Source: Ianthella basta
Lineage: Eukaryota; Porifera; Demospongiae; Verongiida; Ianthellidae
Direction: 5' to 3'
Length of the DNA: 64,000 nt
Assembly (NCBI GenBank): GCA_964019415.1
Contig: OZ025875.1
Location: forward strand, 3,878,411-3,942,410
Shown here: positions 1 to 64,000 of the stretch, piece by piece
Position numbering within the stretch: the stretch's first letter is position 1
Layout: each line of letters starts with the position of its first letter
The notes under the pieces: model-generated
Databases searched by the model: none
Seen by the model: only the letters and a program-made list of their open reading frames with translations
What the model was told of the DNA's origin: nothing
Made by a program: the position numbers and the translations under genes

Positions 1-73
1 TTAGCGGTGCAGGCACCCTGTGTATGTCACCTGTAGTATTGCAAGCAAACAATGGGAAATTGCACACAAAGCT

Positions 74-245
74 GTTAGTACTTGACACTGTCACAGGGTG
101 TGTGTGCGTACAGTTTGTTAGTTCTTGACACTGTCACAGGGTGTGTGTGTGTACAGTATGTTAGTACTCGGCACTGTCACAGGGTGTGTGTGTGTACAGT
201 ATGTTAGTACTTGGCACTGTCACAGAGGGTGTGTGTGTACAGTAC
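74..245. repeat. ~53-bp tandem repeat, about 4 copies
   Basis: About four imperfect copies of a unit reading TTAGTACTTGACACTGTCAC followed by a GT run and a GTACAGTATG-like end. It lies upstream of the first NFXL1 exon I can place, so it is probably intronic. I see no exon in positions 1-485 that I can support. Confidence 0.75.
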
Positions 246-485
246 TGTATGTACTGTAGCTTTTGATCTCTGGGTTCCAAAGACCACCTCATCACCTGTG
301 AGAAGTTGACCATTGGTAACCGTGACGATTACAAACCACCAATGTACAGTACTTGTGTGAAATGTGTTTGTTATTCTACGTATGGGAATTTGCCACTTCC
401 TTGAGCACGGATGTGTGGTTGAGTGGTAGTGCATTCACTGTGACTATTGACATGCATGTGTTCCCCTCTCATCCCTCTGCTGCAG

Positions 486-768
486 GACATGCTTTGGTGA
501 ACACGAGGTTAGTGGATTGCATCGCGAGAAATTGATCGTTTGAGTTTCTTGTAGAGATAGCTTGTGCGTACTTGTGTGCTTATGGTTGTCTGCACAATAG
601 ACGTCTATGATGAAGTGTTCTGAGGCGAAGGGACATTCCTGTTGTCAGAGCTGTGGGCGTATCCTGAGGTGTGGGAACCATACTTGCCAAAAGGAGTGCC
701 ATGTGGTGACCAACCCTCCTGCATTGACTAAGGCACGTATGCATTTGTGTGTGTGTGTGTGTGCGTGC

Positions 769-835
<67 letters not shown>

Positions 836-3800
836 CAGTTGTGTACACTATTAGCACAGCATACACAGTGATCTTAGCAGCTGCTGCCTAGTTTGTGTAC
901 CTTCTATAGCGTCAACAGTTTATTCTTGCCTAATTAACAATTCTTGCATGTAGCATGTACAGAACATGTACACAGGTACAGTACTTTATCAGAGTGGCCC
1001 ATGTAACCACAAGTGTTCTCCTGCAGTTTAGCTTATAGTGGTAGAGCAATCTGGTTGTCTCATTGCTCCATGGCCTCTGATGCAATTGTGTGTGTGTGTT
1101 GCTTCATGCCCATGGAGCGGAACTACTGCTGTTCCTGAATTTTTGTGGATAGAGGGATTTTGATCCCTCACGGGTTATCCCAGTATTGCACTGAACTCTG
1201 GGTGTAGCTCATCCATCCCCTCAGGGGATACCAGAAAGGGAATGATACGGTCATTCTGTGGAGTACCATGCTTCTGCATTCAGGGGTACATCTGAGATCA
1301 GAAGCAATCTGGAATTACCATTGTAGATAGCAATGGTCCTTAGTGGGTATGTACATAATACTGTTCTCGCATTTGTCTGTTAACAGTGGCTTTTGAATAC
1401 TTCAAACATTTTATATTATGTGTAGCTGCCTTTTAGTAGTCTCTGATTATGGATATGTTGACTTCATTCTGACATTGCTTTATTATCGAACTTGTGAATT
1501 CAGGTACCGTTGCAGGTTGATTTGCCTAAAATCAAACCTGCCCACATCGAGATCCTATTAGGGCGTTCACCCTACACGTCAAACTGCTTTTGAAGTGGTT
1601 TGAAACCAATTACAGTAGATGTGTTCACATTTGTGCCATAATTGATTTAGCCCAACCAATGTAGACTTAACTCATCTCGCGATGTGAGTTTAAACCGGTT
1701 TGGCTCTGGCAATTGACACCATGGTGATAGCTTGAACAAATGAACGAATGAATCTTTTTGTGATGATTTGCAGTACCAATAGCGGATTTTTGAAGTCAAG
1801 TTTGGCAAACTGATTCTGGCAAACCTGTTTGGAACTGGTTTCACTGAGAACACCTTGAATGGTGAAATCACAGCCATGTCATATAGGTTGCCCCGGTATT
1901 GCACCCACCTCCAGGAGTGGCCCATCCCCTTTGGGGGACACAAGAGCTGAAGGGAAAAGCATTGAATACAACTGAGTCAGTATCCTATACATAGTGTATA
2001 CATTTGAAGTGGGAGCAATCACAGCATCTACAATACAACTGTGTATTCTTACGCCTTTAATACAGTAGTTGGGATGGTATTATGTGTATTGACACAAGGT
2101 TATTTTTACGTAAGATGAACGAGTCAGTTGTAACTGTGATAAATCTACTGAAAGTCACGACTCGGAAGAAATGTTGAAAAGAAAGGGAAAATTGGCACCA
2201 GGTGGCAGCTGAACCCAGGACAACTTATGCCCTAACGCGGGGTTTCAGCAGCTCAAGCCAACCAACCAGGCCGGAACAATTCGCCCTTTTTTTTACTCCT
2301 TATAGGCTAGTTCCGAGCGATGGAATGGTCCAACTAACCTTTGCAGGTGTGCCGCTAACTGCTTCCACTTAGAACCTGCGTACAACAAGCCAGTATGGAA
2401 TGATGACAAGGTTCCACTAACCTGAACAGGTGGGCCGCTTACTGCTGCCACTTATCAACCCAGTACTGTGCTCCTATTCTAATTTTACGTAAGATGAACG
2501 AGTTGGTTGTAACTGTGATAAGTCTAGTGAAAGTCACGACCTGGAAGAAATGTTGGTATGAAAGGGAATTGTTCCAACATTTCTTCTGAGTTGTGACTTT
2601 CATTAGACATATCACACGATGCAAGGTTATGTATACAATGTATAGTACAGTACATGCATATAATTAGCAAACCATAAGGTTTGTGTTTAGGACTTGTTCA
2701 AAGTGAGAGAGGAGCAACTACTATCTATCGCTTCATGGCCTCTTGGCTAAGATCAAGTAGAAATAACTGTTCTTAACAGTGTAACAACTGTTACGTTTCC
2801 TTCGGGAAACAAGTTGTTCCTCAATTTTTGTACCTTGAAGGATGTACAAAGCTTGCTTTGTCTCTTTTGTGGGTTGCCCCGGTATTGCACCTACCTCCGG
2901 GAGTGGCCCATCCCCTTCGGGGACACAAGATCTTAAGAGAAAAGTGAAGCAAACAAGAGGAGAATATTTAATGTGTATTTTAATTGTGTTGGGAATCTGT
3001 GTGAATGGTATCCCATAAATATGAAACATCTCTCATAAATTGTCAGCCACACCAGAAGCTGCAACACAATCAATCAATCAACCAATGCACATGAGGGTAT
3101 TATCTCCCATGTGGGAGGTCAGCCTAAATACTTACAACAGGAGTTTCTAGAAAATAATTACGTACACTGCAATTTAAATTAATAATGATAAGTATAATTT
3201 ATGTCATGAAACATTGATTATGTCAGAATACATAGTGAAAAATAGGAAGATCTAGAAATTAATGTCATAACTCAGTCATTATAAAGTTAAGCAAAATTAT
3301 TACTCCGCCTCATTCTGGGTCTCTCTCGAGGGTGCTTTCCTGGATCTTCACCATCATACACTATCTTCATCACTCTACCGCTGCTCATCTCTAATCTTTG
3401 CTTCCACTTCTGCTGCCATCTATTTATCAGATCCAAAACTCCCTCCTGCCTCAATTTGCCCCTAAGATCCACATTCCTTATTCTATCTACCTTAGACATC
3501 CCCTCTATCCATTGTAGCACTCTCATTTGCGTAGCCTGTATTCTTCCTTTATGTCTTGCTTGCAACACCCATGCTTCACACCCATATGTCAATGTGGGAA
3601 TCACCGTAGCATTCACCCCCCTCAATTTTGTCCCCTTTGTCTATTCCTTCCTTCCCAGCACTGTGCTTCCAATTGCCCCAACCATCCTTGACACCATTCC
3701 TACTCTCTGCTCCACTTCACTGTCCATACTCACATCACTACTGATCATTGTCCTGAGGTACTTCGTTTCCTTTACTCGTTCCACTTCCTCACCCTTAACT

Positions 3801-6800
3801 TTGACACACCAGAAGCTGCAACACAACTGTGCATAATTATTATTCTTACACTTTTAATACAGTAGTTGGGATGGTATTACGTGTATTGATGCAAAGTTAT
3901 GTATACAATGTATAGTACAGTACATGCATATAATTAGCGAACCATAAGGTTTGTGTGTAGGACTTGTTCAAAGTGAGAGAGGAGCAACTACTATCCATCG
4001 CTTCATGGCCTCTTGGCTAAGATCAAGTAGAAATAACTGTTCTTAACAGTGTAACAACTGTTATGTTTCCTTCGGGAAACAAGTTGTTCCTAAATTTTTG
4101 TACCTTGAAGGATGTACAAAGCTTGCTTTGTCTCCTTTGCGGGTTGCCCCGGTATTGCACCCACCTCCGGGAGTGGCCCATCCTCTTTGGGGACACAAGA
4201 TCTTAAGAGAAAAGTGAAACATACAAGAGAATAATTTATGTGTATTTTAGTTGTGTTGGGAATCCGCGAAACTGGGATCCAATGAATATAATGTTTCTCT
4301 TTCGTTCATGTACATTGTGTGTGTATATATATATATAATGTGTCAGCCACACCACCAGCTGCAACACAATGGTGCATATTATTCTTACGCCTTTAATACA
4401 GTTGTTGGGATAGTATTATGTGTATTGACGCAAGGTTATTTTTACGTAAAATGAACGAGTCAGTTGTAACTGTGATAAGTCTAATGAAAGTCATGACTCG
4501 GAAGAAATGTTGAAAAGAAAGGGAAAATTGGCACCAGCTGGCAGCCGAACCCAGGACAACTTACGCCCTAACGCAGGATTTCAGCAGCCCAAGCCAACCA
4601 ACCAGGCCGGAACAAGTCACCCTTTCTCTCCTTATAGGCTAGTTCCAAACAATGGAATGGTCCAACTAACCTTTGCAGGTGTGCCGCTAACTGCTGGCAC
4701 TTAGAACCTGCGTACAACAAGTGAGTACAGAATGATGACAAGGTTCCACTAACCTGAACAGGTGGGCCGCTTACTGCTGCTACTTATCAACCCAGTACTG
4801 TGCTCATATTCTAATTTTACGTAAGATGAACGAGTTGGTTGTAACTGTGATAAGTCTAATGAAAGTCAAGACTTGGAAGAAATGTTGGTATGAAAGGGAA
4901 TTGTTCCGGCCTGGTTGGTTGGCTTGGGCTGCGTTAGGGCATAAGTTGTCCTGGGTTCAGCTGCCACCTGGTGCCAATTTTCCCTTTCTTTCCAACATTT
5001 CTTCTGAGTTGTGACTTTCATTAGATCGATGCAAGGTTATGTATACAATGTATAGTACAGTACATGCATATAATTAGCAAACCATAAGGTTTGTGTGTAG
5101 GACTTGTTCAAAGTGAGAGAGGAGCAACTAGTATCCATCGCTTCATGGCCTCTTGGCTAAGATCAAGTAGAAATAACTGTTCTTAACAGTGTAACAACTT
5201 CATCCAAGTTCGTTCGCACTAGCCAAAATTTCACAAGTTATCCAGACGTTTCGGCAGCTTTCAGCCACCTTCATCAGTGAATGACAAAATACAGCACTCC
5301 TATAGTTTATATATAAATGTTAGTGACAGGTGATGAAATGTGGTGACAGTTGATGATGTGACCATGAATAACGTTAAAGTAACAATTTAACAGTCAATGA
5401 ATTTTGTTAGGCAGTAACAGTAGAGATCCAATAGTAATCTACTCTAGGAGGGCAGTGTACACCTCAGGCAAGGTTCCCTTCTCCCTATTCAGTGCATCCG
5501 GGTTCCGTTGTATATGCCAGCTCTCCAATAGGCAGCGTGTGGTGGCATATGGGTGACAGTCAATTACTTCTGACTTGGTGAGATCCACCAGATGACCTGT
5601 TGCGAGGGTGTGTTCTGTGGTGTGTTTCAAAAGTGTAACAACTGTTACGTTTCCTTCGGGAAACAAGTTGTTCCTGAATTTTTGTACCTTGAAGGATGTA
5701 CAAAGCTTGCTTTGTCTCCTTCGCGGGTTGCCCTGGTATTGCACCCACCTCCGGGAGTGGCCCATCCCCTTTGGGGACACAAGAACTTAAGAGGAATGTG
5801 AAGCATACAAGAACAAAAATTAATGTGTATTTTGTTGTGTTGTGAATTTGTGTCATTGGTATCCGATGAATACAACATCTCTACTTTAATATTTTTAATG
5901 TGTATTTTGTTGTGTTGGGAATCCGGGAAACTGGGATCCAATGAATATAATGTTTCTCTTTCATTCATGTACATTGTGTGTGTATATATATATATATAAT
6001 GTGTCAGCCACACCACCAGCTGCAACACAATGGTGCATATTATTCTTACGCCTTTAATACAGTTGTTGGGATAGTATTATGTGTATTGACGCAAGGTTAT
6101 TTTTACGTAAAATGAACGAGTCAGTTGTAACTGTGATAAGTCTAATGAAAGTCATGACTCGGAAGAAATGTTGAAAAGAAAGGGAAAATTGGCACCAGGT
6201 GGCAGCCGAACCCAGGACAACTTACGCCCTAACGCAGGGTTTCAGCAGCCCAAGCCAACCAACCAGGCCGGAACAAGTCACCCTTTCTCTCCTTATAGGC
6301 TAGTTCCAAACAATGGAATGGTCCAACTAACCTTTGCAGGTGTGCCGCTAACTGCTGCCACTTAGAACCTGCATACAACAAGTCAGTACAGAATGATGAC
6401 AAGGTTCCACTAACCTGAACAGGTGGGCCGCTTACTGCTGCCACTTATCAACCCAGTACTGTGCTCCTACTCTAATTTTACGTAAGATGAACGAGTTGGT
6501 TGTAACTGTGATAAGTCTAATGAAAGTCATGACTCGGAAGTAATGTTGGTATGAAAGGGAATTGTTCCGGCCTGGTTGGTTGGCTTGGGCTGCGTTAGGG
6601 CATAAGTTGTCCTGGGTTCAGCTGCCACCTGGTGCCAATTTTCCCTTTCTTTCCAACATTTCTTCTGAGTTGTGACTTTCATTAGATCGATGCAAGGTTA
6701 TGTATACAATGTATAGTACAGTACATGCATATAATTAGCAAACCATAAGGTTTGTGTGTAGGACTTGTTCAAAGTGAGAGAGGAGCAACTAGTATCCATC

Positions 6801-9800
6801 GCTTCATGGCCTCTTGGCTAAGATCAAGTAGAAATAACTGTTCTTAACAGTGTAACAACTTCATCCAAGTTCGTTCGCACTAGCCAAAATTTCACAAGTT
6901 ATCCAGACGTTTCGGCAGCTTTCAGCCACCTTCATCAGTGAATGACAAAATACAGCACTCCTATAGTTTATATATAAATGTTAGTGACAGGTGATGAAAT
7001 GTGGTGACAGTTGATGATGTGACCATGAATAACGTTAAAGTAACAATTTAACAGTCAATGAATTTTGTTAGGCAGTAACAGTAGAGATCCAATAGTAATC
7101 TACTCTAGGAGGGCAGTGTACACCTCAGGCAAGGTTCCCTTCTCCCTATTCAGTGCATCCGGGTTCCGTTGTATATGCCAGCTCTCCAATAGGCAGCGTG
7201 TGGTGGCATATGGGTGACAGTCAATTACTTCTGACTTGGTGAGATCCACCAGATGACCTGTTGCGAGGGTGTGTTCTGTGGTGTGTTTCAAAAGTGTAAC
7301 AACTGTTACGTTTCCTTCGGGAAACAAGTTGTTCCTGAATTTTTGTACCTTGAAGGATGTACAAAGCTTGCTTTGTCTCCTTCGCGGGTTGCCCTGGTAT
7401 TGCACCCACCTCCGGGAGTGGCCCATCCCCTTTGGGGACACAAGAACTTAAGAGGAATGTGAAGCATACAAGAACAAAAATTAATGTGTATTTTGTTGTG
7501 TTGTGAATTTGTGTCATTGGTATCCGATGAATACAACATCTCTACTTTAATATTTTTAATGTGTATTTTGTTGTGTTGGGAATCCGGGAAACTGGGATCC
7601 AATGAATATAATGTTTCTCTTTCATTCATGTACATTGTGTGTGTATATATATATATATAATGTGTCAGCCACACCACCAGCTGCAACACAATGGTGCATA
7701 TTATTCTTACGCCTTTAATACAGTTGTTGGGATAGTATTATGTGTATTGACGCAAGGTTATTTTTACGTAAAATGAACGAGTCAGTTGTAACTGTGATAA
7801 GTCTAATGAAAGTCATGACTCGGAAGAAATGTTGAAAAGAAAGGGAAAATTGGCACCAGGTGGCAGCCGAACCCAGGACAACTTACGCCCTAACGCAGGG
7901 TTTCAGCAGCCCAAGCCAACCAACCAGGCCGGAACAAGTCACCCTTTCTCTCCTTATAGGCTAGCTCCAAACAATGGAATGGTCCAACTAACCTTTGCAG
8001 GTGTGCCGCTAACTGCTGCCACTTAGAACCTGCGTACAACAAGTCAGTACGGAATGATAACAAGGTTCCACTAACCTGAACAGGTGGGCCGCTTACTGCT
8101 ACCTATCAACCCAGTACTGTGCTCATATTCTAATTTTACGTAAGATGAACGAGTTGGTTGTAACTGTGATAAGTCTAGTGAAAGTCAAGACTTGGAAGAA
8201 ATGTTGGTATGAAAGGGAATTGTTCCGGCCTGGTTGGTTGGCTTGGGCTGCTGAAACCCCGCGTTAGGACGTAAGTTGTCCTGGGTTCAGCTGCCACCTG
8301 GTGCCTATATTTCCTTTTTTCCCAACATTTCTTCCAAGTTGTGACTTTCATTAGACTTATCAATGCAAGGCTATGTATACAATGTATAGTACAGTACATG
8401 CATATAATTAGCGAACCATAAGGTTTGTGTTTAGGACTTGTTCAAAGTGAGAGAGGAGCAATTACTATCCATCGCTTCATGGCCTCTTGGCTAAGATCAA
8501 GTAGAAATAACTGTTCTTAACAGTGTAACAACTGTTACGTTTCCTTCGGGAAACAAGTTGTTCCTAAATTTTTGTACCTTAAAGGATGTACAAAGCTTGC
8601 TTTGTCTCCTTTGCGGGTTGCCCCGGTATTGCACCTACCTCCGGGAGTGGCCCATCCCCTTTGGGGACACAAGAACTTAAGAGGAATGTGAAGCATACAA
8701 GAACAAAAATGGCTGTGTATTTTAGTTGTGTTGGGAATCTGTGTCATTGATATCCGATGAATACAACATCTCTACTTTAATATTTTTAATGTGTATTTTG
8801 TTGTGTTGGGAATCCGGGAAACTGGGATCCAATGAATATAATGTTTCTCTTTCATTCATGTACATTGTGTGTGTATATATATATATAATGTGTCAGCCAC
8901 ACCACCAGCTGCAACACAATGGTGCATATTATTCTTACGCCTTTAATACAGTTGTTGGGATAGTATTATGTGTATTGATGCAAGGTTATTTTTACGTAAA
9001 ATGAACGAGTCAGTTGTAACTGTGATAAGTCTAATGAAAGTCATGACTCGGAAGAAATGTTGAAAAGAAAGGGAAAATTGGCACCAGCTGGCAGCCGAAC
9101 CCAGGACAACTTACGCCCTAACGCAGGGTTTCAGCAGCCCAAGCCAACCAACCAGGCAGGAACAAGTCACCCTTTCTCTCCTTATAGGCTAGCTCCAAAC
9201 AATGGAATGGTCCAACTAACCTTTGCAGGTGTGCCGCTAACTGCTGCCACTTAGAACCTGCGTACAACAAGTCAGTACGGAATGATGACAAGGTTCCACT
9301 AACCTGAACGGGCGAGCCGCTTACTGCTGCCACTTATCAACCCGGTACTGTGCTCCTACTCTAATTTTACGTAAGATGAACGAGTTGGTTGTAACTGTGA
9401 TAAGTCTAATGAAAGTCAAGACTTGGAAGAAATGTTGGTATGAAAGGGAATTGTTCCGGCCTGGTTGGTTGGCTTGGGCTGCTGAAACCCCCGCGTTAGG
9501 GCGTAAGTTGTCCTGGGTTCAGCTGCCACCTGGTGCCAATTTCCCCTTTTTTCCCAACATTTCTTCCAAGTCGTGACTTTCATTAGACTTATCAATGCAA
9601 AGTTATGTATACAATGTATAGTACAGTACATGCATATAATTAGCAAACCATAAGGTTTGTGTGTAGGACTTGTTCAAAGTGAGAGAGGAGCAACTACTAT
9701 CCATCGCTTCATGGCCTCTTGGCTAAGATCAAGTAGAAATAACTGTTCTTAACAGTGTAACAACTGTTACGTTTCCTTCGGGGAAACAAGTTGTTCCTCA

Positions 9801-12800
9801 ATTTTTGTACCTTGATGGATATACAAAGCTTGCTTTGTCTCCTTCGCGGGTTGCCCCGGTATTGCACCTACCTCTGGGAGTGGCCCATCCCCTTTGGGGA
9901 TACAAGAGGTTAAGGGAAAAGTGAAGCATACAAGAGGAGAATATTTGTGTATTTTGGTTGTGTTTGGAATCTGTGCGAATGGTATCCCTTGAATGTAACA
10001 TCTGTCCTTCGTTCATGTGCATTGTGTGTATATATATATATAAATTGTCAGCCACACCAGAAGCTGCAACACAATCAATCAATCAATCAATGCACATGAG
10101 GGTTTTATCTCCCATGTGGAGGTCGGCCTAAATACTTACAACAGGAGTTTCTAGAAAATAATGTCATAACTCAGTTATTATAAAGTTAAGCGAAATTATT
10201 ACTCCACCTCATTCTGGGTCTTCCTCGAGGGTGCTTTCCTGGAACCTCACCATCATACACTATCTTCGTCACTCTACTGCTGCTCAACTCCTCTAATCTT
10301 TGTTTCCACTTCTGCTGTCTTCTATTTACCAGATCCAAAACTCCCTCCTGTCTCAATCTGCCCCTAAGATCCACGTTCCTTATTCTATCTACCCTTGACA
10401 CCCCCTCTATCCATCTTAACACTCTCATTTGCATAGCCTATATTCTTCCTTTATGTCTTGCTTGCAACACCCATGCTTCACACCCATAAGTCAATGTGGG
10501 AATCACTGTAGCATTCACCACCCTCAATTTTGATCCCTTTGTCAATTCCTTCCCAGCACTGTGCTTCCAATTGCCCCAGCCATCCTCGACGCCATTCCTA
10601 CTCTCTGCTCCGCCTCACTGTCCATACTCACATCACTACTGATCATTGTCCTGAGGTACTTCGTTTCCTTTACTTGTTCCACTTCCTCACCCTTAACTTT
10701 GACACACCAGAAGCTGCAGCACAACTGTGCATAATAATTATTCTTACACCTTTAATACAGTAGTTGAGATGGTATTACGTATTGATGCAAGGCTATGTAT
10801 ACAATGTATAGTGCAGTACATGCATATAATTAGCAAACCATAAGGTTTGTGCGTAGGACTTGTTCAAAGTGAGAGAGGAGCAACTACTATCCATCGCTTC
10901 ATGGCCTCTTGGCTAAGATCAAGTAGAAATAACTGTTCTTAACAGTGTAACAACTGTTACGTTTCCTTCGGGAAACAAGTTGTTCCTAAATTTTTGTACC
11001 TTGAAGGATGTACAAAGCTTGCTTTGTCTCCTTTGCGGGTTGCCCTGGTATTGCACCCACCTCCGGGAGTGGCCCATCCCCTTTGGGGACACAAGAGCTT
11101 AAGAGGAATGTGAAGCGTACAAGAACAAAAATGACTGTGTATTTTGTTGTGTTGTGAATCTGTGTCATTGGTATCTGATGAATACAACATCTCTACTTTG
11201 TTCATGTGCATTGTGTGCATGTATATAAGTTGTCAGCCACACCAGAAGCTGCAACTTACACAACTGTGCATATTATTCTTACGCCTTTAATACAGTAGTT
11301 GAGATGGTATTGATGGATGTATACAATGTATACAACAACATATTATTCTTACACTTTTAATACAGTAGTTGGGATGGTATTGATGGATGTATACAATGTA
11401 AACAACAACATATTATTCTTACGCCTTTAATACAGTAGTTGGGATGGTATTACGTGTATTGATGCAAAGTTATATATACAATGTATAGTACAGTACATGC
11501 ATATAATTAGCAAACCATAAGGTTTGTGTGTAGGACTTGTTCAAAGTGAGAGAGTAGCAACTACTAGCCATCGCTTCATGGCCTCTTGGCTAAGATCAAG
11601 TAGAAATAACTGTTCTTAACAGTGTAACAACTGTTACGTTTCCTTCGGGAAACAAGTTGTTCCTAAATTTTTGTATCTTGAAGGATGTACAAAGCTTGCT
11701 TTGTCTCCTTTGCGGGTTGCCCCGGTATTGCACCCACCTCCGGGAGTGGCCCATCCCCTACGGGGACACAAGAGCTTAAGAGAAAACTGAAGCATACAAG
11801 AGGAGAATATGTGTATTTTTGTTGCGTTGAGAATCTGTGCGACTGGTATCTCATGAATATAATAACATTTTTCCTTCATTTATGTGCATTGTGTATATAC
11901 ATACAGTGCAAGTTACAATATACACCACTAATCTAAAGTAAATAATATAAATAAATAAATAAATAAATAACTCCCAGAGGGGTTTGGTGCCCCTCATGAA
12001 CATGTGCTAGGTATAGCTTTGAAGTATGGGAGATTTTAAGACTTTTAAATGAGACAGAGTTTTTAATTAGGCCACCACATGCATTCCTAGATGAAAATGA
12101 CCGCCACCACCACCACCACTCGGTGCAAGTTACAATGCATGCATTCACTCTAGAAAAAACACCACCACCACCACCACACAGTGCAAGTTACAATATTGCA
12201 GCCACCACCACCTGTGCCAGTAGAGTATCTGCGCTAGTTCGTCATAGAAAAAGACCACCAGCGCAGGTTACGGCTGGTCAGAACCTGCACCGCCGCCATT
12301 GGAGTGCACGCTGCAGCAAGCAAATGTAACTTGCCTAAGGGCATGCCATTGAATTTCTTCCCATGCACCCTCAATTCAATGGCATGCCCTTAGGCAAGTT
12401 ACATTTGCTTGCTGCAGCGTGCACTCCAATGGCGGCAGTGCAGGTTCTGACTGGCTGTAACTTGCGCTGGTGGTCTTTTTCTTCAGCCATTGAGCGCATT
12501 TACTTTCTGGCACATGTGGTGGTGCGAATGGTGCATGTGCTGGCCTGGGGCCACTGTAACTTGCACTCGTGGTCTTTTTCTATGACCAGCTAGCACAGAT
12601 ACTCTACTGGCACATGTGGTGGTGGCTACTGTAACTTGCACTAGTGGTGGTCTTTTTCTATGACCACCTAGCGCAGATACTCTACTGGCACATGTGGTGG
12701 TGGCTACTGTAACTTGCACTGGTGGTGGTCTTTTTCTATGACCAACTAGCGCAGATACTCTACTGGCACAGGTGGTGGTGGCTGAGATATTGTAACTTGC

Positions 12801-15800
12801 ACTGTGTCATGGTGGTAGTGGTGTTTTTTCTAGAGTGAATGCATGCATTGTAACTTGCACCGAGTGGTGGTATATATATATAAATTGTCAGCCACATCAG
12901 AAGCTGCAACACAATCAATCAATCAATCAATCAATCAATGCACATGAGGGTATTATCTCCCATGTGGGAGGTCGGCCTAAATACTTACAACAGGAGTTTC
13001 TAGAAAATAATGTCATAACTCAGTTATTAAAAAGTTAAGCAAAATTATTACTCCACCTCCTTCTGGGTCTCTCTCGAGGGTGCTTTCCTGGAACCTCACC
13101 ATCATACACTATCTTCGTCACTCTACCGCTGCTCATCTCCTGTAATCTTTGTTTCCACTTCTGCTGCCATCTATTTACCAGATCCAAAACTCCCTCCTGT
13201 CTCAATTAGCCCCTAAGATCCACGTTCCTTATTCTATCTACCCTTGACATCCCCTCTATCCATTGTAGCACTCTCATTTGCGTAGCCTGTATTCTTCCTT
13301 TATGTCTTGCTTGCAACACCCATGCTTCACACCCATAAGTCAATGTGGGAATCACTGTAGCATTCACCACCCTCAATTTTGATCCCTTTGTCAATTCCTT
13401 CCTTCCCAGCACTGTGCTTCCAATTGCCCCAGCCATCCTCGACGCCATTCCTACTCTTTGCTCCACTTCACTGTCCATACTCACATCACTGCTGATCATT
13501 GTCCCGAGGTACTTCGTTTCCTTTACTTGTTCCACTTCCTCACCCTTAACTTTGACACACCAGAAGCTGCAGCACAACTGTGCATAATTATTATTCTTAC
13601 GCCTTTAATACAGTAGTTGAGATGGTATTACGTGTATTGATGGATGTATACAATGTATAGTACAGTACATGCATATAATTAGCAAACCATAAGGTTTGTG
13701 TGTAGGACTTGTTCAAAGTGAGAGAGGAGCAACTACTATCCATCGCTTCATGGCCTCTTGGCTAAGATCAAGTAGAAATAACTGTTCTTAACAGTGTAAC
13801 AACTGTTACGTTTCCTTCGGGAAACAAGTTGTTCCTAAATTTTTGTACTTTGAAGGATGTACAAAGCTTGCTTTGTCTCCTTCGTGGGTTGCCCCGGTAT
13901 TGCACCCACCTCCAGGAGTGGCCCATCCTCTTTGGGGACACAAGATCTTAAGAGAAAAGTGAAACATACAAGAGAATAATTTATGTGTATTTTAGTTGTG
14001 TTGGGAATCCGCGAAACTGGGATCCAATGAATATAATGTTTCTCTTTCGTTCATGTACATTGTGTGTGTATATATATGATGTGTCAGCCACACCACCAGC
14101 TGCAACACAATGGTGCATATTATTCTTACGCCTTTAATACAGTTGTTGGGATAGTATTATGTGTATTGATGCAAGGTTATTTTTTACGTAAGATGAACGA
14201 GTCAGTTGTAACTGTGATAAGTCTACTGAAAGTCATGACTCGGAAGTAATGTTGAAAAGAAAGGGAAATTTGGCACCAGCTGGCAGCCGAACCCAGGACA
14301 ACTTACGCCCTAACGTGGAGTTTCAGCAGCCCAAGCCAACCAACCAGGCCGGAACAATTCACTCTTTCTCTCTTTATAGGCTAGTTCTGAACGATGGAAT
14401 GGTCCAACTAACCTTTGCAGGTGTGCTGCTAACTGCTGCCACTTAGAACCTGCGTACAACAAGCCAGTACGGAATGATGACAAGGTTCCACTAACCTGAA
14501 CAGGTGGGCTCTTACTGCTGCCACTTATCAACCCGGTACTGTGCTCATATTCTAATTTTACGTAAGATGAATGAGTTGGTTGTAACTGTGACAAGTCTAA
14601 TGAAAGTCATGACCTGGACGAAATGTTGGTATGAAAGGGAATTGTTCCGGCCTGGTTGGTTGGCTTGGGCTGCTGAAACCCCGCTTTAGGGCGTAAGTTG
14701 TCCTGGGTTCAGCTGCCACCTGGTGCCAATTTTTCCTTTTTTTTCCCAACATTTCTTCCAAGTTGTGACTTTCATTAGATCGATGCAAGGTTATGTATAC
14801 AATGTATAGTACAGTACATGCATATAATTAGCAAACCATAAGGTTTGTGTGTAGGACTTGTTCAAAGTGAGAGAGGAGCAACTACTATCCATCGCTTCAT
14901 GGCCTCTTGGCTAAGATCAAGTAGAAATAACTGTTCTTAACAGTGTAACAACTGTTACGTTTCCTTCGGGAAACAAGTTGTTCCTCAATTTTTGTACCTT
15001 GAAGGATGTACAAAGCTTGCTTTGTCTCCTTTGCGGGTTGCCCCGGTATTGCACCTACCTCTGGGAGTGGCCCATCCCCTTTGGGGACACAAGAGCTTAA
15101 GGGAAAAGTGAAGCATACAAGAGGAGAATATTTGTGTATTTTGGTTGTGTTTGGAACCTGTGTGAATGGTATCCCTTGAATGTAACATCTCTCCTTCGTT
15201 CATGTGCATTGTGTGTACTAGCTGAATGCCCGCCCTTCGGGTGGGTTCCCAGCATATCGTTTGAAATGTGAACATTTAAACCAATCAGAACCGTCCATTT
15301 CGGCACCCTCCTCTGCTCCGGCGCCCAACGCAGGTGCTTCCAATGCCAGTGCTTCTGATGCAAAGCACTTCCAAATCTGGCTACTGAGGAATAGCTATAG
15401 ACGCTGCAGTTGCCGTTAGCTATAGAGTTGCACGCAGCTGACTCCTCTTCCACCATGAATCACCTTCTGCAAGGTCAAGCGTCTTGTATTGCCCTCCAAA
15501 TTATACAGAACTGACTCATGATGGCCCCTTTGAGCTGATTCTTGGTTGTTCTCTTGAGTTGACTCCTGGTTGGTCCTTTGAGATGACTCCCCTCGAGTTG
15601 GCTCCTGCTTTTCCCTGGAGCTGACTCCTGTGAGTGAAGGTTGAGTGATGGTCTTGGAGTTCTGACAGTTGTCGTCGATTCCTAAGAGCTCTCATCAACC
15701 TTGAATGTCTTGACTTCTTGGTTAGTCCGGTGTTGCCCTTAATGTTCGGCATATGCGCACTGCAACGGTTGCAAATTGCTTTGTTTGGAAGAAACGTATT

Positions 15801-18800
15801 ACGATGACGTCATGATATCATTGCGCAAGCCTAAACCCCGCATAACTTGTGCCCATCCTTTCGCCATCGAGCCGCTTTCACTCGCGTAACACGGCGCTTT
15901 CCGCTATATAGCTTATATCACCCACGGCCTTCTACATTGTGCTAAAACTATAGCAAAGAAGCCGTCGCACCATCTTCCCAGGAGGAGTTGTGTAACAAAG
16001 GAATTAGCTGCGAATTCCGTAATCTACTTCGCTTTCCTCCGTAAAACAAAAATGGCGTCCTATAGCAACGTATGGCGAGTTGGCGCAAAACCTTCATTTC
16101 GCAAGCTTTCGCAGGGAAACCCAGCCGAAGACACCCTCCGGATAGCGCTTCGACATTCGGACCGCGTTTGCTGCGAAGCCTCCGCATGGTTCCCGAGATT
16201 AGTGCGGACAAAAAATCGGCCTAGCTCCATTATAATAAGATATATATATAAATTGTCAGCCACATCAGAAGCTGCAACACAATCAATCAATCAATCAATG
16301 CACATGAGGGTATTATCTCCCATGTGGGAGGTCGGCCTAAATACTTACAACAGGAGTTTCTAGAAAATAATGTCATAACTCAGTTATTATACAGTTAAGC
16401 AAAATTATTACTCCACCTCATTCTGGGTCTTCCTCAAGGGTGCTTTCCTGGAACCTCGCCATCATACACTATCTTCGTCACTCTAACGCTGCTCATCTCC
16501 TCTAATCTTTGTTTCCACTTCTGCTGTCATCTATTTACCAGATCCAAAACTCCCTCCTGTCTCAATCTGCCCCTAAGATCCACGTTCCTTATTCTATCTA
16601 CCCTTGACATCCCCTCTATCCATTGTAACACTCTCATTTGTGTAGCCTGTATTCTTCCTTTATGTCTTGCTTGCAACACCCATGCTTCACACCCATATGT
16701 CAATGTGGGAATCACTGTAGCATTCACCACCCTCAATTTTGTCCCCTTTGTCAATTCCTTCCTTCCCAGCACTGTGCTTCCAATTGCCCCAGCCATCCTC
16801 GACGCCATTCCTACTCTCTGCTCCACTTCACTGTCCATACTCACATCACTACTGATCATTGTCCCGAGGTACTTCGTTTCCTTTACTTGTTCCACTTCCT
16901 CACCCTTAACTTTGACACACCAGAAGCTGCAACACAACTGTGCATAATTATTATTCTTACGCCTTTAATACAGTAGTTGAGATGGTATTACGTGTATTGA
17001 TGGATGTATACAATGTATAGTACAGTACATGCATATAATTAGCAAACCATAAGGTTTGTGTTTAGGACTTGTTCAAAGTGAGAGAGGAGCAACTACTATC
17101 CATCGCTTCATGGCCTCTTGGCTAAGATCAAGTAGAAATAACTGTTCTTAACAGTGTAACAACTGTTACGTTTCCTTCGGGAAACAAGTTGTTCCTCAAT
17201 TTTTGTACCTTGAAGGATGTACAAAGCTTGCTTTGTCTCCTTCGCGGGTTGCCCCGGTATTGCACCCACCTCCGGGAGTGGCCCATCATCCCCTTTGGGG
17301 ACACAAGAGCTTAAGAGGAATGTGAAGCATACAAGAACAAAAATGACTGTGTATTTTGTTGTGTTGTGAATCTGTGTCATTGGTATCTGATGAATGCAAC
17401 ATCTCTAACTTTGTTCATGTGCATTGTGTGCATGTATATAAGTTGTCAGCCACACCAGAAGCTGCAACTTACACAACTGTGCATATTATTCTTACGCCTT
17501 TAATACAGTAGTTGAGATGGTATTGATGGATGTATACAATGTATACAACAACATATTATTCTTACACTTTTAATACAGTAGTTGGGATGGTATTACGTGT
17601 ATTGATGCAAGGTTATGTATACAATGTATAGTACAGTACATGCATATAATTAGCAAACCATAAGGTTTGTGTGTAGGACTTGTTCAAAGTGAGAGAGGAG
17701 CAACTACTATCCATCGCTTCATGGCCTCTTGGCTAAGATCAAGTAGAAATAACTGTTCTTAACAGTGTAACAACTGTTACGTTTCCTTCGGGGAAACAAG
17801 TTGTTCCTCAATTTTTGTACTTTGAAGGATGTACGAAGCTTGCTTTGTCTCCTTTGCGGGTTGCCCCGGTATTGCACCTACCTTAAGAGAAAAGTGAAGC
17901 ATACAAGAGGAGAATAATTGATGTGTGTTTTGTTGTGTTGGTCCCGTTACTTGTACTCAGGAACCCCTGGTAGTAGAATTATTAGTTTGTTCTGTGCCCT
18001 TTTTTCTTTCTCCCCTCTCATCTCCTTCCCTTCTCCCCTACTCTCTCACCTCCCCTTCTCTCCTCACCTCTCCTCCCCTCTTATCTCTCTTATACCCCTC
18101 CACCTCTCTCTGTCCATAGGCTGGTGACAACTGTGATGTGTGTGAAGAGCCATGCACAAAACCACGTCCGCAAGGGTGTGGTCACACATGTCCCCGCCCT
18201 TGCCACCCTGGTGAGTCTTGTCGCTAGGCTTATCCCTATACACAGCACACCTCGCATTCCTGTATATTCATCACTGTGCATTGTATTAATGTCCTGATTT
18301 TTTTATGAATAAGGCCTCACTGCAAACTGTATAAATACCTTCCTCTAGTAGTGCTCTGGCTGGATGCAACTGCCTATGATTCTGTTTCTTTGCTTTTGTG
18401 CTAAGCCTCCTCCTCCATAGCAATGAATACAATATCCACATCCATGTAACTAGCTACTGTGCATGCGCTATGTGATTGTGCAGTGACCATACAAAGAAAC
18501 GTACATACACTGTGTATGACATGGTGAAAACTACGTAACTTCTGTGATCATGCCGGTTTATACCATAAGAGTATTAGGTTTTGTAGTGGTACTAAGAAAA
18601 TGCTTGTGAATTTAATAAGACATAGCTACGTAGCTACACTGTAGCTTACAAATGTCCAAAGAAGGAAACCTATAGATTTATCTTGCTTCTGTCCATGTGT
18701 CATGTAGTAGCTGATTCCTTTGATATGACATCATAGATAGCGTTAGCTGCTGGTCTGCTGCAGGGAAGAGTGCGAGCACCCTCTCGTTGGCTTCGCATCC

Positions 18801-20856
18801 CTTTCTTTTAAGTTAGGTAACCAGAACGGTGCCCGTAAACATATGGAAAACATGGCACCTTTCTGTAAGAGACAATTGTGGAAATTCTTGCAGTGCTCTG
18901 ATGCCAAATGAAAATGCATGCAACACAAATCAAACCTTTCTCGGTGTTCTCTCCCAGGTGATTGCCCTGAGTGTGCTGTGCAAATGAAGTTTCACTGTCA
19001 TTGTGAGATGTTCACTTTGGTTGTCAAGTGCAGGTCAGGTGCTCACTAGAATTTCTATTACCCAAACCTATATGTACATATGTGTGTACATGTGTGTGTG
19101 TGTATGTGTATTAAGAATAGACTTTTATATTGTTAATTGTGTATGTATTGCAATTAACAGTCCTGTCCACTGAACATGCACTCAGTGAGTGGATCAATGC
19201 TGCTGAAGACAAGAGGAACAAGATGCTCACATGCTCTGGAGACTGTCCTAAGCTGGTCCGTGCTGCATGTTCGCTGCACTGTGCAGTCTGCTATTACTCC
19301 TGTTATCAGTCCCTATATACTCAGTGACCTCATGTCCTTTATTCATGGCTAGTGTGCTCCTCTTTGCTCTTGTTCCTTGTCTGCTCTTGCACAATATTGC
19401 GGCAAGCAAACCAGCTGCTTGTTGTTTTCCCCTGCACGTAACATGCATTGGAATAGGAAGAGTTCTAGAAGTAGTTTTGCTGTACAATAGGTGCTGATTG
19501 ATTCATACATGGAATTGGGCATGCATTTAGCCTCATCTCCAGGCTGTCTGCATTAACTACCAATACAAAAAGGCCTGGGATGAAGCCGGGCATGCTTTTA
19601 TGGTATTTGTGCTGCCACATGGATTGCTTTACTATAGTGAGAGTGTTGCAACTGAATCTTCCCAGCCCTCTCTAGCCTCTCTAGCACTTACCCCTCTCCT
19701 CCCAGATTGTATAGGCCTCTAGTCTGCCATCATATGCTGTGTACGTGCATAAATGTGCATAAACGTGCATATATGTAAGATGTAACTTTTTTTATGACAT
19801 TTTGTGTGAGCTTGCAACAAATAAGTGTCTCCACACTACCTTTCTCTATTGCTGCATACGTATATATATGACACTCCAGCTGTCCTGTGGGCATTCATGC
19901 GCTATGACTTGCCATCCTGGAGCGTGCACTGGTGTGTGCAGGAGACGTGTCACTTTGAGGTGCCCCTGCAAAAGAATGAAGAAGGTCAGCATGCATATGT
20001 TGTTGACTTACCTCCTCTTTGCATTGTCTTCTTCAAACATTATGGTTACAAGTTAAGATTTATAATGTAGGATGTTGTGTGATGATTGGCAATCTACCAC
20101 TATTAAAGTTAAACTAGATACAGTCCCACTAGCAAACACATGAGCAGCAAAGTGACAAGGCTAGAATTTGGGCTCCCCGTGGGCCTGCTCTATGAAGTGG
20201 TTGTATCTTGTGTTGTCACTCCCATGATGTGATGACGAAACACTGCTACAGATTCTTTACTTTGTTGTATTGTAGATCAGTTCATTCCAGTATGCCATTT
20301 CACTTAGTACGCTCTGTATTATTTATGTAGTACTACATGTGTGCCATTCCCTCTTGTTCTCCGTAAGTGAGTGTCTTTCTCTTATATGTAGGAGGTAAGA
20401 TGCTACGAAGTGGCCACGACAACCTTTCCTTGTGATAAAGAGTGTCTAAGAATACTAGCAGAATTGAAGGAGAAGCAGAGGCAAGAAGAGGAGGCGAGGA
20501 AGGAGGAGGAGGAGAGGGCAAAACAGGTGGGGAAATTGTGTGTGACGTTTGTGATGTGCAGGTGTGGTGTTAACATGTTAGCTTTATGTTTTGATGGAAG
20601 AAAGGCACTGTACATTGTGTAGCTAGTATCACGAAACCTCCTCTCTCTTGCTATCCTCTGGCCCCTCCAGGGTGATGGTGAAACTGAGCAATTGTTGGTA
20701 CAGGGCAAGAAGCGGAGGAAACGCAAGTGGAAGGCAGCAGAGGAAGATGATGATGAGGGAAGATGGTGGTCTTGGATTGGAGGCAAGGCAATCTTTCTTG
20801 CAACAGTTTTCATCTTGGTGGCATTAATATTGTGGCTAGGGTATGAACGCCTGTGA
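486..20856 (+). CDS. NFXL1: NF-X1-type zinc finger protein NFXL1, 3' part (8 exons)
   Basis: C-terminal part of a cysteine-rich NFX1-family protein; upstream exons lie before the window. Exons: 486-507, 601-732, 18120-18210, 18958-19038, 19161-19255, 19880-19984, 20392-20526, 20671-20856 (TGA). Every junction keeps phase. Seen in order: TCFGEHE; an NFX1 repeat ending [38 protein letters not shown]; a CxxC/CHC segment; CPK joined across an intron to [25 protein letters not shown]; a Glu/Lys/Arg-rich coiled segment; a KKRRKRK basic patch; and a C-terminal hydrophobic helix (about [18 protein letters not shown]). This order matches vertebrate NFXL1, which is distinguished from NFX1 by its C-terminal transmembrane anchor. 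NFX1-type fingers bind zinc; their role in NFXL1 is poorly defined. Oddities: a 22-nt microexon (486-507), a GC donor at 733 (AAG|GCACGT), and a 17.4-kb intron holding the U2-like array. Confidence 0.9.
745..832. repeat. (GT)n / (GC)n microsatellite
   Basis: Alternating purine-pyrimidine tract: GT, then GCGCGC, then a long GT run. It starts 13 bp after the NFXL1 GC donor and is Z-DNA-prone by composition. Confidence 0.9.
1058..1226 (+). pseudogene. Diverged U2-like snRNA relic
   Basis: Weak but ordered similarity to the array genes downstream: ATTGCTCCATGGCCTCT near the 5' end, TGTTCCTGAATTTTTGTGGAT around the Sm site, an AGGGATTTTGATCCCT hairpin where stem III belongs, then CCCAGTATTGCACTGAACTC followed by TGGG (a stem IV equivalent with its own CCCAG/CTGGG pairing) and CATCCATCCCCTCAGGGGA at the end. 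The order and spacing match a U2 gene, but sequence identity is low and the stem IIa/IIb part is not recognisable. I read it as an old decayed copy. Confidence 0.5.
1887..1932 (+). pseudogene. U2-like 3' fragment (stem IV only)
   Basis: GGTTGCCCCGGTATTGCACC, ACCTCCAGGAGTGGCCCATC and the terminal CCCC hairpin are present. Everything upstream of stem III is replaced by unrelated sequence. It is the most 5' member of the younger repeat family and is followed by the same tail as the full units. Confidence 0.75.
2144..2607. mobile_element. tRNA-derived inverted-repeat element, copy 1
   Basis: Non-coding element bounded by inverted ends (TCTACTGAAAGTCACGACTC on the left, reverse complement of TTGTGACTTTCATTAGA on the right). 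The left arm on the minus strand reads like a tRNA-derived SINE: GGCTTGAGCTGCTG resembles an A box and GGGTTCAGCTGCC a B box. This copy has lost most of the right-arm tRNA part (compare 4480-5025). Confidence 0.6.
2671..2690 (+). promoter_or_regulatory. Candidate snRNA proximal sequence element of U2-like copy A
   Basis: This segment sits at -56 to -37 relative to the U2-like start at 2727, where animal Pol II snRNA genes carry a PSE. It is conserved in front of all twelve copies, and there is no TATA box at -25, as expected for a Pol II (not Pol III) snRNA gene. Conservation alone is weak evidence because the whole unit was amplified. Confidence 0.3.
2727..2915 (+). ncRNA. U2-like spliceosomal snRNA, copy A
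   Basis: About 189 nt, the usual U2 length. It starts ATCGCTTC as U2 does and keeps GGCCTCTTGGCTAAGATCAA (stem I region). Stem IIa is AACAG/CTGTT, where human U2 has AUCAG/CUGAU (compensated). Stem IIb is GTTTCC-TTCG-GGAAAC. The Sm site is AATTTTTG. Stem III is ACAAAGC-TT-GCTTTGT around the conserved AGCTTGCT. Stem IV is CCCGGTATTGCA...CCTCCGGG, compensated relative to CCUGG/CCAGG. A CCCCTTCGGGG hairpin follows. The U2 branch-site recognition GUAGUA is absent; the RNA would read GUAGAAAUAA there. Functional gene, orphan paralogue or amplified pseudogene cannot be decided from sequence alone. Confidence 0.87.
3048..3069. repeat. Target-site duplication, left
   Basis: CACCAGAAGCTGCAACACAA plus two bases at its left end. 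It is repeated exactly at 3805-3826, flanking the non-LTR fragment. Units without the insertion carry this site once (for example near 11235). Confidence 0.85.
3070..3804 (-). mobile_element. 5'-truncated non-LTR retrotransposon, copy 1
   Basis: Minus-strand reading frames (3641-3826, 3287-3625) encode the thumb and C-terminal part of a LINE-type ORF2: [56 protein letters not shown] and a Trp/Arg-rich end. The two frames are separated by a small frameshift near 3630. The element's 3' end is a TTGATTGATTGATTG microsatellite tail. The reverse transcriptase core and endonuclease are missing (5' truncation), so it cannot move by itself. Confidence 0.85.
3805..3826. repeat. Target-site duplication, right
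   Basis: Exact 22-bp copy of 3048-3069. Confidence 0.85.
3997..4185 (+). ncRNA. U2-like snRNA, copy B
   Basis: Complete copy with the same 5' end, stems IIa/IIb, Sm site, stem III and stem IV as copy A. It differs at scattered sites; the 3' terminal hairpin is TCCTCTTTGGGGA, slightly mispaired. Confidence 0.87.
4480..5025. mobile_element. tRNA-derived inverted-repeat element, copy 2
   Basis: Complete form. The left arm carries the tRNA-like part on the minus strand (TTGGCTTGGGCTGCTG A-box-like; CCTGGGTTCGGCTGCC B-box-like). The right arm carries the same part in the plus orientation (4905-4990). Both ends read TCTAATGAAAGTCA inward, so the transcript would fold back on itself. Confidence 0.65.
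5200..5631 (-). mobile_element. Penelope-like retroelement 3' fragment
   Basis: On the minus strand it starts inside an ORF ([20 protein letters not shown], then PEVY and a stop at about 5439) resembling the C-terminal end of the Penelope GIY-YIG endonuclease ORF (SLNRD.G.LP.IY). Non-coding sequence with a hammerhead motif follows. It is flanked by AGTGTAACAACT at 5188-5199 and 5632-5643. The reverse transcriptase is absent. Confidence 0.75.
5245..5277 (-). ncRNA. Hammerhead ribozyme core in Penelope-like fragment
   Basis: On the minus strand: CTGATGA, then a stem II hairpin AGGTGGC-TGAAA-GCTGCC, then GAAAC and the cleavage-site triplet GTC. These are the invariant hammerhead core elements in the right order. 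Hammerhead motifs are known in the terminal repeats of Penelope-like elements. Stem I and III pairing was not computed. Confidence 0.75.
6141..6686. mobile_element. tRNA-derived inverted-repeat element, copy 3
   Basis: Same structure as 4480-5025, shifted by 1,661 bp through the tandem duplication. Confidence 0.65.
6798..7430 (+). pseudogene. U2-like snRNA copy D, interrupted
   Basis: Duplicate of copy C with the Penelope-like insertion (6861-7292) at the identical position. The insertion therefore predates the 1,661-bp duplication. Confidence 0.85.
6861..7292 (-). mobile_element. Penelope-like fragment, duplicate
   Basis: Same as 5200-5631, including the ORF end and the hammerhead core (now 6906-6938, minus strand). 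Confidence 0.75.
7802..8355. mobile_element. tRNA-derived inverted-repeat element, copy 4
   Basis: Same inverted-end structure. The right arm keeps the fuller tRNA-like sequence TTGGGCTGCTGAAACCCCGC. Confidence 0.65.
8471..8659 (+). ncRNA. U2-like snRNA, copy E
   Basis: Complete, 189 nt. All stems and the Sm site (AATTTTTG) are intact, with the same altered branch-recognition segment. Confidence 0.87.
9030..9587. mobile_element. tRNA-derived inverted-repeat element, copy 5
   Basis: Same arms as copy 2. It lies between U2-like copies E and F. Confidence 0.65.
9703..9892 (+). ncRNA. U2-like snRNA, copy F
   Basis: Complete. One extra G in stem IIb (TTCGGGGAAAC) and CTCTGGGAG in stem IV, which weakens pairing slightly. 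Otherwise as copy A. Confidence 0.85.
10075..10702 (-). mobile_element. 5'-truncated non-LTR retrotransposon, copy 2
   Basis: Same insertion as 3070-3804, with the 22-bp duplication at 10053-10074 and 10703-10724 (one mismatch) and the ATTG-type tail. It keeps the [17 protein letters not shown]-terminal end. Reading is broken by a frameshift near 10550. Confidence 0.85.
10893..11081 (+). ncRNA. U2-like snRNA, copy G
   Basis: Complete. Stem IV is CCCTGGTATTGCA...CCTCCGGGAG, so one G-C pair of the other copies becomes a G-U wobble. Confidence 0.87.
11268..11470. repeat. ~70-bp triplication of spacer
   Basis: The spacer sequence ATATTATTCTTACGCCTTTA...GTATACAATGTA is present three times in tandem upstream of copy H. 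A two-copy version lies at about 17,480-17,620 upstream of copy L. Confidence 0.75.
11570..11758 (+). ncRNA. U2-like snRNA, copy H
   Basis: Complete. The terminal hairpin has loop TACG (CCCCTACGGGG) where most copies have TTTG or TTCG. Confidence 0.87.
12112..12869. mobile_element. Foldback element with GTAACTTGCA repeats
   Basis: Large imperfect palindrome centred near 12,364 (left ...GGCATGCCATTGAATT, right AATTCAATGGCATGCC...). The ends match as inverted repeats: CGGTGCAAGTTACAATGCAT on the left and its complement ending at about 12,862 on the right. The right arm holds about four copies of a ~75-bp subunit (TGTAACTTGCACTAGTGGTG...CTACTGGCACATGTGG). No coding capacity. It lies in the spacer between copies H and I. 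Confidence 0.8.
12915..13555 (-). mobile_element. 5'-truncated non-LTR retrotransposon, copy 3
   Basis: Same insertion and duplicated site (12893-12914, 13556-13577). The minus-strand frame 13206-13577 is open across the earlier frameshift ([20 protein letters not shown]), so this copy is better preserved. Confidence 0.85.
13742..13930 (+). ncRNA. U2-like snRNA, copy I
   Basis: Complete. Stem IV right side is CTCCAGGAG, so pairing is slightly weakened. Otherwise as copy A. Confidence 0.85.
14222..14779. mobile_element. tRNA-derived inverted-repeat element, copy 6
   Basis: Same structure as 4480-5025, with more substitutions than the 1,661-bp array copies. Confidence 0.65.
14891..15079 (+). 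ncRNA. U2-like snRNA, copy J
   Basis: Complete. Stem IV right side is CTCTGGGAG, as in copy F, which suggests F and J share a more recent ancestor. Confidence 0.85.
15218..16240. mobile_element. Unclassified ~1.0-kb insertion in a U2 unit
   Basis: Related units run straight from GTGCATTGTGTGTA into TATATATATAAATTGTCAGCC. Here about 1,020 bp beginning CTAGCTGAATGCCCGCCCTT and ending CCATTATAATAAGA is interposed. No matching terminal repeats, no convincing ORF. It contains short TTGAGYTGACTCCTGGTTGG-like repeats (15,530-15,640) and a GATGACGTCATGATATCATT palindromic stretch. Class unknown. Confidence 0.65.
16283..16915 (-). mobile_element. 5'-truncated non-LTR retrotransposon, copy 4
   Basis: Same insertion and duplicated site (16261-16282, 16916-16937). 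The minus-strand frame 16527-16937 is open for 136 codons up to [13 protein letters not shown]. Confidence 0.85.
17102..17293 (+). ncRNA. U2-like snRNA, copy K
   Basis: Complete apart from a 3-nt duplication (GCCCATCATCCCC) near the 3' end. The core stems are intact. Confidence 0.85.
17713..17882 (+). pseudogene. U2-like snRNA copy L, 3' deleted
   Basis: The 5' end through the stem IV loop (GGTATTGCACCTACC) is present. The right side of stem IV and the terminal hairpin are deleted, joining directly to the downstream tail CTTAAGAGAAAAGTGAAGC. Stem IIb has the extra G seen in copy F. Confidence 0.8.
18000..18118. repeat. Pyrimidine-rich tract upstream of acceptor
   Basis: Long CT-rich run immediately before the NFXL1 acceptor at 18119. 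It serves as an exceptionally long polypyrimidine tract after the 17-kb intron. Confidence 0.7.
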
Positions 20857-20930
20857 GAGTTAACCAGTCATCCATTTAGTATGCACTTAAAATTATGGCT
20901 GTATGTTACAACTGTGCTATTTTGATAGCT

Positions 20931-20936
20931 AATAAA
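20931..20936 (+). other. Polyadenylation signal of NFXL1
   Basis: AATAAA 75 bp after the NFXL1 stop codon. Confidence 0.6.
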
Positions 20937-21626
20937 CATTATCATTGTAGTATAACGTTATACGCTCAATTCATGTTTGTGCCTCCTCTTCTTCACTATT
21001 ATATAATTATAGTATTGTATTCAAGGACACTGTAACATGTGACTATTAAACATTTCTTGGTTAATGTATAATGCGATATTCACTGCACATGTGTGCTTCA
21101 TGTGACCATGCACCCTCTGTGTTAATGTTGCAACATGGTATGCTGATATCATGTACAATTGCAGTGGCATTGTCTATCACACATGCAATTACTTAATTGT
21201 GTATGCTTGCATAATTTGGTCTACATGGCACTATCCTACGTACACAGCTATAGCTAGTACAGCACAATGCATTGCACATGTACACATGCACACGATTGAA
21301 CCTTAAGCCTTCACACCATGCACATATTAATGATATCGATGACCAATCAGTGTCGATTGCAATTGAGTGTATATGCACTACTGCATATACATGCAAGCTG
21401 CACTATATATATTAAAGTTGTGATCATGCAATCGAGCTCGAGGCTATAGATCTAGCTACATGTATAGCTATAATTTTACAACTGAACAGAGGTATAATAT
21501 ACTTGAAGCATGTATGACTCTTCAAACACAATGTCATGCATTGCAAAAGTTAACTATGTAGCCACAAAGCGAAGAGTTAACAATGACAGTAATTACAATA
21601 GCTAACTCTTGAGTGTGGAGGTGCGG

Positions 21627-22460
21627 TTAGGGGTGATGATGGCAGCCCCGCCCTCTTGGAAAGGGAGGGTGGGGCCTAAAGTGGTGATGGTGAGGGCCAT
21701 GAAAGCGATGGTGGTGTGGGTGTAGATGGGGTGGATGTGGGTGGTGTGGTGGGTGATGTGGTGGGTGGTGTGGTGGGTGATGTCGTGGGTGGTGTGGTGG
21801 GTGATGTGGTGGGTGGTGTGGTGGGTGATGTCGTGGGTGGTGTGGTGGGTGATGTGGGTGGTGTGGTGGGTGATGTGGGTGGTGTGGTGGGTGATGTGGG
21901 TGGTGTGGCGGTGGGTGGGGATGACCCCAAGCCCAGTGAGGTGGAGGATGGGGAAATGAAGGTGGATCTAGTGAGGATGTAGAAGTCTGTGTTTCTGACG
22001 AAGTAGTTTGTACAGGCTCTGTCACAGTAACCTGTTGAATGCCATCCGCCAACGTTGACAGAACATCAGCTAAATCAGGGGCCTGCTGGCTGGAGCATTC
22101 TGGAGAGCACTCTGCTGGAGTGTTTTCAACAGTAGGAGGGGCAGCACTTTTCCCATCTCCGCTGTTACCATCTTTCTCGTGGCGCTCCAGGATCTCCAGC
22201 AAGCTACCCAACTTGAAGTCCTTTGGATACCCCTCCACACCGCCCGTAGGCAAGGGATGGGTACTTCTACACAGCGGACACGACAGGCCGTGACCAACAC
22301 CGCCGCAGGAGAGCGGAATGTGGACCAGCTTGACGTTTTTCACGCATCTCATGCAGAAGCTGTGCTGACAGGGAAGTTCACGCGGGTCTCTGTATCTGTC
22401 AAGGCAGATTTTACACGTTAACTCTTCGGCCAATTTGGACTGCAAATCTAACGCGGCCAT
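21627..22460 (-). CDS. RING-finger protein with His/Pro-rich tail
   Basis: Single-exon gene of 277 residues, starting at the MAALDL methionine. The frame stays open nine codons further upstream, but this start lies closer to the RING. A C3HC4 RING occupies about residues 16-64 (CKIC, CQHSFCMRC, CPLC) and resembles the N-terminal RING of TRIM-type E3 ubiquitin ligases. A spacer rich in Ser, Thr and Glu follows. From about residue 175 to the end is a low-complexity tail of HHP/HPP repeats made by a near-perfect 15-24-nt tandem repeat. No B-box or coiled coil is visible. Likely an E3 ligase; the substrate is unknown, and the tail might bind metal. The start lies 146 bp from the divergent kinase gene. 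Confidence 0.8.
   Translation of the reverse strand: MAALDLQSKLAEELTCKICLDRYRDPRELPCQHSFCMRCVKNVKLVHIPLSCGGVGHGLSCPLCRSTHPLPTGGVEGYPKDFKLGSLLEILERHEKDGNSGDGKSAAPPTVENTPAECSPECSSQQAPDLADVLSTLADGIQQVTVTEPVQTTSSETQTSTSSLDPPSFPHPPPHWAWGHPHPPPHHPHHPPHHPHHPPHHPHHPPHHPRHHPPHHPPHHPPHHPRHHPPHHPPHHPPHHPHPPHLHPHHHRFHGPHHHHFRPHPPFPRGRGCHHHP
21720..21915. repeat. GGTGGTGTGGTGGGTGATGT coding minisatellite
   Basis: Tandem units of 15-24 bp encode the His/Pro tail of the RING protein. The G-rich strand (plus) is open in more than one frame purely because of the repeat. Confidence 0.85.
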
Positions 22461-22606
22461 TTTAATTTGCGGACAACGGAACAGCACGGCAATGGCAAAT
22501 GTGCGTTTATACCTTCTTGAGTCATTATTCCTCGCATTATTCCTACATTCCTGGACTGTGTCACCCCGGACGAAGGTGTACTGGACCGATCAATGGGTAA
22601 ACCAAG
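22461..22606. promoter_or_regulatory. Shared divergent promoter region (RING / kinase)
   Basis: 146 bp separate the start codons of the minus-strand RING gene and the plus-strand kinase gene, so both promoters must overlap or lie within each other's 5' regions. No TATA box at a suitable place. Confidence 0.5.
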
Positions 22607-24075
22607 ATGGCCGCTTCTCTGGAAGATTTCTTCCGTGGGCTCACTATCCAAGGTGTGACGGAAACAGGAGTGGAGATCGGCAGAGGCGCTTATGGCGTTG
22701 TAGTGGAAGTTAAGTGGATGGGGTTGACCTGCGCTGCCAAGCGGATTCACCCCGCCTTGGTCCCAGACATGAGGGGCCCAAATAAAGTGGTTCAGGGATT
22801 TTTGGACGAGTGCAGTACATGGGCCACGCTCAGGCATCCTCACATCGTCCAGTTCTTGGGTCTCTACTTCGACCAAAGCTCCCCGCTTCCCATCCTTGTT
22901 ATGGAGAAGATGAGCACCAGTCTGCGACGACTCCTAGAGCTGTATACGAAGGAACGCCTCTCCCTCTGCCACAAGATCAGTATCTTGCATCAAACTGCTC
23001 TGGGCCTGCTGTACCTCCACTGCAGTAACCCTCCTCTGGTACACCGGGACCTTACTGCTAACAACGTGTTGTTGGATGTTGTGAGCCTCACTGCCAAACT
23101 GACTGACTTTGGCATGGTGCGGGCGATGGATGTGGGCAGGTTGGGCACACTTACTGAAGCACCAGGTGTTAGTTCATACATGCCACCAGAGGCTTTCTGG
23201 AAACCGCCAAACTACTCCGTGAAACTTGACGTGTTCTCCTACGGTGTGTTGGTTATCCACACTGCTGTACACGATTGGCCAAATCCCCTCCCTGGCACAG
23301 ATTGTGACGCCGATGGCATGCTCAAGGCAATTAATGAAGTTGAAAGGAGACAGACGTACATCTCATCTCTATCAGACCTTGAGAGGGAGCTTTTCCTTCC
23401 CATCATTGTGCCATGCCTGCAGAACGTGCCTGATGCTAGGCCGGATATGCACCATTTGGTGGCCCACTTGGAGGATGTGAGAGATAGGCTGGGTGTCAGT
23501 GACTCGATGTCCATGCTGGAGGTGGAATTAGAGCGAGAACATATCGTAGGACAGCTTCAGATTGCTGCCGAGGGAAGGCACCAGCTGGAGCTGCAATGCA
23601 TGCAGCTAAAGGAACAGCTAGCACAACAGCACCAACAGCCACAGGTATACATGTGCATTTGTGCTGGCGTGCATGTATGTTACTGATGTGCACTGCACAT
23701 ATAGGGAGTTTCAACACAAAATTTAGTAACTATTTGTAAATGCATGTTTCCGCTCCTTCCAAACTTTAAGGTGATACCAGTAGTAGTGAAATTGCAGGCA
23801 TTCACACCATGCACATACTTCATATATGAATATATATTTTAATGCATGCAGGTATGATATTAAATTCACTATTGGCCTTTATGTTCACAGATTTCTTTTG
23901 CTCTGTCTCTCTCTCTTGGGCACAGGTAGGGCAGATTGCTGGGACAAAGAGACAACCTCTGATTTACATTGATCCCCCAAGCACTGCTGTCAGGATACCT
24001 GTCCCAGTGCCTCTGTCCAACCAGGTGAGGGAGGTGAAGAGAGCAGCAAGACGGTATCCCAACAAGAGCAACTGA
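22607..24075 (+). CDS. TKL-like protein kinase
   Basis: Exon 1 is 22607-23644 and exon 2 starts at 23926. Exon 2 either reads to TGA at 24073-24075 (395 aa) or leaves through the donor CAG|GTGAGG at 24024. Kinase features: glycine loop IGRGAYGVV (24-32), lysine K45 in CAAKRIH, HRDLTANN with catalytic D148 and N153, DFG at 167-169 (LTDFGMVR), an APE equivalent PPE (193-195), and helix-F D208. All catalytic residues are present, so activity is expected. HRDL-TANN and the overall look suit the tyrosine-kinase-like group; substrate specificity cannot be told. Residues about 300-346 form a Glu/Gln/Leu-rich coiled coil. The NHR exons at 26783-28503 might belong to the same gene through the 24024 donor. 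Confidence 0.8.
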
Positions 24076-26782
<2,707 letters not shown>

Positions 26783-28503
26783 TCTGAAAATGGCTGTTAG
26801 TACTTGTGTCAGTGATGAGAATGCACCAAATCTGGGGAAATTCCACCCAACGTGTAGGGAGGGCGTGACTTTGAGCAAGAACAGGAGGACCGCCAGTGGA
26901 GGTCGTGTTGGCGAGTTGTGCGTCGTGCTTTCAAACGAACCTATTTTGAATAAGTTCTCAGTGAACATTTTGTAGAAAGGCTACTATGTGAGTCCAATCA
27001 GTGCAGCCTCCTCACGCATTAGGCGCACCTTACATGGCTGGAGGTGCTGTGCATGTAATTCACTGCTGCCTATTCTTTGCATGAAGTGTCTACTGGTACT
27101 TATGGCCACTGAGCGTTTATGTCGTTTCAAAAGCCTAGGTCTACGGACAGTAACGACGCCGGTTGTGTCCTGTCAACGCGTTGCCAAAGCGGTCTTTGGA
27201 CTTAGCCTTCTTCTATTGTGCCTGTCTTTGGACGTGGCCTTCTTCCAATGGCCTAGCTGTGTTTACGTTTAAGAATTTCTTCCTGCAAAACCACTTTCAA
27301 GGATCTGTGGTGCATGAAATTAAGAAGCTAACCATTTTCTGGTAGTCCAAGTCCTTACTGAGGATCAGAAGCATTGTTTTTGAAGCTTTAATGCATTGTT
27401 CGAGCAGTTCCAGTGTAAATGAATGACCATTCACAGTATGCATGTCTCCTGATTATTTCTCACTGTTTGCACTGTCTTTCCATTTGTTGTTACGTCATTG
27501 AGCAGGACATTTTACCTACAGACATTTCTTCTCAGAATGTAACCCCCCTTTTAAAAACCCTTCTTATGGGCCTGAGTAGCCTTGGCTTTCTTTGTATGTT
27601 GTATAGCATAGTAGCTAGCTACATAGCACATGGTTTGCACTAGGAGGTGGATCAGTTGTTGATAGTGTACAGTAGAAGCTAATGTCATAATGTGTACATA
27701 AGGATGTGACTGCTGTTTCTACACTTCTCCCTCCTCACCCAGTCACCTTGCTCATTGCTTCATTCCTTCCTTTCACTTCCCTAACCAAGCTCTTTAACAC
27801 TATACATTGTAATATAGCTACCTGATCAGTGTTGGCATTTCATTTATGTATGTATGTGAATATATAGCTACCTCACCATGCATTACTGCATGTCTGTCAG
27901 ACTCTATATGACCTTCATTGAAGTGCCTTGTACTGTGTATGGACTAATGTATAGCAGTGCCATTCCTATATAGCCATGGGCAACAGGGGACTATAATCAC
28001 TAGGGTAATTGCATGCATGTACACGTAAGCCCCACATAGTGATGTTTTCATTGAGCAGATACATATTACTTGTGTGTGTTTACATGGAAATGTAACGCCG
28101 AAGGTGCTATATTTTGGAGTGATCAAAACATGACTGTGTGATGTAGCATTGCAAATTTCCCATTTCCCATAATACCGTGTATATACTGTGTCAGTTTTTG
28201 AGCCGTTAGTTTGATGTGATAATACATCTAATGTGCTACATGTGTTGTCTGGATGTTCAATTGCAGGCTCTTCGTATTGGTGTCACAACCAAAAGTCCAG
28301 ACAGTGGACCACTGCCACAGTACTGGAGTGACATTGTCAGCATTGACCAGTACTGGTATTTAGGGATTGGAATTGGTGACTGTAAAGTGTGGCACAGGGG
28401 ACAGGAGAGAGTACTGCAGTGGGTGGATGACTCACCAGGCAACACATTTGGTGTTGCTGTGTCGGAGAAAGGAGAGCTCCATCTCTATCACAATAGGAGG
28501 GAT
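26783..28503 (+). CDS. NHR (Neuralized homology repeat) domain, two exons
   Basis: Exon a, 26783-26960, begins in phase after CCCCTTTTCCAG and reads GKFHPTCREGVTLSKNRRTA, then VLSNEPILNKFS; this is the start of a Neuralized homology repeat (FHP...VTLS...A.R...VVLSN.P). Exon b, 28267-28503 (79 codons), reads ALRIGVTTKSPDSGPLP, then W...G, then GVAVSEKGELHLYHNRRDV, the second half of the same domain. Phases 0/0 fit, but about 12-15 residues between FS and ALRIG are missing, so a small exon was probably not found. NHR domains mediate protein interactions (Neuralized binds Notch ligands). The fragment is either the 3' end of the kinase gene at 22607 or a separate gene or pseudogene. Confidence 0.65.
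27330..27590. repeat. Dispersed repeat related to 38,530-38,730
   Basis: GTCCAAGTCCTTACTGAGGA...CAGAAGCATTGTTTTTGAAGC and AATGTAACCCCCCTTTT are shared in order with the element at 38,459-38,755, whose ends carry a GCAGGGCCGTA inverted repeat. Confidence 0.6.
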
Positions 28504-29079
28504 GTGAGTTCGTTTCGTGACATCACCCTTCGAGCCTTAAAAATCTTAAGCTTCTTTAAGCGGCTGACAGGAAAAAAGGGCCGCCGCGCATGCTTAATTC
28601 TCTTTGGCACCCATTGCCAGGAACTGTGCATGTGCAAGGGCCAAGCTAAGGGTGCCTCGGAATTTGGTGGTTAGGCGAGTGTGCATGAAGAACAATCAAT
28701 CAATGAGCTCTCACTTAATCAGACAGCACGGTAGTGCTGTCTATGTAGGGATGGTGGTGGTTGTTTGTATGCTGTAATACAAACGGAAAGTAGCCCTACT
28801 CCCGAACAGTAGTAAGGACCGGCACAAGAAACTGCCTACGAGGAGGTGTGGCTGTAGAGTATACAGAGCTAACCGTACTTCCACGTGCAAGCGCGCCGTC
28901 GTGTAGAAAGCGTCGATGCCTTTTTTTGTTTCGTCTAATTCTTCTTCTTCTTTGTCAGCTGTAACTCCCGAACCATATGAAGTAGAAGAATAAATTGTCC
29001 GCAGTTCTATGCCACTTTCGACCTGTAAGTGCCTTTTGTAGGTTTGACGACTCCGCGTGCAAGTTCACAAATGGATGTT

Positions 29080-29395
29080 TCCAGGCCTTGGGGAGCCGTA
29101 CCAGGGAGAAAGACGCCATTTTACCCTGACGCGCTACATGTTTCTGACACCATCTTCCGCCTATTCCTCATACAATCACCATCCAATAGCTCCACATCGC
29201 GGTCAAATGACTGTGCCAGGGTATATACTGGATGTTTCCGGGCCTTGGGGAGCCGTACCTGGGAGAAAGACGCCATTTTACCCTGACGTGCTACACGTTT
29301 CTGACACTGTCTTCCGCCTATTACTCATACAATCACCATCCAATAGCTCCACATCGCGGTCAAACGACTGTGCCAGGATACATACTGGATATGCT
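29080..29395. repeat. ~150-bp tandem duplication
   Basis: The segment GGCCTTGGGGAGCCGTACC...GACTGTGCCAGG is present twice in tandem with few differences. The open frames over it are a by-product of the duplication; I see no protein. Confidence 0.75.
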
Positions 29396-29574
29396 TCGCC
29401 CAACATTCGACCCACCACAGACTACCCTAGGTTGCCCACCCAGCCACATCCCACAATGCTACACACCCTGCCATGCATTTGGAGCACATTCCTTTGTTGC
29501 CACTGTTGTTTGAAAGCCTTTCTAGTAGATCAGCCGTTGCCCGTGTGCAATTTGCATTCCATAAAAACTCAAGA

Positions 29575-30828
29575 AACAAGGGTGTGTAAAAATGTTTCCT
29601 CCAAGAACAAGGGCAAATGTAGGGATGGTGCAGTGTGCCTCTGAAGGGCATGGCAAACCAACTGGCGAAAAAACCGTAGGAACAAGGAGGAGGGCCGGTC
29701 CATGCAAAGAGGGGGGCCAACCTGTCCACACAAAACCCTTGCAGGTCATTAACATTTGCTGACTTTGAACACATTTGCACCATCCCTACATCTGGCAACA
29801 TTTTGCTGCACTTGTGGTCTTGTTACTATCCCCTATTTCTCCACCTGCATATTGTTATGCAATTGTGAGTGCACAGTAACAAGCTAACGAGCTGCTACAT
29901 GCAGGCGATTAAGATTGCATGCCTATTCCAGCAGTGCATCTTCCCATGTACACATCACCAAACTGTATGCATACACCCATGTACATGACTAAAGCGCCTT
30001 TGAGGAAAGGCTGTACAGCTATATATAGCAATTGCAGAATCTGGTGTACACTGTGGTGCATGCATATATAGGTATTAGTGTGTTCTGATATACTGTAAGA
30101 CACTAGCTACCTGGATATATGTACGTGTATGGAGGTTGAACTTCGCAAACATTGGTAGTGAAGTGTACAATGTTTGTGCTGGCCTAGAGCTAAACAGTGT
30201 GGGCATGCATGAAAGTGGGTGTGGTGGTTTGCAGGCAGCGATGTAGTGAACACCTATGGTAAGTATTGCCACTGCATTTGAGCTTAGTGCTTTGCCGCAG
30301 GGTTTCATGGCAGAGCGAGATAGCTACATAAGAGATGAATTAACCCAAAGAATATGGAGCCTGCAACTGATACTTACATGGAAACACATAACGAACTGGA
30401 ATAGTAGGAGGTTCTAGATTCTAGAGCACAGCAAAGTAGATTGGATAGTAGGCAATTTGCAGGGATAAACCTTGTGGAAAGGAAAGATAGAGCACAGCAA
30501 AGCAGAGAGATGGGTGAATTGTAAGACTGTACCTGTAGGTGCAAAAGGGAAGCTGAATAGCTGGAATGGTTGTGCGGTAGTAGCTAGGAGGTGTGGCAAA
30601 ATGTTGCCAGATGTAGGGATGGTGCAAATGTATTCAAAGTCAGCGAATGTTAATGACCTGCATGGGTTTTGTGTGGACAGGCTGGCCCCCCTCTTTGCAT
30701 GGACTGGCCCTCCTCCTTGTTCCTACGGTTTTTCCGCCAGTTGGTTTGCCATGCCCTTCAGAGGCACACTGCACCATCCCTACATTTCCCCATGTTTTTG
30801 GAGGAAACATTTTTACACACCCTTATAG
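29575..30828. mobile_element. Foldback element, ~230-bp inverted arms
   Basis: Positions 29,575-29,805 and 30,598-30,828 are reverse complements of each other (AAATGTTTCCTCCAAGAACA... against ...GGAGGAAACATTTTTACACA), separated by about 790 bp of unrelated AT-rich sequence. No transposase. Confidence 0.75.
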
Positions 30829-30830
30829 TT

Positions 30831-30895
30831 GGGGCGAGCCTGAGCGAGCCCCATTCTGACGTGGAGTGTAGGCGGAAGTCTCTGTTTTATTATTA

Positions 30896-30944
<49 letters not shown>

Positions 30945-33258
30945 GTATAGATGGTACGTCTGTTTTGGCCCCCAGGGCCGGTTTCGTCTAGGTCATAGCC
31001 CCAAGCATAAGACGTCTATATATAGCCCAAGCCGAGCTCTTCGCCGGTGTAGAAGAACACGGCTGCATGCTGTTCGCTTGCCAGCCGCGCACACTCCAAA
31101 ACAAAGACGCCTTACCAACCGTGCAGACTTCGAAACAAAGATGCCTTAGCAACTGCACACACCCCGTTGGAACGTCGCTCGCACTCACGACGCTATGTCA
31201 AGGACGCTCTTCCCTACCTTTGTTGTTGTAGCTATGGGAAAGCAGCGGGTTCACACGTCGGCTAGGATGCCGATTTTTGATGCACGGCTTTTGCGTGAAC
31301 TTCATGCCCAGGCGACTACAGTCAACGTTTCACTGGAAGGACAGCGCACTCCAGCCATTGTTCTAGCCAGGGACCAGACTCTTCAGCGATCAAAGTTGTC
31401 TGCAGCGAGTTCCCTTCGAGCAGGCTGCTCATCTAGTGCATACATGCTGATGCAGTGACGTTGTCAGTATATTTGTGGGCATGGGTATAGGTTGTCCGTC
31501 TGCCCCACTCCATGATATCACCATGTCTAGCACATTATGCTGAGGAAGACACTCAGAGAGTCACCATCTCGCCCACCATTTTACATTGAAGTTTATAATG
31601 CGAAATAATTATGTCAAAACAAGTGAAATATAATACACAATACAATTAAGAACATGCCATTGTGACTCAACACAATCATGGTGCAGCAATCAGAACGCAG
31701 TGACATGACAGATTAGTCCAGTTGTCCAGGGTGTACCCATTCACATACTACAGATAAACTGGTATCAATGCAGTAACTTGCTGTCTTATGCTCTGCATTT
31801 GGTACTCATGTGCATGGAGGTGTGTCCGTCCTCAATAGGCCTATCCACATTTCCTATATATAACCTGTTTCATTCACCTACACCCATCATGCATGTGTGC
31901 TCCATTCCTGTCATCGCCCACTCTCTAGGCCACAATCACTGCAAGAGTACGTGACGCTCGCTCAGGCTCGCCCCACAATGCTTGCATTCGCCTAGTTATA
32001 GCAATGCAGTAACTTGCTGTCTTATGCTCTGCATTTGATACTCATGTGGAGGTGTGTCCGTCCTCAGTAGGTCTATCCACATTTCCTATAACCTGTTTCA
32101 TTCACCTACATCCATCATGCATGTGTGCTCCATTCCTGTCATCGCCCACTCTCTAGGCCACAATCACTGCAAGAGTATGTGACGCTCGCTCAGGCTCGCC
32201 CCACAATGCTTGCATTCGCCTAGTTATGTATAGATGGTACGTCCGTTTTGGCCCCCGGGGTCGATTTCGTCCAAACATAAGACGTCTATATATGCCCCAA
32301 GCCGAGTCTCTTCGCCGGTGTAGAAGAACACGGCTGCATGCCGTTCGCTTGCCAGCCGCGCACACTCCAAAACAAAGACGCCTTACCAACCGTGCAGACT
32401 TCGAAACAAAGATGCCTTAGCAACCGCACACACCTGTTGGAACATCGCTCGCACTCACGACGCTATGTCAAGGACGCTCTCCCCTACCTTTGTTGTTGTA
32501 GCTATGGGAAAGCAGCGGGTCCACACGTTGGCTAGGATGCCGAATTTTGATGCACGGCTTTTGCGTGAACTTCATGCTCAGGCGACTACAGTCAACGTTT
32601 CACTGGAAGGACAGCGCGCTCCGGCCATTGTTCTAGCCAGGGACCAGATCTCTTCAGCGATCGAAGTTGGCTGCAGTGAGTTCCCTTCAAGCAGGCTGCT
32701 CATCTAGTGCATACATGCTGATGCAGTGACGTTGTCAGTATATTTGTGGGCATGGGTATAAGTTGTCCGTCTTCCCCACTCCATGATATCACCATGTCTA
32801 GCACATTATGCTGAGGAAGACAGAGAGTCACCATCTTGCCCACCATTTTACATTGAAGTTTATAATGCGAAATAATTATGTCAAAACAAGTGAAATATAA
32901 TGCACAATACAATTAAGAACATGCCATTGTGACTCAACACAATCATGGTGCAGCAATCAGACCGCAGTAACATGACAGATTAGTCCAGTTGTCCAGGGTG
33001 TACCCATTCACATACTAGAGGTAAACTGGTATCAATGCAGTAACTTGCTGTCTTATGCTCTGCATTTGGTACTCATGTGCATGGAGGTGTGTCTGTCCTC
33101 AGTAGGCCTATCCGCATTTCCTATAACCTGTTTCATTCACCTACACCCATCATGCATGTGTGCTCCATTCCTGTCATCGCCCACTCTCTAGGCCACGATC
33201 ACTGCAAGAGTACGTGACGCTCGCTCAGGCTCGCCCCACAATGCTTGCATTCGCCTAG
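30831..33258. mobile_element. Duplicated TIR element with GGGGCGAGCCTGAGCGAGC ends
   Basis: GGGGCGAGCCTGAGCGAGC at 30,831 is matched by its reverse complement GCTCGCTCAGGCTCGCCCC at about 31,956, 32,184 and 33,219. The internal sequence is present twice (about 30,945-31,980 and 32,224-33,258), with an extra partial copy at 31,998-32,220. The repeated core TGGTACGTCTGTTTTGGCCC has short open frames but no recognisable transposase. It also holds an (ATT)n tract at 30,890-30,943. A fragment of the same end lies at 43,097-43,115. Confidence 0.7.
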
Positions 33259-33476
33259 TATAATATGCATGCATGCGCAGCACTGCCCCATGCATGGCTA
33301 TATAGCTACCTCTGGATCTGCCATATATATATACTGTAATTTTTTTACACACAATATGACAACATTGACACTATTGTCACAACAACACAGGGACACATGG
33401 AAAAATGTTCTTAGTTTCCACACATAATGCTGTGTGATATTGTATAGTGACAAAGAACTGGTGTTCATGGAATAGC

Positions 33477-36400
33477 CTAGTCACTGACATTTACAGTTAG
33501 TGCAGCGTTTGTGCACAGTGTTCCTCTCACTGACTCCACTAACTCCACCCGTATCTCCTGCATCTCCACTTCTGTAAGTAGTAGGTTCTTACTGAACCCA
33601 GCAGCCAGGGCTCGGCTAACTCTGGCACTGTAGCTTGCATTCACCTTCACCTTGACTACTAGAGCACAACTGGCTGCCTTCTCCAGCTGTGCACAGTCCT
33701 CTTCACTCAACCTCCCCTGAAGGTACAAAACACAACACAGGGGTACTGAGGTGACACATTACAAGAACAACAAACACTGCACTACTGGTATGGCTTCAGG
33801 GGTAGGTTGCTGATGGACACAAAATGGCTGTCCAACAGGCCCATGAGATGGGTGGGTTACATGCACCTACTTTGGGTGAAGTCCACATCTACACACACAT
33901 CTAATGACAACAATTAATGGGCACAGTGTTGACTTGCAGTCATTCTCCTCCATGTGTGTGCAGACACAATGCTGCTTGATTTATTACTGGACTTCACTAG
34001 CCAACAACCATGTGGTTGTTTTCATCAGTGGTGGTACAAAACAGAAAGTGACTCGCTTTGTATATGCTACGATGTATGGGAAATGGCGCTAATGTGAGTG
34101 ACAGCAGGTGAGGTGACAGGTGATGAATAAACTTAAGGGATAGGATGGGCAGAAATCAGGGAAGCATACAGGGTATAGAGGTGGTGTCTAACAGGAACAC
34201 AGAGTTGTACACTGGGGACAATGAGAAGTCTAACAGGAAAATAAAGAGTTGCATATACATTGGGGACAATGAGACTAGCAATGATGCAGCATATATGAAT
34301 AGGTGTACACTGTACATACCCATAGTGGGTACTCCACTGTGACACTGTCCAGGGGGGAGTCTCTGTGTGACAGTGACCGGATCACTGGAAGAGGATCGAT
34401 GTTATAGATGACAAGCACCCTCAACTGTGGCATGGTCTGGACACAAGTGGCCACAGCTGAAGATGGCTCACCACCGACTAATTGATCTAAGGTAGAAAAA
34501 CACAGCACTCATTGAGATCTGCATGACAGTGCACACAAGATTGAATGGGGTTGACCTTGAGGGGCTTCACAAACAGCAAGGACTGCTACACATTCACTTA
34601 CACTTGACACATGTACACCACTCCACTGAACTCCACTTAGTAGAATGGGGTGATTGGACATTGCTTTGACAAACACTCCATGCATTGCCTCAACATCAAA
34701 CTGTTGCTAAGCAACAGTAGTTGCCAAGTGACAGATGCAATATTACTACTCAGCATGTCCCCAAATGAGCAACACTGCATACACTGATTATGCACAACCG
34801 AACATTTTGAGGATGTAAGGGTGGCAATGGGAAGGGCAGTGCTTCCAATGTATGTGTATGTATGAGCCCAACCCATATATGTACATACCCCTATGTGGTA
34901 TAGCATAGTTAGAGGCATGTAGTGATGGGCTCACCTGTAACATCAAGATCTGCTATAGAACGGTTGTCTTTGACTCCACTTAGTACAGGGAGGAGTAGGG
35001 TGCTGTTACCACGCAGCATCAGTCTCTTCAGCTGACAGTGGACAACCTTCTTCTCCACCACACTGCAGTCACCCTGCACACATAACATACAGTGACAACA
35101 GTAAGAGAACAGATGGAGCATTCATACACTCAGGAAGTCAAACAAAGATAGAGGTCTAGCTATAGTCTCGTGTATAGCCAACAGCCTCCATTTTAATTGA
35201 TAATGTTATTGGTCGGGCAGAAAGGGTTTGGTGAACAGCCTATATTCCATTTTTGTACAGAGTGTGTGACCCCAATTAGTCACTTCCATTAGCCGAAACG
35301 TGCATCAATGCAACTGTTCCACATATACAGTAATTGACTTGCACACCTTAGAAGAGCTGAATTGGTGTTGTTCTGGTCGCACTTGCTTGGACAGCAGCAC
35401 TGCCACAGCTTTAGGTCTCCTGTGATACTGTACATTTTGAATGCGCCGCCGATGGAGATGCATGCATACTTCGTATCTGTGAATTCATTCATCCACTAAT
35501 TGCATCGTCTGTCTTCCATAGGGTTTCAGCAGGTATAATCTTCCCTACCCATGCAACACTGATGACATCAGCATATAAAATGGGGGCAGGAATATAATAG
35601 CGGTCGGCTACACGAGACTAAGGTCTAGTGTGGTCACTGAAAAAATTAATGTCCATGATGTAATGTGATGCATCTCAAACTGGTTCACACATTTCACCTC
35701 CGAGTTGGAGTAAAACGGCACATGTTATGCATACACTCAAACAACTCAAGTGTAGAAAGAAGTAGCATATTATAGGAGGAAGCCACACAGTGGATTCATG
35801 TAAACTGGTCCTTCAGAGTCCACACCACATAACTATATACCATGCAGGTGAACATGCACTACTTACTTCAATACCACTGTAGAAGGTAAGCTCCAACTTC
35901 TCCAATGGTCTATAGTCAAAGACCTCAGCCAGTGAATCTGAAGTGCAACTTCCTTCCACTCTCAGGTCCAATCTCTTTATTGACCCGGCAGCCTTAAATA
36001 GTGCTCTAGCATCTTTGTCCATGGGGGAAGGGGAACAAGGGAGAATGGAGGAACATAATAGAGACACATCTGACAGCTCTACACAAACTAAGGGAATACA
36101 GGGGAAATTAAGAGACAAATAGCAATTGTTGCCATGACAAGAGGTGATTGCATGTACGTACATTGTTACATTATATCATCCATTGCCACTTCTAAAGAGA
36201 CAATTGCAACAACTGATCATGAAGGAGTCACACTGACTCACACATGCACAACCTCCATACAACAGTGGACTACAGTAACAACCGGTGTGGTCCCATTCAC
36301 TCACTTTCAGTGGAGAACTGGTCCACACCTAGTGACAGTGACTGTAAAAGAGGATTGCACTGCACAACTGAACAAACATGATGGAAACTGGTGGGAGATA

Positions 36401-39400
36401 AGTGATATGATGATGTGTGTAGTTCAGTCAGGTGCTTGCACTTGGTGAGGCAGTGAGAGAGTACCATGGTGTCAAAAGGAGTGAGGTACAAAGAAAATGT
36501 GAGAGAGCTGTTCAAATGAGGGACAATGTAATGGGTGATCAGAGACTCATTCTGAGACTCAAACAAAGCGTGAAATACATACAAAAGATAAGGATTATCA
36601 GTGTCACATTTTGCTGGCAGGTCACCGGCTGTGGCAAGGATGGCCTCGCTGACCTTCACTGACTTGAACTGTGTTAGACCAGCAAAATATCTGAGGACAA
36701 CAGCGAATTTGGGGTTGTGGCGGTTCTCTCTCCAGAAGGCAGCTTGCTCTGCCTCAGGCAACAGGGAGAGATGGTAAGCGCCAAAGAACTCCTGTTTAGT
36801 GGTGTGGCTGAAGTTCATGGTGCTGAATGTTGCATAACCGGGGTCCTGGCTGGCATGGCAGTGGAGGAGGCCACTGAAGGAGGACTCATCCAGGGGCTGG
36901 TGAGGAGAGATGGAGAATAGGGGGCGCACATCAGCTTCTTGGAAGATGTAGTGAGGTGGTTCCTGAGAGAGACCTTTGAAGGCAAGGACACCGAGGGATG
37001 ACAATAGGTGCTTAACATCTGGTGGGAGGTCAGTGAGAGATTGGACAATTTGGTAATCTCTCCTCTCCATCTTTCGTTTCTCTCGAGTGACAATCCTGGC
37101 AATGTAGGACTTGTAGCACTCGGTCATGGTTGCAGGGAACACCGACCTGCCTGCAACACCGTGTTCGTAGATAGAACAGAAGATCAGTAAATTCATAGGA
37201 ATATAGGCTCCTCCCATGAGGTCTGGACGGGCGCTCAGGTCAGACAACATGGCCTCCCCTTTGCCTGGCTCACTTTTGAAGAACTCTTTCACATATGACT
37301 TCACTGCTTTGTCATCAAATCCAAGTATTTCATAAAAGAGAGAGCTGTGCTCTTGTAGCAGTGGGCACCCACCGGGACGCGTGGACACTATGAAGTGTGC
37401 TTGGGGAAGCAGATGACCTTGCAAGAGAGACACAAGGAGGAATCCATCGGGGTTGGCCATCAGGCCACGCGTTTCATCGGCTCCATCGAAGATCATCAGT
37501 ACATTCTCTCCCTCACTCTCCAGTAGTGCTTCAGCTGAGGCAGAACACTTTTTCCCTGGAACGTAGTACCGGAGAAGTTGGTCCAGACCATCTTCACTGC
37601 TGTCTTTCATAAGAGCTTGGGACACGGCTTTGTCACGCAGAGGGAAGTAAATGACGAGGGAGAAGTCATTTGGCTCATCGTTGGCCACTTTCTGACACAT
37701 GTGTTTCAGGAAAGTGGTTTTACCTGTGCCAGGCTGTCCGTACAGGATTCGGTTTGGCTGCGTTCCTTTTCGAAGGAAATCACTGACTGTCACTTCTTCA
37801 GTCGCTCCCTCTGACAGTCGTATGCCGCAGTCACGGTATCGTTTCAGGAACTCACCCTGATGTAGGTCTCCCTTCTTTCTCACTTTAGGGGCACTCTTCA
37901 GTACAGCTACTTTAGTGTACTGTACCTTCTGTCCTTCTGCGAAGGTTGGCCGCCGGTATCTGTCATAGGCAAGCCTCTTTACATGTTGGAGTGGCTCTGG
38001 AAGAGCAGGACACACCTCCACCTGCAGGGGGTGTGGAGGGGTGATAGTGAGGATTGGAGAGGGTAGGGGATAGCTGATGCGTTCAATTGCCAGCAATAAA
38101 GTGGAGTTCATGGCACACTGTGAACTGACACAGGAGGTGGGACATGCCTTGAACGTCACTGCATTGACATACGTAGGTATTAACCATGTAGTGGACTACA
38201 GGAGGACAAAGTACAGTACTGTGAAAGTGGGGGGTTCATTGAATAGTGGGCTAGGGTGGATCGAGAAACTTTTATGACTGGTTTCCAATACATAAAGGTA
38301 AAGCTATAAGGAAGCATAGACATTATAAGACTGATACATGCAAATACTAGCCAGTTTCTGGAAACCTTGGAAACACCCCTGGATCCACCTTGGTGGGGAA
38401 CTGAATTGTTTCACTGATTTGACTGCAATAGTAGCTGAGAGTATACCACACAACTTTGCAGGGCCGTACGCAGGGGGGGGTCGTTGGGTCCGGACAAACC
38501 CCCCTCCAGGATTTGTGATGCATAAAATGTAGTACCTATAACCGTTTTGTAGTAGTGCAAGTCCTTATTTAGGGCCAGAAGCAGTGTTTTTGAAGCTTCC
38601 TCACTCCTTTTCAGCGATTCCAGTAAGCAAGTATGCCTTTTCATACTGTCTTCCATTTTGTTATGACATCACTGGCAAGAAAAAGATTTTTGAGCCATTT
38701 TTGCCAAAATGTAACCCCCCTTTTCAAAAGTTTGCATACGGCCCTGCTTTGTGTCAGAATCTGCCAACACATGTGTAAGAGAACATGTGCCTCATTCACA
38801 GCCTGTCTAGAATTCATCAATATCAGACAAAAGGAGTAAGAGTGGAAAAGCAGGACAGTGGGACAGTGGTATCCATTTTGGTACATCTCGTCTAACTAGG
38901 TCAGTTCACACCTGTGTATTGTATTGTGTACTGTTAGTTGTATGTGTACTGGTGACATAAACCAGTAACTGCCAACAATGACATACACAGAAGGATGATA
39001 GAATGGAGCAAATTGTGTTTACACATGTGTACACCCACACACTATCACCATAGGTCTATGCTTACACACACCACATGCAAACTAGCACTACACTGGATGA
39101 GGTACATGTACAGGTGATTGACAGAGTTTGCACATTTCATTCCCTGCAAACACACATTATACTACAGTACTACCAGTGGCCACACAACAATGAGGAGTGC
39201 CAATCAACTCACTGCGTTAGTCCCAGCGGTAACCTCTGCAGGTGGACTGGGGGTGGAATCTGTGCACAAAGGAGCAACACAGGTAGAGTCAGGTGGAACT
39301 CACCACTATGCACTACTAGTCTCGCGTAGCCAGACTGCCATTTTGGTCACGTGCAGACTTCGCCCTCCCAAAAGACAGTCTGGGGACTAACCCCCTCTTT

Positions 39401-41019
39401 TTTGTTATGGCAGTCCACCAGAAGTTAGGACCGTTGGTAATTAATGAGCCCATATTTGGCCACGAACCAATTGCCACGTCTGTCAGTTTGAGGTTGCCGA
39501 CATTCACCGAAAGCAGTACGTAGACGGAATCATCTTATTCACAGTCCCTGTCACCGTATTGCAACAATGACAGCTGTAACTGCAGTCGGAACCGGAGGGA
39601 ACGCAGCTAGAAGTCAATTTCTATGTGCACATACAACAAAACAGGGTAAGGAGCTTCATATGTCTACTCACAGGAGAGATGGGATGACTGAAGACATTAT
39701 CCGCAATGCAGACGGGCTAGGGAATGCGGATAAGATGATTCTGTCTACGTACTGCTTTCTGTGAACAACGGTAACCTTGAACTGACAGACGGTGATCGGC
39801 AGACGGCGATTGGTTAATCTTGCGGCCAAATATATGGGCTCATCAATTACCAACAGTCCAAACTTCCAGTGGACTGCCATAACAAAAAGAGGGAGTTAGT
39901 CCCCAGACCGTCTTTTGGGAGGGCGGAGTCTGCGCGTGACCAAAATGGCAGTCTGGCTACGCGAGACTAATGCACTGCACTAGTCTCTTGTCATAAACTC
40001 ATCCATTCTATAAATCAAATAACATTACATAATGCCATCTGTGCTCAATCACACACAACATCTACCTTTGGCTAGTCTTTGCTTTAATTCTCTTCCCAAA
40101 GAGTTCATCTTTGGGTTGCCTTTGTAGTCAATGAGAATGCCACAGACTCTCAACAAGGCCTCTTTGGTGCACTTGTCTTTGAGGCACTTGTACAGGTCTT
40201 GGTTCTTCTGCTTCCTACCGTCAATCTTCCTGATTCTCGTCTGATCACCATCTGAAATAATACTTTGTTCCTCAAGTTCTAAAGTGATGGCATCTGCATC
40301 CACATCAGTGATGAAACGCTGTCGGAAGTCATCAAGGACTTGCTCAGCTACATATGTGAAAAGGGAAGTGCTGTGCTACACAAACTGCCAACATCACAAG
40401 TTCACTGTAGGACCACTCTCCCTCCACCTACTCTCAGCAGGTGTGTGTACACAAAGGGCTATACTCTGATGGTACAGGAGTATCACCAAGTAATGGTTCA
40501 ACAATACAAATGATCACTGCCACAGTGTGCAGTGTTGTGTGGAAGCAGTGATGAGGAAAGGCAACCAGACCTAGCCAGGAGTGCCATAAAGCTACCAACA
40601 AAAAGGTTGGGTGAAGTGGAAAGTGTGGCTGACCTACAAATGGCAATATGAACAAAGACTGAGTACAGTATACAGGAGCCAAGCTAACTACAAATTCTGT
40701 GCCTAATGCAGTGCTGGTCTGATCTCCAAGACTAGCTAGCCAACTGGCCTGCCTGTACATCTCTCGTCTCTAGTCGTAGCTACGCTGAACAAAAACAATG
40801 CCACAAATAACTGCTACTCAATCTCAAATTAGGCCTACTTGATTGCTCATCATTCGGTGTCTGTCTCATGTGAATAGGACTAGCTGAGTTCGTACTCCGA
40901 CTGGATTCCCTGCCCGCTCCACTCTTCAACGCTGTCTTTGAACTAGAGGCGGCTTCCATTGCCACAAGTTTGGGACAGTCACTTTCAATCGCTCTTACTA
41001 TTGCGCAATCGCCAGCCAT
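33477..41019 (-). CDS. CARD-NACHT-LRR innate immune receptor (NLR)
   Basis: Minus-strand exons: 41019-40839, 40347-40066, 39259-39213, 38021-36305, 36087-35867, 35073-34935, 34486-34320, 33716-33477 (TAG). All phases agree and the product is 997 aa. Residues 1-60: Ser-rich leader. About 61-154: six-helix CARD-like region (EEQSIISDGDQTRIRKIDGR, NQDLYKCLKDKC, ALLRVCGIL). A 47-nt exon encodes a Pro/Ser/Thr hinge. NACHT: Walker A GQPGTGKTTF (about 265-274), Walker B LMIFDGADE (about 345-353), sensor FIVSTRPGG. Then winged-helix-like sequence, and from about 700 to the end degenerate leucine-rich repeats (SIKRLDLRVEG, LEKLELTFYSG, LRVLVIYNIDPLP). NLRs are cytosolic sensors that oligomerise through NACHT and signal through CARD; the ligand is unknown. 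Start and short exon 3 are inferred from phase and splice sites. MITEs lie in two introns. Confidence 0.85.
35165..35622. mobile_element. MITE with TAGTCTCGTGTAGCC inverted ends
   Basis: Left end TAGTCTCGTGTAGCC and right end GGCTACACGAGACTA, inside the NLR intron between exons 36087-35867 and 35073-34935. Same end family as the MITE at 39,317-39,969. The open frame inside (35,289-35,492) is not conserved protein. Confidence 0.7.
38459..38755. mobile_element. Small DNA element with GCAGGGCCGTA inverted ends
   Basis: Begins GCAGGGCCGTACGCAGGGGG and ends CATACGGCCCTGC, which are reverse complements. About 297 bp, non-coding. It lies in the NLR intron between the hinge exon and the NACHT exon. 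Ends of this type are seen in hAT/P-like MITEs (inference). Confidence 0.65.
39317..39969. mobile_element. Long-TIR MITE in NLR intron
   Basis: Near-perfect palindrome: TAGTCTCGCGTAGCCAGACT on the left is matched by AGTCTGGCTACGCGAGACTA on the right, and complementarity continues for about 100 bp at the ends and again in the middle. Flanked by ATGCACT on both sides, a probable 7-8-bp target duplication (hAT-like). It sits in the intron between the CARD exon and the hinge exon. Confidence 0.8.
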
Positions 41020-41700
41020 CCGTTGTTGTGTCGCAGTTGTTCATCAACTGTAGCTGTCTGTTCCCAGAGGCGTGCTGTTCTCTTCATCTGCTGCTCTCCT
41101 GGGAGGAGATGACAAGAGTGAGGGTTGAAGCCCAAGTCCCAAGGTGTCCTGAGAAGATGAGTGCTTTGTTCATGGAGAGCTGGTCATGTGACTCCTAGAC
41201 AGTGCGCTACCCACAGCTACACAGACAACTGACATACAATTGTAGGCATGGCCTGTCACTCCTGTACATGATGTGCGTGTGAGTGAAATGGTCAATTGAA
41301 TTCCCACTGTCACCTTCACAGGTGCTGTGCTGTAGGAGTTGTTGGCCCATTTATGACAAGAAACAGGAGCAGCAGTTCAGGAAGACGTGCTAAGTGGCTG
41401 GGGCAGATTGCAAAGGTGGGTAAGTGTGCCTCTGAAGGGGCTTCCACACTTAGCATGTGAGTGTAGGTGCATGGGAATGGAGTATTGGTATTGTGTGTGT
41501 GTGTGTGGATGGATGAGAAAGCATATTGTCATAATTATTGTAGTAGGGCCTCTCAATTTGTACATATAACATAGTAACTGTTCCAGAGCAAGTAGTACAT
41601 CGTCTATTGTATGTGGCTTTTAGTGTGGCCTCTGCCCCTTCTGCAGTGCAACCCATAGTGTAGCCTTGGTCTCCACAGCAGAACTGTTGTCTATGCCTTA
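41020..41700. other. Intergenic, no gene seen
   Basis: Upstream region of the NLR gene. No supported exon; one short GT run at 41,496-41,508. Confidence 0.4.
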
Positions 41701-41718
41701 TATATATGATGCTGTATT

Positions 41719-42318
41719 GTGATGCTTGAAGCCTTGGAAGTAGGGTGTAAAGTGCAGTGGGTGAAAGAGCTGCAACAAAGTTTGGTGAGGTTCAGATGGA
41801 AGGGGTTAGATGCCGAGGCCGTGAGTGGGTTGACAATGAAAGTAGTAAAGCAGGTGTTGAAGGACATAGCATGGAGGGAAGTTAGAGAGGTATGGAGGGA
41901 AGCAGCTAGGGAGCGGTCAAAGCTGGTAGTGATTGGGAGTTTAATGGATGCTGATTGCAAGGCGGGGTGTGTGAAGATAGAATGTAAAATGCAAAGGAGG
42001 AGGATGGTGAAACTATGAAGGAGAACAGCAGAATTAAGGGTAGAAACTGGCAGATGGTGTGGGTTAAGTAGGGGCGAGCGACTTTGTAAGAACTGTGACA
42101 ATGGTGAAGTGGAAGATGTCAAGCACTTTATGTACCAGTGTGTATTTGTGGCTGAAGAGAGGAGAGAAATGGCAAGGCTGATGAATGAGGTAGTGGTGGG
42201 ATGGGAGAGCATGAAGGATGATGAGAGGGCGATATGGGTACTGGAGGAGGCATGCAGAGACGGAAGAGTGCAGAAGGCGCTGCAGAAGATGTGGCAGAAA
42301 AGGACAAGCTGCCCTTAA
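41719..42318 (+). pseudogene. Non-LTR retroelement C-terminal fragment
   Basis: Two frames (41719-42018, 42109-42318) joined by a segment with stops. They encode a Lys/Arg/Glu-rich region, then a zinc-knuckle-like C-x2-C-x8-H-x4-C motif (CKNCDNGEVEDVKHFMYQC at about 42,085-42,145), then EERREMARLMNEVV and ACRDGRVQKALQKMW. This resembles the C-terminal tail following the reverse transcriptase in several LINE clades. RT itself is missing. It is unrelated in sequence to the LINE fragments in the U2 array. Confidence 0.65.
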
Positions 42319-42399
42319 AGAACTAATAGATGCCCATTGTGATTCTTTTGACACTTTGTTACATTCAATTATATTATAGTGCTGCATGGGGCTGACACC

Positions 42400-43970
42400 C
42401 TAGTGTTTGTATACAACACGTGCACTTAAATATTAATATAATCTAATATAATATACATGTATTTATGAACATTATGACATTATTGTATGCCTTTGTATAA
42501 TGTGGTTGTGTATAGGCCAGACTGCATCAGCAGACAGAATACCAGCAGGAGAAATTGCTCCTACACTGCTCTCTACACAAGCGATAGTACCAAGAAGGTT
42601 TAAGGGAACATGTAGGACTGATTTACCTAATGAACTACCAACCATTCACAGACTACAGCCATGAACACGGCGTGGGTAGAGAGACAGTGCTCTGCACACA
42701 GCCATGAGCTGAGCAAACTGAAATAAGTCTACAACTTCCGAGTGCACTCGAGCAAAAAGGCAGACACGCGACTACCGGAAAACCTGGCAGTTACCCAATA
42801 GCTTCTACCAAGAGTTGATAAGAGATCTCTTATCTACTCTTGCTTCTACACATTCCTGATGCTCACCACCTTCTAGCCTCTCCACAGCAGTTTGCATGCG
42901 CAACCTTCTACTCACATTTGTGCACGCACGACAGGATTGGGTATAATGTACTCAATGCGATGGCTCTGGTCTCAATTCACACTTCTAGCTATGTAAATAC
43001 ATGCAATACAGGTGCCTGCCCAGCTGGCTACCTAGCCAGCTATATAGCTTCACTACTCTCTACTATTGCCCTGCATGTGCTACACACCACACTTCCACTT
43101 GCTCAGGCTCGCCCCCATGATGTAGAACATCTGCCTAGTTTTAGAATTGCATTGCACAATGCTAGTACTGCATTGCGTTATGCATGAATTCTATGGGCAT
43201 TATAGAATTTATATGATATTATTGTATATACTCTTATATATAAATTATAATGTGGTATTTGAGGGATGAATTTTAGGCACATGTATTTTCCTGGTAAATT
43301 AAAATTGCACAATGCTAGCACTGCATTGCACGATCCTCCTAGACAGATGAGCATGGCTAGCATGCATCATATGTTACGTTAACCCGATCAACCTGGTCCA
43401 GTTCAGGGTATTACATAACTTAGAGAGCGCTAAGGAAATAGCCAATTAGTTGTTCTTGCACCCTTTGCAATTGGTGGCGACAGTTTGGACTCATTCTACT
43501 CAAGAACTTTGTTCTCCAGGTAATTTCCACTCTTCGTGAGATTACTCCCCTACATATAATACAGTAAGCGGTAAGGGACACTTTAACTGTGGTGTGTGTC
43601 TATACTCCGTCTGTGGTCAGTGCATGCTAGCTAGTGCATGAGTTGGGTCAGTCCAGCCGCTCTGTATCTCTGTCTTGTCCTTGCAGCTAGCCCCCCTAGC
43701 CCCCACAATTCTTATGCCTTATGTATATACAAAGGAAGCTCAATCTGATACGAATTGCAGACACTTTGATCAATGATTGATTCCCATGGCCATGAATTAA
43801 TAATAATACATTATATTGGCTATATTACTGTAATAGTGTGCTTGCTGCAATGTACTTGAGTTCTATATAATATATGGTACATAATCACTTGGCATGTGCA
43901 GTTACTGTACAGGGAGAGGTTTAGCAAAGATAAGCTGTCTTCACTAATGAATAAATATAAGAACTATTAC
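42400..43970. other. Intergenic with dispersed repeats
   Basis: No supported exon. Contains a GCTCAGGCTCGCCCCCATGA fragment (43,097) related to the TIR element at 30,831-33,258 and a copy of the 25,630-25,712 repeat at 43,590-43,690. Confidence 0.45.
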
Positions 43971-43978
43971 TGCATTAA

Positions 43979-46206
43979 TCAGCTCTCTAGTTGTTGGAGA
44001 GTGCAAATTATCCTCTTTACTGCCACCATCCACTGACTCACCTGCAAGTAGGAATAGCAAGAACAGAGGGTAGAGGGTAATGGAAGTCCTTACAATGAAA
44101 GGTGTGTGTTGCAATCTATATGGAATGGTATATGTTGATAGTATTCCCACACAAGGGTGCTACATAGAATTGGGTGTACGTGCTTGTGCATGGGCTCACC
44201 TCTCCAGCATGGTCCACCATCAGTGACACATGTAACTGATATGCTGTCTGATACTGCTTGTCTTCAAGAGCTGCATACATGCACAGTGTATAGGCAGGCA
44301 GTGGAGTGTAAGTGAACACAATAACACAGGCTGTGTGGACAGTGACAGTGACAGCAAGAGATGGCTCCAACCATGAAGATGGCGGAAAACAAGCACAGAC
44401 CTATACAAGCCTACACAACCAGCATGCACACAGTACAGGAAAGCAAAAGAGATCAACATAAAAGGTTTATAGTCATTGATGAATTACTTAAGTGCTGAAG
44501 TGAGGGCTTCTCAGCTGGCCCAGGCATCAGAAAGGGTTGGTTCTCTAATACTAGCTTCACAACAGGGTTGAAAACCTTGCCGACGTTTCGACCAGATGCT
44601 CTGGTCTTCTTCAGGGCGAAGAGATATCTTCGCCCTGAAGAAGACAACAACTATTACTGCATTAATCAGCTCTCTAGTTCTAGATGCTCTGGTCTTCTTC
44701 AGGGCGAAGAGATATCTTCGCCCTGAAGAAGACCAGAGCATCTGGTCGAAACGTCGGCAAGGTTTTCAACCCTGTTGTGAAGCTGGTATTAGAGAACCAA
44801 CCCTTTCTGATACTTAAGTGCTCTGATTGCATATAGTATTGTGAATGAATTGAAGTCCACCCTAGAGTGCATCAAAGGTACAGTACACTTATCATGTGAG
44901 CATGTACACCATACCATTGCACCAAGTGCACTAGAGTAATAACCTGTAGTTAGTGCTTGCATCTTCTGCTGCACGGCAGGTGAGAGCTTCCCTTCACTCC
45001 ACTGTGTGGAGAACAGGCCAAGCTTCTTCTTCACCTCCTCCACTGCCTTCCCCTATACATCACAAAGGAACAAGAGCTAGTAACTTTACATTCAAGAGCG
45101 GAATAACCAACTCAAACCTGCCAGGAGGATGAAAGACAATAGGGGCATTGTGATACAATTCACAAGTACCTGCAGCTTTTGACTGCTCTCATCCAAAGCT
45201 GCCTCAAGCTGTGCTGACACCTTTGACAGGGAGGGTGATGGAGAGGGAGCACCAGCTGACTTGTCTTCCCCTTCAGCTTGAGGTCTGCTCTGGTCTTTCT
45301 TCTCGACCATCCCAACACCACCACACACTGCAGTGGATGGTGGTGGCTTGGCACCAAGGTAGCTCACAGTTGGAGGGGCAGTGCTCTGACTTAGAGTGGA
45401 AGCTGAGTTGAGACAGTAGCAACAGCAGGAGCAGATCACTGCACGTCCCATTACAGCAGGCGTCAAGGAGTAAGCACAAATTCTCAGACAATACACATGT
45501 ACAGGATTACATCACATGCAGCAGTTGTGTGTTCACTAGTGGGAGTGTAATATTTCATGACAAAACACTGCAGAAGGCCTAAGTATATACCATAGTGTTA
45601 CTCAAGCAGCTACATGCACGACTGCATGGGATTGACTATGCACACCATCAGAATAGTGCATCAGATACACAGCACAGGCACAACATACACACTCTGCAAG
45701 GAAGCCACTAGCCTTGTATGTAACCAGGCTACTGTTTGATTCAACTCGGCTTCTGATCCGAAACAGTGGCGTCCTAGCTGCACAAGACTATGGTGCTACA
45801 CATCTTTGCATGTCTGTGTGTATACACAAGACTATGTGCCACCCTAGGCTCACCCTGTTGCTTGCCTGTGGCGTTTGACTCCGGCTCAGTTGCCACTGGG
45901 TACGGCACCCTCTGTTGAAGGACAGATGGGGGCTTCTTACCAGTAGCAGATGAGTGGTCTTGGTAGGACATCGGAGGAGGGTCGTTCCAGCCCCATTCAT
46001 ACTCAAAGAGAGCTAAGGGAGATTCGGTCACCAACGTGTACAGTGACAGTTAGTGACAGTGACAGTGTGATACGAGACTCAGAGCATAGACCTTACAACT
46101 AAACACAACCTTAAGGAATTCGGGAATAAAGAAATGAGGCTACGACAAAGAGAACTGAACATTAAAGTTGCTGTCAATAGGTACCTTTAGGTTTATCGCC
46201 GTCCAT
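43979..46206 (-). CDS. SRA1: Steroid receptor RNA activator protein SRA1
   Basis: Complete minus-strand gene; exons 46206-46185, 46012-45854, 45402-45170, 45052-44944, 44270-44200, 44041-43979 (TGA). Phases close to 218 residues (human about 236). Seen: EYEWGWNDPPPMSYQ near the N-terminus, matching the GWNDPP motif of SRA1; a Pro/Ser-rich linker; QWSEGKLSPAVQQKMQAL; then SLMVDHAGE joined across the last intron to VSQWMVAVKRII, the most conserved part of the family's C-terminal helical domain (related to SEC31 and PRP18 helical folds). SRA1 is known as a protein and an RNA coregulator of nuclear receptors in vertebrates. The start codon lies 96 bp from CCDC22, transcribed the other way. Intron 4 (44271-44943) contains a Penelope-type palindrome carrying a copy of this gene's own 3' end. 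Confidence 0.92.
44582..44614 (-). ncRNA. Hammerhead-like motif, left arm
   Basis: Minus strand: CTGAAGA, hairpin AGACCAG-AGCAT-CTGGTC, then GAAAC and GTC. The canonical core is CTGATGA; the T-to-A change probably abolishes cleavage. Confidence 0.6.
44723..44755 (+). ncRNA. Hammerhead-like motif, right arm
   Basis: Plus-strand mirror copy of 44582-44614 with the same CTGAAGA change. Confidence 0.6.
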
Positions 46207-46302
46207 GATGTCACGCTGGTACACTGAAGCGGTGCCAGGCCAATTTGGGAGCCATTTTATGCTCAAGACCACGTGACTTGACGTGTATCTGAGACACGCA
46301 GG
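46207..46302. promoter_or_regulatory. Shared divergent promoter (SRA1 / CCDC22)
   Basis: Only 96 bp separate the two start codons. It contains CACGTGACTTGACGTG, an E-box/CLEAR-like CACGTGAC core (about 46,270-46,286), close to both genes. No TATA box. Confidence 0.6.
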
Positions 46303-52313
<6,011 letters not shown>

Positions 52314-52332
52314 AAGGAAGTGAATGACGTAT

Positions 52333-52945
52333 GTGGCAGTTACGTAATCGGCTTGTAACTATTTTAGGATTTTTGGGATTAATACCGGTTTCAACACGTT
52401 TATACTGCGATAACACAGCACACTATACATTTAACATTACCGCGTCTGATGAATCTGTATAAAATGCAATAGTATATATTCGTTCGGTCGGTGCTCTGAA
52501 GAAATTCTGAGCTATTCTGAAGCAGTCGCAGTAAATAGAACATATCAGCGAGTTCTGTCGCAACAGATTGAACGAGATGTTCCCTGGAACCGGGACTGGA
52601 TGTGAGTGCACGCAACACATTGAGCTGCTGCGCACGTGTGTGGCAGTTACGTAATCAGCTTGTAACTATTTTAGGATTTTTGGGAGTAATACCGGTTTCA
52701 ACGCGTTTTACTGCGATAACACAGCACACTATACATTTAACATTACCGCGTCTGATGAATCTGTATAAAATGCAATAGTATATATTCGTTCGGACGGTGC
52801 TCTGCGGAAATTCTGAGCTATTCTGAAGCAGTCGCAGTAAATAGAACATATCAGCGAGTTCTGTCGCAACAGATTGAACGAGATGTTCCCTGGAACCGGG
52901 ACTGGATGTGAGTGCACGCAACACATTGAGCTGCTGCGCACGTGT
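52333..52945. repeat. ~307-bp tandem duplication downstream of CCDC22
   Basis: GTGGCAGTTACGTAATCGGC... to ...GAGCTGCTGCGCACGTGT is present twice with very few differences. No protein-coding similarity. It lies between CCDC22 and the NUP98-like gene. Confidence 0.85.
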
Positions 52946-53163
52946 AAGCCCCCGGCCCCCCTGTTCCGATTCTCGGTGCCGGGTTGAATTGAATGGCAGC
53001 GCGTGGGGCTCTCAGCTAGTACTGTAGGGGGATCATGACAGTGCATATGCATACGCAAGAGCTTCTGGTGCTGCACACGTATTGACAGTGCATTCAGTCA
53101 ATCAGTCGCTCAGAGGTAGTCTAGGGCATACACCCCCCCGCCATTTTGTTCTCCCCTTCACAG

Positions 53164-56100
53164 CCGTGTTCGGTAAGACGGGAGGTCTTGGTTTGGGTGG
53201 CGGTCTCGGTGCAGGGCTGGGAGGAGGAGCAGGAGGAGGCGCAGGGATGTTTGCCAGTCAGGCCGGTGCAACACCTGGAGGCCTGTTTTCAGGTATGCTT
53301 CTGTTGTTTGTCTAGTAACACAGAACTGCGCCCAAGCAGTGGTAGCTACCAAAAGTTGGTGATATGAATGTCTATTCAGGAGTATTGCGCACCCCATCCA
53401 GTATCCAGTTGGGAACATTATCCTGACAATATTGCTGTCAGTTTTTGTTACACTAGAATACACTCATTCAGACCAGCACTGAGTCAGTGCTTGTTGCTGC
53501 CACTGTGTACAGGTGTGGCTCTCCTTCCCACAGGAAATGGCTATCAGTGCTGCTGTATTTAGGAAATTTTTCAAGGGGAGGGGGAAGGGGAACTGAGGTT
53601 CCAAAACTTAATTGGGGAGGGGGGGATACTATGTTGACATATGGCTTGCCAAATTTTCAAGGGGGGGGGGGGGGGGGTGAGATTATAGCAAGGGGGATGA
53701 ATCTCCCCCCCCCCCTGTAATGCACCCATGGCTACACAATGTGCATATTTCAGAAATGAAACAAAAGTATAGAATATTAAGTAAAACAATGTGATTGAAT
53801 GACTGAATGATTTGCATGTAGGGAACTTTGGTCTGTTTGAAGTGGACAATTTTATCCATGTCTATTATTTCTTTACGTTTATTGTTTTATTTGATGCATT
53901 TCTGTTAACTCATTCCTCCAACTTCTTATTTAAATCTCTTCCAGTTCAAGTGCTTATTCACTGAAACGTTGCCTCATTCTCTCAATGCTTTATATTTTGA
54001 GCTACTCATTTGCTTCACTTCCTCCTCTCCCTCTCCTCTCCCTCTCTCCCACTCCTCTCCCACTCCTCTCCCTCTCCTCTCCTCTCCCTCTCCTCTCCCT
54101 CTCCTCTTCCTCTCCCTCTCCCCTCCCTCTCCTCTCCCTCTCCCCTCCCTCTCCCCTCCCTCTCCTCTCCCTCTCCTCTCCCTGTCCTCTTCCCCTCCCC
54201 TCCCTCTCCCCTCCCTCTCCTCTCCCTCTCCTCTCCCTGTCCTCTTCCCCTCCTCTCCCTCACCTCTCCCTCTCCTCTCCCTCACCTCTTCCCCTCCTCT
54301 CCCTCACCTCTCCCTCTCCTCTCCCTCACCTCTCCCTCTCCTCTCCCTCACCTCTCCCTCTCCTCTCCCTCTCTTCTCCCTCTCCTCTCCCTCTCTCCTC
54401 TCTCTCCTCTCCCTCTCCTCTCCCTTTCCTCTCCCACTCCTCTCCCTCTCCTCTCCCTCTCCTCTCTCTCTCCTCTCCCTCTCCTCTCCCTCTCCCCTCC
54501 CTCTCCCCTCCCTCTCCTCTCTCTCTCCTCTCCCTGTCCTCTTTCCCTCCTCTCCCTCTCCTCTCCCACCCCTCCCCTGCTGTGCCTGTAGGAGCAGGAC
54601 TGAGTACTCCAGTCCAGGCCAGCACTGGGCCCTTCACCCAGTCTGCTGGTCTGTTTCAGTCTCCCCAGACAGCAGGTGGTGCCAGTGGAGGGCTATTCAG
54701 TCAGGGTGGAGGTCAAAGCGTTGGAGGCATTGGACGAAGTCTCGGTGGAGGCTTGGGCACAGGTGCCTTGGGGATAGTGGCTTGGGGTGTGGTGTACGTT
54801 TTGTTCTATCATCTCTCTTTAGTGCAACAGTGCGTTCCTTTCCGTGGTGTACCCCATGGCATCCATTTTGTCTCATTCTGTGCTTTACACCTTCTCTCAA
54901 TTTACCCTTGATGTGCTATGGCTGTATTCCTTACTATGGGAACTAAGTGTTGCACTGGGGTAATTTGCTAAAGTTGGTTGTGTATGTTGCTTTAGTTGTG
55001 TTTGTCTGGTACATGCAGGTGGTGGTCTCGGTGGTGGTCTCAGTGGTGGACTTGGTGGCGGACTTGGTGGAGGCCTAGGCGGTGGACTAGGTGGTGGACT
55101 TGGTGGCGGGCTTGGCGGTGGACTAGGTGGTGGACTTGGTGGAGGGCTCGGTGGTGGGCTCGGTGGTGGACTTGGTGGTGGATTGGGTGGCGGTCTGGGC
55201 GGAGGTGGCCTTGCTTCAACTACAACTTCATCCGGCTTATTTGGTCAACAGCAGCCGGGGTCAGTGTTTGGTACCCCCGGCAGCCTCGGAGCAGGACTGG
55301 GAGGAGGGTTGGGTGCACTGGGAGGAGGTGGAGGAGGAGCCATGTTTTCGTCCAGTGAGTGCTGCTTGTTCTTAGATGGTTAATGCTGTTACAGTACATG
55401 TAATTGTGTAGTTATACTATTGTGTGTAATATCTGATGGAGGACATGTACGTACATTGGTGGCAGAGCACTTTTCACAAATTGCTCCTCCTGGTGTATCT
55501 TTGTACGTAAGTGTGAATGTGTTTGTAGTGTGTGTTGCTAAGCAACGAGGAGCTGTGATTGGTGCAGATTGTTGAGCTGACTCCTGTGTACTTGTATTAA
55601 AGTAGGACCCGACCATATTTTTTGATTTTTTGATTTTTGCTTTAAAAGCCTCTCAGACAGATAGTAAGTCTATTCTGAACTCGTCGTTTCTAAGAAGTAG
55701 TGGGAATAGGTTCATTTTGCCGAGAAGAGAAAGTATTAGGGCACGCCCGACATATTGTTTTAATTATCACACTGCACTGATAATTGGACAAAATGTCCGC
55801 CTGTGACAGTGAATATTAAACATCGTAGCAATGACCACGAACGACATGTCAGTGAAGCGAGATCTGCACAGACAGGCTGTGCACAATGTAATGGTGTCAA
55901 GGACTTGTGCTGAGTGTGATTTGCAATGTTGAGGCACCTTAGGAATATGTTAAGTACAGTACTGTTGTATAGCAGTGTGTAGTGTATAAACATAGTTACT
56001 GTACGTTTGTAGTTGCTGCACTTTGCATGCTGTTGGTGTGGATAGTTTCATGATTCACTTGTATTTGCAGATGTGCAGAATCTTGTGGGAACGCCAAAGA

Positions 56101-56281
56101 AGTATCAGGTAAGAATTCTGGGATGTGTGCTTGCATTGTGCTTGGCTGTTAGTGTGTCTTGTGTACTGTGTTCGTGTGTGTATGCGTGTGTGTGGGTGTG
56201 TGGGTGTGTGTGTGCATGCATGCATGCCTGTGTGTAGATAGATTCTGTTACACTGTGTCCACTTGTATGTTATGGTGACCT

Positions 56282-56314
<33 letters not shown>

Positions 56315-59300
56315 CCCCCCCACCCCCCCACACACACGTTTGACTAGCCCTTAGAAATAAGAGACACAGCTGTAATGAAGGGCAACACAATCAATGTCCA
56401 ATGCAGAATCCAGTGTGTGTCAGCCATGAAGGACTATGAGGCTAAGTGCTTGGAGGTGAGGTTGTCTGTGGGTTGGTGTTGCTAGAAGGGCTCAGATTGA
56501 GTCTTGGATACATTACAGTAGCACCATATATGTAATATATGGTTGGTATTGCTTGTTAATAAAGCAGCTGTCTAGTGTGCTAGCCCCTCCCAACAGCCTG
56601 TGTGCTTACCCCTTTTAGCATACTGGGCTACTTAAGATGTAACACTCCATCACTAGAGTGGGTTCTGCTTGCACAGGGTAGTTGTACCAGGAAACCTGTA
56701 CTTTAGGTGAAAGGTGTGGATAACCGCTATGTTCCTTTCATTAACAGTTTCTGAGGGAGAAACTTAGTGATGTCACGAATGACATCACTGATGTCGCAAA
56801 TGACATCATTGATGTCACAAATGACATCACTAAGCTAGAGCGTACACAACAGACCAGCACTCAGCTAGAGTGCTCACACAACAGACCAGCACTCCACTAG
56901 AGTGCTTATACAATAGACCAAAACTCAGCTAGAGTGCTTATACAACACACCAGCACTTCGAAGTACTCACACAACAGACTAGCCCTATGCTAGAGTGCTT
57001 ACATAGCAGATAAGCACTTGCTACAGTTCTCACACAAGAGTCTTTGCCCAATGAAGTTATTCTCTGTATTCCAGTATTTGTCTACAGCAATAATCGAGTT
57101 GGTACTGAATATGCATAGAGCGAGACAGCGTGTGGAATGAGAAAACATTTGTGGAGCGAAGCAGCGCGTCGAATGAGGCTGTGTTAAAATAGCTACATAC
57201 GTACGTAGTGCGTAGAGTGAGACAGCGCGTGGAGAGAGGCAGAGTGTTGAGTGAGGTCGTGTACGGAATGAGGCAGTGTGTGGAGTGAGACAGCGCATGG
57301 ACTAAAACAGCGCGTGGACTGAGGTTGTGTGTTGAGTTAGGCAGCACGTGGACTGAGACAACGCGTGAATTGAAGCTGTGCGATGACTTAGGCAGCGTGT
57401 AATGTGGCACACATGGATGCACCCCAACGTACTTTTACTAAGTCATACTCTTCCAGTTCTGTGGGCCTGACAGCAATAACAGATACTGTCCTCGATCTGC
57501 TGCACTTCGGTTGACGAGCCTCGTCCTAACTTCCCTTTAACACATTGCTATTCGATAACGTACAGTGACGTTTGTAGACGTCATCACAATGGCTGGTTTG
57601 TTGTTCAGGAAATTTTGTATAAAAAAACGGCATACTTAGAGCCCCATCTTGGTGAGTGTGCTGCACATCATCGTGTTTAGTGTTTTGTGGGTGCCTGGAA
57701 GAGTAGCCTTCTGGCTAAAGGTTCCCCACATTAAATAAGATCAATTATTATTATTATTATTATTATTATTTAGTAGTAAATATACCTTCATATTCGACTG
57801 AGAACAGAAGTGTGCTGTAGTCTCTTTTCGAGAATATAGCATTTAAACGTGCAAATTGTAACAAAATTACTACCAAGAAGGTGTTCTTCTTTATCTTCTC
57901 TGCGAACAGATGCATATATGCTCAGTTCTCAGTCGATTCTGAAACTTTACATTTCCCTACACCAAACCAGTGCAGCTACGTGTGTTTCAGGCGTCGTCTA
58001 GATATGCTGGTTTTGCTCTGGATGTTGGCGAGTATGCCATTTTCAACACCTTCAAACATCTTTCTCCAACCTTTCTCCGTTACGCTGATTGAACTTTCTG
58101 ATAAAGCTAAGATCATACTTCCTTCTCCTGCCATTCGTTTTTCGTGGAATCATTCAGAGAGCGAAAATATAATGTTTCAAAAAGGTGCAAATTTAGTGGC
58201 CATGTTAGTGGTTTCCAGGTATAACTACCCTGTGTGCTTGTGTGTAGGAATTGCGTTTTGAGGACTACCAGCAGGGTCGGAAGGGGAAGCAGCAGGGCGG
58301 AACACTTGGTGGCCTGGGACAGCTGGGGGCTGGCCTCAACACATCAGTAGGAGGTGAGTGCTGTGTTTGCTATACAGTACGTATGTATGTGTTCATGCCA
58401 CCATACTTACCATACATACCATATTTCTAACTGTGCTGTGAGCTACAGTATGGAGGTTGTGGTGTGAACATGTGTGTGCTTGTGTATGTGGAGGGGGGGG
58501 GGGCTTTACTTGAGCATGTATATAAGCATGGTATTACTAGAATCAGAGATGGGCTGTGAGTGTTTAAGGTAAATGTGGGCAATTTGGACAAACTTTGACA
58601 CTTGCTTAATATTTGAATGACAGACAGAAAGTCTACTAAGCATTAGGTTATCAAGGTGAAGCACTTTGTTTCCTCTACACTGATACATAGTAAGCCTTCT
58701 GTCCAACCTTACCTCAGGTTGTACCAAAGCCTATCTCTTATTTTCCTCCTCTTCTGTAGGCCTTGGTGGAGGGGGACTAGGTGGAGGTGGAGGACTGTTC
58801 CCGAGCAAGTCTGGGGGCGGTGGCTTGGGCTTGGGCCTTGGCCAGGTATGAAGAAGGATGCAGAGGAGTGTGTTAATTTGTGTTGACACATGCATGCACA
58901 CGTACTGGGCTGTAGATGGAGAGGAATGGATCTGCACTCCGTGAAGCGCAAGCACACTTTCCTGTATGGTTGTACCTACTCTGTATTGCAGGTTTCTAGT
59001 GGTTTGGGTGGAGGTCTAGGAGGTGGAGGACTCGGTGGTGGACTGACGTCTACTGTGGGTGGAGGGCTGAACAAGCCAGGAACATTAGGTCAGTGTTTGC
59101 AGCAGTGTACTGGACATACGTAGGCTACATTGCATCTCACTGTGTTGCCTGAGTGGCACTATTATTGTAGAGTACCGTATAGTGTGGTGTTTTCATGGGA
59201 GAGTGTTTTGCGAATTTTGTGGATAGGCTATGATTTGTAGAAATATTCTTCAACATTTCTGTAACCCTTGGAATCGGTGCTTATGTGTACGTGGGGTGGC

Positions 59301-59876
59301 GAACGTTTACAAGATGTTAGCACTGGTGGCCGGTAATAAGATGCAGCAGCAGTGGTGCATGCTCAGAAGGCACAACACCTCACTGCTGAGACTGCTACCA
59401 CCACAGCTGCTTCCCTACACCTGTGGCCTTCATGATCGAATCTGTGATTGATGTCGAATACGATGCTTTGAACAAGCTGATTCAGTGCTGCCTAAACCAG
59501 ACAGTGCACTGCCAATAGTAGGGCGAAGTGAAAGTGCTCTGCTCATAGTTTGTTTGGTGCAGAGTGTAATATCACAGTACCCAGTAGGAACTCCCTTGCG
59601 TATTGAAAGGACAGCAGAGTGCTGTGTTTTGTTTCCAAAGTATTCCCGGGCTGTCCCTTCAGTCGAGTGGCCAAAATGCAGCCACTGTACTGGGGGCGTG
59701 GCTTACATATCACCACTGTGCAGGGTACAACATTTTCTTGAGTATTACTGTTTTGGCAAAATATGATGTTTTGTGAAAGTACTCTCCCACCACAAAATTG
59801 ATGTTGGTGCTTCCTCATGTAGGTTTGGGCGGCGGCCTTGGTGCTGGACAGTCTGGTGGACTTGGAGCTGGCTTGG
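53164..59876 (+). CDS. NUP98: NUP98-like nucleoporin, N-terminal part with GLEBS motif
   Basis: Exons: 53164-53292, 54592-54762, 55019-55354, 56071-56108, 56348-56455, 58248-58353, 58760-58845, 58992-59088, 59823-59876; all phases agree. A first exon ATGGCAGCGC at 52993-53002 (donor GTGGGG) fits phase but is a guess. The diagnostic part spans three exons: NLVGTPKKYQ, then NTINVQCRIQCVSAMKDYEA, then ELRFEDYQQGRKGK. This is the GLEBS segment of NUP98, which binds RAE1/GLE2 at the nuclear pore and in mRNA export. Around it, repeats read GLGGG/GLGAG with few FG motifs (VFGKTG, GLFSQ, SGLFGQQQPGSVFGTPG), unlike the dense GLFG of vertebrate NUP98. The autoproteolytic C-terminal domain is not in the window. 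The last exon either splices on through G|GTCAGT or ends at TAG 59881-59883. Confidence 0.8.
53575..53715. repeat. G-tract / C-tract stretch
   Basis: Runs of 5-14 G, then a run of 10 C, in the second intron of the NUP98-like gene. G-quadruplex-prone by composition. Confidence 0.75.
54010..54590. repeat. CCCTCTCCTCT polypyrimidine array
   Basis: About 580 bp of almost pure pyrimidine made of CTCTCCCTCTCCTCTCCCTC units, ending at the acceptor TGCCTGTAG of the exon at 54592. Open frames across it are repeat artefacts. Confidence 0.95.
55035..55200 (+). repeat. GGTGGACTTGGTGGCGGGCT coding minisatellite
   Basis: 12-bp-based tandem repeat encoding (GLGG/GGGL)n inside the NUP98-like exon 55019-55354. 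Confidence 0.85.
56753..57425. repeat. Three short tandem repeat blocks
   Basis: 56,753-56,835: alternating GATGTCAC/GACATCA units containing CRE-like TGACATCA. 56,840-57,010: about 33-bp units (CTAGAGTGCTCACACAACAG + ACCAGCACTC). 57,105-57,420: about 20-24-bp units of the type GTGGAATGAGACAGCGCGTG. All lie in the intron between the GLEBS exons 56348-56455 and 58248-58353. Confidence 0.75.
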
Positions 59877-60034
59877 GTCAGTAGGTGGAGTGTATATGGT
59901 ATTGACATGCACAGTGTCCTTTACGTTAAACACACTCGATGCGTGTATGCATTGGAGAGTGTGCAGTAGCATTCTTTATGTATGGTGGTACAGATAGATG
60001 TGTAGTGTAGTGTAGTAGAGAACAGGCGAGGAAA

Positions 60035-60125
60035 GAATAATATGCCACCAATCAGTATCAAACCTGGGACCTATGCTCTAATGCATAGTTTTAGCTACCG
60101 AGCCAACTTCACTCGGTGATGACTA
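60035..60125 (-). mobile_element. tRNA-derived SINE
   Basis: On the minus strand: AGTTGGCTCGGTAGCTAAAA (A-box-like TGGCTCGGTAGC), then CATAGGTCCCAGGTTTGATACT (B-box-like GGTTTGATAC). Spacing is that of a tRNA gene, but the acceptor stem is not intact, so this is a SINE head and not a functional tRNA. Confidence 0.6.
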
Positions 60126-60879
60126 CTCACCCTCGGCGGTGTCATTATTCCTTTATTGCCTGATGATGGGATACATCAAAGGAGCCTTTGTATGTACGTA
60201 AATCATTTACTGCACTGCATCCATGCAGTAAACTGGCAAGTGCTGCTTTAACATAATTCAACAAAGTCATGAGAATCTATCAAACTAAATAAACGGTGAG
60301 AACAATGAATATACTCAACAGAAAACAGATAAAACAATGGGTTTGAGGACGTGTCTTTCATGGCTTCATGCCCAAACACTGAGGCTGGCACAGAGAAGTG
60401 CATGTAACTCTTCCAGAGCTGGTTCAGACCAAACCCCTACACTTTCCAAGAGGTGAAATGCCTGCAGATATTCTGCTGATGGACGATAATTATTACCCAT
60501 TGCTCACAAAGTGGCTCTGCCAGTTCAGCACAGACACATGCAAGATCAACAGTGAGCAGTATCCATTCAAGACTTTGCAGGACACACCTCTTGGTGTCAC
60601 CAAGCAAGTTTTCAGGAACAGTGCCAAAGTAACTTTTTCAGATTTCATCAATAATAGCAAAATTGCAATGTCTTTTAGACTGAGAAGGATGATAGTTTGT
60701 ACAAAGCTGTGTTCGTTTTGCCATTTTGGGTTACATCCAATAGGATGCATTCAAAGTGCAAATTATGGCACACGACAAATGTTTTGGCAATATGAACAAG
60801 GTCTAATGCAGCAGTCCTCTCCTTATGTGGATGCAGGAGCACAATGTGATTCCACCTCAGTTGTCACATGGTAGAATGC

Positions 60880-61180
60880 AGATACGTATATATTATATTG
60901 TCCACCCATCAAACACTGAGGCAGAGTTGCTCTGCATTGGAAATATCTGTAGCCTCATCGACAATGATGGCAAATACTTCAGCTTCCAGTACATCATGCA
61001 AAATTTCACACAAAATCTGATGAGCCATGAGAGCAATCAATTCGTTCACTATCTCTGGAGAAATATATTTTTTGTTGCAATGTATTGCTTCAAACCTGGA
61101 GAGTCTTCACAATGCAGCAGAAGCAGCTGCAGCAAATTCCCCTCAGAATCTTCTTATATGCATTTCCTGTGCAGCTTCTG
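60880..61180 (-). pseudogene. hAT transposase fragment (DUF4371/ZMYM1-like)
   Basis: Minus-strand reading: GLKQYIATKN, then a 1-nt shift, then YISPEIVNELIALMAHQIL, EAEVFAIIVDEATDIS, EQLCLSV, a stop, and WVDN. The VDEATDIS motif with the preceding helix is typical of the catalytic part of hAT transposases of the DUF4371/ZMYM1 type. One frameshift and one in-frame TGA (expected Arg) show it is dead. The sequence at 60,400-60,870 on the same strand may be its decayed continuation. Confidence 0.7.
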
Positions 61181-61194
61181 ATCAGCCTGAATTT

Positions 61195-64000
61195 GAACAC
61201 TTAGCTGAACTGTTACAGTAGGTTGCACATTGTTCCAATACCCTGGCCAGTAAAAACATTCCTTCAGCTTGCCATGTGTCTTGTCGGCACCTAGGTGACC
61301 ACCCAATGCTCCACTGTGTAGCTCCTGCACAATCTGCTTACAGTACTTCCCAGGCACAATAAGGTGGAGGGTGAGTGTGGTGCCATCTGCACTCTCATAC
61401 ATTCGCCATAGAAGACCATCCTTCACCCTTAACTGATTCCGCAACTGGAAACGTCTCTTGGAGGTTGGTGAATGGCCTTGCAATTTCACCTTTGGAGCTT
61501 CTGAAATCTACTCCTTTGCTTTCAAAGCATCACCAATGTTGGGGTCATTCAGTTGGGCTCCCCACAACTCCTGGTGGGGGACAATCAGGAGATAAGGTCT
61601 GCTTCCTTCACAGTGTTGACTGGTGCAGAGTCAGTTGTGAACTGCTCCACGTCTGTAGCATGTGACTCATGCCCACACTGCTGACAGAGGATTCTGGAAA
61701 GTGCATCCGCATTGAGGTGCTTTCAGCCAGCCCTGTGAACTACATCAAAGTCGAATTCCTGCAACTGTTCCAGCCATCTTGCGAGTTGGCCCTCTGGGTT
61801 CCTAAAGTTTCTCAGCCAAGTGAGAGATCCATGGTCTGTATGAACCACAAAGTGCCAGCCCAAGAGGTACAATCTGAGCTGCTGTGGGTAGGTTACAACG
61901 GCTAGCAACTCGCTTCTGGTAACACAGTAGCCCTGCTCTGCTTTCGTGAGTACTCAGCTGGCATAGGCAATGACTGTCTCTTTACCCTCCTCCACTCCCC
62001 GAGAGAGGACTGCTCCTATGCCCCCGTTACTTGCATTGGTGTCAAGAATGAAGGTCTTGGTATAATCAGGGAAGGCAAGGATTGGTGCAGACACCAACTT
62101 CCCTCAAAGCTTCTGAAAAGCCTCCTCACATGACTCTGTCCACAGGAACTCCCGATCTTCCTCTGTCAGTCAGTGGAGGGGCTTTGCAATTGTGGCAAAA
62201 TCCTTGATGAAACACTGGTAGTAGTTATCCAGACCAAAGAACTGCTGAACTTCCTTGCGGCTTCTAGGAGTGGGCCAGTTGGTCAGGGCAGCTACCTTCG
62301 TAGGATCCATTGCAACCCCTTGATCTGAGACTATGTGGCCAAGGAAAGGCACCTCATCCTGATCAAATGTGAACTTAGATGGTTTCAACTTGAGTCCTGC
62401 CTCCTGGAAGCGGTTCCTCAGGTTGTGCAAATGCTCAGAGAAGGTTCTTCCCAAGATGATGACATTATCCAAGTACACGAGGCAGCTCTGCCAATGAGGT
62501 CCAGCCAAGGCACAGTCCATGAGTCTCTGAAATGTGGCAGGGGCATTGCACAGACCAAATGGCATCACGTTAAACTCGAAGAGTGCCTCAGGGGTGCAAA
62601 CTGCTGTCTTCTCTCAGTCCTCAGGTTGCACTTTCACCTGCTAGTAACCACTGAGCAGGTCACGGGGGGGGGGGGGGGGGGGGGTGAGGATACAGTACAA
62701 GATCCCGTGAGCTTGTCCAAGGTCTCATCGATCCAGGAAAAGGGGTAGGCATGGGGTAGGCATCCTTCCTGGTCACACTGTGTAGCTGGCGGTAGTCAAC
62801 ACAGAACTGCATTAAACCATCGTTCTTCCGGACCAATACTAGTGGTGATGCCCAAGGACTACTGGAAGGGCTGATGATTCCTTTCTGCAGCATGTCACTT
62901 CTCCTCCGATTTCCATCTCAGACATGGGGGGTACCTGCACAGTTGTCATGAGAGACACTGTTACTGGTTCTGAGTTGTCTTCTGGGGTACTCCTATCTCC
63001 TGTCACCAGCGGTATTCTGAGTTCCATTTCCACCAACTGATAACATGCGTGATGCAGTGTCAATGGTGCACTGATGGTCTGCCAGGAAGTCCAGACCAAG
63101 GGTAACATCGGCTGACAACTGATCCACTACTATCACTGGCACTTGGAAACACTCACTTCCGAAGGACACGTCTGCAGTTGCCTTTCCTCGAACTGACAGG
63201 GGTGTTCCCTCAACTCCGACCAACCATGACCTAGGAGATGACTCCTAGGGATTCCATATGGGACAGTTCCTCCTTCACTTTCCTGCGAAGTGGTAATGGG
63301 ACATTCCCTGGGAGTGTGTAGAGCAAAAGGTGTGACATCTAGCTTGAGGTTGATTTGAAAATCACCATGGGCAGGAAATTGGGTAGTGACGTCATCCATC
63401 CGGTTCAGGTCCATGTCTGACCTCAGCAACTTTTGCCAAGAGGTTGAGTTCCTCAATGGCTGGTAGTCCTAATAGGTTCTGCTCCAGCCCTCTGACCATG
63501 TAGACTTGCTGGCTGGAGGGAGACCTTTCCCTTTGAAGGCAGGGTGACCCTGACCTGGCCCAAGACCTTTAGTGGTTGATGATCTGGCCCAGGGTAGGGT
63601 CTTGGTTGGCACTTGTAGGGGTACATCTCCTCTATGATGGCAGTGACTTCAGCTCCTGTATCTAGCTTGAAGGGCATAGACTGGTTGTTGACAGCAATAG
63701 TAGCAGTCCAGGATGATAGGTTTCCTGTTACAATGGTGTTCAGGTAGGCTACCTTATAGTCTTCCACTGGTTGGGTGGTGACTTCAGCTACACTCTTGCT
63801 GAAGCACTGGGCGCTGTAGTGGCCTTTCTTCTTGCACTTATGGCAGATAGCTTCTTTTGCAGGACAGGTACCATGTGGGTGTGGGCCCTTGCCACACCTG
63901 GTACACTTCTGGCTTCGCTGCTGCTGTGGTCTCTGCTGGGGTCTCTGCGGGGGTGCACTTGTTTTGGGTCTGCGACTGCTGCTGCTCCTGTCTGTCTTCA
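61195..64000 (-). mobile_element. Ty3/gypsy LTR retrotransposon, decayed, runs off the window
   Basis: Reading the minus strand from the window end: two CCHC-type knuckles (CTRCGKGPHPHGTC; CHKCKKKGHYSAQC, about 63,800-63,905); aspartic protease FKLDTGAEVTAI (about 63,650) and VTLGLDFLADHQ; reverse transcriptase start [15 protein letters not shown] and MPFGLCNAPATFQRLMD; catalytic box YLDN where YxDD is expected (about 62,480); RNase H part HFVVHTDHGSLTWL (about 61,830); integrase zinc-binding HSGALGGHLGADKTHGKLKE (about 61,300). The order PR-RT-RH-IN is Ty3/gypsy. Several frameshifts, an 18-G run at 62,665-62,683 and loss of the integrase core make it inactive. The integrase ends abruptly at about 61,195, against hAT-derived sequence. 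No LTR is visible. Confidence 0.85.

Follow-up and report, generated by a model that had tools for sequence, protein, structure and literature searches.

U2 genes of the sponge Ianthella basta with an altered branch-recognition segment in place of GUAGUA

Introduction

Can the U2 RNA of an animal's major spliceosome do without the sequence by which it reads the branch site? GUAGUA in animal U2 is treated as fixed, and is so regarded because it makes the branch helix. The question is raised by an array of U2-like genes in a stretch of 64,000 nt from the sponge Ianthella basta (this whole stretch is the window referred to below). A model's reading of the window, made from the letters alone and called here the sequence-only reading, had claimed that all copies of the array carry a different segment at this place, and that they might accordingly recognise a different branch sequence or represent a U2 paralogue outside the spliceosome. 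I consider below whether the copies are working U2 genes, whether a canonical U2 exists elsewhere in the genome, and what the introns of the animal have to say about the branch site.

U2 Genes in the Window and in the Genome

A cmscan search of the window with the Rfam model of U2 (RF00004, cut-off 46 bits) gave 12 matches above the gathering score, all on the plus strand, running from 2727 to 17886. Nine score 123–128 bits and one 94.7 bits; the remaining two, which an insertion interrupts, score 52 bits each. They are listed here in order, together with the features of the first copy that enter into the argument.

2663 to 2684, plus strand: PSE-like (promoter) element at −64 of the first copy
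2727 to 2916, plus strand: U2 copy, intact, 123.8 bits
2751 to 2772, plus strand: in the first copy, the region of the branch-site stem-loop (BSL), whose predicted loop AGAAAUA is at 2759 to 2765
2757 to 2772, plus strand: reported segment of the first copy, GUAGAAAUAACUGUUC, the altered branch-recognition element and the 3' side of the branch-site stem-loop
3997 to 4186, plus strand: U2 copy, intact, 126.2 bits
5137 to 5770, plus strand: U2 copy split by an insertion, with the repeat AGTGTAACAACT at 5188 to 5199 and 5632 to 5643, 52 bits
6798 to 7431, plus strand: another split U2 copy, with an insertion of the same kind, 52 bits
8471 to 8660, plus strand: U2 copy, intact, the top score of the window, 128.2 bits
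9703 to 9893, plus strand: U2 copy, intact, 125.1 bits
10893 to 11082, plus strand: U2 copy, intact, 123.7 bits
11570 to 11759, plus strand: U2 copy, intact, 125.8 bits
13742 to 13931, plus strand: U2 copy, intact, 124.3 bits
14891 to 15080, plus strand: U2 copy, intact, 123.3 bits
17102 to 17291, plus strand: U2 copy, intact, 127.2 bits
17713 to 17886, plus strand: U2 copy with a damaged 3' end (L004), 94.7 bits

The insertion in the two split copies measures 444 bases from repeat to repeat and lies at 5188–5643 and at 6849–7304, the latter site being placed from the spacing of the repeats. The repeat on both sides of the first insertion resembles the target-site duplication of a mobile element. 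In the spacers of the array (1980–15217) there are several repeat families, inverted repeats some 100–150 nt in length and MITE-like in appearance, and a tandemly repeated unit of 1661 nt. Open frames of about 180 amino acids in a spacer repeat (families D7, D9 and D10; 3291–3836 and 16399–16947) are perhaps a candidate retroelement remnant. The window also contains a frame for a RING finger and a His/Pro-rich repeat (21630–22589, minus strand), adjoined by a protein kinase frame (22604–23683, plus strand), and a frame with a NACHT domain (36300–38195, minus strand).

The eukaryotic assembly comprises 209 Mb in 96 contigs, and the window lies on the contig designated C8. A covariance search of the genome gave 19 matches, 17 of them above the cut-off, among the best 46 of 5001 candidates scored. 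They fall at three locations: the window array, C8:1349175-1350997, and a single gene on contig C12, which has the highest score of all the U2 copies (131.2 bits). Because this search scored the best candidates only, I also used a pattern with fixed flanks and a free recognition segment, GGCTAAGATCAAN{5,16}CTGTTCT. It has 17 matches, as against none for the reversed control, at three places on two contigs (12 in the window array, 4 at C8:1349193-1350854 and 1 at C12:3499475). All 17 of these U2 5' domains read GUAGAAAUAACUG and none is canonical, and no match with three or fewer mismatches to a canonical U2 26-mer occurs in the readable sequence of the 209 Mb. These counts concern the readable genome; N accounts for about 10.8 kb of 200 kb sampled.

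With a similar pattern, canonical U2 was met in three contigs from bins that are labelled bacterial; I take these as eukaryotic contamination and use them here as canonical controls. A search of viral contigs gave no match. The two controls of sufficient length score 172.1 and 131.6 bits. Since canonical controls were found and scored in this way, a canonical U2 in the readable genome should have been detected. The claim that GUAGUA, the hallmark of animal U2, is missing is borne out in 17 of 17 copies and beyond the window as well, and the abundant canonical U2 elsewhere that, together with a lack of expression, the sequence-only reading took as the mark of pseudogenes was sought and not encountered in the readable genome. 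Its suggestion of a paralogue outside the spliceosome is not supported, since no other U2 was found in the genome, and local sequencing error, which it had also raised, is set aside as very unlikely because the same variant stands in 17 copies on two contigs.

As a side observation, COX1 on the mitochondrial contig has 9 TGA codons, and trnR there precedes a frame read as nad4L, where ARAGORN places two tRNAs on the other strand. In the available part of the source, trnR and nad4L are a neighbour pair in demosponges (PMC10695373). By these features and by the PRPF8 protein described below, the genome would be that of an animal and probably of a sponge.

The Altered Segment and the Rest of the Molecule

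In the first copy, positions 2757–2772 read GTAGAAATAACTGTTC, with GATCAA directly 5' of them (2751–2756). Relative to canonical U2, GUAGUAU has become AGAAAUAA (in DNA letters, GTAGTAT has become AGAAATAA), a change of one insertion and three substitutions. In an alignment with the three canonical U2 sequences (L044 in full, L045 without its first 12 nt and L046 in its first part only), the change is confined to the stretch between GATCAAGT and CTGTTCTTA, neither of which varies, and in eight excised loci (L001–L008) the variant segment directly follows each occurrence of AAGATCAAGT. A segment identical in 17 of 17 copies is either under constraint or homogenised.

What surrounds the segment is ordinary U2, as the sequence-only reading had maintained. 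The intact copies are matched at full length with 123–131 bits. In each of the four copies viewed in Rfam alignment, two pairs of the molecule as a whole are non-standard, and in all four the Sm site and the 3' stem-loops are present, including the loop of stem IV. In stem IIa, one of six pairs is changed on both sides (A-U here, as against U-A or U-G), a covariation drawn from 6 sequences and reached by 27 of 500 shuffles. The U6-pairing stretch GGCTAAGATCAA is found in 17 copies, and its U6 partner has ACAGAGA and AGC. The altered RNA is U2 by structure and homology, without one animal hallmark.

The branch-site stem-loop with the loop AGAAAUA is predicted in a 69-nt fragment (z −2.5) and is not predicted in a 67-nt fragment beginning at the 5' end, which folds otherwise. 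As isolated hairpins, the variant piece of 22 nt and the canonical piece of 21 nt are alike unstable. The four lower-stem pairs that were tested never vary and are hence uninformative either way.

Conservation, Promoter and the Likeness to U12

Genes were compared with their flanks by means of one gene for each promoter class (3 of the 17). The RNA bodies of these three representatives are identical at 195, 192 and 190 of 198 positions (96–98.5%), the 110 nt upstream are 57–66% alike, and more distant flanks 50–59%. A U2-derived SINE or dispersed pseudogene family, with many scattered copies and decaying bodies, was rejected: the 5' domains matched exactly by the pattern number 17, confined to three places, and the three bodies have the identity just cited.

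The 22-mer ATTAG.AAACC.T.A..TTTGT, at −64, is kept in all three promoter classes; its score in U2, 21–22 of 22, is high by construction. The U12 gene matches it at 15 of 22 positions, at −63 (P 0.015, in the sense that 1.5% of random 110-nt stretches reach 15 of 22 at any position), and in the two U6 genes, at 12 of 22, there is no match. It has the appearance of a promoter element that the U2 and U12 genes have in common.

A search for U12 (RF00007) led to one locus, C15:6980686 (L009), a separate single gene with the usual reader, and on this ground the minor spliceosome is probably present. Both U6 and U12 retain their usual boxes. The window copies were also considered as U12 themselves and rejected as such, clan competition assigning them to RF00004. 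The sequence-only reading had seen in the segment a faint resemblance to U12, and this is true to the extent that AGAAAUAA is a subsequence of the genome's own U12 segment, AAGGAAAAUAA; the likeness is weak, as these letters can be arranged in 56 ways, 6 of which also fit. Derivation of the U2 segment from U12 by gene conversion, which would account for the containment, is the least probable of the explanations considered here, given those equally fitting arrangements and the mere one insertion and three substitutions that lead from the canonical segment to the variant.

Introns and the Search for a Branch Site

The introns came mainly from PRPF8 (contig C23), which is identical to the human protein at 2018 of 2239 positions. 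Spliced alignment gave 39 introns, the first of which was dropped as an end artefact. The 38 usable introns are all GT-AG, which the aligner favours, and have C/T-rich tracts. A scan for internal exons supplied 56 further predicted 3' splice-site tails with scores above 17, about one third of which may be false (at score 18, 48 exons in the real sequence as compared to 15 in its reversed control), and which were kept apart from the PRPF8 set. Other sources yielded less: 32 of 618 introns from a small gene finder had good flanks, a set not used further; sampling of 20 stretches of 10 kb gave few reliable genes; and short whole introns sought by pattern (13 matches, control 6, letters limited to 80) were left unused. 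At the 5' splice sites of PRPF8, the third intron base is G in 26 of 38 (GTGAG over GTAAG), and GTAAGT is rare in sampled DNA, itself partly N, with 108 instances as against 278 of its reverse.

Two of the 19 motifs tried in the two sets of sites stand out in the PRPF8 introns. URAC is raised, occurring in 11 of 38 as compared to 5.1 ± 2.1 in shuffles, and UUYAY is lowered, with 1 of 38 as compared to 6.8 ± 2.2. The two departures speak for a GUA core more than for either of the remaining registers, but they are not repeated in the 56 predicted sites, where URAC (13, shuffles 11.8) and UUYAY (15, shuffles 11.6) are unremarkable and UCAC is raised (21, shuffles 11.5). UUUAC occurs in 0 of 38 PRPF8 introns and 2 of 56 predicted sites, TNA is about as frequent in the PRPF8 introns as in their shuffles (28 of 38, shuffles 26.0), and in 4 of the 38 the stretch from −60 to −10 is devoid of A. 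Scoring of duplexes in 9 registers with two U2 loops (18 combinations) gave no consistent winner. Neither words downstream of GTRAGT nor words near the 3' ends of PRPF8 introns form a consensus, the latter being only C/T-rich, so that the comparison of branch motifs proposed in the sequence-only reading was made and brought no consensus to light.

Two motifs were counted genome-wide before a pyrimidine tract and CAGG; AUUUCAU and UAUUUAC were tried in the small sets only. ACTAAC was found 72 times (reversed control 90) and TCTAAC 37 times (reversed control 66). Rough expectations, based on 13 sites in 200 kb, come to 31 and underestimate the controls of 90 and 66, for which reason the reversed controls are preferred. 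With counts below those controls, a canonical consensus and a UUCUAAC-like one are both undetectable, and the latter, which the sequence-only reading had thought the altered RNA might favour, is not supported. The counts argue against a strong CUAAC-type consensus and not against a degenerate one of the mammalian kind, which is compatible with them because UACUAAC is itself rare in cattle, where 0.22% of introns use it as branch sequence according to the available part of the source (PMC8531310). In the same part, TNA is held by 90% of predicted cattle branch sites. Pyrimidine tract and branch signal are described as trading off between species, strong tracts going with weak branch signals, in what is available of PMC3033335, and in the accessible portion of a paper on introns of sponge ribosomal-protein genes (PMC3412847) the word branch occurs once, in the phylogenetic sense.

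How the Altered U2 Might Work

I consider it very probable, on the genomic evidence, that the variant copies are the animal's working major-spliceosome U2, the sole U2 found in the readable genome. In favour are the variant in 17 of 17 copies with invariant flanks, bodies better conserved than flanks, the promoter element and the retained boxes of U6 and U12. The RNA would be made from the shared PSE-like promoter, would join SF3A/SF3B and would work in splicing. For the reading of the branch site I propose, tentatively and with slightly less than even confidence, a weak and tolerant helix between U2 and the branch site, recognition resting mainly on proteins and the pyrimidine tract. The branch adenosine would be chosen mainly by SF3B, U2AF and the strong C/T-rich tract, and U2 would add a few base pairs, for which the likeliest partner is the GUAG core that it retains, two bases nearer the 5' side. 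PHF5A, which I take to be part of the branch-adenosine pocket, is identical to human at 100 of 108 positions. From the strong tracts and the conserved PHF5A it would follow, branch sites being degenerate as in other animals, that the element can be replaced so long as the stem-loop still forms; that stem-loop is handled by SF3B1 and Prp5, according to the available part of PMC8357632. Working genes and weak pairing taken together are the best explanation overall, and one I hold to be somewhat more probable than its negation. Against it are the URAC excess that is unrepeated, the duplex scoring that favours no register, a promoter unlike that of U6, and a stem-loop predicted in one fragment of two.

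Three other explanations have to be weighed. The copies may belong to a dead or repeat-like family, with the true canonical U2 outside the assembly or in stretches of N. The array does hold split and damaged copies, parts of the genome are N, and U2-derived SINEs occur in other animals. Yet there are just 17 copies at three places, undispersed; their bodies are far more similar than their flanks and the promoter element is kept; and it is the single gene on C12 that scores highest, at 131.2 bits. I consider this explanation very improbable. It is rather less improbable, though still unlikely, that the RNA has been recoded together with its target, the variant U2 reading a matching altered consensus: UUCUAAC (via GUAGAA), AUUUCAU (via AGAAAU) or UAUUUAC (via GAAAUA). 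A segment identical in all 17 copies, constrained or homogenised, would agree with this, and orthogonal pairs of U2 and branch site have been built in yeast, reportedly by Smith, Konarska and Query in 2009. The introns speak otherwise: TCTAAC falls short of its reversed control (37 against 66), UUYAY, contained in both AUUUCAU and UAUUUAC, is at 1 of 38 against 6.8 and 15 of 56 against 11.6, UUUAC is at 0 of 38 and 2 of 56, and no register wins in duplex scoring.

To the same low degree probable is that branch sites are of the ordinary degenerate animal kind and pair via the retained GUA core, the change in U2 being nearly neutral and splicing mammal-like. URAC at 11 of 38 against 5.1 agrees with this, and a mammal-like branch site would be barely visible in such counts, given the 0.22% for UACUAAC in cattle. 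TNA, however, hardly departs from its shuffles (28 of 38 against 26.0), as compared with the 90% of predicted cattle branch sites given in the available part of PMC8531310, ACTAAC is below its control (72 against 90), and the GUA core would be two bases nearer the U6-pairing stretch. To return to the account I prefer, of working genes and weak pairing, its broadest consequence seems to me evenly balanced: that the reader of U2 has been replaced across a whole animal gene family without a detectable matching branch consensus, and that pairing is dispensable or freely re-codable. If true, this would hold for sequence-specific pairing of U2 and branch site in the metazoan major spliceosome, and an animal naturally without GUAGUA would separate the share of base pairing in branch choice from the shares of SF3B, U2AF and the pyrimidine tract.

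Comparison with Known Systems

Metazoan snRNAs are said to be the subject of work by Marz, Kirsten and Stadler in 2008. Trypanosomatids are known to have a U2 that lacks GUAGUA, and in a literature search of partial coverage no report was found of an animal U2 without it. The sponge RNA is like canonical animal U2 (RF00004) in its full-length covariance match and in its U6-pairing stretch, stems I, IIa, III and IV and Sm site, and unlike it in having the variant without GUAGUA in 17 of 17 copies and one additional base between AAGU and CUGUUC. With U12 (RF00007) it shares an A-rich segment ending in AUAAC and a promoter-like element at the same position, but U12 is a separate single gene with the usual reader, and the U2 copies match RF00004.

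In Leishmania major, according to the available part of PMC4950102, U2 has UUAUAA in place of GUAGUA, so the element is replaced in both organisms. In contrast to the sponge, the trypanosomatid Sm site departs from the metazoan form, there is trans-splicing, and transcription is by Pol III; here the remainder of U2 is ordinary and the PRPF8 introns are ordinary GT-AG. The larvacean tunicate Fritillaria borealis is likewise an animal with unusual splicing signals, but the branch recognition sequence of its U2 is strictly conserved, as stated in the available part of PMC13326754. The engineered orthogonal U2 of budding yeast has, like that of the sponge, a changed branch-reading segment. It is a second copy with a matching substrate, whereas the sponge U2 is natural, the sole U2 found and one for which no matching consensus was detected, and it would be the natural counterpart to the engineered RNA.
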